IMG/VR virus record: IMGVR_UViG_3300032753_002463
Span: 1 to 64,000 of that record
Source of the DNA: a virus
Length of the DNA stretch: 64,000 nt
Direction: 5' to 3' (one strand)
Shown here: piece after piece, positions 1 through 64,000 of the stretch
How positions within the stretch are numbered: position 1 is the stretch's first letter
Layout: every line of letters starts with the position of its first letter
Position numbers and translations under genes: made by a program
Notes under the pieces: generated by a model
The model's input: the letters and a program-made list of their open reading frames with translations, nothing else
What the model was told of the DNA's origin: nothing
Database searches by the model: none

Positions 1-1073
1 TCCTCATCCTTCTGCTCATATAAGATAACTTTCTTTCGAGAAAGAAACTTCCTTAACATTAGAACTTCTGTTGTCCAGACAGGGGATAGAGCTCTATTTA
101 TTTCCACTCCTGTTACTAGAGCAATCTTAAAAAATGTGGACAATGTATTTAATTTATGATCTATATAGTCTAGGAGACAGGAGTCAACTGCGTTATAAAA
201 TACATAGTTTTCAAAATCATCATCATATAGAGTTTTTAAATTACCATTATATTTAACCTTACCTATACCAAGTGCAGATTGACTAACATATTCAAGAGAA
301 TTAGCTTCCCTTACTTTAATTACACGGTCCCATTTTTTATAAATCTCCATGTAATCGACCATTAATCCGTGCATGGGAACTTGTTGTTTTGTTAACAACA
401 CTCCACTAGGAGAACAAATTTTCGGATCAATCCCTAATCTTTTAGCCCTCGATATCAAATATGGCCAGTCATATCCAAACCAGTTCCATCCACTTATTAA
501 TGGCATCTTGTGCATTAATTTTGACATGAAGGTATAGATCATATCAAATTCACTATCAAAACTTATATAATTGAATGCCCATTTAGCATTAAACTTTTTG
601 AAATGATCATTTACCTTTTTTTCTATCTTCAGTATTTGATCTGGCTCCAATTTTCTAAGGCCTAACACGTGTACCTTCCCAGTGGAGGAAGCTATCGCTA
701 ATGTTAGTATTTTATTAGCAGCTTTTGATGTATCTAATGAATCCGCTTTATTATCAGTAACCTCAACTTCTATATCGACCCAATATTTTCGAGGCGTTTG
801 ATATTCCCATAAAGGTTTTGTAACTTTTTTATCATAAAGCTCCAAGAGTTCAGTAATTCTATACTTATCGTATTTTTGGGTTTTTTGAATTTTGACTGGT
901 TGCTTATCCCAGGAGGACCAACCTTTAATAATACCCCTATCTCCAGGAGAAGCTTTTCTCCAAACATATCTGTCTCTCTCTGGAATGGGAAGATTTAGAA
1001 AAGCCATATCCCCTTCTTCTGTGTAATAGGAAACTTTTAATGATTCCCCTAAATTCTCTATGTCAATTATCAT
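1..1073 (-). CDS. 43: DNA polymerase, family B (T4 gp43-like), N-terminal part
   Basis: This is the amino-terminal 357 residues of the replicative DNA polymerase, open at the left edge of the window. Translating back from the ATG at 1071-1073 gives an uninterrupted frame. It contains the three 3'-5' exonuclease motifs of family B polymerases. Exo I is YWVDIEVEV (Asp and Glu metal ligands). Exo II is GWNWFGYDWPYL, matching the T4 form GWNxxGFDxPY. Exo III is YNAVDSCLLDYI (Tyr-x3-Asp). T4 gp43 is about 900 residues, so the palm, fingers and thumb lie outside the window. The protein should copy phage DNA with proofreading, helped by the gp32-like protein and primase encoded at 13-15 kb. The exonuclease residues look intact. 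The frame is certain; the family assignment is strong. Confidence 0.93.
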   Translation of the reverse strand, partial: MIIDIENLGESLKVSYYTEEGDMAFLNLPIPERDRYVWRKASPGDRGIIKGWSSWDKQPVKIQKTQKYDKYRITELLELYDKKVTKPLWEYQTPRKYWVDIEVEVTDNKADSLDTSKAANKILTLAIASSTGKVHVLGLRKLEPDQILKIEKKVNDHFKKFNAKWAFNYISFDSEFDMIYTFMSKLMHKMPLISGWNWFGYDWPYLISRAKRLGIDPKICSPSGVLLTKQQVPMHGLMVDYMEIYKKWDRVIKVREANSLEYVSQSALGIGKVKYNGNLKTLYDDDFENYVFYNAVDSCLLDYIDHKLNTLSTFFKIALVTGVEINRALSPVWTTEVLMLRKFLSRKKVILYEQKDE

Positions 1074-1124
1074 ATAAATTATATGATGCTACAGCAGCAA
1101 GTGTTTCGACTATTAAGAATATTA

Positions 1125-1631
1125 TTATTTCTTATTTTTGGTATCGGATTGTTGGAATGTTTTCATAGTTTTTTGAAAATCTAAAAATCCCATCAATTTA
1201 TTAGTAAACCTATTTTCCTTTCTCACCGAAGATGTCTTTTTCTTAGAAACACCGCCTCTTCCTTCTACTCCACCACCTATAGTTGGAAATTGATCTCCAG
1301 AACCTACATGATCAGCGGTAGGAAATGATACATTTCCCATACCATTTGTAGCAGCTAATGATGACAGACCTCCTTCACTTTCAGAGAAATTTTGTATCTT
1401 ATCCTTAAAAACCCTGAATGCAGAATTACCACTATTTAGTACATATCCAATAGTTTGACCGTCTGAATTTCTAATAGAATCATCAACTAACGCCTGCCTA
1501 CCATCAAAAAGGGTAGCAGTTTTCCCAATATTTGGGTCACTACTATTTTTAGACTCGGTTCTGTGCCTTGGTTCAGAGCTGGAGCTAGATCCACCACAAC
1601 CACAATCTTCATTTAGCCTATTAATTTTCAT
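1125..1631 (-). CDS. hypothetical protein, possible head-packaged accessory protein
   Basis: This 168-residue protein of unknown function starts MKINRLNEDCGCGG, followed by a serine run (SSSSS), then a polar, low-complexity chain rich in Gly, Ser, Asn and Lys. No catalytic motif or membrane segment is visible. A middle stretch, roughly residues 35-80 (TATLFDGRQALVDDSIRN), looks like a small beta-rich domain. The start is one base past the stop of the gene at 1633-1842, so the two are probably translated together. The N-terminal RLNE followed by an acidic residue resembles the L/I-x-E cleavage site used by T4 gp21 protease on internal head proteins. The same feature appears in three other proteins here. 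That link is inference. Confidence 0.6.
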   Translation of the reverse strand: MKINRLNEDCGCGGSSSSSEPRHRTESKNSSDPNIGKTATLFDGRQALVDDSIRNSDGQTIGYVLNSGNSAFRVFKDKIQNFSESEGGLSSLAATNGMGNVSFPTADHVGSGDQFPTIGGGVEGRGGVSKKKTSSVRKENRFTNKLMGFLDFQKTMKTFQQSDTKNKK

Positions 1632-1632
1632 A

Positions 1633-1842
1633 CTATTTCCTTTTTATAAATTCTCTATAATCTACTAAATTTTGTAGGTTCCTTCCTTTTTTTCTTGATG
1701 GATCATATAATGATTCAGGATCAAGAATATTTGTAATAGTACCAATTCTTTTTAGCTTTTTAGTAGGAAGAAATGGATAATTCATACCTAGATCCCCTGG
1801 ACCCTTACCGATACGTAATTTATTTATTCTCTTCCTATTCAT
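1633..1842 (-). CDS. hypothetical small basic protein
   Basis: This 69-residue protein is rich in Lys and Arg (MNRKRINKLRIGKGPGDLG at the start, EFIKRK at the end). I do not recognise a family. It is the first gene of a two-gene unit with the 168-residue protein, separated by one base. A GATATATAG element sits six bases upstream of the ATG. The strong positive charge is compatible with nucleic acid binding or packaging with DNA, but nothing proves this. Confidence 0.6.
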   Translation of the reverse strand: MNRKRINKLRIGKGPGDLGMNYPFLPTKKLKRIGTITNILDPESLYDPSRKKGRNLQNLVDYREFIKRK

Positions 1843-1847
1843 CTATC

Positions 1848-1856
1848 TATATATCA
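1848..1856 (-). promoter_or_regulatory. GATATATA-type element upstream of the gene at 1633-1842
   Basis: The minus strand reads GATATATAG here, ending six bases before the ATG at 1842. The GATATATA core recurs at least six more times on the minus strand ahead of starts in this window. It resembles the T4 late promoter box TATAAATA. Its role as a promoter is inferred from position only. Confidence 0.35.
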
Positions 1857-1910
1857 AATAACTAATATATCTTTTAATAGATTTTAGTATTTCTATTTTT
1901 CATACAATAT

Positions 1911-1940
1911 AAAAAGGTCCGATATAGAAATATCGGACCC
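1911..1940 (-). terminator. rho-independent terminator
   Basis: A perfect 10-bp inverted repeat, GGTCCGATAT / ATATCGGACC, encloses a 4-base loop. On the minus strand it is followed by five T residues (1911-1915). It sits directly after the stop of the 55-residue gene at 1968, so it should end the transcript carrying the small genes between 1968 and 2560 and possibly 2635-3177. Confidence 0.85.
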
Positions 1941-1967
1941 ACACAATGTAAACAAACAAACAATTGC

Positions 1968-2135
1968 TTATTTCTTTTTCCCTTTCTTGGCGTAATCATT
2001 CCAAGTCCAGATAAATCTGTGATAATTTTTCTTAACCAAAGCAAAGCCGGTATCCCCGTCTTGTATTTTTACAACATTATCGGGTGGTGCATAGTTACTT
2101 ATGTCCGCCCCTTTGCTTTTTTTTGCCTTTTTCAT
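1968..2135 (-). CDS. hypothetical small lysine-rich protein (55 aa)
   Basis: This short frame runs from ATG at 2133-2135 to TAA at 1968-1970. It encodes 55 residues beginning MKKAKKSKGADISNYAPP and ending with a basic tail (YAKKGKKK). The middle contains IQDGDTGFALVKKNYHRF, which looks like a compact beta-strand fold. The gene starts two bases after the stop of the DUF4494-like gene at 2138 and ends just before a strong terminator, which supports it as the last member of a small operon. No function is recognised. Confidence 0.65.
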   Translation of the reverse strand: MKKAKKSKGADISNYAPPDNVVKIQDGDTGFALVKKNYHRFIWTWNDYAKKGKKK

Positions 2136-2137
2136 AA

Positions 2138-2353
2138 TTAGTCATTCAATTTCAAGACAGATTCTATCTGTGACTTGTTTATCGATGTAACCTCTGCGGT
2201 AGAAATTCCCGTTCCTACATGTTCAGTTGCCAACGCTTCTGCATGGGTTACACTCTCTGCTTCTACTAAGATCTGTGTCTTAGTTACTATTGGTTTTCCA
2301 GATTTGCTTACCTCTCCGGAATCGAAGGTAATTTTACAAAGATAATAGCTCAT
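2138..2353 (-). CDS. DUF4494-like small protein
   Basis: This 71-residue protein begins MSYYLCKITFDSGEVSKSGK. It then has the pattern VTKTQILVEAESVTHAEALA and ends with EVTSINKSQIESVL. A beta hairpin, a phrase meaning 'valued into an alpha-helix with T-x-AEA', and a final strand with a xSI-K motif recall DUF4494 proteins common in Bacteroidota and their mobile elements. That match is from memory and unverified. The role of the family is unknown. The gene lies between the Hc1-like gene (30 bases upstream) and the 55-residue gene, in one small operon. Confidence 0.55.
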   Translation of the reverse strand: MSYYLCKITFDSGEVSKSGKPIVTKTQILVEAESVTHAEALATEHVGTGISTAEVTSINKSQIESVLKLND

Positions 2354-2383
2354 TTCTTATAATTTTGGTTAAATAATTTCTAC

Positions 2384-2560
2384 CTATTCAGATTTTTTTG
2401 CTTCCTGTACTTCTACCCTCAGCGCTTGAGTTAATTCCTTCAATTCCTGACATTGAGCTCTTAATCTAGTTCCTGCTGCTTTATTTCCCTTTCCAAAGAA
2501 TTTATCTGCTTCATTCCTCATCGATAAAACTAGCTCCGAAATTTTGTTGTAAGTTTCCAT
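2384..2560 (-). CDS. histone H1-like (Hc1-family) small DNA-binding protein
   Basis: This 58-residue protein runs from ATG at 2558-2560 to TAG at 2384-2386. Its centre reads GKGNKAAGTRLRAQCQELK, matching the signature of the Hc1 histone H1-like family known from Chlamydia and widespread in Bacteroidota (GNKAAG-x-R-x-R followed by a leucine-rich helix). The chain should form two amphipathic helices joined at the KGNKAAG loop, with a charged tail (EVQEAKKSE). Family members coat or compact DNA. A phage copy could act on host nucleoid or phage DNA; this is inference. It is the first gene of the operon that ends at the terminator at 1911-1940. An A/T-rich leader precedes it, with no Shine-Dalgarno sequence. 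Confidence 0.7.
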   Translation of the reverse strand: METYNKISELVLSMRNEADKFFGKGNKAAGTRLRAQCQELKELTQALRVEVQEAKKSE

Positions 2561-2634
2561 ATTTAATTTTGTGTTTTTAATTTATTATTATACACAAACC
2601 CTTGTTCTTTGTTTCGTTAAAGAAATGCAAGTAA

Positions 2635-3177
2635 TTAATTATGAGATAATTTTGTATGGAGTATAGATTTTGAATTTGCACCGGTTTGGGTGTTCCATCT
2701 TCCTTTTGACCAAATACTTATAGTATTTTTAGTAAAATTCATATATTCCTCTGTTCCAATTTCAATATTTTCCAAAAATTCGTCATAGATCTTCGTAACT
2801 TTAGGATTTTTCTCCAAATAATCATCCAAAGCTTTCTCGAGTATATCTGATATTTTAGTTAATTCATCAATAGTAATGCTAATTTTTTCATTTTCTCTTG
2901 ACTTAAAAGGAGCCTCATCGATCAAAAAGGAATCCATATCCTCGGGTGTTATTTCCTCTATTGAAAGAACCACATAAGATTGTTCGGCATCATTTATAAT
3001 ATCATTCTTGGAAAACTTACCCAACTTTATTATAAATGCCCTTTCATGATCACTTTTATCGCCAGTCTTGAAGAAGTAATCATAGGACTTGTCCATTTTT
3101 TTAACATGGAAGTAATTATTACCAAGTCCTTCCTCTTCGTTCAACATATAGTCTTTGAAATACTTTAAAAATTCCAT
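2635..3177 (-). CDS. hypothetical protein, possible head-packaged accessory protein
   Basis: This 180-residue acidic protein of unknown function begins MEFLKYFKDYMLNEEEGLG, a short amphipathic helix ending in L-N-E. That resembles the capsid-targeting leaders of T4 internal proteins, cut after L/I-x-E. The rest mixes beta strands (HERAFIIKLGKF, SYVVLSIEEI) with a helix-rich middle (ITIDELTKISDILEKALDDYL) and a basic C-terminus containing SIWSKGRWN. There is no membrane segment and no recognised enzyme motif. It stands alone between the terminator at 3222-3249 and the Hc1-like gene. A GGAATATATAA element lies about 14 bases upstream of its start. Confidence 0.6.
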   Translation of the reverse strand: MEFLKYFKDYMLNEEEGLGNNYFHVKKMDKSYDYFFKTGDKSDHERAFIIKLGKFSKNDIINDAEQSYVVLSIEEITPEDMDSFLIDEAPFKSRENEKISITIDELTKISDILEKALDDYLEKNPKVTKIYDEFLENIEIGTEEYMNFTKNTISIWSKGRWNTQTGANSKSILHTKLSHN

Positions 3178-3221
3178 AGCTTTTTTTCTTTTATATATTC
3201 CATTATTTAATAATTCCCACT

Positions 3222-3249
3222 AAAAAAACCCTAGCACAAGCTAGGGTTT
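3222..3249 (-). terminator. rho-independent terminator after the MoxR gene
   Basis: A perfect 10-bp inverted repeat, AAACCCTAGC / GCTAGGGTTT, encloses a 4-base loop. On the minus strand it is followed by a T tract (3222-3225). It lies 18 bases past the stop of the MoxR gene and should end the VWA-MoxR transcript. Confidence 0.88.
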
Positions 3250-3266
3250 CTAAAGAGAGGTATTAT

Positions 3267-4589
3267 TTATTCTTGCATCATTTTTTTGTAATGCTTCTCC
3301 CACAAGCTAAGTTGTTCATAATATGCTTTTTTCTTCCTAATATAGGGAACATGCACTAACATCATAGACATTGCTGCAGTGGCATAATCTGCGGCGTCTA
3401 TTGATATCCAATACTTAATGAAGTTTGCCCATTCATCTGGAGTAAGTTCAGTATTGAGTTTTTCTGCATGGTTAACAATAGCTGCAGTCCAGGCCCACAT
3501 TCTATTTGGCACATAGCTATTTCCTTTTTTACCTGGCGTTGGTGCATTTTGGGGATCTTTAAATACTTTCCCAATATCATCAAAAGAAAATTCCTGTGCT
3601 AACTGATAGTATTCTAAAAAAGCATTAGCAGCTGCTGTACCAACCTCCTTTGTAAATATTTTACGTAACGCATCTTCTGTAATGACTCTTTTACCCTTGT
3701 CTTTTTTTCTTTGCTGGAGAAATCCTTCTAATTTCTTAGCAGCATCAATCCATCCTCTGGGAGTAAAATTACCCATATCATCAGAATCTTCATTAAATGA
3801 TCCATGAAAATACTCAGGCATGTGCTTAATGAACGTAATCATTTCAGGAATTACTAATTGGGATAAGCATTTTTCATACATTATCTTTTTAGGATAAGTC
3901 TCGATATGCTTTAACAAGCCCTCCGGAGTAGCAACATAGTTAACAAGATTAAACCTATCAATCATTGCAGAGCCTAAATCCCTAATTTTTTCTGCCCTAT
4001 CATCTTTCGGTCTGTTTCCTGCTGCGACTACCATCCAACGTGAAGGTAAAACATAATCAGTACCCGGTAATGTTCTAGTTTGAACAAATTGCATTAACGA
4101 ATCCATAACATAAGGATCTGCACGATTAAATTCATCAAAAAAGATAGCACCACCAGGACCATCGTCTTCTGTTTTACCCTCTGGTATAATACCTCCGGGC
4201 CAGTTACTCCTAGGCCAAAAAGTAGGGGGATTGGATCTAGTAACACCGCTACCGTGAGGGGACTTTGAAGTAACAGATTCTACAACTTTTGGTACTCCTA
4301 TTAAATCAACAGGCTGAGAATATCTTAATTCTACAGGCATAAATCCTATACCCAATCTCTCACAAACTTGAGACACTAACTCAGTTTTACCAATTCCAGG
4401 TGCTCCATAGATAAACATTGGTTTTTGCCAGCCTGTTTCGGTTAAAATGTAATAATCATCGATGAGATCCTGGATAATTTCTGCTGCTGAAAGGTCAGGG
4501 ACACTCTTCCAAGGGCTTCTCAGGTGTGCCAATAATTTTTGATCCCCAAGACCATCTGTTGTTTTTGCTTCGCTTGTTGTTTTCGCCAT
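3267..4589 (-). CDS. MoxR-type AAA+ ATPase
   Basis: This 440-residue AAA+ ATPase of the MoxR/RavA type has Walker A GAPGIGKT at residues 62-69 and Walker B GGAIFFDEFNRA, with the acidic pair at 152-153. A sensor-like NRP segment follows (VVAAGNRPKDDRAEK), and an alpha-helical C-terminal part extends to the end. MoxR ATPases work as chaperones or remodelling motors for a partner with a von Willebrand A (VWA) domain. Here the partner gene ends 22 bases upstream and is transcribed first, so the two form an operon closed by the terminator at 3222-3249. The substrate is unknown; head or tail assembly or metal insertion into a client are possible. All core ATPase residues appear present. Confidence 0.88.
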   Translation of the reverse strand: MAKTTSEAKTTDGLGDQKLLAHLRSPWKSVPDLSAAEIIQDLIDDYYILTETGWQKPMFIYGAPGIGKTELVSQVCERLGIGFMPVELRYSQPVDLIGVPKVVESVTSKSPHGSGVTRSNPPTFWPRSNWPGGIIPEGKTEDDGPGGAIFFDEFNRADPYVMDSLMQFVQTRTLPGTDYVLPSRWMVVAAGNRPKDDRAEKIRDLGSAMIDRFNLVNYVATPEGLLKHIETYPKKIMYEKCLSQLVIPEMITFIKHMPEYFHGSFNEDSDDMGNFTPRGWIDAAKKLEGFLQQRKKDKGKRVITEDALRKIFTKEVGTAAANAFLEYYQLAQEFSFDDIGKVFKDPQNAPTPGKKGNSYVPNRMWAWTAAIVNHAEKLNTELTPDEWANFIKYWISIDAADYATAAMSMMLVHVPYIRKKKAYYEQLSLWEKHYKKMMQE

Positions 4590-4611
4590 TTTTATTTGGT
4601 GTTTAAAAAAT

Positions 4612-5934
4612 TTACAATATTAGATTAAGACGTGTTCCAAATGGGATTTTAACATTTTCGTTTATATAGCCTTGAGTACCTACAATTACCCAAATAACTT
4701 TATCTTTGTACATTGGAATTCCAAATTCTTTTTCTGTGGGAAATGGACCACATCCATCAGTAAAATAAATAATTGGGCCTAATGTTTTTTTACCAAGTAA
4801 GTTTTCTTTAATCCATTTAAATGGAGGGCTAAAATCTGTACCGCCGCCGCCACGGGGGGAATTTAGTAAATGTAAAGTATTTGGAGTTACAACATCAACA
4901 GGCAAATGAAGAGCTGCATCACACCACATGAGATGTATTTGTTTAGGCTTAAAATTTTTGATTATTTCATGTGCTTCGCTGACCATACCAGTTAATTCCT
5001 TCTGACCAATGGATCCCGAAGTATCTCCGATTAATACAAAGCTATCAAATGTTGATTTTGTTGGGGTTCTAGTCCATTGGATATCATCATTTCCGATGAA
5101 TCTACGATGTGGTATATCATATTTATGTTTTTCACCCATAGATATGATAAATCTCCTTAATGCATTTTTCCAATCAATCTGAGGTTGTAATAATTTTAAT
5201 AGCTTTCTCTTAAAGCTCTCTGGCATAGTTCCTGCATTTTTATTAAGGCTGTCCTTCAATGCATCGTCCCAATAATCGCTAAGCTTTTCAGGATCACTTA
5301 GATCACTTTCTACTACTTTCATTTCTCCCTCCTCATCACCATCTTGTGGTTCTCCACCCTCTGTCTGTGGTGGGGGAGGTGGTGGATCCTCAACTTCCCC
5401 GATTCTCCATGTACAATTTCCACCCTTGCCCGCTACATAATCGGGAGGTAGATCAATATTGTTTTGAAGTAGGTATTGATATATCATTTCCGCTGTCCAT
5501 CCTTCATACTTTTTTTCTAAAAGAGCCTCTGTTGGCATTACCCCACAACTATCAGGAAGATCTGAGATTAATTGATTTAATGCATAATCGGCAGCAGCAT
5601 TCCAATAATCTGGATTTGCTTGTCTTCTCAAAAAATGTTTGAGTATACAGTGCATTACTTCATGACAAATAACCCATTTAATCTCATCATCTGATTTTTC
5701 CAAAACAAAATCGGGGTCATAAAATAAATGCTTACCATCAGTAGCCATAGTCTTATACTTAAGACCAAGTTTCTCCTCTACCTTTAAGTGCATAATTAAG
5801 TTACCAAAAAAAGGTTGCTTATTTCCAAGCTGGACCTTACATTTCATCATCTTTCTACCAGCCCGAGCTGATACCGAATTCCATTCCTCTTCTTGGAGCT
5901 GCTGTTTTGTTTTGACCGGAGCGGTTTGACTCAT
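4612..5934 (-). CDS. VWA-domain protein with an HExxH metallopeptidase-like domain, MoxR partner
   Basis: This 440-residue protein has two parts. The N-terminal half carries HEVMH (residues 91-95) followed by ILKHFLRR and NAAADYALNQLI. That is the layout of the putative metallopeptidase family (DUF2201 type) that precedes VWA domains. The C-terminal half is a VWA-like domain with the metal-ion-dependent adhesion site DTSGS at residues 304-308, and later a TDG segment. A proline- and acid-rich linker joins the halves (PPPPPPQ around residue 187, then EGGEPQDGDEEGE). It pairs with the downstream MoxR ATPase, a known two-protein arrangement. Whether the HExxH site cuts a substrate is not shown by sequence. 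A 152-base gap upstream should hold its promoter. Confidence 0.85.
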   Translation of the reverse strand: MSQTAPVKTKQQLQEEEWNSVSARAGRKMMKCKVQLGNKQPFFGNLIMHLKVEEKLGLKYKTMATDGKHLFYDPDFVLEKSDDEIKWVICHEVMHCILKHFLRRQANPDYWNAAADYALNQLISDLPDSCGVMPTEALLEKKYEGWTAEMIYQYLLQNNIDLPPDYVAGKGGNCTWRIGEVEDPPPPPPQTEGGEPQDGDEEGEMKVVESDLSDPEKLSDYWDDALKDSLNKNAGTMPESFKRKLLKLLQPQIDWKNALRRFIISMGEKHKYDIPHRRFIGNDDIQWTRTPTKSTFDSFVLIGDTSGSIGQKELTGMVSEAHEIIKNFKPKQIHLMWCDAALHLPVDVVTPNTLHLLNSPRGGGGTDFSPPFKWIKENLLGKKTLGPIIYFTDGCGPFPTEKEFGIPMYKDKVIWVIVGTQGYINENVKIPFGTRLNLIL

Positions 5935-6086
5935 CTAAAATTTATTTGTGAGAATTATAGGGAATTCTTAAATTCACCCACTATAATATACATTTGAAAA
6001 TAATTGTAAAAGTACACAAAAAATTCTGACTAAAAAATTTCTTATTGTTAAGAAAACGTTAAATATATTTAAAGATAGATTGGCAT

Positions 6087-7970
6087 TTAAGAGGATTTAA
6101 TAAATTCCTGCCAGAGGTATACAATAGATTTTGGAGCATTTTTCTTAAAATTAACAAAATCCTGGCGAACTATCATATCCTGAATTTCTAAGGAATTATT
6201 CCATTGAGGAGTGGAATATATGTGAAATTCCGGAGTTAGTTTACCCTTTTTAATCAAGCTCTTTTTTTGTAATACATAATTTTCATAAGTGTCCTTTTGT
6301 GTTGTTAGACCAATGACATTATATTTTTCAGACAATGCTTCTATACATGTAGCTAGTAAATTATTAGGAACATAGATAACATCCTCTATTAGATCCTTAA
6401 ATTCAGTAGCAATTGAAACCATACTTTTCTTAAGAATATCTATATCTAGTGGATATTTTTTAGATCCCTCTTGTGGTTCTACAACAGCTAATACTACCGG
6501 TAAATGATTTTCTTGTTTAGTCCTTTGTATGATTTTTAAGTCCCCATTATTGAATGGCTGAAAATTTCCAATAACTAAATTAACCATCTTCTTCTCATCA
6601 TGGTGAGTTGTTTTGTCATCAGGATCTTTATTATCTAATGGAGTTTCAATACTATCCTTAATTTGATCCATTAAATTAGTAGAATCTACATCCTCACCAG
6701 CATTTTCAACATCCTCACTTTCCTCAATAATGATATTTTTGCTCTCTTTCCTAAATTCACCAAATGTTGGTATTCCACTTTCTGCTACACCATCTAAATT
6801 ATTTAGATAATCTGCTATTTCTCGAACCAATATATTAAATTGTTGAATAGACCCGCTAGTAAAAAATCCACCTGCTTTTTTCTTTAGTTTTCTAAATGCA
6901 GATAGTATTAGTTTAAATAAGGATTCATAGCTTTCTTCTTCCTGTATTAATGCCCTAGTTTTCTCGGAAGAAATATTATCTATATTTGCTTGGAATCCTT
7001 CTCCCCTTAAATAAGCGGGCTCCTCAAAATCAACACCCCTGTAATTTTCACCATACTCATCGATAAATTTTTCAAAAACATCACAGATAAAGGAAATATA
7101 TCTATCCTCTATTTCATCTCCCACATATTGAAAATGCTCTAGCCCTTTTTCTAATATAAAATTCATGATCTCTAATACAGTGATACCGTAAATATCATTG
7201 GGAAAAAATCCTTCACTTTTAATCTCATTTTCCTTTGCAATCTCGGCAAATACAGGATCTACTATTTTAGCACTCACAGTTTCTCCTTGTCCATCCAAGG
7301 AACCAAATTTAAATACTATCCCTTCTATAGGCTTATCTAAATCATCATTTAACGTTGTTTTTTTAAGCTCTGGATTAAGTATTGATATAATGTATTTGGC
7401 AAAGGAATTCGTGCCGTATTGATAGCTTAAAGTGTCAAATGGCACACTTAAAAATTCTTGTATCTTAACTTTTTGTTCATCGTTCATTTTTCCTTGGAAA
7501 ATGATTGGAGGGTTTTCGACACCTAATATTTCTGCCCAGTGATCTAGCTCTTTTTTATCTACAATAGTTCTTTCAATTTCTCCAAAATCATCCTTAACAA
7601 GAATATAGGTAAGGACAAGATTATTTTTTGGTAATCTATCATAAGTAATAGAAATTGGATTGCTGTTTATAAAATATTCCATTCCAAATCTCCATCCTAA
7701 TGGCAATTCATCCTTTATTTCGTCGGCTAAAGTATTTACATACCTAATTGGAGGTTCGTAATATCTCATTAATGTTCTATCGATCTTTGTTATGGGATTT
7801 AATTGATCCCTTTTATAAAAAGATATCTCACCGTCATTAATATTCCTTTCAAATGAAAATGATGATCCATTTAACATTTCTGTTATTACTACAGTCTTCT
7901 TGAAAAGATTTTCCAAAAATTCTTTCCCTTGCTTCCTATAAATGTCCGTTAGATATTTTATCCCTGCCAT
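6087..7970 (-). CDS. RNA ligase-like / NMN adenylyltransferase-like fusion with degenerate active sites
   Basis: This 627-residue fusion has an N-terminal segment (about 1-245) arranged like T4 RNA ligase 2. Motif I reads VVITEMLNGSSFSF, a motif III-like segment reads WRFGMEYF, motif IV reads IEGIVFKFG, and a weak motif V reads AKIVDP. In active ligases motif I is E-K-x-x-G, where Lys carries the AMP. Here residue 32 is Met (codon ATG). The middle is helical with an acidic linker (about 415-460). The C-terminal part (about 463-627) begins VNLVIGNFQPFNNGD, the nucleotidyltransferase P-loop-like motif G-x-F-x-P-x-H-x-G-H. Here both His are replaced, by Asn474 and Asp477. If these alignments hold, both halves may bind nucleotides without the usual chemistry. 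A structural or sensing role is possible. Domain calls are by eye. Confidence 0.6.
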   Translation of the reverse strand: MAGIKYLTDIYRKQGKEFLENLFKKTVVITEMLNGSSFSFERNINDGEISFYKRDQLNPITKIDRTLMRYYEPPIRYVNTLADEIKDELPLGWRFGMEYFINSNPISITYDRLPKNNLVLTYILVKDDFGEIERTIVDKKELDHWAEILGVENPPIIFQGKMNDEQKVKIQEFLSVPFDTLSYQYGTNSFAKYIISILNPELKKTTLNDDLDKPIEGIVFKFGSLDGQGETVSAKIVDPVFAEIAKENEIKSEGFFPNDIYGITVLEIMNFILEKGLEHFQYVGDEIEDRYISFICDVFEKFIDEYGENYRGVDFEEPAYLRGEGFQANIDNISSEKTRALIQEEESYESLFKLILSAFRKLKKKAGGFFTSGSIQQFNILVREIADYLNNLDGVAESGIPTFGEFRKESKNIIIEESEDVENAGEDVDSTNLMDQIKDSIETPLDNKDPDDKTTHHDEKKMVNLVIGNFQPFNNGDLKIIQRTKQENHLPVVLAVVEPQEGSKKYPLDIDILKKSMVSIATEFKDLIEDVIYVPNNLLATCIEALSEKYNVIGLTTQKDTYENYVLQKKSLIKKGKLTPEFHIYSTPQWNNSLEIQDMIVRQDFVNFKKNAPKSIVYLWQEFIKSS

Positions 7971-7974
7971 ATAC

Positions 7975-8403
7975 TTAATTTAAACAAATAATTTCCTTAC
8001 ATCCTTCCAAAGAGAAAATAAAATATGAACCAATATTTATTGGATTTTTAATTTTCACATCCTCATTGATTAATAAATATTCCAATGAACCCATTATATC
8101 CCTTATTAATACACTACTTCTTTTTGTTAATCCCTCCTGCAACATAACTCGTAAATCTATATAGTATTTTTCAAAATCTATGCATTCCCTAGAATCCATT
8201 ATAGTTTTAAATACTTTACCTTCTATCTCAGTTACTTTTTTCTCAGCCATATACACTTCCCAATTACCATCTTCATTTTGATATATTTTTCCCGCTTCTT
8301 CATTCGAAGAAAAAAATACAACAGAATCTACGGTTTCAATAGAATCTACAGGACAACCTATATAATATTCTATCATCGGAACCATTACGTCGCTCCTATC
8401 CAT
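7975..8403 (-). CDS. hypothetical protein (142 aa)
   Basis: This 142-residue protein of unknown function begins MDRSDVMVPMIEYYIGCPVD. The frame can be extended upstream to 8631, but that extension overlaps the well-supported gene at 8417-9109 and reads as unlikely protein. The ATG at 8401-8403, 13 bases past that gene's stop, is therefore chosen. The chain looks alpha/beta: DSVVFFSSNEEAGKIYQ, WEVYMAEKKVTEIEGKVF, then helices. No motif is recognised. It precedes the ligase/NMNAT-like fusion by four bases and is probably co-translated with it. Confidence 0.6.
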   Translation of the reverse strand: MDRSDVMVPMIEYYIGCPVDSIETVDSVVFFSSNEEAGKIYQNEDGNWEVYMAEKKVTEIEGKVFKTIMDSRECIDFEKYYIDLRVMLQEGLTKRSSVLIRDIMGSLEYLLINEDVKIKNPINIGSYFIFSLEGCKEIICLN

Positions 8404-8416
8404 GGTCAAAAGTTTA

Positions 8417-9109
8417 TTATAAAAATAGGGCTGCTTCTGCAAATTCTCCAAGTCCTGCACCTGCCCCTTCCCCTGCCACTGCAGAACCAGCATTTTTAAT
8501 TGCAGACTCACCCCCAGAACTACCAAGCCAATCCATCTCGGAGGCTTGAATACTCTTATCAAATCCTTCGTTCTCCCCGGGTTTAAAACCAGCAGATTTA
8601 TACTTATCAATAGCCCATTTATTAACATCATCCTGCGAATCTAAATGAGATATTTCTCCTCTATGTTTATCGACGAAAATTCTTTGGTGCTCTGGGGTTA
8701 TTTCTGGATTTGCTTCGTCAATAGGAGGAGCAGTTTCAGGACCACCAAACATTTTACTTAGTACCCCCTTTACTGCGCCAACCCCTAATCCAACTATATC
8801 GGAAAACCCAGCATCAGTAGCCATATGCTGGGTTTCCCCACCAGCAGTTTTTAAATCATATCCAGGTATTCTTGACTTATACTTATCTTTCCACGCAGAA
8901 GGATCCTTTATTAAATCACCGCCTAATCTTTCAATTGTATTTCCAATATTCTGGAACCAATTTCCCATATAATTATCCAATTTCCCTTTTGCTTCCGGAT
9001 TTACTTTCTTCCCTGTAATAGAAGAAAGTTCATTAACATCTATTTTTGGTATAGTACCAGCAATTGAACTAGTCCCCTCGAATAGGTGATATGGTATAAG
9101 ATTTCTCAT
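8417..9109 (-). CDS. hypothetical protein, possible head-packaged accessory protein
   Basis: This 230-residue protein begins MRNLIPYHLFEGTSSIAG, a short hydrophobic leader ending in L-F-E before Gly. That matches the L/I-x-E cleavage pattern of T4 prohead protease substrates. The middle contains a glycine-rich, mildly hydrophobic segment (IVGLGVGAVKGVLSKMFGG). The C-terminus is rich in Gly, Ala and Glu (GEGAGAGLGEFAEAALFL). No enzymatic motif is visible. A GATATATAAATA element just upstream makes it the first gene of a unit with the two genes that follow. Packaging into the head is a hypothesis only. Confidence 0.6.
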   Translation of the reverse strand: MRNLIPYHLFEGTSSIAGTIPKIDVNELSSITGKKVNPEAKGKLDNYMGNWFQNIGNTIERLGGDLIKDPSAWKDKYKSRIPGYDLKTAGGETQHMATDAGFSDIVGLGVGAVKGVLSKMFGGPETAPPIDEANPEITPEHQRIFVDKHRGEISHLDSQDDVNKWAIDKYKSAGFKPGENEGFDKSIQASEMDWLGSSGGESAIKNAGSAVAGEGAGAGLGEFAEAALFL

Positions 9110-9116
9110 CAGTTTT

Positions 9117-9128
9117 TATTTATATATC
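9117..9128 (-). promoter_or_regulatory. late-promoter-like element (GATATATAAATA)
   Basis: The minus strand reads GATATATAAATA, containing an exact T4 late box TATAAATA. It ends seven bases before the ATG at 9109. The 10-base GATATATAAA part is identical to elements before the starts at 18738 and 22411. Function is inferred from recurrence and position. Confidence 0.45.
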
Positions 9129-9136
9129 CCAAAATA

Positions 9137-10663
9137 TTAGAACTTAACCTCGAAAATTTTGTATTCAAATTTCTCCCTTCTGTATATTTCTATACGTTCA
9201 AAACAATGTTTTAGTAAATAATTCATGCTATTCCCGGTAGAAAAATCATCAACAAAATCTATAATATTTACCTTCTCTTTACCTTCCAATTTTCTCATGC
9301 CCCTACCTAAGCTCTGCTTAATAAGAACTTCGGATTTGTAAGATTCGCACAAAAAAATATTATGCAGATTTTTAATTGATACCCCAGTAGAAAGAGTGCC
9401 AAAAGAAGCTACTAATATTTTATTTTCTCCTATTTCCATTAATCCCTTTACATAGTCACGATGGTTTGAATCCGTATCTCCGTCTATATAGTATACTTCT
9501 TTATTATTTTGTATTTCCCTAAGTTGATCATATATTCTTTTCCCATATCCATCTGCAACGGATTGGAATAGAACTAGAGAATTTTTACTGGTCTTTTTGA
9601 TAAAATTAACAACAAAATTAAGTCTCTTATCAGAGCTAACTACTAATTTCCTTTCAATATTAAAGACATCATTACCTTCTACATCGGTCTTATTTTTCCT
9701 TAGCTCTGCTAACTTCTCCTTAATGTCATCATCTAACCAATTCATTTTTACAACCTTAATAGAAACTGGTGTTGCATAGTTATTTTTAAATAAAAACTCC
9801 GGGCTAATCTCCATCACTAAAGGCCCAAGAAATTGTTGGATTGTTAAATATTCCGCAGTTTTTCTATTTGTTAATGTACCAGAAAGTCCAAAACGATATT
9901 TAGAATCTTTACATTTAGATATTACCTCCTTAATTGATTTACTAGAAGCTTGATGCGTTTCATCAACGAATACTGCTTCTACCCCTTCATAAAAGGACTC
10001 TTCTTGCTTAACAAGGGATTGATACGTTCCTATCATTAGACCAGAGGATTTTTTGTTTTTGTTACCCCCGTGGATCATTTGCAAGTCACATCCCATAACT
10101 TCTTCTAATCCATATTCTTCAAAATCCTCCGCACCCTGCATAATTAATGTAGTATTAGGAACAATCATTAAGAATTTATTAATACCTTTTACTATCTTTA
10201 AATAAGCAAGAACGATAAAAGCTATTAATGTTTTACCACTAGAGGTTGCTATTTCCAAAACGGAAAACTTAAATCTAATAATATTCCAAGCTGCCTTTAT
10301 CTGGTAATCATATGGTTTGAATTTTTTATCTAGAAAAAATTCATTTGCCCACTCAGTAAAAGATTCTAATGAAATTTCCCTATCTATTATTCTATCCAAT
10401 CCTTCTATCTCTAACTCAAGTTTATACTTTTCTGATATCTCCATTACCTCAGACCAAAGTCCAATTGGTATTTTCCAAATTGGTGATTTCTTATCTATAA
10501 AGCATATAGATCCATCCCACAGTCTTTTTTTAACCAATGGATGGAAATGAGCATTATGGATTTTTCTGGTTAAAGAAATTTCTAATTGTTTTCTTTCTAC
10601 TTCCTCAGTGTAATCAACTAATACTAAATTTTGTAAATCATCAGAAACTTTTAAATTTAACAT
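9137..10663 (-). CDS. uvsW: UvsW-like superfamily 2 DNA helicase
   Basis: This 508-residue SF2 helicase is nearly the same length as T4 UvsW (about 500). An N-terminal DNA-binding part is followed by the Q-like region PYDYQIKAAW, motif I ATSSGKT (residues 139-145), motif II VFVDETHQA (DETH at 234-237), motif III LSGTL (about 260) and motif VI QSLGRGMR near 460. UvsW unwinds branched DNA, drives branch migration and helps switch from origin to recombination-dependent replication. A UvsY-like gene lies directly upstream, as in T4 where the two are neighbours. TATAAATA lies six bases before the ATG. All helicase motifs appear intact. Confidence 0.9.
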   Translation of the reverse strand: MLNLKVSDDLQNLVLVDYTEEVERKQLEISLTRKIHNAHFHPLVKKRLWDGSICFIDKKSPIWKIPIGLWSEVMEISEKYKLELEIEGLDRIIDREISLESFTEWANEFFLDKKFKPYDYQIKAAWNIIRFKFSVLEIATSSGKTLIAFIVLAYLKIVKGINKFLMIVPNTTLIMQGAEDFEEYGLEEVMGCDLQMIHGGNKNKKSSGLMIGTYQSLVKQEESFYEGVEAVFVDETHQASSKSIKEVISKCKDSKYRFGLSGTLTNRKTAEYLTIQQFLGPLVMEISPEFLFKNNYATPVSIKVVKMNWLDDDIKEKLAELRKNKTDVEGNDVFNIERKLVVSSDKRLNFVVNFIKKTSKNSLVLFQSVADGYGKRIYDQLREIQNNKEVYYIDGDTDSNHRDYVKGLMEIGENKILVASFGTLSTGVSIKNLHNIFLCESYKSEVLIKQSLGRGMRKLEGKEKVNIIDFVDDFSTGNSMNYLLKHCFERIEIYRREKFEYKIFEVKF

Positions 10664-10669
10664 CTAAAT

Positions 10670-10677
10670 TATTTATA
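10670..10677 (-). promoter_or_regulatory. late-promoter-like element (TATAAATA) before uvsW
   Basis: The minus strand carries an exact TATAAATA octamer six bases upstream of the uvsW ATG. T4 late promoters have this box about ten bases before the transcript start, so a transcript from here would be almost leaderless. Chance occurrence in such AT-rich DNA cannot be excluded. Confidence 0.3.
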
Positions 10678-10700
10678 TTTGCGGTTTCCCCGCTAGACCT

Positions 10701-11135
10701 CTAAAGTTTAATTCCACTTAAATGGTCTTCCAATTTTATTCTCTCCTTTATCCCATATAACATATGGTCTATTGTTTTACCTGTATCATTTATGTAACTA
10801 ATTTGTCTATCCACCATTTCAACTAAATCCTTCAATTCAGCTAAGTCTCCATCAATTAAGACATTTTTTTCATTCGCACCATATAATTTATTCTCTCTTT
10901 CAGACCTCTGTATTAACTGATCTCTTTTCTTTTTTCTATATTCCATGGTAAGTTTTGCTAAAGCTTGCCCGAGTTTATGATTATGTTCCAATAATTTTTG
11001 TCTATCAGAAAATAGATCTATTTGAACTTCTGATATTTCACGAATATTTCTCATTCGCATAGACAACTCCTGAATTCTGGCGCTCCAAATTTTTGCCTCG
11101 TTAGAAAAAACCTCTTTAAAATCTTTCTGTTCCAT
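10701..11135 (-). CDS. uvsY: UvsY-like recombination mediator
   Basis: This 144-residue, largely alpha-helical protein is close to T4 UvsY in length (137). It shares the layout: an N-terminal helix with a conserved Trp (AKIWSARIQELSMRMRNI), a basic central region (YRKKKRDQLIQRSERENK) and a C-terminal helical hairpin (ELKDLVEMVDRQI then TIDHMLYGIKERI). UvsY loads the UvsX recombinase on gp32-coated DNA and binds ssDNA as a hexamer. The assignment rests on shape plus its position next to uvsW; identity cannot be measured here. It overlaps the upstream 78-residue gene by one base, which suggests coupled translation. If wrong, it is an unassigned coiled-coil protein. Confidence 0.62.
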   Translation of the reverse strand: MEQKDFKEVFSNEAKIWSARIQELSMRMRNIREISEVQIDLFSDRQKLLEHNHKLGQALAKLTMEYRKKKRDQLIQRSERENKLYGANEKNVLIDGDLAELKDLVEMVDRQISYINDTGKTIDHMLYGIKERIKLEDHLSGIKL

Positions 11136-11371
11136 TATATTAATTCGTTACCTTTTTTCTTTCTTTTTTTAAAGCTAGTTTCTGTTACCTTCTTAGAATT
11201 ATCCTTTTTCTTAACCATTATTGGTTCAGTTTTAAATAAACCATCAAGGGAAAGGCTTTCAAGGGATGATTCAAATTCGAATTTGATATCTCCCTTTAAC
11301 ATTCCTAATTTCTTATCCAATTTATCATCACCGCCATTTAGTGATAATCCTTCTACTTTATACTTTGCCAT
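11135..11371 (-). CDS. hypothetical small protein
   Basis: This 78-residue protein of unknown function has a serine- and leucine-rich centre (FEFESSLESLSLDGLFK) and a very basic C-terminus (KKVTETSFKKRKKKGNELI). It overlaps the 249-residue gene upstream by 19 bases and the UvsY-like gene by one base, so it sits inside a tightly packed operon. Placement suggests a recombination or replication accessory role, but no motif supports that. Confidence 0.55.
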   Translation of the reverse strand: MAKYKVEGLSLNGGDDKLDKKLGMLKGDIKFEFESSLESLSLDGLFKTEPIMVKKKDNSKKVTETSFKKRKKKGNELI

Positions 11372-12102
11372 TGATCAATAGTTTCTTTTTGGTTTTCCCA
11401 AGTTTCTAATCTAAATTCCGGATGAGATTCTTGGAATTCCTTCACCCATTTACAATAGTGTTCAAATACTTCATTTGTTGTATATCCATTCATATCTGCT
11501 GAATGCAGTGGAATATTATGTATCTCTTTATAGCTTTTCCAGAATTCCCACATAAAACTTGGTAAGGTTATCCAGTATGTTATTTCATCCTTACCATATA
11601 TTGTTATACTAACAATGGTTTTTTCTAATGCTAATATAGGATTCCATCCCCATTCTGACAAATGTGCTATTAATTTTCCCCTTTCCTCGCCAAATTTACT
11701 TTTGTCTGGAAATTTAGATGGAAATCTATGTACAAGATCATCCAAAAAAGAGTCCGGCATGGTTGCAGAATAAGGATAAATTAATTCTACCGATATTCCT
11801 TTCCTATCATCCTCCTTTATAAAAATAAATTCTCTATTACTAAAGATGGTTTGATTTTCGTGTCTTATATCAGAATATCCTTTAGTAGAAGTTAACACAG
11901 CTTCCTTCGTTACCTTCATTTGTTCTTCTGCAGAATATGGATAGGGAGAGCCTTTAAATCCATATTTAACCAAATATACTTCTTTTTTATAATCCTCTAC
12001 TTTTATTCTATTATACATGGATCGTATAAATTTAAAACCAGTACTATCCTTCCATGATTGGAAAGATGATTCTGGGGGTTCTTTGAAAAAATTCTCTGCC
12101 AT
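11353..12102 (-). CDS. hypothetical protein (249 aa)
   Basis: This 249-residue soluble protein of unknown function is rich in aromatic residues. It begins MAENFFKEPPESSFQSW and has paired segments such as EVYLVKYGFKGSPYPYS and TIVSITIYGKDEITYW that look like beta strands. Helices rich in Trp and Tyr (SFMWEFWKSYKEI) follow. No catalytic motif is visible. It is the first gene of the run leading into the UvsY-like gene, downstream of the GIY-YIG endonuclease gene. The GAATATAAAG sequence shortly before the ATG resembles the elements seen at other starts. Confidence 0.6.
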   Translation of the reverse strand: MAENFFKEPPESSFQSWKDSTGFKFIRSMYNRIKVEDYKKEVYLVKYGFKGSPYPYSAEEQMKVTKEAVLTSTKGYSDIRHENQTIFSNREFIFIKEDDRKGISVELIYPYSATMPDSFLDDLVHRFPSKFPDKSKFGEERGKLIAHLSEWGWNPILALEKTIVSITIYGKDEITYWITLPSFMWEFWKSYKEIHNIPLHSADMNGYTTNEVFEHYCKWVKEFQESHPEFRLETWENQKETIDQWQSIK

Positions 12103-12165
12103 TCTTTATATTCATTAATACTTTTCATTTCCTTTCCTTTATTTCTATTTCAAAATTTTCTTTCT

Positions 12166-13011
12166 TCATAATCTATTTCGATTTTTAATCCTTGATTCAA
12201 TTCTTTTCTTTTCCCGAGCTTCTAATCTTCTATTAGTTTCTTCCAATCCATATTTCAGTATCATTTTCTCCTTTAAACTAATTCCCTTTCTTATATCTCC
12301 TCTCTCTTTATATCTTTTAGTAGCATTTTTTGAAATTTTTTCATTTCGCTCATCCCATTTTTTGTTTCCCCCTTCCTCCCCATACTTTTCAATTAATCCT
12401 TCTTTTGGCCTACTATCTCTTTTTTCAAAAAGATCTTTTTTCATCTTATCTGCTTCTTCCTTACCATATTTTTCTATCCACTTTTTGTAGAATGAAGTAC
12501 CATACATTGGATTTTTTTCTCCAGCATCTCTACCCTTCCTCTGTTCAGAAAATAATTCTTTTGTTTCTTCTGTATGTGGATGTTTTTTCCCAGTATTGCT
12601 TTTACTAATTTTTTTTCTTACCTCTTCTGTATTAGCTATCCTTAGTGCTTTAATATATTCCTCTCTTTTGATTGGATCCTTCCATCTTTCCTTTACTGCT
12701 CTCCCAATATTTTTTTTATGCTCTTCTGTTAATATTGTTCCTTGTGCTATTCCTTCACCCCCTAATCTGATATTATATCCTATTTTTGGATCAGTAGAAT
12801 TATAGAAAGCAATCCAATAAATTTCTTTCTCACAGAGGATTTCATTATTTTCTGCACGATCGATAACATCCTTCTTAAAATTTACTATACCATATTTCTT
12901 TATTGCTCTTTTAATAAGTTTGCCGGAGCCAAAATATTTAGGATTTGAACTTGTATCCTTTCCTATATAAATTTTATTATTTACAAGATTAGTTATTTTA
13001 TATATTTCCAT
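12166..13011 (-). CDS. GIY-YIG homing endonuclease with NUMOD3-type repeats
   Basis: This free-standing GIY-YIG nuclease of about 281 residues starts MEIYKITNLVNNKIYIGKD. The two halves of the signature appear as IYKITN and IYIGK, followed by an Arg-containing helix and a conserved Glu region. The C-terminal half is basic and carries NUMOD3-like DNA-binding repeats (GKKHPHTEETKELFSEQRKG) and further KYG-x-E-x-G-NKK-type repeats. Such genes cut phage DNA and spread themselves, like T4 seg genes. The frame extends eight codons upstream, but the internal ATG at 13009-13011 fits the family N-terminus. It starts two bases past the primase stop. It separates primase from the uvs genes, as expected for an insertion. 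Confidence 0.88.
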   Translation of the reverse strand: MEIYKITNLVNNKIYIGKDTSSNPKYFGSGKLIKRAIKKYGIVNFKKDVIDRAENNEILCEKEIYWIAFYNSTDPKIGYNIRLGGEGIAQGTILTEEHKKNIGRAVKERWKDPIKREEYIKALRIANTEEVRKKISKSNTGKKHPHTEETKELFSEQRKGRDAGEKNPMYGTSFYKKWIEKYGKEEADKMKKDLFEKRDSRPKEGLIEKYGEEGGNKKWDERNEKISKNATKRYKERGDIRKGISLKEKMILKYGLEETNRRLEAREKKRIESRIKNRNRL

Positions 13012-13013
13012 AA

Positions 13014-14063
13014 CTATATATATATCATATCCCAAACGGAAGAGCTCCAGTAGTTTTCTAAATTTTTAATCTTCATATTATTCTCATGGGCATAAATTAC
13101 TACATCATTCAAATCCCATTTATCCCTTTCTGGAAATCCATTTTCTTGTAAGAACTTCTTCCACAAAAAAACACTTTCCCCATCTGTTAATAGTTTTTGA
13201 GATTTTTCCCTTCCTGAACTATCACTATCCAAGAAATATCTTTTATCTATTACATCAAAAGGAAATGTATTATTGATAGAACACAGTCCTACTGAATTTC
13301 TATAAAGGAAACTATCGAAGGGACCTTCAAAAATAGTAATTGGATCTTCCAAATTTAAAGTGGAAAATCCAAAGACGCAAGAAACTGGATCAAGTTCACT
13401 AGCCTTTTCTATGATGGCTGCATCTCTTTCCTTAAATAAGTTTTTATAAATACCGCTAAGCCTATATGTATAGTACTTGTTAACGGCACCTTTGTTCATA
13501 TTTTTAATTTGGAGGCCAAGTACATGTTCTCCATTAGCAGTCAAATTTAATAAAAACATTGACTTCTTTCTCGGTTCCCATAAAAACCTTTCATCGGGTT
13601 CCTGATACCTCTTTCTTAGATATTCCTTAGCTCCGAGGGGGAGTTCAATAAGACCCAATTTTTTCTTTAAATAATCCCGTGTTGGGATTATTTCTTTATA
13701 CACCTCTAATAAAAATACATCTATACTCCCAGCATGTTTTTTAGCATTACGTTTTGTTTTACCAATTTCTATAATTTCTGATATTTGGTCTGGACTAATT
13801 ATATTACCCAGTTCAAAATCTTTCAAAAAACTATACAAATCTCGAAACACACTACACCCACCATTATAACACTTAAAAGAGAGGCTCTCTGTATACAGAT
13901 TGCCTCTCTTTTTTCGTGCTTCAGCTGAGTCGCCACAATACGGACAGGAGAAATTTAAACGTCCGCTACTTACGTAGATTTTTTGTTTTTGAGTATTACC
14001 TGGAAAGGCATTCTCTAAAACCTTCTTGACCATTCCTTTCAAATTCTCTATTGAGAAACTCAT
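13014..14063 (-). CDS. 61: DNA primase, T4 gp61-like
   Basis: This 349-residue primase is close to T4 gp61 in length (342). An N-terminal zinc-binding domain has Cys40-Pro-Tyr-Cys43 and Cys65...Cys70, in the phrase CPYCGDSAEARKKRGNLY typical of this family. The C-terminal part contains a TOPRIM-like core: ITIFEGPFDSF with the conserved Glu, then FLDSDSSGREKS with the Asp pair. It should make RNA primers for the lagging strand together with a DnaB-type helicase, which is not encoded in this window. It lies 26 bases from the gp32-like gene. The GIY-YIG gene follows immediately. Metal and zinc ligands appear complete. Confidence 0.88.
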   Translation of the reverse strand: MSFSIENLKGMVKKVLENAFPGNTQKQKIYVSSGRLNFSCPYCGDSAEARKKRGNLYTESLSFKCYNGGCSVFRDLYSFLKDFELGNIISPDQISEIIEIGKTKRNAKKHAGSIDVFLLEVYKEIIPTRDYLKKKLGLIELPLGAKEYLRKRYQEPDERFLWEPRKKSMFLLNLTANGEHVLGLQIKNMNKGAVNKYYTYRLSGIYKNLFKERDAAIIEKASELDPVSCVFGFSTLNLEDPITIFEGPFDSFLYRNSVGLCSINNTFPFDVIDKRYFLDSDSSGREKSQKLLTDGESVFLWKKFLQENGFPERDKWDLNDVVIYAHENNMKIKNLENYWSSSVWDMIYI

Positions 14064-14089
14064 ACACCATACTATTTAAACGTTTGGAA

Positions 14090-15052
14090 TTAAAGGTCAG
14101 CGTAAAGATCTTCTAAACTGGAAGTTGCAGAAGCTTTACCACCCTTTTTAGCTGGTGCTTCCTCAAACTGAGATTCTTCTAAGCCTGCTCCAGCTAATAG
14201 ATCTTCCCTTGAAGAAGATACTTCTTCCCTTGGAGCTGAATATGATGTCTTGTTACTAACACCAGCGGAAGAAAGAATATCTGAAATTATCCTGCCATCT
14301 GGTACAAGATTACGAATAATAGCCATTATCTTTTCCCTGTCTTCTTCAGACCATTCCTTGTAATCATACTTTACAAGATCACTTGGGCCTGTCTTAAGGT
14401 AATCAACAAAAAGTTTGCTACCAGCCTCTGTCTTTTCAAGAGGCTTTCCGTTAATAACGATTGGTTCCCTTTCACCAACAAATTGGCATAAGTCATAGTT
14501 GTTCCAGTCTCCAACTTTTCTTACATGAAGCAAGAAATTTTTGCCTTCTATTGGATCGAATGGTTTACAAGGGGTACCAAATTCTGGTTTGATCTGTTGT
14601 TCTATCAAATCATTTACCTTCTTCCCAAATTTGAAAATCATGATCTTACCTTCTAGTTCTTGATGATTTTTATCCTGAACTACCTGGATAAGTGCATAAT
14701 AATCTTCCTTACGAGAAAAAGATTTTGATAATTCCTGATCCTTTGCAGATGGAGAGTTCTTCAACTTCCAATAAATGTCCTTCAGGATGGACTTTTTACC
14801 CACAGTTGTTGGACAATCCGCAACAAAAGTCTTGTTGTCAACTGGATCTTTTAACCAAACGTAATACTTGTGGATCTTAGATTTCTTCAGATTGAAGACA
14901 TTAGGGACGAAGCGTATTAACGCTTTATAGACGCCGTCTTTACCTAATTCTGGGTAAGGTTTGTAGATGTTCTCATCCGCACCACCCTTTTCGATTACCG
15001 GGTTCAAAAATTCTTCATGGTCTAAATTGAAGATGTCGAAATTGTTTTCCAT
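14090..15052 (-). CDS. 32: single-stranded DNA-binding protein, T4 gp32-like
   Basis: This 320-residue protein has the gp32 order of parts. The OB-fold core contains YKALIRFVPN, GKIMIFKFGKKVNDLI, PFDPIEGKNF and a GDWNNYD segment. It is followed by a linker and an acidic C-terminal tail ending SSLEDLYADL, which in T4 recruits replication partners. T4 gp32 holds a zinc ion through His and three Cys. The corresponding stretch here (FVADCPTTVGKKS and beyond) keeps only one Cys, so the zinc site appears lost. It coats ssDNA during replication and recombination. Two 10-bp direct repeats and a GATATATAG element lie upstream and may regulate it. Confidence 0.88.
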   Translation of the reverse strand: MENNFDIFNLDHEEFLNPVIEKGGADENIYKPYPELGKDGVYKALIRFVPNVFNLKKSKIHKYYVWLKDPVDNKTFVADCPTTVGKKSILKDIYWKLKNSPSAKDQELSKSFSRKEDYYALIQVVQDKNHQELEGKIMIFKFGKKVNDLIEQQIKPEFGTPCKPFDPIEGKNFLLHVRKVGDWNNYDLCQFVGEREPIVINGKPLEKTEAGSKLFVDYLKTGPSDLVKYDYKEWSEEDREKIMAIIRNLVPDGRIISDILSSAGVSNKTSYSAPREEVSSSREDLLAGAGLEESQFEEAPAKKGGKASATSSLEDLYADL

Positions 15053-15084
15053 AATTTTTCTAAATTGTTTTTATTAATTAAATT

Positions 15085-15144
15085 GTTTCAAATTATACTT
15101 AAAGTGCACTGAAAGTTTCAAATTGATTTTATACTCTATATATC
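15085..15144 (-). promoter_or_regulatory. gp32 upstream region: direct repeats and GATATATAG element
   Basis: The 103-base gap upstream of gp32 holds two copies of GTTTCAAATT (plus strand 15085-15094 and 15115-15124), 30 bases apart or about three helical turns. Read on the minus strand, the pair gives AATTTGAAAC and TATAATTTG. This is close to a Bacteroidota promoter (TTTG, then TAnnTTTG), with about 21 bases between the boxes and one extra base in the second. A GATATATAG element is at 15136-15144. Either could drive gp32; the repeats may also bind a regulator. Confidence 0.35.
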
Positions 15145-15155
15145 TTTTTATTTCT

Positions 15156-15821
15156 CTATTTTTTCTTATTTTGTAAAAAATTTTCACCAAAAAGAGAGAT
15201 CCAAATAGCATCAATTAAGTCATTACAAGGGGATACTACATCTTTACTACCCTTTATCCAAAACTCCTTGTTTTCACTAAGAAGTTTTTGAAAACTCTTT
15301 ATTCTTATATCGTCTTTCAGCAAAATTGTTTCATACAATTCATTCTTTTTTGCATTGCCCTTTAATGCAAACTTTTTAATCGAAGATGGAGAGAAAACGT
15401 AAAAATTTGCAGATGGAATAATGGACATTATCCTCTCTCTTAATAACGCGGTAGCCATAGAAATATCTATTAAAGAATTCCCAGTACTACCAAAACTAAT
15501 ACCCTCCATAAAAATATAGCTTGTCTTATCCAAATAAGGCCGCATCATATTGAAAAAGATATCGGCCCTTTCTATAAAATTTTCTATCTTATTCCTTTCT
15601 ACTTCATGATATTCACCGCTAGGCTGAATTTTTTCTAATATAGTTAAATCAAGATTTTTGAAATTTACTAATTCTTTTATAGATCTATCCTTTCTATTCA
15701 TTAATTTTTCTTGGGTATCGGAAGATCTATATAATGAACCTAAATAAATATCAGACGAGCTTAAAGAACAAAATGCAGCACTATTTAGGGAAAAATCTAT
15801 TCCCATTATTTTACATTCCAT
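15156..15821 (-). CDS. RuvC-like Holliday junction resolvase
   Basis: This 221-residue RNase H-fold nuclease is of the RuvC type. Candidate metal-binding acids are Asp9 in MGIDFSLNSAAF, Glu106 in YIFMEGISFG and Asp201/Asp204 in PCNDLIDAIWI. The segment SPSSIKKFALKGNAKKNEL matches the RuvC pattern P-x-x-I-K-K...G-x-A-x-K. RuvC enzymes cut four-way junctions. In T4 this task falls to the unrelated endonuclease VII, so this phage may use a RuvC-type enzyme to debranch DNA before packaging. It lies between replication and tail genes, three bases from the tube-like gene upstream. Confidence 0.8.
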   Translation of the reverse strand: MECKIMGIDFSLNSAAFCSLSSSDIYLGSLYRSSDTQEKLMNRKDRSIKELVNFKNLDLTILEKIQPSGEYHEVERNKIENFIERADIFFNMMRPYLDKTSYIFMEGISFGSTGNSLIDISMATALLRERIMSIIPSANFYVFSPSSIKKFALKGNAKKNELYETILLKDDIRIKSFQKLLSENKEFWIKGSKDVVSPCNDLIDAIWISLFGENFLQNKKK

Positions 15822-15824
15822 AAA

Positions 15825-16376
15825 TTATCCTATTTCTAAAGTGGTCTGGACATAATTACATTTAAATCCCACCTGAAAGACCGAAAATTCAGGGGTTGTA
15901 GAAGAGTAATTTAATTGAACCTCTGATAATGATGTAAATATTGATTGCTGAAATATATTAGAAGCCATAACAACCCCATTATTATCTAGTAATCTTAAAA
16001 TCATATCAGGTAAATATTCAGCCTTATTTTGGAAATCAAGAAATTCAACTATACAATCATACATAATCCAATAATTAATAAAGCCTTCTCCTAATTTAAA
16101 AGAAATGGTAAAATCCCTTCTTATTAAGTTTTGTAATGTTGTAGATGATTTATAGCTCTGTGTAAAACCACCAGGCCTTGTTTGTATTGCATGATCAATT
16201 AATGTTAGAGTAGGGAAAGAAATTTGTTGAATTGTTGAATTCATAAAATCCCTTAATGTCTCATATGGGATTGGCATTCTTTTTATATAACCAATATATT
16301 TTTTCTCCAATGCCTTACTAAAAAATCCTTTTGGAAATTGGAAAAAAAATGAATTTTGTCTAGCATTTATTAACAT
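15825..16376 (-). CDS. tail tube-fold structural protein (gp19/gp54-like)
   Basis: This 183-residue structural protein has the strand pattern of tail-tube and tube-initiator proteins. FTISFKLGEGFINYWIMYDC is followed by LRLLDNNGVVMAS, then TSLSEVQLNYSS and a final beta strand (FSVFQVGFKCNYV). In phages this fold builds the inner tube or its baseplate-proximal rings. The N-terminus (RQNSFFFQFPKGFFSK) is aromatic. The gene follows the 782-residue protein with TATAAATA in the short gap. The exact T4 counterpart cannot be fixed from sequence alone. Confidence 0.55.
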   Translation of the reverse strand: MLINARQNSFFFQFPKGFFSKALEKKYIGYIKRMPIPYETLRDFMNSTIQQISFPTLTLIDHAIQTRPGGFTQSYKSSTTLQNLIRRDFTISFKLGEGFINYWIMYDCIVEFLDFQNKAEYLPDMILRLLDNNGVVMASNIFQQSIFTSLSEVQLNYSSTTPEFSVFQVGFKCNYVQTTLEIG

Positions 16377-16386
16377 GATGATTATT

Positions 16387-16394
16387 TATTTATA
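16387..16394 (-). promoter_or_regulatory. late-promoter-like element (TATAAATA)
   Basis: An exact TATAAATA octamer on the minus strand overlaps the stop of the 782-residue gene and ends ten bases before the ATG at 16376. It resembles the T4 late promoter box. It could give the small tube-fold gene and the RuvC-like gene their own transcript. Confidence 0.35.
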
Positions 16395-18738
16395 TTGAAA
16401 ATGATGGAGGTACTTGCGAAGATGATTGAGCATTGGAAACAGCAGTAATTGTACCAGTTGTTGGTCCAAGGCCTAAGTAATTAGCATAGTTTAAATATCC
16501 GGTTTGAGCTATTCCATTTATATTTGGATGAACCCTTAAAACAGCTGACAAAAATATTTGTTTGGTTATTCCTTTATATGTATTATATCCAGGTCTACCA
16601 GGAACTGTATAATAGTCTGTTATATCCTGATAGGTTTTTCCTAATGCCTCGTCGCCCGCTACAGAATTAGCTAATGCAGTTATATCAATATTCGGAGCTG
16701 GTGGGTTAACAGCAACTACTGGTGCTGCGATGGAAGCTGGATTAACTGCTACCAAAGGAGCAGTATTAGTAGGCACAATATTTTTAAATATACTGTCCTT
16801 ACTTGTATCAAATGTAGTTTTAATATTACTAGTTAGAACATTTACATTTGCAGTAGCGAGTAAGTTATTAGCTGATACGTTAAGAATAGGGGCAGTTTCA
16901 CCAGAAATCTTTGAAATACTCGCTTTGCCAGAACTTCCTGCTGATCCTGCTGATCCAACGGAAGAAGTAGCTGCATTTTTTAATGCCCTTTCACTTGGTA
17001 GAAGCCATGTCCCATAATATATAGAAGTTTCTATGCCATTCGGTGATAAAGATGTTATAAAAAAATCCCTATTAGAATACCCCTGTATAGTTTTTGAATC
17101 TGCTTCTACTACCCTAAATCCTATTTGACCTTTACTGGGATTTTGAAACGTAGCATCTGTTAAACTAGCAACTCTGAGTTGATTTCCGTTATCCCCCGTG
17201 AATACCATAAAATAATTGGAATTGTTTCCTAAATCTAATATAGTATTTTCAGCACCTGGATTATTATTGAATACTCTAAAACTATAATAATTATCGAAAG
17301 GATTTACAATAATTTGTAAACTCCCTTGCCCGTAAGCTATAGTTGAACTAACACCAGAGGATTGACCACTACTACTAACAATATTAGCAATTGTTAAATT
17401 TTGTTCTGATATACTAATATTTCCATACTCAAAAAATGCAGGTACATATTTAGTTACTACGCTATTTATGGGATTAACATTTATATTATAAGCACTAGTT
17501 ATATCAGAAGATTGAGTTATTTTGTTATAAACCTTTAATGGATATGGATCATTTCTAAGTTGTATCTTATTTAAGCCAGCACCATATAAAGAAACTTCGG
17601 TAGATGTAACACTTGCAGTTCTGAGTATACTTGTATTAGTAACCTTATTTACTAAACTAACATTATAATCTATAGTAAATGAAGTAGATCTAGAATTCAT
17701 AACAATCGGCCTGAAAATTAAAGGCGCATCAAATCCAGAGGTTTGTATAGTTTGGAACCTAGATGTTTCTATTAAACTTAATCCTAACTGTTCGGATACT
17801 ATAATCTCATTTACTACATAATAAAGATTCCCTAATGAGTTCTCAGTGTATACAAACTGATCAATAAATTCCCCTTGCCAAGTTGGATAATATTCCCAAT
17901 AATTTAATGACGTATTTTCATTTAAAACCGCGGCCAAATAAGCATATTCATCACTAGGATTTAATACTGCGGTATTAACTAGATTAGTTATATAGGTATA
18001 ATATCCATTAACTTGCGTAGTTGTAGTTATCTCATACGAAGTAATATTAAAAGGAGTACCAGTTGCAAATCCACCACCATTAGAACTTATTAGGGCAGCT
18101 AAAGTTTCTGCTTGTGTAGCAGGAGACCCAGATTGTGTATTAAATTCTAAACACATATCATATAGTGCAGGAATCTTAACTTCAACATACTTATCAAATA
18201 TAGATCCATTATAATAAATCTGGTCTGAATTGATAGTAACTGTACTATTAATATTGCTCTTTTCTACTACAATCTGCGCAACAACACTATTTATACCACT
18301 ATTCTCCTTATACTTAATCTGTAATATAACCCCATCTATACCAGGAAAATTATAACCGCTTAAAAAGTGAAATCTAACAGTATCATATTGAACTACTATA
18401 TTGCTGGGAAAAGTAACTGCTATATTTGCAGTTGGTGTTAACTTATTATTGTAATCTAGATATTGTGTAATATAATTAATATCCAGATCAACAAAGGTAC
18501 TATCGGATATTTGAACTGCACTAGTCTCTCTAGTATTCCCTGTTATATCAACGTCGCTTAAACTATTTAATATCTGGACATTATTATAATATCCATTATA
18601 AATTTTTTCAAATCCAACAGTAGTAGGACCAAAATTAACAGGATATTCCTCTAATGTTGGTAAACTCGTGTACATATATTCCATTAAAACATATGGAAGT
18701 ATATTTATAAATTTACTCGTTGATGTGTAACTCGCCAT
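16390..18738 (-). CDS. virion structural protein, probable baseplate/tail component
   Basis: This 782-residue, Asn/Thr/Ser-rich, beta-rich protein lies in the tail block. The N-terminus (TSKFINILPYVLMEYMYTS) is hydrophobic but not a clear signal peptide. The body resembles stacked beta domains (FRPIVMNSRSTSFTIDYN). The C-terminal portion has an alanine- and serine-rich linker (about residues 580-680) and ends with a small helical domain containing YQDITDYYTVPGRPGYNTY. It lies 18 bases from the spanin-like gene. No family is recognised. Its position between fibre genes and a tube-fold gene argues for a tail or baseplate role. Confidence 0.6.
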   Translation of the reverse strand: MASYTSTSKFINILPYVLMEYMYTSLPTLEEYPVNFGPTTVGFEKIYNGYYNNVQILNSLSDVDITGNTRETSAVQISDSTFVDLDINYITQYLDYNNKLTPTANIAVTFPSNIVVQYDTVRFHFLSGYNFPGIDGVILQIKYKENSGINSVVAQIVVEKSNINSTVTINSDQIYYNGSIFDKYVEVKIPALYDMCLEFNTQSGSPATQAETLAALISSNGGGFATGTPFNITSYEITTTTQVNGYYTYITNLVNTAVLNPSDEYAYLAAVLNENTSLNYWEYYPTWQGEFIDQFVYTENSLGNLYYVVNEIIVSEQLGLSLIETSRFQTIQTSGFDAPLIFRPIVMNSRSTSFTIDYNVSLVNKVTNTSILRTASVTSTEVSLYGAGLNKIQLRNDPYPLKVYNKITQSSDITSAYNINVNPINSVVTKYVPAFFEYGNISISEQNLTIANIVSSSGQSSGVSSTIAYGQGSLQIIVNPFDNYYSFRVFNNNPGAENTILDLGNNSNYFMVFTGDNGNQLRVASLTDATFQNPSKGQIGFRVVEADSKTIQGYSNRDFFITSLSPNGIETSIYYGTWLLPSERALKNAATSSVGSAGSAGSSGKASISKISGETAPILNVSANNLLATANVNVLTSNIKTTFDTSKDSIFKNIVPTNTAPLVAVNPASIAAPVVAVNPPAPNIDITALANSVAGDEALGKTYQDITDYYTVPGRPGYNTYKGITKQIFLSAVLRVHPNINGIAQTGYLNYANYLGLGPTTGTITAVSNAQSSSQVPPSFSI

Positions 18739-18740
18739 TT

Positions 18741-18750
18741 TTTATATATC
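18741..18750 (-). promoter_or_regulatory. late-promoter-like element (GATATATAAA)
   Basis: GATATATAAA on the minus strand ends two bases before the ATG of the 782-residue gene. The same 10-mer precedes the starts at 9109 and 22411. Lying this close to the ATG, it would act as a promoter only for a leaderless transcript. It may instead be part of an A-rich translation-start signal. Confidence 0.35.
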
Positions 18751-18756
18751 CCTTAT

Positions 18757-19509
18757 TTACCAGGTCAAAAGATTATACTGAATACCAACTCCTATATAAA
18801 TTCCAGTTTTCGCCTGGGAAGTTATACCAACTCCACCCTGTATCCCTAATCCCCAATTTTTCTTTGGGAAGAAGGATTTTATAACATCAGATTTTTTTGG
18901 ATCTATTAAGGATCCATCTATTTTAGTAAATTGTAAATCCGGGTAATCAGATCTTAAAAATATACGTAATTTATCATTCTCTTCCTGTAATCCTGTAATA
19001 ATATTGAATCCCGTATTATCCTTATTTATTTTAGTTTTTAGTATCTTAACATTCCTATTTTTATCTATATTAATAGTTGTAACTACTAATAATTTCTTAT
19101 AGTTATTACTATCATAATTAATAGTTAAACTGTCGGAAATTTCATAGGTAGTATCATTAACTTCTTTTATAGAACCAATAATTTGTTTTGTAGTATCAGA
19201 ATTAATTTTACCAGTCCCTGTTTCTATATAGATAACTTTTCCTTTTTCCTTTTTTACCTGATCATCTAAAGACTTATTCAGATCTTTAAGACCCCCATTT
19301 TCCGCTATTAATGCTTGCTTGCTAAATTCTATTTGGCCACTCTTATCTTTTTCTATTTTTACAGTATCCTTTAATGCTTGTAGATTGGAGAGATAGATTG
19401 CATTTTTATTGTTACTATCCTTTTTATCATTGCACTGTTTTAAATTTAGGAAGACTAATCCTAAAATAACAGCAGCTAGAACGAACATTATATTGATTGA
19501 CTTAAACAT
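18757..19509 (-). CDS. membrane-anchored coiled-coil protein, spanin (Rz)-like
   Basis: The ATG at 19507-19509 gives a 250-residue protein beginning MFKSINIMFVLAAVILGLVF, one N-terminal membrane segment, followed by a Cys and a charged coiled-coil stretch (about residues 30-110). The C-terminal part contains FLRSDYPDLQF, a DPKKSDVIKSFF segment and a glycine-rich end (GVGIQYNLL). This layout (anchor, periplasmic coil, C-terminal beta part) matches a family I recall from Bacteroidota phages and resembles inner-membrane spanins that help disrupt the outer membrane at lysis. An in-frame start at 19560 exists but overlaps the upstream gene more. No holin or endolysin gene is visible nearby, so a lysis role is tentative. 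Confidence 0.55.
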   Translation of the reverse strand: MFKSINIMFVLAAVILGLVFLNLKQCNDKKDSNNKNAIYLSNLQALKDTVKIEKDKSGQIEFSKQALIAENGGLKDLNKSLDDQVKKEKGKVIYIETGTGKINSDTTKQIIGSIKEVNDTTYEISDSLTINYDSNNYKKLLVVTTINIDKNRNVKILKTKINKDNTGFNIITGLQEENDKLRIFLRSDYPDLQFTKIDGSLIDPKKSDVIKSFFPKKNWGLGIQGGVGITSQAKTGIYIGVGIQYNLLTW

Positions 19510-19789
19510 TTTTTTTAATTTTATATTCCAAGATAGCAGGATCAAATTCTCCTGGACCATATTTTTTTTCTATTACGTCCCAAAATTCCAATTCCACATT
19601 TCGGAAAGTTGCTAATTTTTCAACCTCTAATTTTATACTATACTCTAATTCATATAATTTTTCCGAATCCTTGATTTTTAATCTACCATCCAATCTATTT
19701 AATTGATCCTCATATTTCTCAATATTAGCATGAATTTTAGTATATTCCTGTATTAGAGCTACTATAAATGCTTTTTCGTTAGTTGTCAT
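19502..19789 (-). CDS. hypothetical coiled-coil protein (95 aa)
   Basis: This 95-residue protein begins MTTNEKAFIVALIQEYTKIH and is predicted to be almost wholly helical, with heptad-like spacing (EKYEDQLNRLDGRLKIKD). It overlaps the spanin-like gene by eight bases and follows directly on the fibre gene at 19790, so it may be a fibre assembly helper or a lysis accessory. No family is recognised. Confidence 0.55.
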   Translation of the reverse strand: MTTNEKAFIVALIQEYTKIHANIEKYEDQLNRLDGRLKIKDSEKLYELEYSIKLEVEKLATFRNVELEFWDVIEKKYGPGEFDPAILEYKIKKNV

Positions 19790-22411
19790 TTATTTTTGTT
19801 TTAGTAATTCAATTTCTTTTCTAAGATCTGCTACTTGTTCCATTAATTCCTGGACACTCTTTGTCAATATTGGAATTAGTTTTCCAGGATCATATCCTTC
19901 AACCTCGCCATCTTTATTTATAGATACTGCCTCTGGAATAATTTCAAAAACTTCTTCTGCAATAAAACCAATATCATGTCTGCCATCTTTTTTCCAATTA
20001 AAGCTTACTGGATTTAATTTAGCTAATTGATCCAATCCTAATGTTAAAGGTTCTATCGAATCTTTTAATTTTCTACTAGATGGGTAGAAAAATCCAGAGG
20101 ATGCAAATCCGCCAACAGATCTAACAGTACCATTACAACTTATATCTCCATACGTAAATAAAGAAACTGTATCTGGTCCATAGCTACTCAAAGAGGAATC
20201 GAATGAAACATTACTAATAGAAGTACCCCCTGTTAATATAGATCTTTTACCTAAAGTTATTTTACCATCCCACGTTATAGTAGCATAAGTATTACCATTT
20301 CTAGTATAATGATCATAATCTGTAATTGTTAATGCTTTCGGGGTTCCCTTACTTCCAGTAAAACAAACAGTAGTAGCTCCAATAATTCCACTTGGGGTAC
20401 TATCTGATTCTTTAGCAAGATTTATTCCATTCATTCCATCTCCACCAGAATCTCCAACAACTTTCACTCTATTCACCGAGCCAAAAGGAGCAGGTGTTGG
20501 TTGACATCCAGTTGGCCAATATGTTATTGCACTTGGTATTTGCCATGCTGGTGTTGTTGTCGCTCTTGGCCCAAAATATGCACCCTGTCCAGCATAATCA
20601 TCTTCTACACTTAAGTTTGTACGTCCGTCAGGAACAATTGAGTTTTGTCCATTTATTCTAACTCCTGTTTGATATGTCTGTACTACATTAGTTCCATTAA
20701 CGCCTAACACTACCCTAGCACCCGTGGTAGATGGACCCCAAAGACGAGAGAAAAGATTCAATACATCTCCTTGTCCAGCAGTTGTCATATGGGTACCTAC
20801 TCCATATTGGGAAACTATTTGATATTGTGTAATTGGATCAGGTGTCGTAGGAGATGCACTGCTATAACTTCCGGGTCCGGTTGGATTACTAGCACCATGA
20901 TAATACCCAGCAAAAAATGTACCAGTTGGAATTGGACCCGTTGCAGAAACATATTCTTGTGAAAGGTTATTAATAATCGAATTATTAAAGGGATATATGG
21001 TAGAATCTCCCCAGGACAACCAAGCATTTGGACCAGTAGGATTATCCAATCTTGATTGGAATACAGCGCCATTACCTTGCCCAGAGATCAAAACTTTTGG
21101 GGTTACAAATGTTCCAGTTGAGCCAGTATAAGTATATGCCTCTGTAGCACCCAATAAATATCCGGTAGCACCAGGTCCAGTTCCAGCAGGAGTGCCATAT
21201 GAATTAAATCCAGTAGCACCAACCCTAAATCCACTTTCCACACCAAAATATCCAGCTGGCATAGCAAATGAATTATAAGAATCTGTTTGAGCAATAGATC
21301 CACTACCCTTGACAATTAAATTATTAGCTGCTGATCCTGTTGCTCCTATTCTTAATCCTTTTTCTATGCTAACGTATCCACCAGAAAGACCAAAATTATT
21401 ATAGCTATCATTAAGAGCAAAGGAAGCAGACCCCTTAACTGCTAAGGTATTAGCAATTGCTGTTGTTTTTATACCGGCGCCTGTTGCATTTACACTAAAA
21501 TATGGAGTTGATGAAGAACCCGTTGATCCACTTGGAAGTACCTGAAAATACCCAAGAGAAGCAAAATTAACTATTGTTCCTCCTGTTAATCCGCTAGTTT
21601 CTACCTTATTTAGTCCATTAGAATTAAGTCCTATATTTCCTCCTGTTGTTATTATATCCCAGCTACCTATAGGATTATAGAATCTAACGTCCCAAATATT
21701 AGGTGTACCTGCAGTTGCTCCCGCACCCGGAGACGTGGACCATTTTATAACAGGATTATGGGTATTACTAAAAGTAGAAGAAGTTGAATTAGCACTATCT
21801 AAATCTACACGTCCAAATGAAATAAGGTTACTATATGTTGTTGTTAATGAAGTTGCTATTTTAAATTTAGATTTTTCTGAATTTAAGCCATATAAAGTAG
21901 AACCTGCATAATTTGTTCCCGTACTATTAATACCCCAATCTGATAGCAATAGAGAAAAAATTCCTGCATCATCTTGACTATAATATGTAATATCTGAATC
22001 AAAGGAGGATGTTGATGTATTCCAGTTACTACCTGTGTTAGAGAATAATTGATCTGCCCTAAGATTATATCCTGAATCAATCCAACCTAATCCAGTTCCT
22101 GAAGGCCCATAGCGAAGAATTTCTTTATCAGCATCTCTTAACCAATAATCACCCGATATAGGTATTCCTAATGGACTTCCAGAGGTAGGTCCAGAAGCAG
22201 AAACAAACCATTTAGATCCTTCTTGCCCCTGAGGGCCAGCAACCCCTATTTCCCCTTGTGGGCCAGGGGGTCCAGTAATTCCTACCCTTCCTGGAATTCC
22301 TTGTGGGCCTCCTCCAGCAGTAAGTATCTGGTCATTATTATAATTAATCTTATCAATTAATGTTGTCTGGCTGTCTCCAGCTTGTAGTACTAATAAGTTA
22401 ATTTTAGACAT
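19790..22411 (-). CDS. tail fibre with collagen-like repeat and S74 intramolecular chaperone
   Basis: This 873-residue receptor-binding fibre has residues 1-33 as a probable attachment segment. Residues about 34-65 form a collagen-like Gly-x-y run (GPPGPQGEIGVAGPQGQEG). A long beta-rich shaft full of Gly, Ser and Thr follows. The last about 97 residues form an endosialidase-type chaperone domain (peptidase S74), recognisable from SSRKLKDSIEPL, VSFNWKKDG, DIGFIAEEV and a final heptad coil (ELMEQVADLRKEIELLKQK). The S74 domain folds the trimer and then usually cuts itself off, with Ser and Lys near the S-x-R-x-L-K motif acting in cleavage. Both are present. A GATATATAAA element precedes the start. 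Host-range role is inferred from family knowledge. Confidence 0.88.
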   Translation of the reverse strand: MSKINLLVLQAGDSQTTLIDKINYNNDQILTAGGGPQGIPGRVGITGPPGPQGEIGVAGPQGQEGSKWFVSASGPTSGSPLGIPISGDYWLRDADKEILRYGPSGTGLGWIDSGYNLRADQLFSNTGSNWNTSTSSFDSDITYYSQDDAGIFSLLLSDWGINSTGTNYAGSTLYGLNSEKSKFKIATSLTTTYSNLISFGRVDLDSANSTSSTFSNTHNPVIKWSTSPGAGATAGTPNIWDVRFYNPIGSWDIITTGGNIGLNSNGLNKVETSGLTGGTIVNFASLGYFQVLPSGSTGSSSTPYFSVNATGAGIKTTAIANTLAVKGSASFALNDSYNNFGLSGGYVSIEKGLRIGATGSAANNLIVKGSGSIAQTDSYNSFAMPAGYFGVESGFRVGATGFNSYGTPAGTGPGATGYLLGATEAYTYTGSTGTFVTPKVLISGQGNGAVFQSRLDNPTGPNAWLSWGDSTIYPFNNSIINNLSQEYVSATGPIPTGTFFAGYYHGASNPTGPGSYSSASPTTPDPITQYQIVSQYGVGTHMTTAGQGDVLNLFSRLWGPSTTGARVVLGVNGTNVVQTYQTGVRINGQNSIVPDGRTNLSVEDDYAGQGAYFGPRATTTPAWQIPSAITYWPTGCQPTPAPFGSVNRVKVVGDSGGDGMNGINLAKESDSTPSGIIGATTVCFTGSKGTPKALTITDYDHYTRNGNTYATITWDGKITLGKRSILTGGTSISNVSFDSSLSSYGPDTVSLFTYGDISCNGTVRSVGGFASSGFFYPSSRKLKDSIEPLTLGLDQLAKLNPVSFNWKKDGRHDIGFIAEEVFEIIPEAVSINKDGEVEGYDPGKLIPILTKSVQELMEQVADLRKEIELLKQK

Positions 22412-22422
22412 TCTCTTTTATT

Positions 22423-22432
22423 TTTATATATC
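22423..22432 (-). promoter_or_regulatory. late-promoter-like element (GATATATAAA)
   Basis: GATATATAAA on the minus strand ends 11 bases upstream of the fibre ATG at 22411, in the 39-base gap after the 1873-residue gene. It is identical to the elements at 9119-9128 and 18741-18750. Confidence 0.45.
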
Positions 22433-22450
22433 AATCCTTTTTTGTCTCAA

Positions 22451-25400
22451 CTATATTTTAGAAAGATTATACGAAAAAGCTACTTGATAATCATACGTTG
22501 CATCCTTATTAAGGGTAAATTGGTATTCAAGTGGGCTTGTTTCGATTATATTTACCTGATCTAAAATATAAAATCCATTTTTAATTTTATCATGATCATT
22601 CAAATTAGTCACTAATGTAGCTAAACCCGTTACATTTGGTGTTTTCTTAATGTAGACATTAATTTTATCAGCCTTAAATATTGGTACTACATTCAGAGAC
22701 AAGTATTCATTTATATCATCACTTAATGTAGAATTAGTTCCGGTACCAAAATCAGGTAAGAGAAGCCTATTAAATGTAGCTCCTGCGCCACAGGAATCAA
22801 AATAATTTATCAAACTTCTATCTACTAAAAGAACGACCTTTATTTGAGTGTCTGTTTCCTCCCAAAATATTTCATAATTTGGATATAATTCAACACTTAA
22901 ATCAAATACATCAGTTATAGATGTTGGATATAATGCCTGCTGTTGTATTAACATACTAGCGGGGGTTTTCATTATTTTACTACCGAAATAATTTTTTTCT
23001 TCCAACATAGATCTAGTTCCTGGAACTAATTCATAAGTATTTTTCCCTATATAATTCCTATATCTTCCTGGATCCCAAGTACTTTCAAAAATAAACATAT
23101 TTCTAATATCAAAAGGACTTTCCCCTATTAAGGGATAAACTTCCTGATAGCCTGAATTCGGATCAATAGTAAAAGGATTATTTAGAGCATATTTGTTATA
23201 GGATATATTTTTTATTATGCCAAAATTATTTTTTTCTATACCCAATTTAGCATTCTTGTAAGAAAGGTTCTCTTCCACCATTATTGTTCCACCTGCAAAT
23301 CTTTCCCCATTTAGTTCATAATAAAGAGTATCTGGAGCGTCATAAGGAACTACGAATGTCATTGAATTTCCAGAAATCGTATTATAAAAAATTCCATTAA
23401 CAAATTGATTGACCCCAGTACCATCATTCTGTAAATTAGAAATAACTATATCGCCATTTATTTCTGTATTTGGAGATAGACCAAATCCAGGAGAAAAGAA
23501 ATTAGTATAATTAAAGGTATATGTTAATCCTCTAACTAATCTTAAATTTTGTCTAATATTACCATCTATCTCTATTTCATAAGTAGATCCAATATGGGCA
23601 AATAATGACGACGATGTTTTTTCCGATAAAGTTATACTCAATATCAGTTGTTCATTTTCTAATACATCATTTTTGAATGAAGAAAATGGTACGAGATCCC
23701 TAAATTTAGGATTATATCCTCCGCCATATCTATAATATTCATTAATTGAATTACTGGTAGCCATATTATACCCAACCACAACCTTAGCTAAAGATTGCGG
23801 CTTATTTAAATCCTCAATCGGATAAAGATTAGTATTTTGAACAAATGCAGATGGTTCTAAAACATCTATCACAAAAGTTTCATTTGATTCAACGGTAATT
23901 AAATTTGTAGAGTCCCAATCATATGTATAATATTTTACATAAGGATCTTCAGAGCCTAATAATAATGCTATATCAGCAAATGATATTTTTTCCAATAATT
24001 TTTTCCAATAGCTAGATCCTCCTTCTTTTTGATAGACTGCTTTAGCTGCTATACCATTATAATCTACATTAACCGGAGCTAGAGCAAAGATCGGAGGGGG
24101 GAATCCAACATTAGTGAAATTTGGCATATAAGAGCCAGAAATAGGTATAGGATCTACCTGATTAAAATATATTTCGTCCTTCCCTGCACCAACAGGCCAA
24201 GGTAAAGTATACCAGTTATCAGCAGTTATTTCATTTGGTGAATAGAAACTAAATAATCCATTTTCATTAGTTCCATTAATTGTTAATGGAGGCGAAGCTG
24301 ATACATCGTATGGAGAGCCTGGACCAGATATTGGTGTAGATGGTAAATAAAAACTATTTATTTCATCTCTTAAATCAGTGTTATATTCACTATTTAATAT
24401 AGCAGGAATAACCCCACTACCATTAATCGTTGCACTATTAAATAAAGGGGATATACCTAATGAACCTGAGTCAAAACTAAAATTCAGGCTCGCAGATAAT
24501 TTAATATCAGAAATGGTAGAAATATATTCAGTCGCAGGACTTCCAACACCAGGTGTTAGTATTAATTTATCTTCCAATGAATATAAGCTCATGTAATCTA
24601 AGCCACCATAAATTCCGGTCGGATTAAAATTCCAGCTATTCCCTTTTATTGTAGGACTAGAATTTATTTCATTCCAATATTTCCATGCATCAACAAATCT
24701 AGAATCGCTATTTATAATGCTAATTACAAATGTAACAGTTTTAAATGTACTATTTTCATATATCTTATATGTAATTGGAGGTGTTGGTGTATAAGGATCT
24801 GGATCATCCATAGGTTTGATAATACAAGAAAACCTATAGCCATCATAAGTAGTATCGCTTGATTTGAATACACCTCTTGTCCCTGTCTGAATAGAAGAAT
24901 CTGTTCTTCCCTTAATTTGAACCTTTACTCCCCTAAAAATAGTTTCGCTATATCCACTTGCTGGGTTATATTCAAAAACAGTATATCTCTCAGATATTGG
25001 GTTTCCCTCTGCTGATTTAAATTTTCCAAAATTTTGGAAATAATCCGAACCATCTACTGTAAAATAATTCTGGAAATAATCTGCAATACTTGGACTTGCA
25101 TTAGTCAATTGAGTCAAATCCAATATAGACGAGCAATAATTTAATGAGCTTTCTACTAATGTATCAGGAGAATCTAATCTTGGGGATTCAATTAAATACC
25201 ATTCATTAGTGAAAAATCTTGGATCTCTGCCTACACTAAAGAAACTAGGAGAGAAATTGAAAGGAGTAAATGCTGGATGTACATTTAATCTATACTCATT
25301 ACCTCTAGCATCTGTTCCCCCATCATAAACCCATTTTTGGATATAAGGAATAATCCTTGATACAGTAACAAATTCCTTTTGATAATTTTCTTTCAAGACT

Positions 25401-28072
25401 TCATATTCAGTATCTAGTTTACCAAAATTCATTTGATCTGATTTAGTTATAATAGTATCCAAATCATCGATGTATTTAATATCTTGGATACCAGTAAAAC
25501 CAGGAAAATTATCTAAGTCTGTTAAAGGTTCCGGAGATCCTGTCATAGCTCCAGTTAATGGATTTTTGGTAAAAGCTAATGGAATAACTACAAATCTAGC
25601 ATCTGCTGTGGTTGTTATTACTTCAAAATTTTCTACCCCAACTTCACCAACAAATGAATAAATTGAAGGAGATCCAGTATTTCCATATTGTATACCATTA
25701 TATGATATAATACATCCGCTATTTACACAATAAGTCTGTCCAGGAAGTATTTTTGATATCCCACCTTGGAGATCTAAATAACGATAATATTCCTCAGTAG
25801 GAGTTATATTATACTCTGAATACCACCAATCAAAATCCATATCCTTGATCGGATAAAATGATAATACACCAGTTTCATTTTCTAATAATTCCTCAACGAT
25901 AATCTTCCCTAAATAGCCGATTTTTGCTGTTTGAGTATAATCTATGTAAGTTATAACTGCGTACGTTTTATAGCCGTTTAAACTATCGTTATTCGTATTT
26001 TTATTCACCTCATCAACATAAGCAAAAAGATTATCTATAATAGAGACTCCCGCATTAGTTCTAATTAAGGATTTACCGGGGATTATTTTATTAGAATCTG
26101 CAATATTTATTCTTATCCTATTTTTGGAATAATCAGTTCCTCCAATAAAAGGTTGCTCGTATCTAAAATCCAAAGAATCTATAGAATTAACTGCAAATAC
26201 ACCTCCCCTGTCCATTCCAGTTAATGTGGATAAATTGGTAAAACAATCTATAGAAAAAGAGCTATTATAGTTATATCCTGTTCCATAAACACGTAATACT
26301 ATTTCATTATCAGAAAGGAATCCTTCAAAACCTCTATAACTTATCGAATTAATAGCACCATAGATTGCACTCGCTATTTGTGCATTTGTTCCGTAAGGAT
26401 GAAAATAGATAGCATCTCCTAAATTATAGAAACTACCTGGACCCCAATCCTCCATAATTGTGGACATATTAGAAGCTATTAGGATATCACATTTTTTTCC
26501 ATTTAAAATTTTACTCCCAATAGGATGATAAATTACAATAGCTTCACTAGATAGGAATGGACCACCGATATTAATAATTGCATATGGGTTTCCTTTTACT
26601 CCTAATACAGTTCCATCAATTTGTTTCGTCTTTGTTGGATCAAATCCTGTAAAATTAGAAACATCTATTACTTTATTACTTAATACTAAATCATTTTGGT
26701 TTGTAGAATTAGTACCCCAAGTTGAAGATATATCAGTATTTGTTGAATAATTTAGTATTTTTTTATAACTATATAATTTATCATTCCTATCTTTTATATA
26801 ATAGAATCTTGGAGTACTATTAACTATGTCTGAATTTGGTATTATTCCCCATTTAGTTACAGGATCAAAAAAAAGTCTTACCCCATTGACATTTTCCTGA
26901 TAGAATGATTTTTCTAATGTTGGTGAAATATAATTAGGTGATTTGGGTTCAGGGGTATTCCCCACTAAATAATCATTAGTAAAAAATCTATTCCCGTCTA
27001 ATAGGAAGGTCCCAGTAGGGACCTCATCCACAAATACCCCAAAATATCTATTAATAGAATATAAAGGAGCATCTGCATCAGTAAATAAAAATTCTAGGTT
27101 GATGTATTTATAGGAAATTATTCCATTTCTAATAAATCCATCAGTCATAAACTGTTCGAATTCAATCTGAGTAGTTGGATTAGTATAAAAATCGGATAAA
27201 AATTCTCCCTTCGTATCATAAACTCCACTACTATAATTAACACCGTTATAATATGTCATCAGGTTCTCTTCAAACCTAACATTTATTAATGATTCCTGAT
27301 AATTTGCAGCTGCTTGTATCCTTCTTAAATATTTTCCAATTTCACTATTAGCAGATAAATCATAGCTAGCAACAATTGAAGTTTTAGGAAGTATTTGATT
27401 TTCAACATGTTGTATTGGATCCCCAATTAGATCATAATTATAATTAGGATCCAGAGATACTACATTTCCCTGGCCTTCATTAACGGTAAATGTAGTAGAT
27501 GTTGCAGAAAATATACTTCCATCAGTATATGATATTAAATTAGATGTTATAGAATAATCGCTGGAAGCGCCTATAACTTTATAATTATTTCCAATAATTA
27601 AAGAAGTAACAGGATTAATATAAGAAAAATCTATAGGATCATTTATCCTATAAATAACAAAATTACTAGGGATTGTTCTTCCTAGCCAAAAAGGGGCTAA
27701 ATAAGTAAATTCCTCTTTATAAATATTTGATGCTAATGGGGTTGCTCCTGCTGTATAAAATCCTTGGTACTGATATTCATAATCGGAAACAAATGTTTGT
27801 ACTTGTGATGTATCCCCACCAAGTAGACCAAAAACAATAGAATTATCAGTTGATCCATTATCAAAGAATCTATAAAGATCTTGGGAAAAATCAGAAGAAC
27901 CTGAAATTTTATAACCCTTATAGATTGATTTGGCCAATTGATCATTAGAATCGATTGAATTTAACCAAATATTTTCAGAGGAATCTACAGTTATTTTAAC
28001 ATTCCCTGATATTTTTGGATTTACTCTTATAACACCAAAGGATGAATTATATTTATTTTTAATTGCTGCCAT
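22451..28072 (-). CDS. giant virion protein (1873 aa) with a cupredoxin-like domain
   Basis: This 1873-residue, Asn/Ser/Tyr-rich virion protein lies in the tail block. It begins MAAIKNKYNSSFGVIRVNPK and is built of many beta-rich segments. One domain (about residues 1480-1600) reads like a cupredoxin sandwich: LRLVRGLTYTFNYTNFF, then TFVVPYDAPDTLYYELNG and GGTIMVEE. This pattern is frequent in phage structural proteins. The Cys and His copper ligands of true cupredoxins appear absent, so it is probably a structural or adhesion fold. No overall family is recognised. It lies 13 bases from the 1180-residue gene, so these large tail genes form one transcription unit. A baseplate or fibre role is inferred. 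Confidence 0.65.
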   Translation of the reverse strand: MAAIKNKYNSSFGVIRVNPKISGNVKITVDSSENIWLNSIDSNDQLAKSIYKGYKISGSSDFSQDLYRFFDNGSTDNSIVFGLLGGDTSQVQTFVSDYEYQYQGFYTAGATPLASNIYKEEFTYLAPFWLGRTIPSNFVIYRINDPIDFSYINPVTSLIIGNNYKVIGASSDYSITSNLISYTDGSIFSATSTTFTVNEGQGNVVSLDPNYNYDLIGDPIQHVENQILPKTSIVASYDLSANSEIGKYLRRIQAAANYQESLINVRFEENLMTYYNGVNYSSGVYDTKGEFLSDFYTNPTTQIEFEQFMTDGFIRNGIISYKYINLEFLFTDADAPLYSINRYFGVFVDEVPTGTFLLDGNRFFTNDYLVGNTPEPKSPNYISPTLEKSFYQENVNGVRLFFDPVTKWGIIPNSDIVNSTPRFYYIKDRNDKLYSYKKILNYSTNTDISSTWGTNSTNQNDLVLSNKVIDVSNFTGFDPTKTKQIDGTVLGVKGNPYAIINIGGPFLSSEAIVIYHPIGSKILNGKKCDILIASNMSTIMEDWGPGSFYNLGDAIYFHPYGTNAQIASAIYGAINSISYRGFEGFLSDNEIVLRVYGTGYNYNSSFSIDCFTNLSTLTGMDRGGVFAVNSIDSLDFRYEQPFIGGTDYSKNRIRINIADSNKIIPGKSLIRTNAGVSIIDNLFAYVDEVNKNTNNDSLNGYKTYAVITYIDYTQTAKIGYLGKIIVEELLENETGVLSFYPIKDMDFDWWYSEYNITPTEEYYRYLDLQGGISKILPGQTYCVNSGCIISYNGIQYGNTGSPSIYSFVGEVGVENFEVITTTADARFVVIPLAFTKNPLTGAMTGSPEPLTDLDNFPGFTGIQDIKYIDDLDTIITKSDQMNFGKLDTEYEVLKENYQKEFVTVSRIIPYIQKWVYDGGTDARGNEYRLNVHPAFTPFNFSPSFFSVGRDPRFFTNEWYLIESPRLDSPDTLVESSLNYCSSILDLTQLTNASPSIADYFQNYFTVDGSDYFQNFGKFKSAEGNPISERYTVFEYNPASGYSETIFRGVKVQIKGRTDSSIQTGTRGVFKSSDTTYDGYRFSCIIKPMDDPDPYTPTPPITYKIYENSTFKTVTFVISIINSDSRFVDAWKYWNEINSSPTIKGNSWNFNPTGIYGGLDYMSLYSLEDKLILTPGVGSPATEYISTISDIKLSASLNFSFDSGSLGISPLFNSATINGSGVIPAILNSEYNTDLRDEINSFYLPSTPISGPGSPYDVSASPPLTINGTNENGLFSFYSPNEITADNWYTLPWPVGAGKDEIYFNQVDPIPISGSYMPNFTNVGFPPPIFALAPVNVDYNGIAAKAVYQKEGGSSYWKKLLEKISFADIALLLGSEDPYVKYYTYDWDSTNLITVESNETFVIDVLEPSAFVQNTNLYPIEDLNKPQSLAKVVVGYNMATSNSINEYYRYGGGYNPKFRDLVPFSSFKNDVLENEQLILSITLSEKTSSSLFAHIGSTYEIEIDGNIRQNLRLVRGLTYTFNYTNFFSPGFGLSPNTEINGDIVISNLQNDGTGVNQFVNGIFYNTISGNSMTFVVPYDAPDTLYYELNGERFAGGTIMVEENLSYKNAKLGIEKNNFGIIKNISYNKYALNNPFTIDPNSGYQEVYPLIGESPFDIRNMFIFESTWDPGRYRNYIGKNTYELVPGTRSMLEEKNYFGSKIMKTPASMLIQQQALYPTSITDVFDLSVELYPNYEIFWEETDTQIKVVLLVDRSLINYFDSCGAGATFNRLLLPDFGTGTNSTLSDDINEYLSLNVVPIFKADKINVYIKKTPNVTGLATLVTNLNDHDKIKNGFYILDQVNIIETSPLEYQFTLNKDATYDYQVAFSYNLSKI

Positions 28073-28085
28073 TTATTTATATAAA

Positions 28086-31000
28086 TTATACTGTTCCTAA
28101 AGATACTGCTGTTACTAATGATGTAGAGTATGCTGGAGTTGCTATAGCTGATTTAGTATAGCTTCCAGAAACTACTAAATCAAATGAGAACAGACTTTGA
28201 TTTTTTACTTGTATATCTATTCCAAGTTTTTTAGAATATGTGATATTCCTAATTGAGCCCGTTGTCCTATACCCGCCAATATATTGTAATTTATCCGCTG
28301 CCCTAAACTGAAAAGTTATTGGTATTGTGATAGCATTTTGATCCCCATATTGTAAGATCTTTGTTGCTAATGTTGTAGACCCTTCTATTTGAATAGCAGA
28401 ATGGTTTGCAGGTTGCATAAATAAATATGCTCCACAAGAATATTTACCAACCAAATATTCGTCATTAGATCCAAATCCTAATTTCATAGGATAAGAATTA
28501 TCAGTTCCTGTAGCTCCATAAGAAGTATCGGAGGGGGGTGTAAATTGCATTTGCTGATATGGCTTAGTCTGAGAAGTAATATCCGTTGCAATTGTATCAT
28601 TACTTCCTAATTCAAATCCAAAAGTATGCCTGAATTCTGGATATTCATAATTACCAGCACTTTCTACTGGCCTTGCTAGATCAAAGAAACCTCTAGCTGT
28701 TGTTATAGATTCATTAATTACTACTGGATGTTGATAATGTATACAAAATTCATTTAGATTACCATTGCCAACAGGGGCTCCTGATAAATATGTACCATTC
28801 CAAATATTTGAATTTGGTGATCCTGGAGATGCTCCGGTTGGGCTATATGGTAATAATACCCCATTATTGGACGGAACATTACCGATGATACTAGAGGTAA
28901 CTCCAGTATCGGGAGACCAACTAATTGTTGGAATTATCGGAGCAAAATATTCATCCTCGTCTAATCCAACAGATTTATATCTACTATAAATAAATTGGGA
29001 GTTTGCATTTCCTGATTGAAAAGGAGGTGCTTGTATAAAGGCAGCACTACCGGTTAAACCAGGAACTATAGTACCATCTAGAATAGAAGATAATGAAATA
29101 GTAGTTAAATCATATTTTCTATTCGTAGAATAATCTACACTAGCATAAGAGCTAGTAGACGATAAAACAGCAGTACTTTGTCCACCTGCTATTAAGGAGG
29201 ATAGCTCCAAAGGAGTAGCAGCTTCATTTCTTAATTGTAATTGATACGTAACAGAAGCTATCTTTCCCCAGTTAGATATATTTGTTAGATCCAATAATTC
29301 ATTGTAATATCCTGCAAATATATTAACAGTAGATCCATTTTTAATTGTTGTAAGATTACTTCCTTGAAGAATGTAAACACCAAGTACACCAGAAGCCTGT
29401 TGTATCAAAGCTCTTAGATTTTCTATCTCCTGTTGCATTGCTAGCAATTGATTATAGACATCAATTGGATTACCAGAGGAATCAAAAAATCCAGATGATA
29501 TAGTAGTAGCAACATGGGCATAATACTGTCCTCCTGTAGTAGTAAAAGCAGTAGATAAATGTTGATCTAAGCCTTTTGCAGTCAGATCACTTTGGATAGT
29601 AGCTACTGCTTGATCTCCAATATTTTGTTGTAGATATTGGGTATTATTAATAATTGTACTAAGATTATCAGGAAAAGAAATTATAACAGAGGGGCAGAAA
29701 TCAGACTCTGCTGGATTTGCAGGCCAACCTGCTTCACTTATAGAAGCAACCCTTATTTCTACACTTTCCCCTGATTTAATTGGAATATCTAACTGATTGA
29801 TGTTAGTAACATCAGCATTAGTAATATCCTCTACTACCCATTGATAAGTACCGGAAACTGGATCATAAGCTTTTTTACGGATATCTGATTTATATTCGGT
29901 CCAGTTAGAAAAAGTACCATTATATTGAGTACCATTTGCATCAACGAATGGTATTACATCTGCTGCAGGTGCATTTCCACTAGAGCTTAGATATCTATAA
30001 CTAATTCTAAATTGTATTACCTGTTGAGGTCCTGTTTTTGGGTTAGTTACGGGATTTGGAAAAGCCCAAAATCCCCTAACGCTATAAATAGGGGCAGTTT
30101 GTATTTCTGGGTTCGTTGTTACCGTATTATTTATATCCTGTATTGTACTGGACAATAATTGGGTTTGCGTTGTTTTTTGTTGTGTTAATGTTGTAACCTT
30201 CTGTAACAATTTTTGCGTATCTGCATTAAAGGTTTTTGAAACCGAAGTAACAGATTGGTTTACTATTTGTTTTTGTACCGATGAAATAGATGTATTTATA
30301 GCCTGTATAGTATTTTGTATTTGTACTTTGGATTGTATTTGAGATTGAAATTTTGTACTAGCAGGACTTTGAGTTACTTGTTTATTTGTAACAACTACTT
30401 GAAAATTTGATGATGTTAAAACAGGAGCATCTGGAGTAGTAGCATAAACGGACTGAATTGTTTTTTCTTTACTGTTACCTAAAAAAACAGAGCTAAAATC
30501 AGAAACATAGGTTTGATAAAAATCATCCAAATTTTGAACACCTGATGTTGTATTGATTGTTAAATTATTAGACCAAAATCCTATACCAGGACTATAAGTA
30601 CTTCCTGCTACATTAAAGTCATTATTAATATTTTTAATAAATATAGCTTGTCTTTCGTCATGCCCAATACCAACCTCTACACTTAGTGGTGATAGTATTT
30701 CCGAATCAATCGACAATGAATTATCTCCGATTGTTATTGGATCATATCCACTAATCCTATTAAGAGTAACAGTAGTATTTCCAAGATCAATACCAGTTAT
30801 TTGATATCTAGTACCTCCTGATGTTATTAAGCCATCCCCTATTTTTAATTGCCTACTACTATTAGCACCTGTTGCAAGGCTATCAGTATAAGTAATATTA
30901 TCTAATTTATAATTTCTAATAGTTTGTTGTGATGCAATCCCATTAGTTGTCGTTGTAACTGTTTGATCTATAACTCTTAATACTGCAAAAGATCCGTTAT

Positions 31001-31628
31001 ACCTAATTAATTGCAATGGAAGATCTACTACTGATTCATCAGTAAAATAACCAATATTTTGTCCATCTAACTGATTAAGAAAATCTTGTAAATCTATATC
31101 ATTTTTTCCACTAAATGTACTATCAAAAAAAGCCTTTTGTGCATCTGTTGTAGGATTAGTGATAACACGTTTAACATAAACATTTCGAGTACCAGGTTCT
31201 ACTTGTCCATCTAATGGAATTGAAACATATAATAGAGGGTTTAAAAAACTATCAAAAAACCAGTTACTTCTAGTCAAGAAAGAAGAAGGAACACCTAATG
31301 TAGTTGGTGCTGTTGGATCAATTAAAGGTTTTGCCTGATATATTTGTGAAACTGTACCATCAGCATTTCTAATAGTAGAAATTCCGTTTCCTAATCCTGC
31401 TAAAGTTTTTACATTAGTATCTAATGTTTTGATACGATTTAAGAGATAGCTCCAAGATGGAACGCTAATAACAGAACTTGTGTTATCACTATTCAACTGC
31501 TCTATGTTAACAGTATCATTTGTTGTAGTCGCTGCATTTGATAAGCTGTTTATAATCTCCATCGAATTTTGTTGGAGCTTCAAAAATTGAGCAATCAGAG
31601 AGCTTATTGAATTTGTTGTATTTGCCAT
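28086..31628 (-). CDS. large tail/baseplate structural protein (1180 aa) with coiled coil and Fn3-like domain
   Basis: This 1180-residue structural protein begins MANTTNSISSLIAQFLKLQQ, and its N-terminal helix may pair with a neighbour. A Gln-rich coiled coil occupies about residues 410-500 (TQKLLQKVTTLTQQKTTQTQ). It is followed by a fibronectin type III-like domain at about 505-665 (VIQFRISYRYL and VEIRVASISEAGWP). More beta-rich segments fill the remainder. This mix is typical of fibre or baseplate wedge proteins. It starts one base after the stop of the 729-residue gene, so the two are translationally coupled. The T4 counterpart, perhaps in the gp9-gp12 region, is not identified. Confidence 0.65.
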   Translation of the reverse strand: MANTTNSISSLIAQFLKLQQNSMEIINSLSNAATTTNDTVNIEQLNSDNTSSVISVPSWSYLLNRIKTLDTNVKTLAGLGNGISTIRNADGTVSQIYQAKPLIDPTAPTTLGVPSSFLTRSNWFFDSFLNPLLYVSIPLDGQVEPGTRNVYVKRVITNPTTDAQKAFFDSTFSGKNDIDLQDFLNQLDGQNIGYFTDESVVDLPLQLIRYNGSFAVLRVIDQTVTTTTNGIASQQTIRNYKLDNITYTDSLATGANSSRQLKIGDGLITSGGTRYQITGIDLGNTTVTLNRISGYDPITIGDNSLSIDSEILSPLSVEVGIGHDERQAIFIKNINNDFNVAGSTYSPGIGFWSNNLTINTTSGVQNLDDFYQTYVSDFSSVFLGNSKEKTIQSVYATTPDAPVLTSSNFQVVVTNKQVTQSPASTKFQSQIQSKVQIQNTIQAINTSISSVQKQIVNQSVTSVSKTFNADTQKLLQKVTTLTQQKTTQTQLLSSTIQDINNTVTTNPEIQTAPIYSVRGFWAFPNPVTNPKTGPQQVIQFRISYRYLSSSGNAPAADVIPFVDANGTQYNGTFSNWTEYKSDIRKKAYDPVSGTYQWVVEDITNADVTNINQLDIPIKSGESVEIRVASISEAGWPANPAESDFCPSVIISFPDNLSTIINNTQYLQQNIGDQAVATIQSDLTAKGLDQHLSTAFTTTGGQYYAHVATTISSGFFDSSGNPIDVYNQLLAMQQEIENLRALIQQASGVLGVYILQGSNLTTIKNGSTVNIFAGYYNELLDLTNISNWGKIASVTYQLQLRNEAATPLELSSLIAGGQSTAVLSSTSSYASVDYSTNRKYDLTTISLSSILDGTIVPGLTGSAAFIQAPPFQSGNANSQFIYSRYKSVGLDEDEYFAPIIPTISWSPDTGVTSSIIGNVPSNNGVLLPYSPTGASPGSPNSNIWNGTYLSGAPVGNGNLNEFCIHYQHPVVINESITTARGFFDLARPVESAGNYEYPEFRHTFGFELGSNDTIATDITSQTKPYQQMQFTPPSDTSYGATGTDNSYPMKLGFGSNDEYLVGKYSCGAYLFMQPANHSAIQIEGSTTLATKILQYGDQNAITIPITFQFRAADKLQYIGGYRTTGSIRNITYSKKLGIDIQVKNQSLFSFDLVVSGSYTKSAIATPAYSTSLVTAVSLGTV

Positions 31629-31629
31629 T

Positions 31630-33819
31630 TTATCTAATTTGGTCTATTTCGAATATTAAGTTTTTGTCATCAACACATACTATATCAAATATGGGTTTAT
31701 TATTTGCACTAATAAAGGATGCTTGTGTAAATCCTCCTACTAATATATTATATGACATAGAAGAAGGGCTACTCAAAGGATATAATCCAGTAGAATCTGT
31801 ATAAATATAAACATTATAGGTTGATAGAACTACAGGATCATCAAAAATAAGTCTAAATGTTTGTCCTATTGTCCATTTGTTATTAGTATCATCAATCCTT
31901 ATAACTATATCAGTTGTTGCGTTGATTGTTAATCCGCTATTCTTATGTTTGTAATAATTAGTATATGGGTTTAAAGATAATGTATTAGTTCCTACTGGAT
32001 TTAATGAAAAATAATAATTTGCACTATTTACAGTATAATTTTGTACTGTATTATTTATTATCACCTTATTAGGTACACTTCTATCAACAAAAATTCCATT
32101 TCCTTGCTTTAAGAGGTCCAGGTTATAAGAAATTGCTATATTTGTATTACCTTGAAGAATGGAATTTGTCATATTAAAATTCCTCTCTATTAATCCCATT
32201 ATATCTTGGGTATTGTTAAATAAGGCCTGATTAACCTGCAATGCATTCTCTACTATTGCTAATCTAGTATCATAACTTGTTCCATTATTTGTATTTAGTA
32301 ATAAATCGTATAGATTATTATATTGTTGCTGAAGATTAATAATTGTTGTAGCCTGATCATTTAAGACACCCGCTGCTTGCTGAAGAACAGTTGCAGAATC
32401 CATAAATAGACTCATTGAGAAAGAGGAATAATCATTAATAGCTTGCTCTACTCCCGTATTATCTACACTAGTATCAAATTTTAAATTTAATTTTAATCCA
32501 TAAGAGTTTCCGTTTAATTTAGTAACAGGATCTGGTTTATATTTTGAAAAGACTGGGATTTGTCCAGTTGATATTCCGGTCGGTACAATGTCATTCAAAA
32601 AAAGTACACCATATAAATTTGTTGCAGAATCTGCTAAATTATTTGGATCGTATACATCATAGTACAATAATACAGCATTAAAATCAAAATTAGATGCTGC
32701 TGCAGTAGAATTGTACTGTTCTATTACAGACAAAGCTGGATTGCTAACAATTGCTTGATATGAGATAGGATTAAAATCTATCATAACTCCATCTAAATTA
32801 TTTCTAGTATAGCTTACGTTATAACCAGAAGTCCCCGCAGTGACCTCATATTTAAAGATATCTAAATTGGAGGAATCAAAAAAACTATTATCTGTATAAT
32901 ACGAATTCGCAATATTTCTTGGCTGATACCATTGGCTTGTTCCAGTAGCCCCTAATGCATTAGTAGTAATCACTCCAGGATCACCAAGAACGGATTCATC
33001 AAAAATGGATAACATGGGTAATCCATTTGGTCCTATAGTTCCGCCTGAAATGTCTCTTCCCTCTAAATATTCAGTATTAATAGGATCTACTGGCATATTG
33101 GTCCATGTTTTCCCGGGATAGTAGTTATTATCAGCAGTAGTTTGAAATAAAATTACTGGTGTATTACCATCTGATGTTGGTACATGTATGTAAACTTCAG
33201 TATAAGCGTTATTTTGGTTTTGCACAGAGTTTACAATATCACACTCACCAACATATTGAACTACCCTATTATACCTAGGTACAGAACTACCATTTCCAAC
33301 TGTATTAGTATCCTCTTCTACCCATCTTTTCTGGGATTGGGGGAATCCATTTACAACACTAGTTGTTGTCTGGTCTAATGCAGAATTAACTTCATTAGAG
33401 TTAGCGGGTCTAAATCTTATACCTCCCAATTCTTTCAGCCATTTAAAAAATGCCCTCTCTGCTATACCTAATTTAAGAGTTGTATTATAATTAGGATCCG
33501 ATAATATCGTAGCTTCTAGATTTAGACAATAGTTTTGGAACGAAATTTCCAAATTAGGGCTAAGATTATTGGGATTTACTAGATTGAATGTATTGGTAGC
33601 AACATCTAAAAAAGTAGTATCTATCGTATCAAATTGAATGGAATTCTCATTGTATATAGGCTTTTGAAACGGAGGTATGTTCAGCAAAACAAATTTAGAG
33701 AACTTGAATTTATTTACCGAATTATTAAAAGTAAAAGAAAGATCCTCCGACGCAGAAGAAAATGTATAAAAGGTTCCTCCTGTTACTTGTAAGGGTCTAA
33801 TGAAAGGGGTTTTAGCCAT
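31630..33819 (-). CDS. tail/baseplate structural protein (729 aa)
   Basis: This 729-residue protein begins MAKTPFIRPLQVTGGTFYTF. An N-terminal beta-rich domain (FKFSKFVLLNIPPFQKPIYN) is followed by a long body. A helical, probably trimeric coiled-coil stretch lies at about residues 460-560 (VLQQAAGVLNDQATTIINLQ), and a final beta domain follows. The pattern suggests a trimeric baseplate or fibre component. It is one member of a closely packed series with the 309-, 1180- and 1873-residue genes. No family is recognised. Confidence 0.62.
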   Translation of the reverse strand: MAKTPFIRPLQVTGGTFYTFSSASEDLSFTFNNSVNKFKFSKFVLLNIPPFQKPIYNENSIQFDTIDTTFLDVATNTFNLVNPNNLSPNLEISFQNYCLNLEATILSDPNYNTTLKLGIAERAFFKWLKELGGIRFRPANSNEVNSALDQTTTSVVNGFPQSQKRWVEEDTNTVGNGSSVPRYNRVVQYVGECDIVNSVQNQNNAYTEVYIHVPTSDGNTPVILFQTTADNNYYPGKTWTNMPVDPINTEYLEGRDISGGTIGPNGLPMLSIFDESVLGDPGVITTNALGATGTSQWYQPRNIANSYYTDNSFFDSSNLDIFKYEVTAGTSGYNVSYTRNNLDGVMIDFNPISYQAIVSNPALSVIEQYNSTAAASNFDFNAVLLYYDVYDPNNLADSATNLYGVLFLNDIVPTGISTGQIPVFSKYKPDPVTKLNGNSYGLKLNLKFDTSVDNTGVEQAINDYSSFSMSLFMDSATVLQQAAGVLNDQATTIINLQQQYNNLYDLLLNTNNGTSYDTRLAIVENALQVNQALFNNTQDIMGLIERNFNMTNSILQGNTNIAISYNLDLLKQGNGIFVDRSVPNKVIINNTVQNYTVNSANYYFSLNPVGTNTLSLNPYTNYYKHKNSGLTINATTDIVIRIDDTNNKWTIGQTFRLIFDDPVVLSTYNVYIYTDSTGLYPLSSPSSMSYNILVGGFTQASFISANNKPIFDIVCVDDKNLIFEIDQIR

Positions 33820-33838
33820 TTTGTGTTATGTTATGTTA

Positions 33839-34768
33839 TTAGAAGCTTGTTATCAAGCTAGAAGATAATACTGCCCATGAACCTTTTTGGGTTGAAGCAG
33901 TTTGACTAATTCTTGGCTCCCATAATAAATTTAAGGAAGTTCTATAAGGATGACCACTTGGTACTGTTATTCCTGCAGTATTATATTGACCATTTACTGT
34001 ATTAAAGCCAGTATAATAATATCCCGTAGCAGATGGACCAGTAATACCAGTACCAATTTTTCCACCAGTTGGACTAGTATTAATAATTGTTATTTTATAT
34101 CCATTTGGTAATACAGAAGCCGTACCCCCACTTGCTCCTGCTACCTGGAAGAAAAATCCAGTAGCATTTGCAGAATCAGCACCAGCAGCACTTACATAAG
34201 CACAATTAGCATAAATTACGCTTTCTTGTCCAGTTAATACATAAGGAGTGCTAAAAGTACCAGTAATTCCGCCACCTCCTGCAGTAATGGCTAAAAATGG
34301 AAGACCTGAGCCAGATGCAGATTTTGTATTTTTTTCAGTAAATATACCAGTAGCACCATTTTGCATTTCATCCATGGAAATTAAAGTACCACCAAAAATA
34401 CCAGTAGCACCAAAACTAGCAGGTCCAGTAGCGCTAATTACATTGAATGTTCCTGTTCCAGAAACAGCTAAATTTAGTGTACTCAGGGTCCCAGACAAAC
34501 TACCATTTCCAGCACTAGCACCCGTTCCATAAAAATTAATAGTTGGGGATCCTGCAGCAGGTAAAGTAAGGCTATTAAAAAATCCACCCTGTGCTTTTAA
34601 TTGACCACTAATTGCTGTAGATATATCCAAGGATCCGGTAACAGTGTTCAGATTAAAAGTATTCTCAATATCGTTAATTTCATTCTCTATTAGAAGAAAA
34701 TTAGCATTTAGAGTAAGCCTATCTCCTGCAATTGAATTACTACCAAGGAGTTCTGTGATTGTTATCAT
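33839..34768 (-). CDS. fibre-like structural protein rich in Gly, Ala, Thr (309 aa)
   Basis: This 309-residue protein starts MITITELLGSNSIAGDRLTL. A short helical N-terminus may serve for attachment. A Gly/Ala/Thr/Ser-rich chain follows, with repeated ATGIFGG-like phrases also seen in the S74 fibre. Its end (RTSLNLLWEPRISQTASTQ) suggests a compact C-terminal beta domain. It is the first gene of the minus-strand tail unit running down to the S74 fibre. It starts opposite phoH, with 132 bases between the divergent starts. It is probably a short fibre or head/tail decoration; no family is recognised. Confidence 0.62.
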   Translation of the reverse strand: MITITELLGSNSIAGDRLTLNANFLLIENEINDIENTFNLNTVTGSLDISTAISGQLKAQGGFFNSLTLPAAGSPTINFYGTGASAGNGSLSGTLSTLNLAVSGTGTFNVISATGPASFGATGIFGGTLISMDEMQNGATGIFTEKNTKSASGSGLPFLAITAGGGGITGTFSTPYVLTGQESVIYANCAYVSAAGADSANATGFFFQVAGASGGTASVLPNGYKITIINTSPTGGKIGTGITGPSATGYYYTGFNTVNGQYNTAGITVPSGHPYRTSLNLLWEPRISQTASTQKGSWAVLSSSLITSF

Positions 34769-34900
34769 TATTACTTTTTTTATTAGAATATATATACTAG
34801 ATGCTAAGGATTACTAAATTTCATAGCCCTTCAATATCAATGTTATTACTATTACTACAAACCTTCATTATAGTTTCACTAATAAAATAAAATTCCAAAA
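34769..34900. promoter_or_regulatory. divergent promoter region between the tail block and phoH
   Basis: This 132-base AT-rich gap separates two divergent genes and must hold start signals for both. On the minus side TATATATA lies about 20 bases before the ATG at 34768. On the plus side TATAGTTTC about 25 bases before phoH is close to the Bacteroidota -7 box TAnnTTTG. No hairpin is evident. Confidence 0.4.
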
Positions 34901-35596
34901 ATGGAAAAAAAAGAGCCCGGATACACCGACAAGAAGAGTAATCAAGAGAAGAAGAAACCAAAAGGTGAGATTAAATTCCAAATCTCCCTAAATGAAGAGC
35001 AAAAATTAGCAAAACAAATTATTTTAGAAAACACGGTAACCGTCATAAAAGGGATGGCGGGTTCTGGTAAAACTTTAGTTGCTGCTCAAGTTGGTTTAGA
35101 TCTTTTATTTAAAAGGGAAGTAGAAAGAATTGTTATTGCCAGACCCATGGTAGCAAGAACTGACATGGGAGCTCTTCCTGGATCAGCAGAGGATAAATTA
35201 CATCCTTGGTTAATACCAATTTACGCTAATCTTTATATCCTTTATAATAAAATGAGCATTGATAAGTTAGTAGAAGAGGGAGTGATCGAAATATTACCAT
35301 TCCAATTTATGAGGGGAAGAACCTTAACTGATTCTTTTGTAATAATCGACGAAGCCCAAAATATTACTAATGAAGAAATGGAAATGGTTATAGGTAGATT
35401 AGGCAAGGAATCCAAAATGGTTTTTTGCGGTGATAATTCTCAGATAGATCTTAAAAATAAGAAAGATAGTGGCTTAGATTTTTTAAAAACAATAGAAGGA
35501 CGTGTTACTGGATTAAAAAATGTAGTTTTACTACAAAATCACAGGCATCCTATAGTTAAAGAGATACTGGATGTCTATAAAGAGTATAGGGATTAA
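34901..35596 (+). CDS. phoH: PhoH-like ATPase
   Basis: This 231-residue P-loop ATPase of the PhoH family has Walker A GMAGSGKT (residues 51-58), the family phrase RPMVARTDMGALPGS, Walker B FVIIDEAQ (Asp150-Glu151) and a sensor-like FCGDNSQIDL. It has the length of the single-domain form common in phages. PhoH proteins are linked to phosphate stress in bacteria and possibly to RNA handling; their role in phages is unknown. It is the only confidently coding plus-strand gene in the window. It has its own divergent start region and a strong two-way terminator 15 bases past its stop. Its N-terminus is Lys-rich. Confidence 0.92.
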   Translation: MEKKEPGYTDKKSNQEKKKPKGEIKFQISLNEEQKLAKQIILENTVTVIKGMAGSGKTLVAAQVGLDLLFKREVERIVIARPMVARTDMGALPGSAEDKLHPWLIPIYANLYILYNKMSIDKLVEEGVIEILPFQFMRGRTLTDSFVIIDEAQNITNEEMEMVIGRLGKESKMVFCGDNSQIDLKNKKDSGLDFLKTIEGRVTGLKNVVLLQNHRHPIVKEILDVYKEYRD

Positions 35597-35610
35597 AACA
35601 CTAAATTAGA

Positions 35611-35671
35611 AAAGCCCGGCAGAAATAATGATAGCGAAATTAGATCGTCATTATTTCTGCCGGGCTTTTTT
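35611..35671. terminator. bidirectional rho-independent terminator
   Basis: A perfect 21-bp inverted repeat (35611-35631 with 35648-35668; ends AAAGCCCGGC / GCCGGGCTTT) has a 16-base loop. A T run follows on the plus strand (35666-35671), and TTTTCTAATTT follows on the minus strand. It separates convergent genes, phoH on the plus strand and the 2530-residue gene on the minus strand. The latter's TAA lies inside the T run. Confidence 0.92.
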
Positions 35672-38600
35672 AATATGGATAAATAGCTTGATCTCTAAAA
35701 TCATTGCTGTTTATAATATGTGGGACAGTTTCTCCGTTAAATATAGCACTATGATCAACAACCCTAATATAAGCATTTTTCGTAGTTGTGTATATATTTC
35801 CATTAGTATCCTCTATAGTAATTACAAGATCAAAATATCCAGGGACAGTAAAGGTCCAAATAAAATAAGGCACGTCCTTTACATCAACTATTACATTTCC
35901 TGTAGATTGCTCAATTAATTGCCATTCATGATTTTTCTTGCCCGGTATATTAGAGTCCAATGGATTTATAAATACTGGCGTTCCTATAGGTATTTCAAAT
36001 TCCCCTTTATAAATTCTCTTATCAGAATATCCCCAACTTTGTGTACCTAGCCAAGAAACTGGGCCGGCAAAAGATTTTCCTGGAATATAACTTTGATGTG
36101 GAATTTTTCCGACGAATAGATTATTGTTTCCTGTTGGATTAGGAGATATTAATAAATCCCCTGTTATAATTGATCCCGAAAGATATCCGGTTAAATAGAT
36201 ATTTTCTTCGGTATCTAATGATATTGATAATCCTTCGTCTGCTGATATACTCCCAATAGTAGTTATATCTATTATAGTACCATCTATTTCTAATTTTATC
36301 AAAAGAACATCACTTGCTCCTACTGAGTTTTCATGGAATGGTTGGTAATTATTGTCAGGAGAGAAAGACCCAGTATAAGAACCTAACATATAGATCCTAC
36401 CTTCACTATCGATATCTATATCATGTAAACAATCACCTAAACTACTTCCTACATTTTTAGCGAATATAAAATTTCCTGTTGTTAAAAATTTAAATATTCC
36501 ATATTCTAAAGAGTCTGGACAACTTATGCTAGTTTTATTAAGGGTCAAAGTCCCATTAAAGGAAACACCAAGAACTAATTCTCCATTAGTAGATAATTTT
36601 ATTATTGGAGAAAGGGAGGTCCTAATAAAATCAGTGTTGCTAATTATGTTTGTCCAATTTGATGTAAATGTTAAAGAATTATATGAAGATAGTAAAATAT
36701 TCTGCCCATTAATATCCTTATTATAATAAGCAATATAAAGGTCATTATAATTACCCAATGCTAAACTCGGGCTATATTCCGGTTTTCCAGACTCAATCTT
36801 TCTTAAATATATAACATTACCATTACTATCTACATTAGCTATATAGATCTCATTTAGTGATGGACCATAGCTAGAAGTAATAGACCAAACTCCACTCGTA
36901 AGTGTGCCATTGAATTCTCCTGCTATATAAAGATTATTAGCATCATCAACAACAATATCGATATTTTCATTATATGTTGTACTTGCAGATGGAGTAAATA
37001 ATTCAGTAAATCCTATGAAAGTACCATTCCAATCCCATCTTATTAAAAAATTTGATGGCTGTTCGCTTGATAAATTATTCCCGTTTTTTTGTTTATATCC
37101 AACAACATATACATTTCCTAATCTATCTAATTTTATAGAGCTTGGTATAAAATCCTCACCGTATGGGGGATTCGGTTCCCCATACATTCTAACCCATTGT
37201 ATAATACCTACACTATTATATTTTGCAACAAATACTGAAATACAATTAGGAGAATTTATTGTTGTTGTTGACCCACTATTAATATTGTTTGGAGACCCAA
37301 AATAAATTGTTCCCTGAAAATATCCGGTTACATAAATATATCCGTCATCTCCTACTACAATTTTTATTCCTCTATCCTGATAATTATCACCAATACTTAT
37401 TAACCATTCGAAATCCGAAAACTGATCCCTAGCTTTTTTATCAGCAGACCTTTCTATCGGAGAATTTCTCCAATATTCTTCCTTAATAGCAGATCCATTT
37501 AATATATCTCTTAATGGGGCATCTAAAAATAAATGATCAGGGTTTAGCTCCGGATGATTTTTTGTTATTTGGCTAAAATCAAAACCAGCCCAATCTGGTA
37601 CCTTCCAGGAATATCCATCAACGAATGGAAAATTAGGCCTAAAATTATCGGCTAGTATATAATTTCCATTAACAGGGCCTACTAAGAAATTGAAATTTAT
37701 TAATCCATATGCAATTCCGCTAGGAGAAGATAATTCTATAGAGGGTAAGGATCTACTACTATTATAGTATATAAAATCCCAGCCATCATTACCAGGAAAA
37801 TTACTAGTAGCTTGTATATGTGGTATTACATAATCAATTTGTTTTAATGCTTGAGTAGAGCTGAGATAAAATATATTTCCTGGATATTGTGTATAAGCCC
37901 CATCTATTGTTTTTACTTTATTTACTAAAATCCAAGTATTCTCTCTATGCAAGGAAGCTGGAGATCCTGGATTTAGATAAGGGGCAAAGGTAACGCTATT
38001 TCCGGGCTCGTTGGTATATCTAATGAAATCATCCCCATTAAAATATCCTAAAAAATAATTAGTTCCATTACTAATAGTAAAGAATATATTTCCGTGGCCT
38101 ACTGTTATGATATTACTATATACTTCCCCACTTAATAATCCTGCACTATTTCCTGGATTCCATACTGCCCATATATCACCATCATAATAAGTTATACCTG
38201 AATCAGTCCCAATCCATTTATTATTGATTTCATCTATGCAAATAGAATATACATTATTAGATAATAAACCAGAATTATTAGTTTGGTAATTAAAAAATTT
38301 AATCCTATCATACAGGGATATTCCGTTTCCAGTAGCAATCCAAAGGATTTTATTACCATCTTTATAGTCAAATATCATTTGTCTAATATCAGTAGACAGT
38401 AGTCCATCACTAGTATTATGTATTTCAAACTCCTGACTATCACCATCATAGTATAATAACCAATTTGTTGCATGATCGAAAGTAATAGAAATAGCAAAAT
38501 CCCTGTTTCTATCATCTATAGCTAATGCAGTAATATTAGCGGTAGTAAAATGGTAAGGAATTATGATATTATTAGAATTTGTTGTTATTGATCCCGTTTC

Positions 38601-41600
38601 AGAAACGAATGCTGTTATATTATTTATATTATTAGTATCAATAATTTGTAATGGAACTGCACCCTGTCCATAATACCATAAATTACCTTTCCTATCTATT
38701 TGTAAGTATGTCCCTGGATAGCTTAATGTAATTAAATCTATATTAGTTGGAGATTTGAAGACATGAATATTATTACCGTCTGCCATATAAATTTCCCCGT
38801 AAAGACCTCTACAAATTGAGGTTGGGTTAAATCCTAGGGATCCATAAGTAGTAGTAATTTCATCCATTGGTCCTAAACCAGTTGAGAATGGAATCATAGC
38901 ATAGAATTCTGTTACTACTAAGTGAGCCCCAGGGGAGCTAATTTTGATATATCTTGCAGTTACATTAACTATAAATTCTTCTATACCTTGAGTAAAGGTA
39001 CCAGTATTAAATAACAAGATCCAATTTATCCCGTCTAACGAGTAGCTTACAGATTTATTTTGTGTAAATGTAGGGCCCCAGCTCCCCGTCATAGAAGAAG
39101 AGAAATCACAGCCAATTACAACACTTGTAATTGGCATTGGCTGATTAAGATCTAATTGAATCCATTCATTTGAGCTATTTGAAGTAACTGTTTGATTTAA
39201 TTCCCTATAGCTTCCATTAGTCATACTTGTATAATCCGCAGCTACATAACCACTATAAACCGAACTTTGTGTATATGTTATATGGGGAGCTATAATATCC
39301 TCTATTAAATTATTCCCAAGACTATCGTAGGAACCATAAACCCTGGAATATCCCCTTACTTGATAGTTAAATTTAGAAATTCCAGGATCTTGGGATTGAT
39401 TTAATTGGTTAGCAACATCATAAAGAAACATAGGATATCCCGGAGAAGTACTTGTCCCTATTAAAACACCTGGATTATTTTTACCAACCTTAATTGTATC
39501 CCCATATCTTATATTATATAAATCAAATCCTCCATTCCAATCCCCATGAAAATCATACATCGACCATGTTTGTGAATATAATTGATCCCAGGAAATGTCA
39601 GTGAAGGAGTCCCAATTTATTTCTTTACTACCCCAATTTTTCATTTCTGAAATAGGTAGTGGGTCACCTGGACTATAATAAATATAATTCTCCGTCTGAT
39701 TAGCTCCACCTGCTAATGCTGGTGTAATTGAATTAGTCAAAACAGTATCTCCGATATTTAAAACTAATGAGCCGGTAGTAGTTATATTGATCACTTGTCC
39801 ATTATATGCAGAGCCAGTATTATCAGGGGATTCCATTATAATATTATACAAAAATACATTACTTGATATACCAGCTACTGTAGTTGGTGTATAATTCATA
39901 ATAGTGAATTGTGGGTCTAGTGTTCCCCCATTCATCAAGGAATATAAAGTTCCAGCAGTACTTCCAATAGATCCATCATAATCAACATTTATATAACTTC
40001 TCTCGGAGATAGAAATATTCAGTGATCCCCCACCAGTAACATAATTTCCTACTGTTGTTATAGTATTATAAATTATTAGAGGTATTATAAATGTAGTAGC
40101 AGTAACACTCAATACCGAATATTCTCCTGTTATAGAATTTGTGCTATTGTCTTTAATAAACACAGAATCACCAGGACTAATTCCATGGGCATCTGCGGTA
40201 GTTACTGTTGCTGGCCCAAAACCTACACCATATAAACTGGAGATGGAAATTATTTGATGCGAGACGACTCCCAAATTAAAATTAAGATTAGCTTTAATTT
40301 CAGGTATAGGTGTTAAAACATTACATTCTTGACCATCATAATAGTGATTTCCATATTCTGAATATGTTAAATTAATCTGAGATGTCTGAGGTTGAGGATT
40401 TTGTTGTTCAATTGGAAATTGCCATTGACAATCGTAGTCATCCCAAGTTTCTATCATTTGATCCCAGGTGTATATTTCAGCTTGCCTGAACCTTGCTATC
40501 GAAGTTAATTCAATGTTTCTTGGTTCTACTGTTATATAATCTATGAAATATCCAGTAGAGGTATCATTAAAACTATTCCAAATTTTACATTTGACTGTAT
40601 AATTACCAATATAGGGGAGAATTTGAGGGATCCTCCAATAATCTTTTAGATTTCCCCTAAATTGGTAATTGTACGGATTATCACCAACCTTACTAATTGT
40701 CCATTCTATTTCATAATAGCCAACAAATCTTAAGTTATCCCATGAATAAAGTCCATCAGATCCTTGAGTATAGTTATAATACGTCATTGCAATCCTTTGA
40801 CTAAAAATATTAGTTATAGATACATTCCATTCCGTAAATTCTCCTGATCCAACATAATAAAGAAAAAGTAGATTTGTTATCCCAGTCACATTATTATAAG
40901 ACTGTACTTCTCCAACAAAATAATCATTGGAATCAGCCATAAATTGTAATTGTACTTTCCCTCCTAGAGGATTTAATAATCCTGTTAGTCCTACTGGTAA
41001 GGTGACAGTTAATGGAGTCAAAAAATCCGAATCAACCTGTATAGGAAAAGAAAGATTAGATGTAATTAATGGTATCCCTGTATATGCAGGTAAATCAGCA
41101 GAAGAAGATAACGTAGTATCATAAGTGGATATATTAGTATCTAAATTATCCCAAGTAGTACTAACATCATCCATGGTTATATTAAAACAAGAGACCTCTA
41201 AAACAGTAGGAAATCCACCGGGTAAATAATATGGTGTATTATCTTGATATCTAATATATCCTGGGCCATTATAATCCCCATCGCCAAGATCAAATTTACC
41301 ATTATTATTTATTAGATCTGTATGATAAGCAATAATGGCATCAGCAATCGAAGAAGCTTCCTCTGGAGTATAAGATTGGCTGTAAGGGTTTAAGTCAACA
41401 GTATTTCCAAAATCACTAGAATCTGTGTTACCCTCATATCCGGGAACAAATGGTAATTGAGGCAAAGAGGAATTTGATCTTGTTTGGAAAGCTCGTAGAT
41501 CCTCAACATATCCACTTTGTGGAGAAGCACTGATTGTTATATCTAAGCCTAAACTTATTTCATCTATCTTCAACGTATCAATCCATCCTCTAGGCTTATT

Positions 41601-43262
41601 AATGGAAAAATAAAATCCTTCTCCTGTAATATCAATTATTTTTGCTGTTACTGGTAAATAAGTAGTTAATAGTTTTTGTTTTAATGCGAATAATTTAATC
41701 AAGACCTCTTGTGGAGAAAACAGAAAGGAATTCTGTGTAACCGGATATCCCCACTCATCTTCCTGATTTGGTATAATTTCATTAATGTCATAAAATAATC
41801 CAAATAAAGGAGTTTTTTTATAAGAGGTAGATGGAAATATTTGTTCCAATGATGATTGAATACTAAAAGTTCCGTCATCATTTGGTCCATAAACTATAAC
41901 CTGCTTATATTTTCCACTATTTTCGTCATCTAATAAATTGTTTATTAGCGTAGATTGATTATAAGGGGTAGCTTGTAAATTATCCAGAAATTTGGAATTC
42001 TGTTGGAATGCAGTTAAATTACTCGAGGAGGATTTTGTTATATTTAACCAATACTCCTTTATAGTTAAATCCTGGTATCCAAAGAAAGTTATTATATTTA
42101 CTAATCCTTTATAAGAACCTAAGTATGGAAATATTTCAGATGCCTGCAAAAGTAATTCCTTTCTTTTTCTATTTAGTATAATGTAATCAGGATATGGCTC
42201 TTCTGGATCACTATCCCTCAATATCCCTGCATCCTCCTTATTAAACTGCTGTCCTATATTTCCTAATAAAACATTCAATCTTTCATCTTCTTCAATTACT
42301 TCCCCTACTAATTCTACCCTTAGTATTGTTACTGGCAATGCTTGTGTTATATCCTCTATTATTAAGGATCTACCAATCAATGCTCCCTGGTCAGAATTAA
42401 GTGCAATATTAATACCTATGCTACTAGAGTTAATGGCCGAACTTTTTCTTACTCCATCTAATACTATATCACCAACAGCCCAAGAAGTCGGAAAATTTAT
42501 TTCCGAGAGATTCAATATAACAGGGGCATCTAATGTTGGATCATTAATAAGATTATATTGATACAATCTACTAGAAACATCATTTGCATCTTCTATTTGA
42601 TAGACGTAGCAATTTTGATTTGCCGCAGTTACCAAAAAAGATTTATTAACATTAATAGTAGTACCAACAATAGATATTATTTTAGTCTCTGCTGGAATTC
42701 CTTCCCCTGTAATATTATATCCCGGGGTAAGTAAAGATAAATCGCTAAAACTTGTCAAATAAGTATTTCCTGCTGTAAAGGACGCAATTATAGAAGGGAC
42801 TTCATCAAAATCTACTATATTATAATTAGTTTCAAATCTTGTTCTCCAAGCAGCAAAAGAAATTGGACCTGTCCCGCTAGATGTGGCATTACCTGATAAA
42901 GTTGCTATGTTATCATTTATACCTAATATAGTTCCAGTAAAATAAGCTGAAAATATATAAGATCCTATTAGGTCACTACTTAAATCACCGGAAAGCGTAA
43001 CAGTATTAGTAGAAATAACAAAAGTCCCAATTATTCCCATTGGATTTCCATAAACACCCGGGGTATCCGAATGAGGCAATCCATAAGTATAATTAGAATT
43101 TATATCTCTTAACTTTTCAACAGCAAAAATATGCTCAACCTCAAATAGGTCTACAGATACCTGTGGTAATAGTATTCTTCCTTCCCAGAATGTTCCATTC
43201 CAAGAAAAATTATGCTGATTTCCACTTTTGTTAAAGAATAATATATTTTGATAAGTACTCAT
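35670..43262 (-). CDS. giant baseplate-wedge/adhesin fusion (2530 aa), gp7-like N-terminal region
   Basis: This 2530-residue protein is a mosaic. Residues about 344-404 contain NRKRKELLLQASEIFPYLGS then GLVNIITFFGYQDLTIKEYW, which resembles P2 gpI / T4 gp7 wedge proteins. A position two genes after gp6 supports that. Later domains include a discoidin (F5/8 type C) fold at about 1330-1460 (EWIQLDLNQPMPITSVVIG, YSLDGINWILL, ARYIKISSPG). A regulator-type beta propeller follows at about 1480-1750 (LWIATGNGISLYD, KWIGTDSGITYYDG). SBBP-like propeller repeats occupy about 1950-2365 (DGYIYVTGYF, NVYVVGY, NLYIAGEF). A PKD-like domain lies near 2420-2505. Discoidin and propeller domains often bind glycans or proteins, so this may join wedge and receptor-binding roles. 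Functional conclusions are inference. Confidence 0.75.
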   Translation of the reverse strand: MSTYQNILFFNKSGNQHNFSWNGTFWEGRILLPQVSVDLFEVEHIFAVEKLRDINSNYTYGLPHSDTPGVYGNPMGIIGTFVISTNTVTLSGDLSSDLIGSYIFSAYFTGTILGINDNIATLSGNATSSGTGPISFAAWRTRFETNYNIVDFDEVPSIIASFTAGNTYLTSFSDLSLLTPGYNITGEGIPAETKIISIVGTTINVNKSFLVTAANQNCYVYQIEDANDVSSRLYQYNLINDPTLDAPVILNLSEINFPTSWAVGDIVLDGVRKSSAINSSSIGINIALNSDQGALIGRSLIIEDITQALPVTILRVELVGEVIEEDERLNVLLGNIGQQFNKEDAGILRDSDPEEPYPDYIILNRKRKELLLQASEIFPYLGSYKGLVNIITFFGYQDLTIKEYWLNITKSSSSNLTAFQQNSKFLDNLQATPYNQSTLINNLLDDENSGKYKQVIVYGPNDDGTFSIQSSLEQIFPSTSYKKTPLFGLFYDINEIIPNQEDEWGYPVTQNSFLFSPQEVLIKLFALKQKLLTTYLPVTAKIIDITGEGFYFSINKPRGWIDTLKIDEISLGLDITISASPQSGYVEDLRAFQTRSNSSLPQLPFVPGYEGNTDSSDFGNTVDLNPYSQSYTPEEASSIADAIIAYHTDLINNNGKFDLGDGDYNGPGYIRYQDNTPYYLPGGFPTVLEVSCFNITMDDVSTTWDNLDTNISTYDTTLSSSADLPAYTGIPLITSNLSFPIQVDSDFLTPLTVTLPVGLTGLLNPLGGKVQLQFMADSNDYFVGEVQSYNNVTGITNLLFLYYVGSGEFTEWNVSITNIFSQRIAMTYYNYTQGSDGLYSWDNLRFVGYYEIEWTISKVGDNPYNYQFRGNLKDYWRIPQILPYIGNYTVKCKIWNSFNDTSTGYFIDYITVEPRNIELTSIARFRQAEIYTWDQMIETWDDYDCQWQFPIEQQNPQPQTSQINLTYSEYGNHYYDGQECNVLTPIPEIKANLNFNLGVVSHQIISISSLYGVGFGPATVTTADAHGISPGDSVFIKDNSTNSITGEYSVLSVTATTFIIPLIIYNTITTVGNYVTGGGSLNISISERSYINVDYDGSIGSTAGTLYSLMNGGTLDPQFTIMNYTPTTVAGISSNVFLYNIIMESPDNTGSAYNGQVINITTTGSLVLNIGDTVLTNSITPALAGGANQTENYIYYSPGDPLPISEMKNWGSKEINWDSFTDISWDQLYSQTWSMYDFHGDWNGGFDLYNIRYGDTIKVGKNNPGVLIGTSTSPGYPMFLYDVANQLNQSQDPGISKFNYQVRGYSRVYGSYDSLGNNLIEDIIAPHITYTQSSVYSGYVAADYTSMTNGSYRELNQTVTSNSSNEWIQLDLNQPMPITSVVIGCDFSSSMTGSWGPTFTQNKSVSYSLDGINWILLFNTGTFTQGIEEFIVNVTARYIKISSPGAHLVVTEFYAMIPFSTGLGPMDEITTTYGSLGFNPTSICRGLYGEIYMADGNNIHVFKSPTNIDLITLSYPGTYLQIDRKGNLWYYGQGAVPLQIIDTNNINNITAFVSETGSITTNSNNIIIPYHFTTANITALAIDDRNRDFAISITFDHATNWLLYYDGDSQEFEIHNTSDGLLSTDIRQMIFDYKDGNKILWIATGNGISLYDRIKFFNYQTNNSGLLSNNVYSICIDEINNKWIGTDSGITYYDGDIWAVWNPGNSAGLLSGEVYSNIITVGHGNIFFTISNGTNYFLGYFNGDDFIRYTNEPGNSVTFAPYLNPGSPASLHRENTWILVNKVKTIDGAYTQYPGNIFYLSSTQALKQIDYVIPHIQATSNFPGNDGWDFIYYNSSRSLPSIELSSPSGIAYGLINFNFLVGPVNGNYILADNFRPNFPFVDGYSWKVPDWAGFDFSQITKNHPELNPDHLFLDAPLRDILNGSAIKEEYWRNSPIERSADKKARDQFSDFEWLISIGDNYQDRGIKIVVGDDGYIYVTGYFQGTIYFGSPNNINSGSTTTINSPNCISVFVAKYNSVGIIQWVRMYGEPNPPYGEDFIPSSIKLDRLGNVYVVGYKQKNGNNLSSEQPSNFLIRWDWNGTFIGFTELFTPSASTTYNENIDIVVDDANNLYIAGEFNGTLTSGVWSITSSYGPSLNEIYIANVDSNGNVIYLRKIESGKPEYSPSLALGNYNDLYIAYYNKDINGQNILLSSYNSLTFTSNWTNIISNTDFIRTSLSPIIKLSTNGELVLGVSFNGTLTLNKTSISCPDSLEYGIFKFLTTGNFIFAKNVGSSLGDCLHDIDIDSEGRIYMLGSYTGSFSPDNNYQPFHENSVGASDVLLIKLEIDGTIIDITTIGSISADEGLSISLDTEENIYLTGYLSGSIITGDLLISPNPTGNNNLFVGKIPHQSYIPGKSFAGPVSWLGTQSWGYSDKRIYKGEFEIPIGTPVFINPLDSNIPGKKNHEWQLIEQSTGNVIVDVKDVPYFIWTFTVPGYFDLVITIEDTNGNIYTTTKNAYIRVVDHSAIFNGETVPHIINSNDFRDQAIYPY

Positions 43263-43534
43263 TATCTTACATGTTTGTTATTTTTAGAAACCATAAAATT
43301 CTTATAATTCCTAATCATCTTTGCTGATTCTATTAATCTATAAACCACTTTTTCTAATGATACTAAAATAGCTGATCTATTAGCATCCCCGTTATAAGTA
43401 ATATTAGATAAAGAATTAGCAAATATATTACCTTCATAATTATAACCTGCATTAGGTATATTATCTTTTTGGGTAGCCATAAATTCATAATAGCTTTTCC
43501 TACCAGTAACGAATATGTATTTCTTTTTTTTCAT
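43262..43534 (-). CDS. hypothetical small basic protein (90 aa) between gp6 and the giant wedge protein
   Basis: This 90-residue protein begins MKKKKYIFVTGRKSYYEFMA and ends with a basic helix (KMIRNYKNFMVSKNNKHVR). It abuts gp6 with no gap (43535/43534) and shares one base with the giant gene's start, so translation is tightly coupled through the three. It is possibly a small baseplate component or assembly factor. No family is recognised. Confidence 0.6.
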   Translation of the reverse strand: MKKKKYIFVTGRKSYYEFMATQKDNIPNAGYNYEGNIFANSLSNITYNGDANRSAILVSLEKVVYRLIESAKMIRNYKNFMVSKNNKHVR

Positions 43535-45250
43535 TTAAGAGGATTTTATAGATGCCTTATTAATAGCGTTTATTTGCGTGTTATAAGTCACGGGCGTTAC
43601 GCTAGATATTTCAATGTTAACTGAAGAAAGCTTCGTTAAATCAGCTCCTACGTCATAATACACGCCGTTACTGTCACTCCAGCCTCCCGAGATTATTATA
43701 ATTTCATTTTGATCTATAACTATATCACCAAAAGAATTTAATCCCTGTAAAACGCTCCTCCTTGGATCAGTTTCTGGTAAATTAGCTACGGAAAGTTGAT
43801 AATTTTCATTCTTCTGCGAAACAAAGAAAATCATTACCGAATCAACACCAGGAATAGATTCTACTAATGCAATCAAATCAGACCTTGGTATTATATCCCT
43901 TCTTCTAATAGAAAGGAAATATTGGCTATAAGTGTCTATGATAGTGTTCATTATTGTATCTGGATCATATCCTTCAAAAATAGTAATAATAGTATTTATT
44001 ACATATAATGAGGTAATAGGATCTACTATCTGTACTTCGGTACCTACAATCTTTTGACCACTCATTTCTATTACATTTAATATCGAGCTTTTTTGATAAT
44101 CAGTGAGTGTAAAATCACTCACCTGAAGATTAAAGTAATTCTCGTTAGTAGTTAGTAATTGAGTAACATCTGGTACGAGTAAAACATAAATAATACTTTG
44201 ATCGTCAATATAAACACTATTAACATTATTATATGCTTCTATAATAGAGAATGTCCCATATTTTTCAAAAAAAATAATATAGCTATCTGGATTTGCTAAA
44301 ACATAGGATCTTGATGTTTTAGGAGCTAGTATTCTTGTTAAAGCAACATTTTCCTGATTTGATCCTAATTGCGGTGGGATAACACAAGAAACATTTAGAT
44401 AATCTTTTAATGTAATAGAATTACCAAATATATCTATTCCCGTGTCATTAAACTCGAAATTAATCTTTGTCGGATCTGCGTTAATATTACCAGCTAATCC
44501 CAGAGTTTCTAAATATTGCACGGTAATTGTAGCCCCGTTTATTGGCATAGTTCCATTATTTCCATTTCCAAAAATAATATCTATTCCTTGGTTAATAGAG
44601 GTCCTCACTAGGACCCCATTATAATTATATGGTATATCATATAACGAATCATAAGTTTGATAAAGAACATCATTAACATAAACATAAACTTCTGAATTTT
44701 CAATGGATCCTGTATATCTTTCTGCTACATTATATGTTTGTAAAGGCAAGCCAGTACCAGTAAATCCTGCTGTCTTTACAATGCCCTGTATTATCTGGGC
44801 ATTATAGCTAGAACTGCCGCTTAAATTAAATCTTATAGTATCCTGTGTTAACATTAGTACATATTGAGATCCACTATCTGTAAATTGTATAACTGCCTTA
44901 TTTGGAATTAATATTGCATTTCCCCCAACATCAGTAGTATCTGCATTATTCCAGGTTATTTGCACTTCTCCCATTGCAGAACCAGCTCTTGTTGCAAAAT
45001 GTCCTACACTAGCTGCTATTCCATAAATGGAGGATTCCCTTGTAGCAGTATTAATATTTAATTCAGTAATAGAGTCCTCTATAAAAAAAAGAATAAATTG
45101 AACCAAATTTTGTAACACAAAGATAATTTGTCCCCAAACAGAAGCAACAGTAAACATTTGGCTACTTTGAGAATATCGATCCTGTACTATTTGCATTGTC
45201 TGAGCAAGCAGAGATTCTATTTTAGCCTGACTTTTATTAAATAAATCCAT
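43535..45250 (-). CDS. 6: baseplate wedge protein, gp6/Baseplate J-like
   Basis: This 571-residue protein resembles T4 gp6 (660) and the Baseplate J family. The long helical N-terminus (SQAKIESLLAQTMQIVQDRY) is followed by the typical SITELNINTATRESSIYGIA. A beta domain with IPNKAVIQFTDSG comes next. The C-terminal section (RRRDIIPRSDLIALVESIPG, VDSVMIFFVSQKN) is characteristic of gpJ-like proteins, which join neighbouring wedges into the ring. It follows gp25 by two bases, the order seen in many contractile tails (gp25, gp6/J, gp7/I). Confidence 0.85.
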   Translation of the reverse strand: MDLFNKSQAKIESLLAQTMQIVQDRYSQSSQMFTVASVWGQIIFVLQNLVQFILFFIEDSITELNINTATRESSIYGIAASVGHFATRAGSAMGEVQITWNNADTTDVGGNAILIPNKAVIQFTDSGSQYVLMLTQDTIRFNLSGSSSYNAQIIQGIVKTAGFTGTGLPLQTYNVAERYTGSIENSEVYVYVNDVLYQTYDSLYDIPYNYNGVLVRTSINQGIDIIFGNGNNGTMPINGATITVQYLETLGLAGNINADPTKINFEFNDTGIDIFGNSITLKDYLNVSCVIPPQLGSNQENVALTRILAPKTSRSYVLANPDSYIIFFEKYGTFSIIEAYNNVNSVYIDDQSIIYVLLVPDVTQLLTTNENYFNLQVSDFTLTDYQKSSILNVIEMSGQKIVGTEVQIVDPITSLYVINTIITIFEGYDPDTIMNTIIDTYSQYFLSIRRRDIIPRSDLIALVESIPGVDSVMIFFVSQKNENYQLSVANLPETDPRRSVLQGLNSFGDIVIDQNEIIIISGGWSDSNGVYYDVGADLTKLSSVNIEISSVTPVTYNTQINAINKASIKSS

Positions 45251-45252
45251 TT

Positions 45253-45630
45253 TTATAACACTTTTATTCCCAAAACAGGGTTATTTCCTATAGCAAATTC
45301 TATTACACATGTATCCCTAGCAACACCTTGGTAAAATCCTATTTTAAAGTTCACATCTAATAAATCTCGGGATGGAGGACAATATGTATATAATTGTAGA
45401 GCAATTGCTTGTTGTAATTCGGCCTGGGACACATCAAAATCAAATAACAAAGATTCTAGATTAACCCCAAAATTTGGATCCCCTAATACTTCTCCTGGAC
45501 TAGTAAGCATTATCTGCTTTATCATACCAATCGTAATTTCTAATATATCACTGGTTTCCATTTTCCCTGTAATGTAATAGGGGTCATCAGGAGTTCTAGG
45601 ATATATTTCTGCAAATCTAGACATATACAT
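45253..45630 (-). CDS. 25: baseplate wedge protein gp25
   Basis: This protein is about 125 residues long, the family's usual size, with a gp25/gpW lysozyme-like fold. Its signature is GEVLGDPNFGVNLESLLFDF, followed by a helix (AELQQAIALQLYTYCPPSRD) and an amphipathic C-terminal strand. In T4 gp25 joins the wedge core and helps start sheath assembly. Two starts are possible, ATG at 45628-45630 or the second ATG at 45622-45624. The AATATATAATG sequence just upstream does not settle it. This gene opens the wedge cluster gp25-gp6-gp7-like, transcribed leftward from about 45.65 kb. Confidence 0.88.
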   Translation of the reverse strand: MYMSRFAEIYPRTPDDPYYITGKMETSDILEITIGMIKQIMLTSPGEVLGDPNFGVNLESLLFDFDVSQAELQQAIALQLYTYCPPSRDLLDVNFKIGFYQGVARDTCVIEFAIGNNPVLGIKVL

Positions 45631-45688
45631 TATATATTCAATCCTTTTAGAACCCTTAGTTTTGTGTTGCTATTGAGGTATATAGAAT

Positions 45689-45931
45689 ATGGAAAAATAT
45701 GGTTATAAAAATATTGCTCATAGGAATGAGTTTGAAAAGAACACAGAAAAATTAGGAAAACATCAATTTTCTTATAATTCAGGTAAATATATAACTCACT
45801 ATGATTTTGTTAATTGGGGCGACCAACAAAAAAGTGGTATTCCTGGACAATCTAACTATACTATTAAAACATTAGATGCTTTATTAAATGCTAGTGCAAT
45901 AGTTTCCGGCACAGATATTAAGAAAAAATAA
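45689..45931 (+). CDS. hypothetical plus-strand protein (80 aa)
   Basis: This 80-residue plus-strand frame sits alone in the gap between gp25 and the gene at 46096. It begins MEKYGYKNIAHRNEFEKNTE and has a well-mixed, charged composition rather than the pattern of an antisense shadow, since no minus-strand gene lies opposite. GAGGTATATAGAAT precedes the ATG. The C-terminus (DALLNASAIVSGTDIKKK) is probably helical. No family is recognised. Because it is isolated, a non-coding region with a chance frame remains possible. Confidence 0.45.
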   Translation: MEKYGYKNIAHRNEFEKNTEKLGKHQFSYNSGKYITHYDFVNWGDQQKSGIPGQSNYTIKTLDALLNASAIVSGTDIKKK

Positions 45932-46095
45932 ATATCTTCATAGTCGAATTCTTTTGACAAAACTATGCTAAAAATATTACAAGTGTAATAAGGCAGGCAA
46001 TGATTCATTAGTAGAGCAAAACAAATCAATAATCTTTACTTTTTATGAAGGTGTTATATGCAATGTAAGTTCCCCACATAGTTAAGATTCTTTAT
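45932..46095. other. intergenic region with weak hairpin
   Basis: This 164-base gap lies between the 80-residue plus-strand frame and the structural gene ending at 46096. A 6-bp hairpin (TATTAC / GTAATA at 45975-45990) is followed on the minus strand by TTTTT, making a weak terminator candidate for the leftward transcript. TTTTGACAAAACTATGC at about 45952-45968 could be part of a rightward promoter, but no gene follows it. I see nothing else. Confidence 0.35.
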
Positions 46096-46866
46096 TTAGT
46101 TCCACTGTACTATATAGTAAGGAGTATTTTCATCATTAATCATTTTCATTACCTCGTCTAATTCTGCTTGGCCAACAGTTGTAATAGCCGCAGTGTTAAT
46201 AGTAATTCCACCAGGTAATGTATAGCCAAAAGTTCCTAACAATCTACCGATGTTTATTTTTGCTTTTGCAAGTACATACCTCACGAATAATTCATCAGAA
46301 TAAAGATTTTCATCAGGAATAGCAATACCCGCTTTAATAACGACATCACAATTATCCCCCGTTAAACCATTAATATTTGCAGACCCGGGGTCTCTACCTA
46401 ATATTGTAAGTAATTTGGTATTTTTATTATATCCATAGGCATATGTTTCTAATAAATATGCTTTCGCTAAATCAAAAAATGAGTATAAAACAGTTCTGTA
46501 AACCAAATTATCACCAACAAATGGGCTTAACATTAATTCAGATCCTAATAATTTAGAATCTCCAAAGTCCTTATCAGGAGTACCAGTCAACCCAGATCCA
46601 TCTACTTGTCTTACTTCATAAACACCAATAACACAATCTGGTAATTGTACAGAACGAGTTGCAAGGAATTGAGGATGTCCAAATAATTCATTTTTTAAAA
46701 CTAAAAATCTATCTTCTACTGCGTATTGATAATTATCCAAAAACCAAGCCCTTGCCCTTTTGATTATACGCTTGATCTCCTGGTCATTTAAGGAGTAAGG
46801 AAGCGCGCAACTGTGGCTGATATCGTCCTTAACTTCCTGAATCAAATTATCGAGTGTTGTTATCAT
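46096..46866 (-). CDS. virion structural protein, probable neck/connector or tail component
   Basis: This 256-residue protein begins MITTLDNLIQEVKDDISHSC. An N-terminal helical segment (NDQEIKRIIKRARAWFLDNY) is followed by beta-rich parts. A C-terminal helical section (YVLAKAKINIGRLLGTFGYT) leads into LPGGITINTAA and a final strand (PYYIVQWN). I recall this pattern from neck or connector proteins in other phages but cannot name the T4 counterpart. Its ATG overlaps the stop of the GIY-YIG gene (ATGA), so its translation depends on that gene. Confidence 0.55.
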   Translation of the reverse strand: MITTLDNLIQEVKDDISHSCALPYSLNDQEIKRIIKRARAWFLDNYQYAVEDRFLVLKNELFGHPQFLATRSVQLPDCVIGVYEVRQVDGSGLTGTPDKDFGDSKLLGSELMLSPFVGDNLVYRTVLYSFFDLAKAYLLETYAYGYNKNTKLLTILGRDPGSANINGLTGDNCDVVIKAGIAIPDENLYSDELFVRYVLAKAKINIGRLLGTFGYTLPGGITINTAAITTVGQAELDEVMKMINDENTPYYIVQWN

Positions 46867-47525
46867 ATTATAGTATTTTTATTTTTCATTGATATGGAAA
46901 TTTTTTCTTTAGTGGATTCACTTAATTTTTTACCTTTCCCATTTCCTTTTTGTGCTAATGACATATTTTTACGTGCTTCTAAAGTTCTCTTTTTACCTAG
47001 ATGTGATAAACCGATTTTATTTTTATGCTCTGCTGTTAATTTTAAACCGGTCCTATCTAAACATTTTTGCTTGCAAATCTCTTTATTTAAACTAGATATA
47101 GTATTTCCTTTATTACCTACGGAGATCTTGGTTTTATGCTCATCTGATAATCTTCTACCTAAATTTTTACCTTTTGATGCAATAGACATCCTTAATTTAC
47201 TTTCTTCTGAATGCCGATGTGATCCATATGGATTAGTAGGCCTAATATTATATCCATATGGATCTTTATGCGCATATAATAGATTAGCCCAATAATGTTC
47301 TTCACTATTTAGATATAATTCTTCACATTCTATTAATAATTCATGAATGAAATTATCCTCTCCATACTTATTCCATGAATTTTGCAATTTTATGTTTCTA
47401 TGCTTACCTTTTCTTAAACTTATTAGATGTGTTTTCCATCTATAATGGATATCAATAGCTTGGCCTAAATAAATTTTACCGTTTATTTTATTAGTTATTG
47501 TATAAATTCCACAAATCTTTTCCAT
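46863..47525 (-). CDS. GIY-YIG homing endonuclease with NUMOD3 repeats (second copy)
   Basis: This 220-residue free-standing homing endonuclease has the signature halves at the N-terminus (CGIYTITN, then KIYLGQA), and a conserved Arg follows in YRWKTHL. A Glu-rich helix (LNSEEHYWANLL) supplies a catalytic Glu. The C-terminal half has at least four NUMOD3-type DNA-binding repeats of the form H-S/T-E-E...R/K-x-x-I/M-S-x-A-x-K-G (RHSEESKLRMSIASKGKN, LSDEHKTKISVGNKG, LTAEHKNKIGLSHLGKK, LSESTKEKISISMKNKN). It lies four bases after the kinase-like gene and overlaps the next gene's start by four bases. It differs from the copy at 12166-13011 in length and repeats, so the two are not recent duplicates. 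Confidence 0.88.
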   Translation of the reverse strand: MEKICGIYTITNKINGKIYLGQAIDIHYRWKTHLISLRKGKHRNIKLQNSWNKYGEDNFIHELLIECEELYLNSEEHYWANLLYAHKDPYGYNIRPTNPYGSHRHSEESKLRMSIASKGKNLGRRLSDEHKTKISVGNKGNTISSLNKEICKQKCLDRTGLKLTAEHKNKIGLSHLGKKRTLEARKNMSLAQKGNGKGKKLSESTKEKISISMKNKNTII

Positions 47526-47529
47526 ATAT

Positions 47530-48096
47530 TTAAAAATCTAATAATTTTATATTTCCTTCTCTATCTATGCCAAAATTACCATTATGAAGATCCAAATTAT
47601 TTTGTAATGGATAATCCCCTAATTTTAATCTAATAAGATCCAAGAAATTTGTCCATCTTTGACAAATTTCTTCAGGTATAGATCTTAATATTTTTTGTAA
47701 AACAGGAATATCATATATTTCAGAAATTATCCATCTTGGTAAAAGCATGGGGGAAGGCAATAACTTTGCACCCACAGCAGCATATTTATCCTCAGCTAAC
47801 TTTAAGTGAATCAACTTAGAAATTATTTCTATATCTTTTTTTGCAGCTTCCGTATCCAATTTTTCTATTGCTGCCCTTTTTTTACTTAATCTTTTTACAG
47901 CAGGGAAAATTTCTGGAAATTCCTTCATGGTGTTAATATGGTGATCAAAATCTAAAATTGAATATTCGCTTTCGCCCCTTTCTACGGGTTTAGGCATTTT
48001 TAGTATCCAATCATTATCTATATCATAGACGTTGTGATATGCTCCAACATCACCTAATTTATCCATATAATCTTCAAATAGTGAAAGGTGCTTCAT
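47530..48096 (-). CDS. kinase-like protein ending at the DF(G) motif
   Basis: This 188-residue protein has kinase-like features near both ends. An N-terminal WILKMPKP (Lys33) could be the ATP-binding lysine. The C-terminal sequence LDLHNGNFGIDREGNIKLLDF (split as catalytic loop D169-L-H-x-G-N174 and metal-binding D187-F188) matches aminoglycoside-phosphotransferase-type kinases. The chain stops directly after Asp-Phe, where relatives usually continue with a helical C-lobe. Only four bases later the GIY-YIG gene begins, so truncation by that insertion is possible; a naturally short phage family is the alternative. The N-terminus MKHLSLFEDYMDKLG also has an L-F-E motif. It starts right after the amidoligase-like gene. 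Confidence 0.5.
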   Translation of the reverse strand: MKHLSLFEDYMDKLGDVGAYHNVYDIDNDWILKMPKPVERGESEYSILDFDHHINTMKEFPEIFPAVKRLSKKRAAIEKLDTEAAKKDIEIISKLIHLKLAEDKYAAVGAKLLPSPMLLPRWIISEIYDIPVLQKILRSIPEEICQRWTNFLDLIRLKLGDYPLQNNLDLHNGNFGIDREGNIKLLDF

Positions 48097-49563
48097 TTAT
48101 CTAAATGTATTATTTGTGTTTGAATTTCTATTTGGATATAATTTATTAGCATTAAATTCTGCATCCTTGTCATTTAAGTTTATAAATTCATCATCAGATT
48201 TGGCATCAGAGTAATTTCTGTCCATGAATTCATTTCTACCAGCCATTTTATCTTTTTTACCTTTAGCATCAAGGAGCTCTGGAATAATTTCTGTTGTATC
48301 GGATATTTCTGCTCCTTTTCCAATATATCCAGATCTAATAATTCCCCCGATAATTTTGCAATTAACATCTTTATCTCGTGCATCTATATAACAATGGCTG
48401 AATTCACTTCCTTGATTTAGATCACAATTAGTAACTTTTGAGTTCATTACATCATTATTGGCAACAAAGGAAGAATCCTCTATTTGACAGCCATCTAATT
48501 TACATCCAAATAAACGACAATGAGAGATATTACCACTAATTGTGCAATCAATGAGATCTAGCTCTCGTAGAAGATTAGCTTTATTAGTTTTTCCATCTTT
48601 TAATTGGTATTTAGATATTTGGGTGTCATAGTTTAAATAACCGGAAGAAATACCATTATCCACAATAATATGATATAGAATATCCCTTAATGAATTGAAA
48701 TAACTTTTGATTATTTGGGGATCATTTCTTAAATCTATAAAAACCTTCAAATCCGGATAATTTCTAATAAATGCTTCCGAATCCAAAAATGTTTCCGATG
48801 ATTTGTATATTTCGTCAATAATTTCTTTTAGCTCATCAATCTCATCTTGGGAAAAGGAATCATTATTTTTTAGAACTTCAAAAGTAGTTCCAATAATATA
48901 ATCCATGATTTCCTTAATTTCTACATATTTCTTTTGGTAATCCTCTCCCCCCATGTATCTTACTTCCATATACCCTTCTTCTAATTTAAGAAGATTGACC
49001 CCCATATTTTTTTCTGTATGTACAGCATACGAATTTCTGTCCAGCATAATATCTTTTCCTCCTTTTACGAATTTATTTACTGGAGTAATTCTCTTAATGC
49101 TCTTTGCATATAAACAGCCCTTTCTTCTTGGAAACCTCTTCCAAATAAAATCTTCATCTATACTTAATACAAACTTGAGGGGGTTTAAATTTTTAAACTC
49201 GATCATAGGGGGATACTTATCCCTATCGAAGTCTAGACCAAATTGGAATGCACATTTTTCATCTGTATAACCATATTGATCGATCCATTTCAAAATTCTA
49301 ATTAAAAGAGGGATAGCTTCAAAATAATTCATTGGTCCTGTAACTAATTCCACCATTTTAACCCCGCCTGAAAAATCGCTTTCTAATTTAAAAACATTAG
49401 AATTTGGCTTGAATTTGGAATGATAGCGATCAAAAACCTTAATTGTTTTACCAATATACTTTCCTAATTTTTCAGCGATTTCCCCTTTCGTAAATTTAGA
49501 GTAGAATTCGAATTCGAATCCCACTCTTGCCGAATAGAAAAAACTTTTATCTAAAATAACCAT
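48097..49563 (-). CDS. amidoligase-like protein with pentapeptide-like C-terminal repeats
   Basis: This 488-residue protein resembles the carboxylate-amine amidoligases of the glutamine synthetase superfamily. Residues 14-20 (VGFEFEF) match the first G-x-E-x-E motif, KMVELVTGPM (Glu72) matches the second, and YMEVRYMGG (Glu200, Arg202) matches the later E-x-R motif. The usual H-x-H segment reads CAFQFGLDFD here, so the expected His are missing. Residues about 336-396 contain irregular five-residue repeats (TISGNISHCRLFGCKLDGC) typical of right-handed helices, followed by a polar tail. Relatives ligate amino groups onto peptides or cell-wall material. Activity is uncertain. It leads the operon with the kinase-like gene and endonuclease, with no gap to the kinase-like gene. 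Confidence 0.5.
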   Translation of the reverse strand: MVILDKSFFYSARVGFEFEFYSKFTKGEIAEKLGKYIGKTIKVFDRYHSKFKPNSNVFKLESDFSGGVKMVELVTGPMNYFEAIPLLIRILKWIDQYGYTDEKCAFQFGLDFDRDKYPPMIEFKNLNPLKFVLSIDEDFIWKRFPRRKGCLYAKSIKRITPVNKFVKGGKDIMLDRNSYAVHTEKNMGVNLLKLEEGYMEVRYMGGEDYQKKYVEIKEIMDYIIGTTFEVLKNNDSFSQDEIDELKEIIDEIYKSSETFLDSEAFIRNYPDLKVFIDLRNDPQIIKSYFNSLRDILYHIIVDNGISSGYLNYDTQISKYQLKDGKTNKANLLRELDLIDCTISGNISHCRLFGCKLDGCQIEDSSFVANNDVMNSKVTNCDLNQGSEFSHCYIDARDKDVNCKIIGGIIRSGYIGKGAEISDTTEIIPELLDAKGKKDKMAGRNEFMDRNYSDAKSDDEFINLNDKDAEFNANKLYPNRNSNTNNTFR

Positions 49564-49599
49564 AGTTTATAAGAGGGCCATATACTATATAGCATTTCA

Positions 49600-49607
49600 T
49601 ATATATC
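49600..49607 (-). promoter_or_regulatory. GATATATA element upstream of the amidoligase-like gene
   Basis: GATATATA on the minus strand lies about 36 bases before the ATG at 49563 and 16 bases past the hairpin terminator at 49624-49650. This is a natural place for a new transcript start. Function is inferred. Confidence 0.35.
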
Positions 49608-49623
49608 TTTATTTGTACACAGC

Positions 49624-49650
49624 AAAAGAGACCTAAAAATAGGCCTCTCT
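49624..49650 (-). terminator. rho-independent terminator
   Basis: An inverted repeat AGAGACCTA / TAGGCCTCT (one G-T pair on the minus-strand RNA) encloses a 4-base loop. On the minus strand it is followed by TTTTGC. It lies 21 bases past the stop of the gp21-like gene and should end the transcript carrying that gene and the S1 gene. Confidence 0.75.
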
Positions 49651-49670
49651 TTATATACAAACCTTTAATC

Positions 49671-50084
49671 TCATATAAGTTCATCATGAGGAAAGGCATC
49701 TGCTTCCCTGCGGATTGCATCAAAGGTAAAAAACTTAGTAATCTTAACTTCCTTAGTATTAGGATTTATATGTCCTGCAGATCTTGGTCTAAAAACATAA
49801 TGTGGAAGACTTTTCAGTAGAATATCGCCAGATTGGGTATCAAGGATTTTAATAGTCCCCATTATTTTATTATCTTGGATTCGAACATCCTCTATAATAT
49901 GACTAACATTATTAAGTGTTATATCCATTGTTTCTGGAAATCCAAGTTCCCCAAAAACAATATTCTTCTTTGTTTTAAAAGTCTCGACGATCTTATGTGC
50001 AGCTTCATCAGTATAAATTCTTCCATTTGTATTTAAAACATTTAGAGGAAGTAACACAACATTTTTTAGTATTTTATTTTCCAT
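49671..50084 (-). CDS. gp21 (prohead protease)-like protein, probably protease-dead
   Basis: This 137-residue protein matches the core of T4-type prohead proteases. NTNGRIYT corresponds to N-x-NGR-x-Y. GELGFPE (45-51) corresponds to GEL-x-HP. VSHIIEDV, then KIMGTIKILDTQSGDILLKSL, correspond to the segment before the catalytic serine. In active enzymes GEL-x-HP carries the catalytic His; here it is Phe49. The segment expected to hold G-V-S-S-R reads FRPRSAGHI. Both catalytic residues therefore look replaced. It may be a scaffold or regulator of a true gp21 encoded elsewhere, as T4 Inh is. It overlaps nothing and lies one base after the S1 gene's stop. Family placement is by eye. Confidence 0.5.
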   Translation of the reverse strand: MENKILKNVVLLPLNVLNTNGRIYTDEAAHKIVETFKTKKNIVFGELGFPETMDITLNNVSHIIEDVRIQDNKIMGTIKILDTQSGDILLKSLPHYVFRPRSAGHINPNTKEVKITKFFTFDAIRREADAFPHDELI

Positions 50085-50085
50085 T

Positions 50086-51333
50086 CTAATTATGATATTT
50101 TTCGCGAAGATGCAGTTTAGAGGATTGAAGTTCTACATCCATAATATTACATTCTATAGTTTCCCCAATCATGTAATCTTTTACTAACTTTTCTAATTCT
50201 TCCTTTTCTATTAATCCAGTAAGTCCATTATCTAATTTAACAAAAACTCCAAAATTCTTAATCTTTGTTACTGTTCCAATATAAATTGGTTCTTCGAAAT
50301 GTACACTTATACTTTCACTATTATCCCTCATTATACATACATTCTTCATTCTTTGAAGTTCTATGCTTTTTACATCGGGTTCTTTAACGGTAAGGACAAT
50401 TCTTTGTGGATTTTTTAAATCTATAACATAAAATTCTGCTCTATCTCCTGACCTATAAGGTATATTGGTAGAAAAATCTACATACTCTTCAGCTGGTATA
50501 AGACCCGTATAATATTCATCCCATTCAACAAATACTCCAGCAGAGGAAGTTCCCGTAACAGTACCAGTATATTTTTGTGTTAATGAAAGTTCTCCTACCT
50601 TTGTATGAATGATATTTTTTAGGTACTTTTTGAAGGATACGACAAAAATATCTCTTTTTTCATCATACGTTTCAACCATAACCATTATTGATTTACCAAC
50701 AAAAGAATTGAAATCAATAATCCTATTAGCAGCTGCTAAAGATCCAGGAAGAAAACATTTAATGCCAGATAAATTTACCATAAATCCACCAGGACAAAGA
50801 TCCTCTACCTTAACAAGGAATGCACTGCGTTCATCTTTAATTGCTCTTAATAGCTCGCTCTTTAATGAATTCTCATATCCTTGAGATACAGAACCATTAT
50901 AATTTCCGGACCTATCAGTAAAAACTACAACATCTAATACTGAGCCTATTTCCATAGTAATAGGAGGAAATCCTAATCTTGCTATTGCTTTTTCTTCTTT
51001 AGCAACATCAATAATAACGGATTGCCCTATTCTTGTTTCAGCAATAGCAGTATTATTCTTAATACTCCTAATTACAACCCTTAGAACCTCCTTATCTTTA
51101 AGCTCTTTGCTTCTTAGGGGGTTCTCAGAATCAAAATTTTTCTCATAATAATCCTCGTATAGATTATTTAATGTGTCAAATTCGTCTGGTTTGTACTGAG
51201 TAGAAGTATAAGCTCTACTACTTTTTCCTCTAGGACCCTTGTCATAGAAATTTTCTTCAAAATAGTCCGTGTATTTTTCATTTAACAATTCACGTACTTC
51301 TGGTTCGTAACCAGTAACTTCTTTTGTGTTCAT
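50086..51333 (-). CDS. ribosomal protein S1-like protein with repeated S1 RNA-binding domains
   Basis: This 415-residue protein has three recognisable S1 (OB-fold) domains after a polar N-terminus of about 60 residues. Their core phrases are GGFMVNLSGIKCFLPGSLA, YTGTVTGTSSAGVFVEWDEY followed by GLIPAEEY, and IYIGTVTKIKNFGVFVKLDN followed by TGLIEKEEL. A weaker unit may precede them (VLRVVIRSIKNNTAIAETR). Bacterial S1 has four to six such domains and brings mRNA to the ribosome. Bacteroidota depend on this because they lack strong Shine-Dalgarno sites. The phage copy could favour phage mRNA or bind RNA elsewhere; both are inference. No promoter was found upstream; the ATG follows AAATAAAAAGC. 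Confidence 0.8.
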   Translation of the reverse strand: MNTKEVTGYEPEVRELLNEKYTDYFEENFYDKGPRGKSSRAYTSTQYKPDEFDTLNNLYEDYYEKNFDSENPLRSKELKDKEVLRVVIRSIKNNTAIAETRIGQSVIIDVAKEEKAIARLGFPPITMEIGSVLDVVVFTDRSGNYNGSVSQGYENSLKSELLRAIKDERSAFLVKVEDLCPGGFMVNLSGIKCFLPGSLAAANRIIDFNSFVGKSIMVMVETYDEKRDIFVVSFKKYLKNIIHTKVGELSLTQKYTGTVTGTSSAGVFVEWDEYYTGLIPAEEYVDFSTNIPYRSGDRAEFYVIDLKNPQRIVLTVKEPDVKSIELQRMKNVCIMRDNSESISVHFEEPIYIGTVTKIKNFGVFVKLDNGLTGLIEKEELEKLVKDYMIGETIECNIMDVELQSSKLHLREKYHN

Positions 51334-51402
51334 GCTTTTTATTTTAGCCTATGTTTGTTATAGTGCATAAGCGGTGAGAAATTTCAAATAATTTATAAAT
51401 AT

Positions 51403-51855
51403 CTAAATACCCAATACTTTACCCAGTGGAGATAAGGGACCACTTAATACAGCTTTACCAGTTGAGATGATAGTTGTAGCTCCTGACATCGCTTTTAATA
51501 CGGGTAATAAAGCTTCTGGCGGATCAATACCTAGTCCCTGTAAACCAGCTAGGGCTGCTGGTAAATGCGCTTCTATTTGTTGTAATGCTAATGCGGCAGT
51601 GATTGGAACTGCCAATAAAGGCAATTGATTAATTACATGGTTTATAAGGGTTTTTGTCTGCTGTATTTCATTTGTTGTTGATAGCATCACTGGTGAATTT
51701 GGAGGAATAGTATTGATTGATGCATCATTATATCCTTGAGATTTTAATCTAGTAGTTACTACCTCTTTTGCCGTAGGGAATGAAATTCCTGACGGATTAG
51801 GGGCATTACTAATAAAACTAGAAATAGCTGATTGTAATTCTTGACTTGCTGCCAT
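51403..51855 (-). CDS. hypothetical Ala/Leu-rich structural protein (150 aa)
   Basis: This 150-residue protein begins MAASQELQSAISSFISNAPN. The C-terminal two-thirds is a long hydrophobic, alanine- and leucine-rich helical region (LPLLAVPITAALALQQIEAH, then LPAALAGLQGLGIDPPEALL). It lies ten bases after the spike gene, so it is probably expressed with it. It may be a hub cap or tape-measure-like helper, or a membrane-active protein. No family is recognised. Confidence 0.55.
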   Translation of the reverse strand: MAASQELQSAISSFISNAPNPSGISFPTAKEVVTTRLKSQGYNDASINTIPPNSPVMLSTTNEIQQTKTLINHVINQLPLLAVPITAALALQQIEAHLPAALAGLQGLGIDPPEALLPVLKAMSGATTIISTGKAVLSGPLSPLGKVLGI

Positions 51856-51865
51856 CTTTAATTGT

Positions 51866-52558
51866 TTAAGGATTCAAAGTATCACCAACATGTATCATAC
51901 CAGTATAAGGATCTGTAGGTAAACAATTCCATCCACCTTGAGCATTTGGTGTAACACTGCTACCGGTTGCTTTTATTTGTCCGGCCTCATTTATTGTAAT
52001 AGAAGCTTGTGGATTAACTATATCAATTTCCCCAGTGGATTTCATGTTAATAGAAGATTTAGGGTTAACTAAATTAATTTCTCCCTTTGACGTAATATTT
52101 ATTTTATCGTCATTAGTTATATTAATTGTAGAGCCTTTTGTTTCCAGCATTAGCCCTTTTTTTTGTGAATAAAAAATTTTAACAATTTCTATTCCATCAT
52201 AAATTAGACTATGAAATCCTTCATATGAATCATTAAGTTCCGCTTTTAAGCTTTGTCCGATTTCTTGTAGTCCCTTATATTCGGGGGAATAATAGTCTCC
52301 ATTATTAAATACTACTCCTACAACTGAACCCAATTGAGGTGTACTAAATCTACCACCCCCGCCATTATCCCCAAAAGAGGTATCTAGTGTTTGATATGCC
52401 CACGGGAGATCATCAACGGATAGATCGTCAAATAAGCCAAAAACATTAATCTTACAACGGCCTTTCCTTTTTGGATCATCAATATCCATCACAACACCCA
52501 AAAAATGTTGGACATCCTCAATATCAATACCAATCTCTTTACTTTTACTAGTTACCAT
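51866..52558 (-). CDS. 5: baseplate spike, gp5-like OB fold and beta-helix without lysozyme
   Basis: This 230-residue protein matches the N-terminal OB-fold of T4 gp5 / P2 gpV (HFLGVVMDIDDPKRKGRCKI, LPWAYQTL, then QLGSVVGVVFNNGDY). The C-terminal part is a repeating beta-helix of short strands (INITNDDKINITSKGEINLV). It ends with GMIHVGDTLNP, a likely tip-binding segment. T4 gp5 (575 residues) also carries a lysozyme domain between these parts. None is present here, so cell-wall cutting must come from another protein. It follows the repeat-rich tail protein by five bases. Confidence 0.88.
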   Translation of the reverse strand: MVTSKSKEIGIDIEDVQHFLGVVMDIDDPKRKGRCKINVFGLFDDLSVDDLPWAYQTLDTSFGDNGGGGRFSTPQLGSVVGVVFNNGDYYSPEYKGLQEIGQSLKAELNDSYEGFHSLIYDGIEIVKIFYSQKKGLMLETKGSTINITNDDKINITSKGEINLVNPKSSINMKSTGEIDIVNPQASITINEAGQIKATGSSVTPNAQGGWNCLPTDPYTGMIHVGDTLNP

Positions 52559-52563
52559 ATTAA

Positions 52564-55344
52564 TTACTGATCTTTATTTATTATCGGATAATCCCTATTA
52601 GGCAAGCCAAGATCTTTTCCTGGGACTGTAGGATAAGCATCCTTATTTGCTCCAAAATTAGGCTCTATTTGATTAGGAGTAGAAGATATCGGATACACTC
52701 GAGAATTTATACTAGGATATGTAGAAATATTTTTTGGATAAATTTTTTCAGATGGTATATTAGTAGTAGTGGAAATATTATTATAATCATTTTCAGTGAT
52801 ATTAGAATAAACCCTAGATGGTAATCCAAAATCAGTACTATTATTAGAATAAACGTCCTCCTTAGGTACTATAGAATTAGTAATTCCCTGATCCTCGTAT
52901 TCATTATCTGAGATATTAGGATAAACCCTTCCTGGTAATCCTAAATCAATTCCTGGATCTGTTTTATATAAATCTTCTATAGGGGGATAAACTTTTCCTA
53001 TCGTATTGGTGTAATCATTCTCTTCAATATGAGGATATACTCTATCAGGAAGACCTAAATCAACCCCAGGATCTGTTTTATACAAATCTTCATTGGGTAT
53101 ATTATATACTCTTCCTGGTAAACCTAAATCACTTCCTGGATCATTTGGATATTCGTCAGCAACAATGCTTGGATAAACCCTATCAGGAAGACCTAAATCT
53201 GTACCCTCTACTGTAGGATAAACATCTTCTGAAGGTGTAGGATAAACCCTACTAGGCACGCCAAGATCACTTCCTGGATCATTTGGATATTCATCATCAA
53301 CTATATTAGGATAAACTCTCGAAGGTAAGCCAAGATCAACACCTTCAACAGTAGGATAGGTATCTTCTGAAGGTGCAGGATAAACCCTATCCGGCACACC
53401 TAAATCGGCTCCTGGAACTGTAATATAATCATCTTCTGTAATATTTGGATAAACTCTAGAAGGTAGCCCTAGATCTGTACCCTCGACTGTAGGATAAACA
53501 TCCTCTGAAGGCGCAGGATAAACCCTATCCGGCACACCAAGATCACTACCAGGGTCATTTGTATACTCGTCATCAACTATATTTGGATAAACCCTATCAG
53601 GAAGACCTAGATCAACTCCCTCGACAGTAGGATAAACATCCTCTGAAGGTGCAGGATAAACCCTATCAGGTACACCAAGAGCTGTAGCCTCATTAGAATA
53701 GTCTATATCATTAATTGTTGGATAAACTCTAGATGGTAATCCAAGGTCTGTTCCCGGGTTATTAGAATAAACATCCTCGCTAGGAGTACTATAAATCCTA
53801 TTTGGTACACCAAGAGCTGCACCTTCATTAGAATAATCAACATCACTAATACTAGGATAGACCCTAGATGGTAACCCTAATGATCCGGTAGAGGAAGGAT
53901 TATTTGTTATGGATTGTATTGCACCTGATACATTTCCTTGCCCAAGATTACTAATTCCTTGTGTTAGTGAGGATAAAAGACTACCCTGGTAAACATTACC
54001 TAATACTGCTTGTGATACGATAGGAGAATATTTTTGTATTACAGAAGATACTGAATTATTGATAAAATTATTTGCTAATTTAGCAAACAAATTACCATCA
54101 TTATTTACGCTATAATCAGTAGCTAATGTAGATCCAGCTAAATTCCAGCTGTCTGCTATTAGTATTGGAGAAAATTGGGATTGATTTTGTAATAAATCCG
54201 ATAATATGTTATATTGTAACTTCTTTTCTATTATTTTACCGACGTGAATTTTGAATCTATTATCGACAGGCTTTCTATTATCTGCATTACTTAATGTACT
54301 TGGTATATGAGCATACTCATCAAAATCAAATTCGCACTGATCTAATTGATACATGAATATGTATGGCTCCAATTTAGAAAGACTTCCATAAACACTATCC
54401 CTAGATTGCAACGGATCGCTAGCATTAGGTGGACCTGCTGGTGTGTTTAATATGCCGGATGATTGAGCAATATTCCCAACAGTTGTAGTTAGATTACTAA
54501 TAGCAGAATTACCAAATGGATTTAATACATCTGTTAAATTGCTAGTTAGATGCATATTTCTTAGCTCTGTAACAATTATCCACATTCGAAATTTTCTAAG
54601 GTTTTGTGGTATTACAGATTTAAGATTTATAGTGTCATAAGTAGCCTTTCTATATAAATCTGCCATAGCAGTTACTCTTAAATCAATTGAATCCAAACAA
54701 TTGAATGTTAAAATTCCACTCCTGGATATTTTTTCTTTCACAGAATCACCCGCATATGATCTGGACTGTGGTATTTTTAATAAAGAATCTAATCCTTCTA
54801 CTGATTGAATAAACCAGGGGCTTTTAGCATTAATACCCTGCAATATGTTTCTAAAACCAATTAAAGCATCTGCTCTATTGGAGCTAGACTGAGCAGAAGA
54901 TCCGCCGCCTGGTGCACTACCATTTTCTGCACTGGACCTCCTTTGTGTTAGATATCCTTTAGCGCTATAGAAATAAAAATTCTGGGTAACATTAGGGACT
55001 AAATTATTTTGTTTATCAGTTCCACTAATACTTACCCTGATTTGCTTAGATAATGAAAAATAATCTACACCAGCACCAATATGTGGCATGTTTATCTGAT
55101 CTGCAACACAAAGTAATGGACTTATAGGTAAAAATGTTTCTTGGTCTACAGAATTACCTGGATTTAAATCAAATAATAATCTGAATCCAAGATATGTAGG
55201 ATCCTCTTTCTGACCAGATGTAGTAGTTTGAAGTCCTGTGAGAAAATTATTCCTATCTTTATCCACACCAGTATTCAATAGACTATTACCTGGATTACCA
55301 GAAGCGGGAAAATTTTGTTGTAGTCCGTTTAGAAAGTCTGCCAT
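52564..55344 (-). CDS. tail/baseplate hub protein with about twenty 23-residue repeats
   Basis: This 926-residue protein has two parts. Residues 1 to about 400 look like a folded baseplate or tube-type domain (YLGFRLLFDLNPGNSV, SRSGILTFNCLDSIDLRV, FRMWIIVTELRNMH, YIFMYQLDQCEFDFDEYA, FKIHVGKIIEKKLQY). Residues about 488-926 are about twenty 23-residue repeats with the core DLGLPDRVYPNIVDDEY. Early copies alternate between an L-P type (with NIVDDEY) and a V-P type (with PAPSEDVYPTVEG), so the true period is 46. Copies decay toward the C-terminus. It starts one base after the gp27-like gene's stop, in the hub cluster. I know of no family with this repeat; it may be an extended, surface-exposed or host-binding arm. 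Function is inference. Confidence 0.7.
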   Translation of the reverse strand: MADFLNGLQQNFPASGNPGNSLLNTGVDKDRNNFLTGLQTTTSGQKEDPTYLGFRLLFDLNPGNSVDQETFLPISPLLCVADQINMPHIGAGVDYFSLSKQIRVSISGTDKQNNLVPNVTQNFYFYSAKGYLTQRRSSAENGSAPGGGSSAQSSSNRADALIGFRNILQGINAKSPWFIQSVEGLDSLLKIPQSRSYAGDSVKEKISRSGILTFNCLDSIDLRVTAMADLYRKATYDTINLKSVIPQNLRKFRMWIIVTELRNMHLTSNLTDVLNPFGNSAISNLTTTVGNIAQSSGILNTPAGPPNASDPLQSRDSVYGSLSKLEPYIFMYQLDQCEFDFDEYAHIPSTLSNADNRKPVDNRFKIHVGKIIEKKLQYNILSDLLQNQSQFSPILIADSWNLAGSTLATDYSVNNDGNLFAKLANNFINNSVSSVIQKYSPIVSQAVLGNVYQGSLLSSLTQGISNLGQGNVSGAIQSITNNPSSTGSLGLPSRVYPSISDVDYSNEGAALGVPNRIYSTPSEDVYSNNPGTDLGLPSRVYPTINDIDYSNEATALGVPDRVYPAPSEDVYPTVEGVDLGLPDRVYPNIVDDEYTNDPGSDLGVPDRVYPAPSEDVYPTVEGTDLGLPSRVYPNITEDDYITVPGADLGVPDRVYPAPSEDTYPTVEGVDLGLPSRVYPNIVDDEYPNDPGSDLGVPSRVYPTPSEDVYPTVEGTDLGLPDRVYPSIVADEYPNDPGSDLGLPGRVYNIPNEDLYKTDPGVDLGLPDRVYPHIEENDYTNTIGKVYPPIEDLYKTDPGIDLGLPGRVYPNISDNEYEDQGITNSIVPKEDVYSNNSTDFGLPSRVYSNITENDYNNISTTTNIPSEKIYPKNISTYPSINSRVYPISSTPNQIEPNFGANKDAYPTVPGKDLGLPNRDYPIINKDQ
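52590..53885 (-). repeat. 69-bp tandem repeat array (46-residue superrepeat)
   Basis: About 1.3 kb of the preceding gene consists of roughly twenty 69-bp units, each encoding 23 residues. Alternating units resemble each other more than their neighbours, giving a 138-bp period through most of the array. The reading frame is kept throughout. Units near the C-terminal end (52.6-53.0 kb) are degenerate, while those at 53.2-53.75 kb are the most alike. Confidence 0.85.
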
Positions 55345-55345
55345 T

Positions 55346-56857
55346 TTAGCTTGTTACTGGTTCAGGTACAGAAGCAACGCCGTCGTTAATGGTCCATTGT
55401 CTTTTCCCTAGCCTTAATATTGTTTTTAGTTCTCCTCCCCTAAATTCGATTGAAGTTCCTAGTATTATATATTTACCACTTAAGAATACATTTAAAACTG
55501 TTTCACCTGCATAGGATTTTTTGTCCTGCTCTACCGGACCAATTTGCCCGGCTACATCCTTAGGTGAGGTATGTACTATTCTCACTGGAACATATTGGCC
55601 CCTATAAATCCATGGTACATAGGATCCTAATTCAATATCTATGAAAATTTTATAATTCTCCAGCTTATTTATTAGATTTTGTACTGGTGCCTGATGTATG
55701 TTTTTATGTGTATTGTCAAAATATCTAACACCCGCCCATTCCTTCTTGTATTCATCCAGATAAACACTTTCGTTTGGTCTTCCTCTTAATATGATGTCAT
55801 TATTTCCTAGTGTTTTAGGTGTTACTGATTCAATTGGATATTTAACATATTTTTCTCCTGGTGTTGGAACATCTAAATTTGCACTATAGAACTCAAGAAA
55901 AGTTTTATATCCATATTTATTAACAACATAGCCTGCACTATTAGAAACAGTATAGGATTTTATAAAAAATGGATATGTACCCCATTGTGGATCATTGGTT
56001 AAAAGTAACGGAAATTGTGCGTCACTAGTTTTTTGATTTGAATCTAATCCTCCTACTAAACCGTAGCTTGGTCCAATATTTGCTAAAATTGTATCACCTT
56101 CTGGGTCTGTTGAATCTTCCCCGAATAATTGTTTGTTAATATTAACAAATGTCAGATTATAATATGGATCAATCCACCAATCAAATGCATCCTCCTCTGA
56201 TTTCCAAGATTTGGAAACTACAGAGTCTATAAATTCTAAATTCGGTAAATTCGGATTAATCCATGTCATCTTGTCAGCTGTATTAGACTCATTGGAAGAA
56301 AATCCCAAATTAAGGTCCTTAGCAACTTTTCTTAATGTTTCCCACGATGTCATTCCACTATAGGCTTGGCAATTATGTTGGAATATTCTTGGTATCCTTA
56401 ATTGAGCTTTAACGATAAAAGTATAATAGACAGAGGATCCTTTGTAATTTTCTGGCATACCATCAATTGCCTCTGGTCCTGGACCTGTTACCTCTACTAT
56501 AGTATAGTCATGTCTTATTGGTTTATATGCTTCTGAATGGGATTTTAAATAAAGACATAAGAGATCTCCATCTTTTGGATATCCAGTAAATAAAAATTGG
56601 GTTTCATAAATTTTAAATACCACTAACAATTCGGGTAAAACAGAATTCATATCTATTTTAAGATATTCAATTGCTCTAACGGTAAATGAATTAATATTGA
56701 TGAATGGCATCAATGCTCCAATAGTCATTTCTTGCCTATCACTAGAAGCAGCTACCTTTTGCTTATCGTCTGCTTTATAAACATCAATAATACTCAATTC
56801 ATCCAAAACTATAGTAGGTGGATCATATTGTAGTATTGCTTTTTTTTCGTTAATCAT
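55346..56857 (-). CDS. 27: baseplate hub protein, gp27 / late-control-D-like
   Basis: This 503-residue protein has the layout of the hub protein that holds the spike. An N-terminal beta part is followed by a central block with AYSGMTSWETLRKVAKDLNL, a D-x-W-x-NPNLPNLEFID segment and EDAFDWWIDPYYNLTFVNIN, characteristic of gpD/gp27 proteins. The C-terminus ends with a beta barrel (YIILGTSIEFRGGELKTILR). T4 gp27 is 391 residues; this one is longer. It overlaps the LysM gene by one base and precedes the repeat-rich gene by one base. The assignment rests on pattern plus its place next to the spike gene. Confidence 0.65.
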   Translation of the reverse strand: MINEKKAILQYDPPTIVLDELSIIDVYKADDKQKVAASSDRQEMTIGALMPFININSFTVRAIEYLKIDMNSVLPELLVVFKIYETQFLFTGYPKDGDLLCLYLKSHSEAYKPIRHDYTIVEVTGPGPEAIDGMPENYKGSSVYYTFIVKAQLRIPRIFQHNCQAYSGMTSWETLRKVAKDLNLGFSSNESNTADKMTWINPNLPNLEFIDSVVSKSWKSEEDAFDWWIDPYYNLTFVNINKQLFGEDSTDPEGDTILANIGPSYGLVGGLDSNQKTSDAQFPLLLTNDPQWGTYPFFIKSYTVSNSAGYVVNKYGYKTFLEFYSANLDVPTPGEKYVKYPIESVTPKTLGNNDIILRGRPNESVYLDEYKKEWAGVRYFDNTHKNIHQAPVQNLINKLENYKIFIDIELGSYVPWIYRGQYVPVRIVHTSPKDVAGQIGPVEQDKKSYAGETVLNVFLSGKYIILGTSIEFRGGELKTILRLGKRQWTINDGVASVPEPVTS

Positions 56858-57468
56858 TATGAACTAAATAAATTTTTCTTAGCAATTATTGCTTTAGTAT
56901 TTGCAAGTGCAGTATTATTACTATTAGCTGTTCTAGAGATACCAATACTAGCACCAAAAATTAATTTTCCATTAACAACTTGGAATTGCTGATCACTAGG
57001 ACCAGCAATATTTGGTGGTAAAGGTGTTGGATTAGCAGAGGAAACATTAGTTGCATTCAAGTATGTTTGTCTTTCTGTTGATACCTGTGATATTCTACTA
57101 ACTAATTGTTGTCTAAAACTAATTCTATCTTGTGTAGCTGCTGTTGTACCTCCAGCCGCTGGTGCTGCGGCAAGTAATGAGGTCATACTATTAGTAGAAG
57201 GAATTAGTAAAATATCTCCTGCATTTAATGAAAATGGATTAGATATAGAATTTAATTTCAGCAGAAGTCCCATATTATCCTGATTACCAGTATATAATTT
57301 ACTAAATAAATCCGGCCTCATCTGAAATTCTGTTGGGCATACAGCTATATTAGAAAAAGAAACAGTACCTTGTGTTGGAGAACTAATAGAAGATGATGTA
57401 AGATCCACTATTTGTTGTCCATTTACTGTATTAATTGGTTTAACTGATAATACATCTATTGATAGCAT
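56857..57468 (-). CDS. LysM-like baseplate protein (gp53/XkdP-type)
   Basis: This 203-residue protein has a LysM-like unit around residues 48-92: PDLFSKLYTGNQDNMGLLLK, then NSISNPFSLNAGDILLIPS. In T4, gp53 uses a similar fold in the wedge. In other contractile systems a LysM protein joins hub to tube. The rest is low-complexity, with an Ala/Gly/Thr linker and a basic C-terminus. It shares one base with the hub gene and lies 13 bases from the 611-residue gene upstream. Which counterpart is right cannot be settled here. Confidence 0.6.
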   Translation of the reverse strand: MLSIDVLSVKPINTVNGQQIVDLTSSSISSPTQGTVSFSNIAVCPTEFQMRPDLFSKLYTGNQDNMGLLLKLNSISNPFSLNAGDILLIPSTNSMTSLLAAAPAAGGTTAATQDRISFRQQLVSRISQVSTERQTYLNATNVSSANPTPLPPNIAGPSDQQFQVVNGKLIFGASIGISRTANSNNTALANTKAIIAKKNLFSS

Positions 57469-57481
57469 TCTTTATATTTTA

Positions 57482-59317
57482 TTATTCTCCAGTAGAAGCA
57501 AAATTGGAAACAACATTTTTTGTGTTATTAAGATTTTGAGCGTCCGGATTTTTACCTGTTGGTGTAATATAACCTTGTGTAGAGCTTGTTTCTGGGAATT
57601 GACCAAGATACATTCTACCATTACCCCTATTAAACATACTTTCATATTCTCCCCTATGCCTTGTTCTAGCATGTCTTAATTCATAAACAGCGGTCATTCC
57701 TGTTGGAAAATCATCTGGTCCTAATTGACTATCAAAGGTTATTTTAACTTGGTGACAAATTAAATTACCGATCATTGCTATTGGATTAAGGGGATTACCA
57801 ACTACTAAATGCCAGTCACCTGTTGGATATCCACTTAACATTAAAGGCTCATAAAAAATATTATTTAACATATTCTCTGTTAAAAGAAGTGTTAATGATT
57901 TATATAATCTGCCTTTTTCGTCTATTTTACCAGTTTGCTTAAATTGATCAAATTCCTGCCTTAAATCCAATAATTGTTTTTGATAATCCTTTGTTTTAGC
58001 CGCTACTGCTTCAGAGTGGCTTTTTTGGATTAAATCTGCAATCCATCTAACGGGATCCGTAATATATTGCTTATATCCTTTAGGCCCACCAGGAAATGAA
58101 AACCCCATTGTATTCGGATTTTCAAGGATCTGTGGAGTTAAAAATTTGCCATAATCTGTACCTAATGCTAATAGATTTGTTAATAGATCCATAAATAGCA
58201 TTCTACTATTAATATCAGATACTGAAGTAAGATCATATTTGAAGGTAACATTAAAAGAACTAGCTTTACCTGTTACACCTACCCCTCTAACATACATTTC
58301 ATTAACAGTATTAATATCAACAAAGATTCTTTGACTTAGTGGATTAGACCCTTCCCTTAGATTATTATATAGATTCCTAGCATAAACCTTTTCGATATTA
58401 TTAGGATCTAAAATTGCTCCACCAACAGTATTTGTTCCCTGTATGGCAGAATTTATATCAGAATTGAAGAGAGCTTTAAAAACACTACCAAATCCATTAT
58501 AAAAACCAGGATCATTTTTAGTATAATTAGCAAAATCCTTTTGTCTTTTTGGTGTCCAGGTTAATCCACTTTCTATACCTATTATATCATTTAAATTATT
58601 ACCAGTACCTTCACCAAAATAGCTAATAGCTTGACATATCGGAACATTAATCTGATTTTTTGCTAAATCACTTTTCGTAAAGCCGCTGAAATCTTGAGAT
58701 ATAACCTGACCATTTTGTGACGAAGGGTATTGTGCAGAAAGAGGAACCTTTAGATTATCGAACACAGGGGTAGGAAATCTTCTAAGTGTAATCATCCTAT
58801 TATTAGGAATATTACCATATTCTTTACAGAAGATGAAGTCCTTTGGATTATAAGGTTGACCAATAAAGGGACTGTTTGGATCTAAGTAGGATCCATTAAT
58901 AGTAGTAGCATTAATAATATTAAAAGCTGTAGGATTCCTACTATTATCAGGGCTTACAATCTGACTATTAGAATACTTCTCTGAACCTTTGTACGAAAAT
59001 TGTGTAGATGGTCCACTAGTAGTCAGATCTGGATTATTAGTGGGATATGATGTCCCTAAAAGATAATAATTAAACAATCCACTAGGAGCACCTAGTTCAC
59101 CTTCTGTAAATTCATAGAATAAACTTTTTGGTAAATTAAGATTTCCCCCCTCTGCAGGAAATCCACCATTAGGGCTATCGCCAGGAAATTGTGTAATGTA
59201 TTTTCCTGCCTGTGTAGAAAGATCAAGATTAGGAGCACCTCCCCAAAGAGCTACTTGTGTTGGTTGACTATTACTGGATGATGTAGGAACATCTGCACTA
59301 ATTGCGCTAAGATACAT
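57482..59317 (-). CDS. baseplate/tail structural protein (611 aa), possible tube-initiator
   Basis: This 611-residue virion protein begins MYLSAISADVPTSSSNSQPT. Its C-terminal third has a well-ordered sequence: VTFKYDLTSVSDINSRMLFM, DWHLVVGNPLNPIAMIGNLI, TFDSQLGPDDFPTGMTAVYE and FNRGNGRMYLG. I recall these phrases from tail or baseplate proteins of other large phages but cannot name a T4 partner; gp48/gp54-like is possible. The N-terminal half is loose and rich in Asn, Pro and Ser. It leads the hub cluster (611 aa, LysM, gp27-like, repeat protein, spike). TATATATAAGAAATATC lies before its start. Confidence 0.6.
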   Translation of the reverse strand: MYLSAISADVPTSSSNSQPTQVALWGGAPNLDLSTQAGKYITQFPGDSPNGGFPAEGGNLNLPKSLFYEFTEGELGAPSGLFNYYLLGTSYPTNNPDLTTSGPSTQFSYKGSEKYSNSQIVSPDNSRNPTAFNIINATTINGSYLDPNSPFIGQPYNPKDFIFCKEYGNIPNNRMITLRRFPTPVFDNLKVPLSAQYPSSQNGQVISQDFSGFTKSDLAKNQINVPICQAISYFGEGTGNNLNDIIGIESGLTWTPKRQKDFANYTKNDPGFYNGFGSVFKALFNSDINSAIQGTNTVGGAILDPNNIEKVYARNLYNNLREGSNPLSQRIFVDINTVNEMYVRGVGVTGKASSFNVTFKYDLTSVSDINSRMLFMDLLTNLLALGTDYGKFLTPQILENPNTMGFSFPGGPKGYKQYITDPVRWIADLIQKSHSEAVAAKTKDYQKQLLDLRQEFDQFKQTGKIDEKGRLYKSLTLLLTENMLNNIFYEPLMLSGYPTGDWHLVVGNPLNPIAMIGNLICHQVKITFDSQLGPDDFPTGMTAVYELRHARTRHRGEYESMFNRGNGRMYLGQFPETSSTQGYITPTGKNPDAQNLNNTKNVVSNFASTGE

Positions 59318-59365
59318 TTTGTTTGATATTTCTTATATATATTTTAGTCTCTAAAAAGGACTAAA

Positions 59366-59704
59366 TTATATCTTAAAAGCTTCTACCACAACATTTTTAA
59401 TCTTGTTTTCCGAGATTAGCTCCTTTAATGCTTTAATTTTATCTTTTGAAGGATTAGTAAAATGCAAATATACTACATCATACCTAGAGGTTAGAAAGGA
59501 TTCAATTTTTTTTACCATCATTTGATTTAATATCCAATATTGGGTATTATTCAGTTCAGATGTGTTTTCAAAATTTTCCTGCACTAATTTATTCATATCA
59601 AGAAAGTAAGATTTTTCTTCTTCTATTTTGACTTTCTTAATTTCCTTATACGTTAGGTTAGTAAGGTGTATTTTCAACTCTACAGTAGTTTTATTCACTA
59701 TCAT
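59366..59704 (-). CDS. hypothetical protein (112 aa)
   Basis: This is a small alpha/beta protein of unknown function. The internal start ATG at 59702-59704 (MIVNKTTVELKIHLTNLTYK) gives 112 residues. An in-frame ATG six codons earlier is possible but overlaps the upstream gene more. Segments such as YDVVYLHFTNPSKDKIKALK and NKIKNVVVEAF look like a strand-helix-strand unit. It overlaps the 82-residue gene by 14 bases. No motif is recognised. Confidence 0.55.
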   Translation of the reverse strand: MIVNKTTVELKIHLTNLTYKEIKKVKIEEEKSYFLDMNKLVQENFENTSELNNTQYWILNQMMVKKIESFLTSRYDVVYLHFTNPSKDKIKALKELISENKIKNVVVEAFKI

Positions 59705-59939
59705 TATTATCAGGTTTAACAATATCAGACCATTCTAGATCAGTAGATTGCGGTTTGTTTTCCTTCTTGTCTGCTTTTAATTGCTTGTTATGGTTTTCTT
59801 GGAGATGTGCTTGATGAATAGCTTGTCCTGCTCTAATAGTCCTTTCTAATTGTTCAGACCATTGCTTAAAAGTAGGATCCTTTTTAACTAATCCAAATTT
59901 CCGGGCCATTTCTCTCCTTTGTCTTCTTGATGGTAACAT
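59691..59939 (-). CDS. hypothetical basic protein (82 aa)
   Basis: This 82-residue protein begins MLPSRRQRREMARKFGLVKK, a strongly basic helix. A helix follows (SEQLERTIRAGQAIHQAHL) and the tail is acidic (WSDIVKPDNNDSE). Basic-head, acidic-tail small proteins are common as phage assembly helpers, but nothing identifies this one. It starts two bases after the stop of the 167-residue gene. Confidence 0.55.
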   Translation of the reverse strand: MLPSRRQRREMARKFGLVKKDPTFKQWSEQLERTIRAGQAIHQAHLQENHNKQLKADKKENKPQSTDLEWSDIVKPDNNDSE

Positions 59940-59941
59940 AA

Positions 59942-60445
59942 TTATTTAGTTGAATTATTGTTTAAAAGTTTAAATTGAAAAGTCTTCAGAAAGAGACTGT
60001 GTATAATTGCATTATCACAGTCTAAGGCTTGCGATACTTTGACCAAACTGAAGTCCTCAATATTATCATTGTTTTCATTTTCTTCAGCAATTAAGCCGGT
60101 GATATTAACACTAAACGAAGGCATGCCAGAGGAGTCATAATTTGAGGATTCAATTAATCCAAGAAATTCCCATTTATCAGTTTCTTCCATACGAAATCCT
60201 GTTATCTCATTCAATCCTCTTTTAGCTGTTGAAAATATATCAGAGTCCTCGTCTGCAATATTAATCATTATTGGAATAAATGGTTCATTATCACCAATAA
60301 CACCAAGTTTATCAGGATATCCATTCTCAGAAACAGTATATGGTAAAATAAGAACATATTGCATAATATGTTCTAAATTATAAGTTACTCCATCAGAAGT
60401 AAGCTTAATCTGCTTGTCCTGGTATAGTGTTTTGAGTTCTAACAT
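59942..60445 (-). CDS. hypothetical protein with Nudix-like segment, probably inactive
   Basis: This 167-residue protein has a beta-rich N-terminus (LEHIMQYVLILPYTVSENGY) followed by FSTAKRGLNEITGF, resembling a degenerate Nudix box (G-x5-E-x7-R-E-x-x-E-E). Most of the acidic metal-binding positions are missing, so hydrolase activity is unlikely. A later segment (SFSVNITGLIAEENENNDN) completes a small fold. It overlaps the 205-residue gene by 41 bases, an unusually long overlap. Assignment to the Nudix fold is weak. Its place among tail genes may mean an assembly role. Confidence 0.45.
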   Translation of the reverse strand: MLELKTLYQDKQIKLTSDGVTYNLEHIMQYVLILPYTVSENGYPDKLGVIGDNEPFIPIMINIADEDSDIFSTAKRGLNEITGFRMEETDKWEFLGLIESSNYDSSGMPSFSVNITGLIAEENENNDNIEDFSLVKVSQALDCDNAIIHSLFLKTFQFKLLNNNSTK

Positions 60446-61022
60446 TTTTTACTGGAGTTATTTTTGCTAAATATATATCCTTTATAGCTTTTTTTAAAGC
60501 ATCCCTAACTACCTCGATATCAAGATCCTTTGTTACATAATCAATTATCTCGTCTTCTGCATTTTCAAAGCTAGATATTATTACATCCCATAAAGCTTTC
60601 TTAGGAAGATTTATTGTTAAATTAAGGTCAACATCTACCCAATTTTCTTTTTGTTTCTTTAAAAGAGATGCAATAGCAGATTCTTCTTTTACTATCGTGT
60701 GCAATTCACTCCTCCCAGCACGTTTTGATGTATTAGGTGCTTGTTTTGCAGGTTCAACTTTATCGAATGCGGTTTCATAAAAACCTTTTTCTACTTTTAC
60801 CATATATTCATCCAATAGTGCTAATGATATACGGCTTCCATCAGTAAAAACAAGATACTGTTGTCCATTAACTTCTATAACCTCTTTATAATGGTGTACA
60901 TATCCAACACTATCGCCCTTGATCCATTGGTATGAATAATTATCTAAATCGCTATGTGGATCCATATTACTATCTTTATTTGTGTTTCCCATGCCTAACA
61001 TTTTTTTTATCAGATTTATCAT
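60405..61022 (-). CDS. hypothetical protein (205 aa)
   Basis: This 205-residue protein of unknown function starts MINLIKKMLGMGNTNKDSNM. The N-terminal half contains a small beta unit (VGYVHHYKEVIEVNGQQYLV, SRISLALLDEYMVKV). The C-terminal half is helical and charged (EEIIDYVTKDLDIEVVRDAL with a basic end). It may be a tail assembly chaperone, judging only by position. It overlaps its downstream neighbour by 41 bases and lies two bases from the 85-residue gene. Confidence 0.5.
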   Translation of the reverse strand: MINLIKKMLGMGNTNKDSNMDPHSDLDNYSYQWIKGDSVGYVHHYKEVIEVNGQQYLVFTDGSRISLALLDEYMVKVEKGFYETAFDKVEPAKQAPNTSKRAGRSELHTIVKEESAIASLLKKQKENWVDVDLNLTINLPKKALWDVIISSFENAEDEIIDYVTKDLDIEVVRDALKKAIKDIYLAKITPVKNVRTQNTIPGQAD

Positions 61023-61024
61023 GG

Positions 61025-61282
61025 CTAATCCTCCTCTATTTTACAGATATAACCCTGCCCAATTAAATTTTTAACCCAATCTAAATAATCTTTACCTACT
61101 ATCCATCTTTTATCGGGCTTCTTCTTATTGACAATTTTCTCTGCTATTGCCAAATTGTCAAGAACTTTATCCGGATGCCTATAAATTTTCCATATTGTTC
61201 TTTTACCAGGACATGCTAAGTACAGATGTTTACCATATTCAGGAAGTTCAGGAAATTCTAATTCTATAGTCACATCTGGCAT
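61025..61282 (-). CDS. hypothetical small protein (85 aa)
   Basis: This 85-residue protein begins MPDVTIELEFPELPEYGKHL and has a short alpha/beta chain containing CPGKRTIWKIYRHPDKVLDN and a C-terminal helix (KDYLDWVKNLIGQGYI). It opens the small-gene run leading to the tail proteins. GATATAAGTAAA lies just before the start. No family is recognised. Confidence 0.5.
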   Translation of the reverse strand: MPDVTIELEFPELPEYGKHLYLACPGKRTIWKIYRHPDKVLDNLAIAEKIVNKKKPDKRWIVGKDYLDWVKNLIGQGYICKIEED

Positions 61283-61317
61283 TATATTTACTTATATCAT
61301 GATTGATCAATAAGATT

Positions 61318-62022
61318 TCAAGATCCCCACTTTTTAGAAAAAATATCTTGAGCTTCGTATGTAAGAGAATATAATTCCTTTTCGTTAGTAACTATTTCTT
61401 TTGTTGTTTTACCTATAATATTATTATGATGCTCTACAATAGAAGTAGTTACTATCATATGATCTATATGAAATTTTTGAAGTGTCATTGCATAATCATT
61501 ATCTGAATACCAATGAATAAAATTTTCGTCCAGGTCTCCTATTATATTATATATACTCCTTTTTTGAACAATACACCAACCAGAAATATGCTGTCTAATA
61601 ACATAACCTTTAATTAGTCCACTATTAATTTGTATACCATATTGAGGTTGGGTTTTTGGACAGATCGGACTGAATGAGAGGTAATTAGGATTATATTCAG
61701 AAGCCTGAAATATTTTCGATGCCCAATTCTTTTTAAAAATTAGATCATTGTTGCAAAGTGCAACAAATTCAGAAATACCTTTCTTCCTACCTAAATTTAG
61801 GTATTTATGATATCCATAAGATGTATCAGGTCTTATTGTTTCTATTGTCATATTTGGCTTATGATATCCTTCCCAATAAATGTCTGGCTGTGATTCGACT
61901 ACTACAACATTAAAGTTAACATCTTCCTCTGATTCACCTAAACTTATTAAACTATTAACAGTTAATTTATGGCAATTATTATTTTTTGCATAGCTTACTA
62001 TGACTACATCCATGTCTCTCAT
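61318..62022 (-). CDS. glycosyltransferase family 2-like protein
   Basis: This 234-residue GT-A-type glycosyltransferase has the N-terminal strand MDVVIVSYAKNN with the GT2 core. GYHKYLNLGRKKGISEF precedes ALCNNDLIF, where N-D replaces the usual D-x-D metal motif. SGWCIVQKRS and GDLDENFIHWYSDNDYA form the acceptor-side region, with the ED-like catalytic pair replaced by D-N-D. Such enzymes move a sugar from a nucleotide donor. The acceptor is unknown. Its ATG overlaps the KdsA stop by one base, tying it to the Kdo/GDP-sugar genes. Confidence 0.8.
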   Translation of the reverse strand: MRDMDVVIVSYAKNNNCHKLTVNSLISLGESEEDVNFNVVVVESQPDIYWEGYHKPNMTIETIRPDTSYGYHKYLNLGRKKGISEFVALCNNDLIFKKNWASKIFQASEYNPNYLSFSPICPKTQPQYGIQINSGLIKGYVIRQHISGWCIVQKRSIYNIIGDLDENFIHWYSDNDYAMTLQKFHIDHMIVTTSIVEHHNNIIGKTTKEIVTNEKELYSLTYEAQDIFSKKWGS

Positions 62023-62801
62023 TAGTCAAATTGTTTTTTTATAATTTCAGAAATAAGATAGGCTTCATTTGCCCATTTAATTCCATCATCGATGTGTAAT
62101 ATGGTCTCTTTATCCGAAAGAGACTTCTCGGGGGTAGTGTGTACCTCCATAAATATACCATCACCTCCAGATACAACTGCCTGCCTCATTAAAATTCTAG
62201 AGAGGGATTTATCTGATCCATGGGTTATTCCAGTAGATTGATTTGGTTTTTGTAAACTGTGTGTAGTATCTAAAATAACAGCGCATTGGCATGAATTCTT
62301 TAATCTTGGGATGGAAGTAGAATCTACTACTAAATCATTGTAACCAAAAGTAGTACCCCTTTCTGTAACCCAAACTGCAGAAGCCCCGGAAGATAATGCC
62401 TTTTCGACACTAAAAGCCATAGCTTCTGGACTCATAAATTGCCCTTTTTTAATATTAACTATCTTCCCTGTTTTACCAGCTGCAACAATTAGATCCGTTT
62501 GTCTACATAAAAAAGCTGGTATCTGAATAACATCAACAAAATCTAATTCTAATAGATCTTCAACCGTATGTATATCAGTACAAATTTGTAGATTATATGC
62601 TATTTTAATTTTTCTAAGAATATCTATACTTTCTTTATAAGGTAATCCGGAAAAACTTTTTATACTTGTTCTATTTGCTTTTTTAAAGCTCGCTTTAAAA
62701 TAGAAATTTATACCTAGGCTTAGATTATTTTTTAATCTTTTAGCGATAGACATTGTTATTTCTTCACTTTCTATTATACAGGGGCCTGCTATTAATTTCA
62801 T
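62022..62801 (-). CDS. kdsA: 3-deoxy-D-manno-octulosonate 8-phosphate synthase (KdsA)
   Basis: This 259-residue KdsA condenses arabinose 5-phosphate with phosphoenolpyruvate, giving Kdo 8-phosphate, a precursor of lipopolysaccharide core. Motifs seen: AGPCIIES at the N-terminus, FYFKASFKKANRTS, ICTDIH, VIQIPAFLCRQTDL, NIKKGQFMSP, ERGTTFGYNDLVVDS and DTTHSLQKPN. The early Cys (GPC) is the mark of the metal-dependent class. Length is close to the usual 270-290. It overlaps KdsD by four bases and the glycosyltransferase by one. All active-site motifs look intact. Confidence 0.92.
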   Translation of the reverse strand: MKLIAGPCIIESEEITMSIAKRLKNNLSLGINFYFKASFKKANRTSIKSFSGLPYKESIDILRKIKIAYNLQICTDIHTVEDLLELDFVDVIQIPAFLCRQTDLIVAAGKTGKIVNIKKGQFMSPEAMAFSVEKALSSGASAVWVTERGTTFGYNDLVVDSTSIPRLKNSCQCAVILDTTHSLQKPNQSTGITHGSDKSLSRILMRQAVVSGGDGIFMEVHTTPEKSLSDKETILHIDDGIKWANEAYLISEIIKKQFD

Positions 62802-63379
62802 ATTTGCGTTGATTTTTTATACAAATAACCTCCATGGTGACGTTTAGAATAATCTTCTTTAGTAAATTCTATTTTTTCCATTAATCCAACTACAATTAAA
62901 TCACATATAATTGACATACATGTTGTCGATGTTGTAGGTGTTAACCCTAAAGGGCATATTTCATCTACTGGTCCATAAATAATAGAATAGTCACAAAGGG
63001 ACTGAATTTCTGAATCTGGGGATCCCACTAAAGCGTATATTTCTATAATTGGTTGTAGTTCTTTACAGAGATGTATGAATTCAATAACCTCTCGAGTTTT
63101 TCCAGAATTTGATATTACAATAACAATATCATTTTTATCAATCATTCCTAAATCTCCGTGCTGAGCTTCTGCAGGATGAATAAAAAAAGAAGGGGTCCCA
63201 GTAGAGCTTAATGTGGTTGCAAGAGTATGAGCAATCTGTCCAGCTTTGCCCATGCCGCAAGTAACTACCTTACCGCATCTACCAGGTATGGATAAAAGCT
63301 CGACTAATTTTTCTACTTGCTCTGTTGGGATTTTCTTAATAGCTTCTATTTCCTGATATATTAATTCCTTGAAGTTCAT
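62798..63379 (-). CDS. kdsD: arabinose-5-phosphate isomerase (KdsD), SIS domain only
   Basis: This 193-residue sugar isomerase has a single SIS domain: GKVVTCGMGKAGQIAHTLA, HPAEAQHGDLGMI, ISNSGKTREVIEF, CPLGLTPTTSTTCMSIICDL and RHHGGYL, in the family order. KdsD makes arabinose 5-phosphate from ribulose 5-phosphate, the substrate of KdsA. Cellular enzymes are about 320 residues with two CBS domains. Those are absent here, as in shorter forms. Its stop overlaps the KdsA start by four bases, so these two steps are coupled. The catalytic residues appear present. Confidence 0.9.
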   Translation of the reverse strand: MNFKELIYQEIEAIKKIPTEQVEKLVELLSIPGRCGKVVTCGMGKAGQIAHTLATTLSSTGTPSFFIHPAEAQHGDLGMIDKNDIVIVISNSGKTREVIEFIHLCKELQPIIEIYALVGSPDSEIQSLCDYSIIYGPVDEICPLGLTPTTSTTCMSIICDLIVVGLMEKIEFTKEDYSKRHHGGYLYKKSTQI

Positions 63380-63425
63380 CTTTCATTATACAAATAATCG
63401 GATAAAAAGTTACAATTAAAAAAAA

Positions 63426-64000
63426 TTAGCGGACAGATTTAATGCCTTGTAATACATCCATCCAATGATCACACATTTCGTGCATCATTTCTTCAAATGT
63501 ATATACAGGTTCCCAATTTAATTGGCTTCTAATTTTAGTAGAATCTCCCCTTAGATATGGTAATTCTTCAGGACGAAGAAATTTAGAATTTTGAACGATA
63601 TAATTTTTATAATCTAATCCTAAATAAGAAAAAACAACATCACACATTTCCCTTACACTATGGGTTTCCATAGTAGAAACTACAAAATCATCAGCAACAT
63701 CATTGTTTATTATCATGTGCATTGCCCTAACGTAATCTTTGGAATGTCCCCAATCCCGATAAGAATCCATATTGCCTAATTCTAAACTAGTGGATAACCC
63801 CAATTTAATTTCACAAGCACCCTTCACAACTTTATTGGTAACAAAATTTGAACCTCTTCGCGGAGACTCATGATTAAATAAGATACCATTACATGCGTGT
63901 AAACCATATGCTCTTCTATAATGCCTAACTATATTATAGCCAAAAACCTTACTACATCCATAGGGGGATACAGGGTTCATTGGTGTTGATTCCCTTTGAA
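63426..64000 (-). CDS. gmd: GDP-mannose 4,6-dehydratase (Gmd), C-terminal part
   Basis: This is the C-terminal part of a short-chain dehydrogenase/reductase, open at the right edge. It reads ...STPMNPVSPYGCSKVFGYNI, with catalytic Tyr and Lys in S-P-Y-x-x-x-K. YGLHACNGILFNHESPRRGS and LGNMDSYRDWGHSKDYVRAM follow, both signatures of GDP-mannose dehydratases. Gmd makes GDP-4-keto-6-deoxymannose, the first step to GDP-fucose, rhamnose or related sugars. The partner reductase or epimerase is not in this window. A 46-base gap separates it from KdsD. The part visible looks intact. Confidence 0.9.
   Translation of the reverse strand, partial: QRESTPMNPVSPYGCSKVFGYNIVRHYRRAYGLHACNGILFNHESPRRGSNFVTNKVVKGACEIKLGLSTSLELGNMDSYRDWGHSKDYVRAMHMIINNDVADDFVVSTMETHSVREMCDVVFSYLGLDYKNYIVQNSKFLRPEELPYLRGDSTKIRSQLNWEPVYTFEEMMHEMCDHWMDVLQGIKSVR

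Follow-up and report, generated by a model that had tools for sequence, protein, structure and literature searches.

A phage RNA ligase–NMNAT fusion protein that lacks key catalytic residues in both domains

The fusion gene and its two domains

The window, a stretch of 64,000 nucleotides, is part of a 96,932-base IMG/VR virus fragment from a large tailed phage encoding T4-like tail genes together with SSB, primase, RuvC-like and helicase genes. On its minus strand lies a gene whose ATG comes a few bases after the stop codon of its same-strand upstream neighbour; a scan for promoters and terminators gave signal no better than shuffled sequence. The original prediction described the product as a fusion of a ligase-like and an NMN-adenylyltransferase (NMNAT)-like domain, both lacking key catalytic residues, and the motif table, profile searches and Foldseek bore this out. 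An AlphaFold model of the protein had a mean pLDDT of 72, with both domains mostly at 75–90. The features are as follows.

6087..7970, minus strand: ligase–NMNAT fusion ORF, 627 aa, ATG start; ligase-like domain, helical domain, linker and NMNAT-like domain
7236..7970, minus strand: Rnl2-type nucleotidyltransferase (ligase) domain, residues 1–245 (PF09414, Rnl2 profile match, Foldseek)
7866..7880, minus strand: motif I EMLNG, residues 31–35, nucleophile Lys replaced by Met32 (codons GAA ATG TTA AAT GGA)
7668..7697, minus strand: motif III GWRFGMEYFI, residues 92–101, Glu98 retained (equivalent to Rnl2 E99)
7302..7337, minus strand: motif IV DKPIEGIVFKFG, residues 212–223, Glu216 retained (global alignment)
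7251..7277, minus strand: motif V VSAKIVDPV, residues 232–240, Lys235 retained
6756..7235, minus strand: helical domain, residues 246–405, conserved in the family and placed where Rnl2 has its C-terminal helical domain
6591..6755, minus strand: acidic low-confidence linker, residues 406–460 (pLDDT <50 for residues 392–458)
6090..6590, minus strand: degenerate HIGH-superfamily nucleotidyltransferase (NMNAT/PPAT fold), residues 461–627 (Foldseek and profile matches)
6540..6551, minus strand: NNGD replacing HxGH, residues 474–477 (motif table)

PF09414 (RNA_ligase) matched residues 26–236 with E = 1.2e-5, slightly below the curated cut-off in hmmscan and above it in the genome search. By profile–profile comparison, the family aligned with T4 Rnl2 and phage ligases at E = 2e-9, a value obtained after the phage ligases had joined the Rnl2 side; the lone T4 Rnl2 sequence gave no match to the family profile in hhalign. 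This alignment, which the original prediction had proposed as a check, pairs window E31-M32 with Rnl2 E34-K35, placing M32 opposite K35, and window E98 with Rnl2 E99. In the global alignment, Rnl2 AEGYVL lies opposite window IEGIVF in the motif IV stretch. T4 Rnl2 (2hvr) was also the top Foldseek match of the N-domain model (E = 4e-8), with modest TM-scores for the ligase part that reflect the uncertain placement of the domains (pTM 0.43). The helical domain is visible in the secondary structure of the model, with Foldseek alignments to full-length Rnl2 spanning 340–391 columns at high r.m.s.d., and is probably equivalent to the C-terminal helical domain of Rnl2.

The window protein shares with T4 Rnl2 (PF09414; PDB 1s68, 2hvr) the fold and, in order, motifs I (minus its Lys), III, IV and V; it differs in having Met32 at the Lys35 equivalent and in its additional C-terminal NMNAT-like domain. 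Fold, homology and motifs III, IV and V are those of an active Rnl2-type ligase, whereas motif I reads EMLNG for EKxxG, as predicted: E31, G35, E98, E216 and K235 are present in the pocket, and the Lys that forms the enzyme–AMP bond is absent.

The C-domain model matched NMNAT, NadD and PPAT structures (8aih, E = 2e-6; 4yp7, TMt 0.70), and profile searches matched PPAT (5e-6) and MjNMNAT (6e-5). The fold and the GxFxPF motif of strand 1 are shared with NadM/archaeal NMNAT and PPAT/NadD (PF01467), and the GRFQPFHxGH found in three relatives that keep the ligase Lys (L003–L005) matches the NadM reading. The HIGH-superfamily Rossmann-like fold of NMN adenylyltransferases is present, but [HT]xGH and ISxTxxR are not: the HxGH site reads NNGD, again as predicted, the ISxTxxR segment has degraded to WNNSLEIQDM, and the G.DR segment of relatives is missing. 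Because T, S or N at the first position of the HIGH motif need not kill the enzyme (PPAT has T), the second His of HxGH is the clearer loss. The window protein is not filed within the active Rnl2 or NMNAT families.

The fusion itself is ruled out as a novelty, since the T4-like cyanophage S-PM2 and many family relatives have the two-domain layout. The S-PM2 protein S-PM2d138 (591 aa, T4-GC 71) combines DUF6267 and CTP_transf_like in the same domain order, and its fold matches the window protein across both domains (BFVD, E = 5e-10). By profile, only the C-domain aligned with the family (E = 2e-6); the N-domains were alike in fold. PF19782 (DUF6267) matches the S-PM2 protein at 1.6e-111 and gave no match to the window protein at E ≤ 1. 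Unlike the window protein, S-PM2d138 has a motif I Lys (KWDG), TTGH and SASKVR.

Selection and the order of loss

Relatives were drawn from viral contigs and phage genomes, and the motif table spans 28 of them; the bacterial and archaeal genome contigs that were scanned yielded none. The closest comparison is contig L001, whose gene is 89% identical to the window gene in amino acids and 83.5% in nucleotides. It shares both EMLNG and NNGD, the substitutions that were to be sought in relatives. Between the two, dN/dS was 0.044 over the whole gene and 0.037 within the ligase domain, the latter similar to pairs retaining the motif I Lys (0.01–0.06). The C-domain diverges faster (dN 0.080 versus 0.027); its dS is saturated, so only dN is meaningful there. 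Sequencing error is ruled out by the presence of both changes in this independent contig, with dN/dS of about 0.04, and a neutral pseudogene by the same contig, the frame open in both contigs and the whole-gene dN/dS.

Twelve near relatives that keep the Lys define 114 invariant columns, 109 of which are retained in both the window and L001 (68/71 in the ligase domain, 27/27 in the helical domain). The five changed columns are K32M, L162M, R221K, H477D and G558Q. The probability that five random changes among 114 columns include both catalytic residues is 0.0016, a descriptive figure, as those residues had been picked before the computation.

The relatives also order the losses. Motif I Lys and HxGH are both present in L002–L005 and L007–L008 (with Ala at the motif I Gly position in L004 and L005), and L006 reads SNGH at the HxGH site. 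The nearest clade, L016–L024, has EKLNG, Lys included, yet NNGH, and the ISxTxxR arginine is gone. Simultaneous loss of both sites is thereby ruled out; as the present-day sequences indicate, the Lys and the second His of the window/L001 lineage were lost after an NNGH-type change in the C-domain. The claim that two active sites were lost in one conserved protein therefore holds for the losses and the purifying selection, but not for their coincidence. L026–L032 encode the ligase without an attached NMNAT domain; in those of their contigs that reach far enough (L027–L030 and L032), a separate NMNAT gene comes directly after it.

Genes around the fusion gene are conserved among relatives. The downstream conserved neighbour, window gene 2635–3177, has a homologue fused to the ligase–NMNAT protein in L003 (L003:6001–8601), which suggests that its product is a functional partner of that protein. 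The DUF2201 metallopeptidase/VWA gene (window 4612–5934) corresponds to two adjacent ORFs in L006, L016, L017 and L019–L022. Compared with L001, window genes 11353–12102 and 13014–14063 have dS of 0.13 and 0.51, far below most measurable neighbours, whose dS is mostly about 1.3 or higher. This points to the two phage lineages having recombined recently. An extra ORF beside the helicase gene in L001 (L001:2513–3286) is 40% identical to window gene 12166–13035 and is a possible mobile gene copy.

Repeated loss of the motif I lysine

Relatives that keep the active-site residues had been named in the original prediction as pointing to a local mutation. Most relatives, at 31–51% identity, do retain the motif I Lys, the exceptions being the L011/L025 lineage and a clade from huge phages. 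A local mutation is nevertheless the wrong explanation, because the loss of the Lys has become fixed, is conserved and has occurred in at least three lineages.

The Lys is replaced by Asn in LR756500 (462 kb; L011/L025), for which a scan seeded with L011 returned its own copy only, and by Asp or Asn in four phage genomes of 635–735 kb (L012–L015). A profile of these four found at least 93 relatives among viral contigs (IMG/VR), of which 80 were kept and 59 were distinct; the motif I position is Asp in 58 of the 59 and Glu in one, in a search that was seeded with Lys-less sequences and does not measure the frequency of Lys-keeping forms. Members of this clade (L012–L015, L056–L135) are stand-alone ligase folds with a conserved motif I E-D-[IV]-Q-G-S (EDxQGS) replacing EKxxG. 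The motif IV Glu is mostly present, and the motif IV Gly has become Lys. The clade profile matches the window ligase domain at E = 2e-80 and Rnl2 at E = 1e-7, and a model of the clade matches tRNA/RNA ligases in the PDB. Like the window protein, these proteins have ligase and helical domains and have lost the Lys; unlike it, they have Asp there, have lost the motif V Lys as well, and have no NMNAT domain.

A tree placed at least three Lys-state changes on well-supported branches, with four Lys-bearing phage ligases as an outgroup whose branch is long and with several deep forks weakly supported. Judged from these sequences, the losses in the window lineage and in the huge-phage family are separate events. 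In the huge-phage clade the losses extend to the Lys of motif V and the Gly of motif IV, so what is conserved there is probably something other than nucleotide binding.

At 58 of 84 huge-phage loci the downstream neighbour is a protein of about 420 aa with no Pfam match (L012:9340–10596 and homologues). It carries DISNSQP and VHDSI, by eye reminiscent of motifs A and C of family-A polymerases.

Possible functions of the fusion protein

Catalysis need not rest on the fusion protein, because Lys-bearing ligases exist in related genomes. A second RNA ligase, its motif I reading EKVHG, is encoded in the sister genome G001; separate ligases also occur in G003, G004, LR756500, LR745206 and LR756501, those inspected having the motif I Lys. 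In the 97-kb record that contains the window, itself a fragment, the fusion protein was the only ligase seen.

We put at about even the chance that the protein is a doubly inactivated pseudoenzyme, derived from a working RNA ligase–NMNAT fusion, that binds ATP/AMP or an RNA end non-covalently. The ligase domain would still close on its ligand, either ATP/AMP or an RNA end that is nicked or 5'-adenylated; without its Lys it could not become adenylated and would act as a non-covalent sensor, holder or regulatory subunit. The C-domain, its pocket decayed earlier, would be a structural or interaction module. PDB titles describe K-to-M ligases with non-covalent ATP or AMP (5cou, 'K170M+ATP'; 6vte, 'K170M with AMP and Mn'), and with 8uch the set covers K-to-M and K-to-A ligases crystallized with ATP or AMP. 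Because such ligases crystallize with these nucleotides, and K-to-A forms can keep step 3, non-covalent binding of ATP/AMP or an RNA end is the most likely activity. At least three separate losses of the Lys also mean that the role of the protein is probably to bind nucleotides or RNA ends, not to act on them catalytically. The repurposed nucleotide binder of the original prediction is thus the most economical reading for a protein under selection, with the ligand as its conjectural part.

The main rival, unlikely but serious, is that both folds are kept purely as docking surfaces for proteins or nucleic acids, the nucleotide pockets being irrelevant. The huge-phage relatives fit this, being highly conserved despite having lost the motif I and V Lys and the motif IV Gly and lacking the NMNAT domain, as do the full retention of invariant columns in the helical domain (27/27) and the position of the gene beside conserved genes, one of them fused to it in L003. 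But the window lineage keeps E31, G35, E98, E216 and K235, which is more than a scaffold needs, although these residues could serve stability alone.

A distinctly less probable but live rival is an RNA ligase confined to step 3, which would not adenylate itself and would seal AppRNA pre-activated, for example, by another phage ligase. Ligases with the motif I Lys changed to Ala retain step 3 fully (MthRnl K97A) or partially (T4 Rnl2 K35A), whereas T4 Rnl1 K99A is dead for it (PMC3514331). The intact motifs III, IV and V of the window protein and the Lys-bearing ligases of related genomes agree with such an enzyme; the recurrent huge-phage clade, with motif V also lost, does not. We know of no source of free AppRNA in the window phage, which further counts against it.

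That catalysis persists through substitute residues is very improbable. Six lysines (K24, K221, K460, K569, K570 and K625) are unique to the window and L001 against 12 relatives, but K221, in motif IV, is Lys in other Lys-keeping relatives too, the remainder are either distant from motif I along the chain or positioned where its strand begins, and HxGH and ISxTxxR are both gone. Recent death and neutral decay, which the missing catalytic residues and the faster C-domain might suggest, are scarcely credible given the low dN/dS, the open frames and the retained columns.

The proposed NAD sensing or decoy role against host defence found no support, as nothing pointed either way; with the C-domain pocket lost in the window, binding of NAD or NMN has nothing in its favour. 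No NadV turned up in G000, G001 or G007, which are fragments; the remaining five records that were searched do have it. Solo NLig-Ia domains of phages are ligase-derived non-catalytic proteins that have been proposed as NAD+ sensors or shields; they are a different domain, and their ligand residues are conserved (PMC9503650). Literature searches turned up no paper that names phage RNA ligase pseudoenzymes, Lys-less RNA ligases, DUF6267 or cytitidyltransferase, and none on the repeated loss of the defining Lys or a non-catalytic role of the fold.

More tentatively, ligase-derived pseudoenzymes with repeated Lys loss may form a family that is widespread in large and huge phages and that, during infection, binds RNA ends or adenylated nucleotides in a sensing or regulatory role; the window protein would be a young convergent member. 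If so, the window protein, with its AMP pocket otherwise intact, is a directly testable member. Its relatives, with both sites intact, the C-domain decayed, both sites lost or the C-domain absent, form a ready series for testing what a fold does after catalysis. The repeated and conserved loss of the defining Lys, while the window lineage keeps the rest of the pocket, suggests that the ligase fold has a non-catalytic role in large phages.

Follow-up and report, generated by a model that had tools for sequence, protein, structure and literature searches.

The C-terminal half of a 926-residue protein from the window (the whole 64,000-nucleotide stretch of viral DNA that was analysed) consists of repeated 23-residue units, which on modelling and composition are predicted to be intrinsically disordered. 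We give about an even chance to the interpretation that this tail, attached to a baseplate protein of a contractile phage, offers many copies of a short docking motif in a multivalent array. The gene, its parts and its neighbours are as follows.

52564..55344, minus strand: whole gene, 926 aa, with an N-terminal domain (tail-tube-like by a weak model) and a C-terminal motif array.
53989..55344, minus strand: conserved N-terminal domain, residues 1-452, probably with a tail-tube (tube-initiator-like) fold (alignments, AlphaFold2, VIA-align) and ending in LGNVY.
53989..54003, minus strand: LGNVY closing the N-terminal domain, residues 448-452.
53044..53865, minus strand: regular part of the array, residues 494-767, 22/23-residue units of two alternating types.
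52609..53043, minus strand: irregular part of the array, residues 768-912, with spacings of 16, 22, 38, 23, 15 and 35 and including the short form IGKVYP.
52567..52641, minus strand: C-terminal intact motif copy, residues 902-926 (DAYPTVPGKDLGLPNRDYP...).
51866..52558, minus strand: baseplate spike or gp5-type OB-fold protein, directly downstream (PHROG hub/lysozyme matches and a sub-threshold Phage_base_V match).
55346..56857, minus strand: protein of 503 aa in the gp27-type hub position, so named from its position, the single match being an unnamed PHROG.
56857..57468, minus strand: protein of 203 aa with a sub-threshold LysM match and a weak tail-sheath PHROG match.
45253..45630, minus strand: gp25-type baseplate wedge subunit (weak matches), same cluster.
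43535..45250, minus strand: baseplate wedge subunit (PHROG), same cluster.

The array comprises residues ~487-926, the C-terminal half of ORF 52564-55344 (minus strand), and its unit has the 23-residue consensus RxYPxxxxDxYxxxPGxDLGxPx. The 23-residue period and the 46-residue super-period that had been noticed in the preliminary description are real, as the autocorrelation of the tail reached 0.336 (lag 23) and 0.388 (lag 46), whereas none of 1000 shuffles exceeded 0.147 at lags 5-119, and Tandem Repeats Finder gave periods of 69, 135, 138 and 276 nt at the array. The alternation of two unit types was likewise recovered, with an identity at the variable positions of 0.28 at lag 1 and 0.63 at lag 2. 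The original figure of about twenty repeats is slightly high, since 16 copies of the core P-x-[RK]-x-Y, 15 domains above 5 bits in a search with the unit profile and 19 R/K-x-Y segments were counted. What had been described as decay toward the C-terminus is indeed an irregular end; it is more aptly seen as a block of regular spacing (22-23, residues 494-767) followed by an irregular section that still closes with an intact copy, PTVPGKDLGLPNRDYP.

No described repeat family was found, in agreement with the first impression: Pfam, NCBIfam and PDB sequences were without match over the repeats. The 926-aa protein gave nothing in Pfam at 0.1 and nothing in NCBIfam at 0.01, and eight relatives had no Pfam match at 0.01. 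Matches of phrog_9588, 12051, 13633, 21566, 28304 and 32848 on the repeats were set aside as accumulated weak repeat matches, because not one stretch passed alone for any of these models; phrog_9588 matched 2 of 34 members at E 0.01. A PDB match to 'Cargo protein 1 gp45' (E 0.24) was taken as chance. A nucleotide search with 7.4 kb around the gene against 50,697 phage records returned nothing, nor did tblastn with the array alone at E 1, for which the low-complexity filter is possibly responsible. Word searches of an open-access literature subset yielded no description of the repeats.

The assignment to the phage tail, made earlier, was borne out by the neighbouring genes, which place the protein in a baseplate cluster. 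Of 131 related loci (those of the 135 with at least 900 bases of flank), 130 have a spike homologue at most 1.8 kb downstream, MaF61 (L068) being the exception. The sheath family PF04984 gave nothing in 16 records; this model is unsuitable here, as PHROG sheath models do match proteins of Tenacibaculum phage PTm1 and of G004. The N-terminal domain probably has a tail-tube fold. In VIA-align its model was closest to 9f4a_BQ, a baseplate-cup/tube chain of KP1 (Z 8.5, rmsd 3.4, 150 residues), a Z barely above the 7-8 that is typical of models without a clear match. The 50 rows listed were mostly phage tubes, Hcp or contractile-injection tubes; because VIA-align only re-examined Foldseek's 448 best chains, folds outside this list might also fit. 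Foldseek of the model against the PDB gave nothing at E <= 0.001 (best 0.36), and the profile of the domain (A3) found no tail protein among PDB sequences at E <= 10, the gp54 and gp48 chains included. The full-length AlphaFold2 model is weak, with a mean pLDDT of 40.8 and a pLDDT of at least 50 in only 170 of 926 residues. Within the element that closes the domain G449 and N450 are invariant in 23 aligned sequences, and 122 of 132 full-length relatives have [LFI]GNx[YF] beyond residue 300, a match that in some of them may fall within the tail. The 926-aa protein is likely a baseplate component that resembles a tube initiator.

The distribution of the unit was studied in 135 distinct relatives that share the N-terminal domain, obtained by collapsing 229 ORFs with identical last 80 residues (plus strand only); in the two relative collections 80 of 149 and 80 of 297 loci were kept. 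The unit is present in 88 relatives, in 5-57 copies. Its absence from relatives that keep the N-terminal domain, which according to the preliminary description would speak against the repeats, was found in part: 43 of the 135 had no unit and 4 had one. These unit-poor relatives bear shorter or differently repeated tails, which implies that the C-terminal tail is variable and that one clade has elaborated it into the array. The 56 unit-bearing relatives placed on a tree (128 rows thinned to 94 at 88% identity) fell into one clade. Alignment A1 comprised 34 of 47 distinct proteins (window and 46 relatives) and alignment A2 50 of 94 blocks. Of 13 large records 11 had units, in each case confined to a single ORF. 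Tail length and copy number vary among close relatives, with 57 units in L141 versus 8 in its nearest relatives. The suspicion that copy number may change was supported by L001 and L002, otherwise identical genes (0 mismatches in 2046 bases) that differ by one 46-residue super-unit; assembly collapse would be an alternative explanation of this 138-nt difference. Unit number correlated with spike length (rho 0.41 for arrays of at least 5 units, -0.05 for all 128) and with hub length (rho 0.52, n=74), but these values are confounded by shared descent and therefore carry no weight.

Over 208 distinct units D9, Y11, G16 and G20 were conserved at 89-96%; the conservation of R1 and Y3 is partly by construction, as R/K-x-Y/F at the two ends was the criterion by which units were selected. 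Codon use was examined in proteins with at least 6 units, of which 53 with at least 5 consecutive exact 23-residue units, some of them near-duplicates, were kept. In 40 of the 53 arrays, same-codon use at identical residues differed by no more than 0.10 from what codon usage would predict (observed versus expected, 0.495 vs 0.482 in L141, 0.540 vs 0.540 in L029 and 0.605 vs 0.519 in the window). This near-random choice of codons indicates that it is the protein motif that is maintained, in a test that is lenient because the expectation was drawn from the same gene, array included. The other 13 arrays exceeded the expectation by more than 0.10 (e.g. L074, 0.775 vs 0.398) and are on this ground considered recent.

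Related short motifs are enriched in the tails. The short form [LI]Gx[VIALT][YF] was counted 154 times in unit-bearing tails versus 7.1 after shuffling (maximum 15) and was present in 68 of 83 proteins (83 of the 85 full unit-bearing proteins being covered). Among 47 tails with fewer than 4 units (full ORFs only), N-[IVLTAM]-[YF] was found 115 times versus 11.9 (maximum 25), and 32 of these tails close in it whereas the other 15 do not. These contrasts are descriptive, since the patterns were picked after viewing the tails and the tails are related. The repeats differ among branches (the 23-mer RVYP...DLG, a NIF-type, a SLSN-type and a 16-mer in L230). Whether all these forms are one and the same motif is uncertain, because Tyr in the unit is preceded by V in 39% and by Q in 29%, and NIF-type tails are without LG. 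The persistence of the motif bears on the possibility that the tail is an entropic spacer or a host-surface adhesin, i.e. a flexible arm that either depends little on its sequence or attaches to a glycan or protein of the host. The predicted disorder, the acidic, proline-rich composition and the differences between close relatives in copy number and tail length would all agree with such an arm. However, the core is held in the 40 arrays with near-random codons and the related short motifs are enriched across branches with differing linkers, so that we consider it fairly unlikely; the identity of L001 and L002 outside the missing super-unit is a further, weak argument against an adhesin.

An ordered rod or solenoid, as originally proposed, was not supported by structure prediction. 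For four units (AlphaFold2, 50 aligned blocks) the pLDDT was 43 and no helix or strand of at least 3 residues appeared, which for a monomer prediction does not amount to proof. In the full-length model the pLDDT was ~25-55 across the array, with a single four-residue helix of low confidence, and the long helical chain typical of a tape-measure protein was not found in the array at this low confidence. The arrays are without W or C, with M and F very scarce, and their composition lies on the disordered side of the charge-hydropathy boundary. Relatives carry insertions of many sizes between units. These observations argue against units that fold regularly, although all but the insertions are predictions for a monomer and would weigh less if folding occurred only in a trimer or hexamer. 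For a rod speak the strict register (spacing exactly 23 in 569 of 934 cases), the conserved P, G, R, Y and D and the 46-residue alternation that persists in some arrays. On balance we regard a rod as unlikely. A likeness to resilin or elastin, suggested by local motifs such as PS-x-D-x-Y-x(3)-PG, was also considered and rejected: the unit profile gave no score to test strings of resilin, elastin or silk type, whereas resilin strings in permuted order scored up to 5.0 bits, and 2P+G exceeded the elastomer cut-off of 0.6 in only 1 of 78 arrays.

As a molecular ruler, the initiator's tail would extend alongside or within the tube while it grows and would help to set tail length. Such a role would suit the probable tube-initiator position, the range of 5-57 units and, weakly, as part of the ORFs was searched and the records are fragments, the failure to identify a separate tape-measure protein among the searched window ORFs, in PTm1 or in a related 348 kb record (ten ORFs examined), but it is very improbable given that PTm1 has the same domain with a 38-residue tail, that L001 and L002 are 46 residues apart and that L141 departs so far from its nearest relatives.

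In the docking-array interpretation the N-terminal domain would form a ring, putatively hexameric, between hub/spike and tail tube, in the manner of T4 gp54/gp48 or of Afp7. The docking motif would be [LI]-G, one or four residues, then x-[YF], set in 23-residue units, and each unit would engage the same kind of binding site. Since every unit could bind such a site, the many copies displayed by a ring of subunits would retain a tail or baseplate partner by avidity, and recombination between units would set the copy number. The hexamer, the docking and the partner are what we infer; the tube or hub of the phage itself is a possible partner, as the motif resembles the LGNxY element that closes the structured domain. 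The presence in relatives of 5-57 copies or of other repeated tails points to a tether with an adjustable number of attachment points more than to a rigid rod. Against a docking array it can be said that the 23-residue length is held more strictly than a loose linker needs. Rather unlikely is a family-wide design, in which tube initiators of many contractile phages would carry their own domain-ending anchor LGN[IV]Y, iterated as a disordered, recombination-tuned docking string that staples successive rings or hub parts during assembly or contraction and that branches have expanded differently.

If the docking array is right, a core ring of the contractile tail that is usually seen as compact extends into a long, disordered arm that carries as many as 57 docking motifs, and this array is kept across many uncultivated phage contigs while its copy number varies between otherwise identical genes. 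It would offer a handle on tube-initiator contacts besides hub and tube, and the natural series of 0, 1, 5 ... 57 copies on the same domain could be used for testing multivalency. An annotation is also suggested for a family of which the nearest annotated members are called hypothetical protein.

T4 gp48 and gp54 are described as present in six copies each and as the platform for tube polymerisation (PMC3004832). The 926-aa protein is like them in the spike gene nearby and would be like them in its probable tail-tube fold, and 9f4a_BQ, judging from the title of its entry, would be their counterpart; it differs in that its profile is without sequence match to any PDB tail protein. To our knowledge, gp54 and gp48 have no repeat array. 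In the antifeeding prophage, where the Afp numbering reflects gene order, the initiator comes before the needle, which parallels the gene order in the window. This initiator, Afp7, sits in six copies on the needle protein Afp8 and has a tube-like N-terminal domain; a repeat array is not mentioned in the passage on it (PMC6851490). The PTm1 protein BBI90627, annotated as hypothetical protein, has the same N-terminal domain and sits immediately upstream of a gene annotated as baseplate hub subunit and tail lysozyme; it differs in being 401 aa long, its tail being a single short stretch ending in GGDLGNVYN. Finally, tandem repeats within ORFs of Borgs form disordered regions and resemble short linear motifs, as stated by Schoelmerich et al. 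(2023, PMC9879509). Those repeats are there described as recently formed, perfect and spread over many different proteins, whereas here one family keeps diverged copies.

The repeats occupy the C-terminal half of an ORF of 926 residues (52564-55344, minus strand). Residue identity within the array was 0.336 at a lag of 23 and 0.388 at a lag of 46, far above the maximum of 0.147 in 1000 shuffles over lags 5-119, so the repeats are real. Tandem Repeats Finder also recovered the array at the DNA level (periods of 69, 135, 138 and 276 nt). The preliminary description counted about twenty copies; we find 15, 16 or 19, depending on whether profile domains above 5 bits, P-x-[RK]-x-Y cores or R/K-x-Y segments are taken. 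Its decay toward the C-terminus holds for the spacing, which is 22-23 residues as far as residue 767 and irregular beyond, but not for the extreme C-terminal end, which is an intact copy. The two alternating unit types are borne out: the window belongs with the relative L141 to the 17 of 53 arrays in which lag 2 exceeds lag 1 (by at least 0.08 in 14). Alternation is no general feature of the 53.

Among 208 distinct units R1, Y3, D9, Y11, P15-G16, D18-L19-G20 and P22 are prominent (78-99%); for R1 and Y3 this is partly built in, since unit picking required that pattern at both ends. Same-codon use at residues identical between units was within 0.10 of the gene codon-usage expectation in 40 of the 53 arrays, a lenient test because the expectation takes in the array's own codons. 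Values were 0.495 versus 0.482 in L141, 0.519 versus 0.493 and 0.540 versus 0.540 in two further relatives (L018, L029), and 0.605 versus 0.519 in the window. Codons were clearly more alike than expected in 13 arrays (0.775 versus 0.398 in L074). Allowing for its leniency, the test implies that most arrays are old and that their protein sequence has been maintained.

Relatives were collected by scans with the whole protein (65 loci, 46 distinct proteins), a four-unit block (149 loci, 80 retained) and a diverse N-terminal alignment (297 loci, 80 retained). The pooled loci gave 229 ORFs, 135 of them distinct by their last 80 residues. Relatives keeping the N-terminal domain without repeats, which the preliminary description had held to count against it, do occur (43 of 135), beside 88 with at least four units (5 to 57, median 9) and four with one. 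The N-terminal profile matched 61 of the 62 distinct unit-bearing ORFs from the block scan, and the exception (L107) starts within the array, where its contig ends; among the loci examined the repeat was thus found only on this domain. Exactly one ORF per locus bears units in the window and the first 46 distinct loci (47/47), and a single ORF does so in 11 of 13 large records (141-482 kb). The genome contig scan yielded a single locus, on a 4.6-kb contig from a MAG that bears the label Bacillota. At one end of a 348 kb relative (G004, 2-10180) long open frames overlap on both strands; the longest is 31% G+P, perhaps a big low-complexity fibre gene.

The unit contains LGxPxRxY. A short form, [LI]-G-x-[VIALT]-[YF] (IGRVY, IGKVY, LGRIY, IGNVY), occurs 154 times in the same tails, in 68 of 83 unit-bearing proteins (shuffled mean 7.1, maximum 15), and N-[IVLTAM]-[YF] occurs 115 times in the last 120 residues of the 47 relatives that have under four units (11.9 shuffled, maximum 25), both contrasts being descriptive because the patterns were picked after viewing the tails, which are themselves related. 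The latter lies within six residues of the end in 32 of the 47. In the window the short form replaces the long one once (TIGKVYP). In four relatives (L157, L158, L160, L189) a lone D-x-[YF]-xxxP half-unit precedes a short LGNxY/F terminus, and the short tail of the Tenacibaculum phage PTm1 relative ends in GGDLGNVYN. LGNxY also closes the structured domain, matching after residue 300 in 122 of 132. Other tails carry other repeats:

L170, L173: NIF-type
L207: DVDNLGNTY
L199: SLGN-type
L183: SLSN-type, period 40
L230 (4917-8552, 1212 aa): period 16 (z 69.5), about 865 residues, quite different on the same N-terminal domain

The common denominator would be [LI]-G, one or four residues, then x-[YF]. 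Our reading of these forms as a single motif is an inference, because the residue before Tyr varies in the unit (V 39%, Q 29%, T 11%, I 10%) and NIF-type tails are without LG. We put the chances at about even that the tail, predicted to be disordered, is a multivalent array of a docking motif; that it acts as an entropic spacer or host-surface adhesin seems rather unlikely.

The preliminary description favoured an ordered rod or solenoid. An AlphaFold2 monomer model of four units (alignment of 50 four-unit blocks) had a mean pLDDT of 43 and a pTM of 0.17, with no helix or strand of at least three residues, and the full-length model was consistent with this. The charge-hydropathy line puts the array (mean hydropathy 0.428, net charge 0.112) among disordered sequences and the N-terminal domain among folded ones. 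Relatives' tails hold insertions of many sizes between units. This argues for a disordered array and makes a rod unlikely, even though a monomer prediction leaves room for order within an assembly.

In a quick IQ-TREE tree of 94 thinned N-terminal domains (midpoint root) a single branch (SH-aLRT 95) separates the 56 unit-bearing rows from all others, and another (SH-aLRT 98) sets apart the four one-unit rows. L141, with 57 units, is placed among relatives with 8; several unit-free rows are on long branches, with unsure placement. Copy number varies, as had been anticipated: L001 and L002, two close relatives, show zero mismatches over 2046 aligned bases, a single 138-nt gap (46 residues) and 99.98% identity across the next 6 kb, although for single pairs such a difference could reflect assembly collapse. 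Tail length or unit count differs in 55 of 102 pairs with at least 85% N-terminal identity, by exactly 23, 46 or 69 residues in 8 and by other amounts in the remainder. An array serving as a molecular ruler is very improbable.

The gene lies among baseplate genes:

directly downstream: gp5-type spike (PHROG baseplate hub/lysozyme families)
upstream: 503-aa protein, called a hub from its position
upstream: 203-aa protein, sub-threshold LysM match
farther along: gp25-type and other wedge proteins

Of the 131 loci with sufficient flank, 130 have a spike homologue within 1.8 kb downstream, mostly just a few bases away. Elsewhere in the record, including its locus L150, were seen:

50086-51333 (-): 415-aa protein, two S1 RNA-binding domain matches (Pfam); second gene past the spike, surprising within a baseplate cluster
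35670-43262 (-): 2530-aa protein adjoining wedge genes; sole match an unnamed PHROG
46863-47525 (-) and L150 9532-10332: GIY-YIG homing endonuclease-like ORFs (by eye), one within the structural gene cluster
61318-63980 and L150 (record positions 64-81 kb): sugar/surface-polysaccharide enzyme-like run (by eye; KdsA-like, sugar isomerase, nucleotide-sugar epimerase, several glycosyltransferases, asparagine synthase-like protein)
3267-5934 (-): MoxR-like AAA ATPase paired with a DUF2201 (metallopeptidase-like/VWA) protein
L150 13483-13950 (+): very acidic 155-aa protein, DTEDTADTED repeats, no relation to the array

The full-length AlphaFold2 model is weak (34-row alignment, mean pLDDT 40.8), with pLDDT of at least 50 in 170 of 926 residues, nearly all within core elements of residues 53-377. 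The top VIA-align chain among solved structures was 9f4a_BQ, from the baseplate-cup/tail-tube interface of Klebsiella phage KP1 (rmsd 3.4, 150 residues; Z 8.5, barely exceeding the tool's typical background), and most of the chains ranked below it were phage tail tubes, contractile-injection tubes or Hcp. In the PDB Foldseek's best E was 0.36, with nothing at E <= 0.001; at that threshold it matched ten viral proteins that are unnamed or uncharacterised, one from Tenacibaculum phage pT24; a sequence profile found no tail protein in the PDB. A tube fold is thus weakly predicted. On fold and gene position together, we label the protein tube-initiator-like, short of a proven gp54/gp48 homologue. 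Its closest annotated relatives are named 'hypothetical protein'. Pfam and NCBIfam profile searches returned no matching family, in line with the earlier statement that no described family with this pattern was known, and no report of the repeats was found in the literature searched.

Each virion would carry about six such tails, and the equivalent docking sites strung along each would hold a partner by avidity. A first guess places the binding site on the tube, hub or initiator ring, given the motif's likeness to the domain's own terminus. A family-wide design, in which the initiator bears iterated copies of its own domain-ending anchor as a recombination-tuned docking string, is unlikely. 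The T4 tube polymerises on a platform made of six copies each of gp48 and gp54 (PMC3004832); in the antifeeding prophage the needle Afp8 bears six copies of the tube initiator Afp7 (PMC6851490). The N-terminal part would work like such an initiator, an already known kind; the motif array added to this tube-initiator-like domain is the new element.
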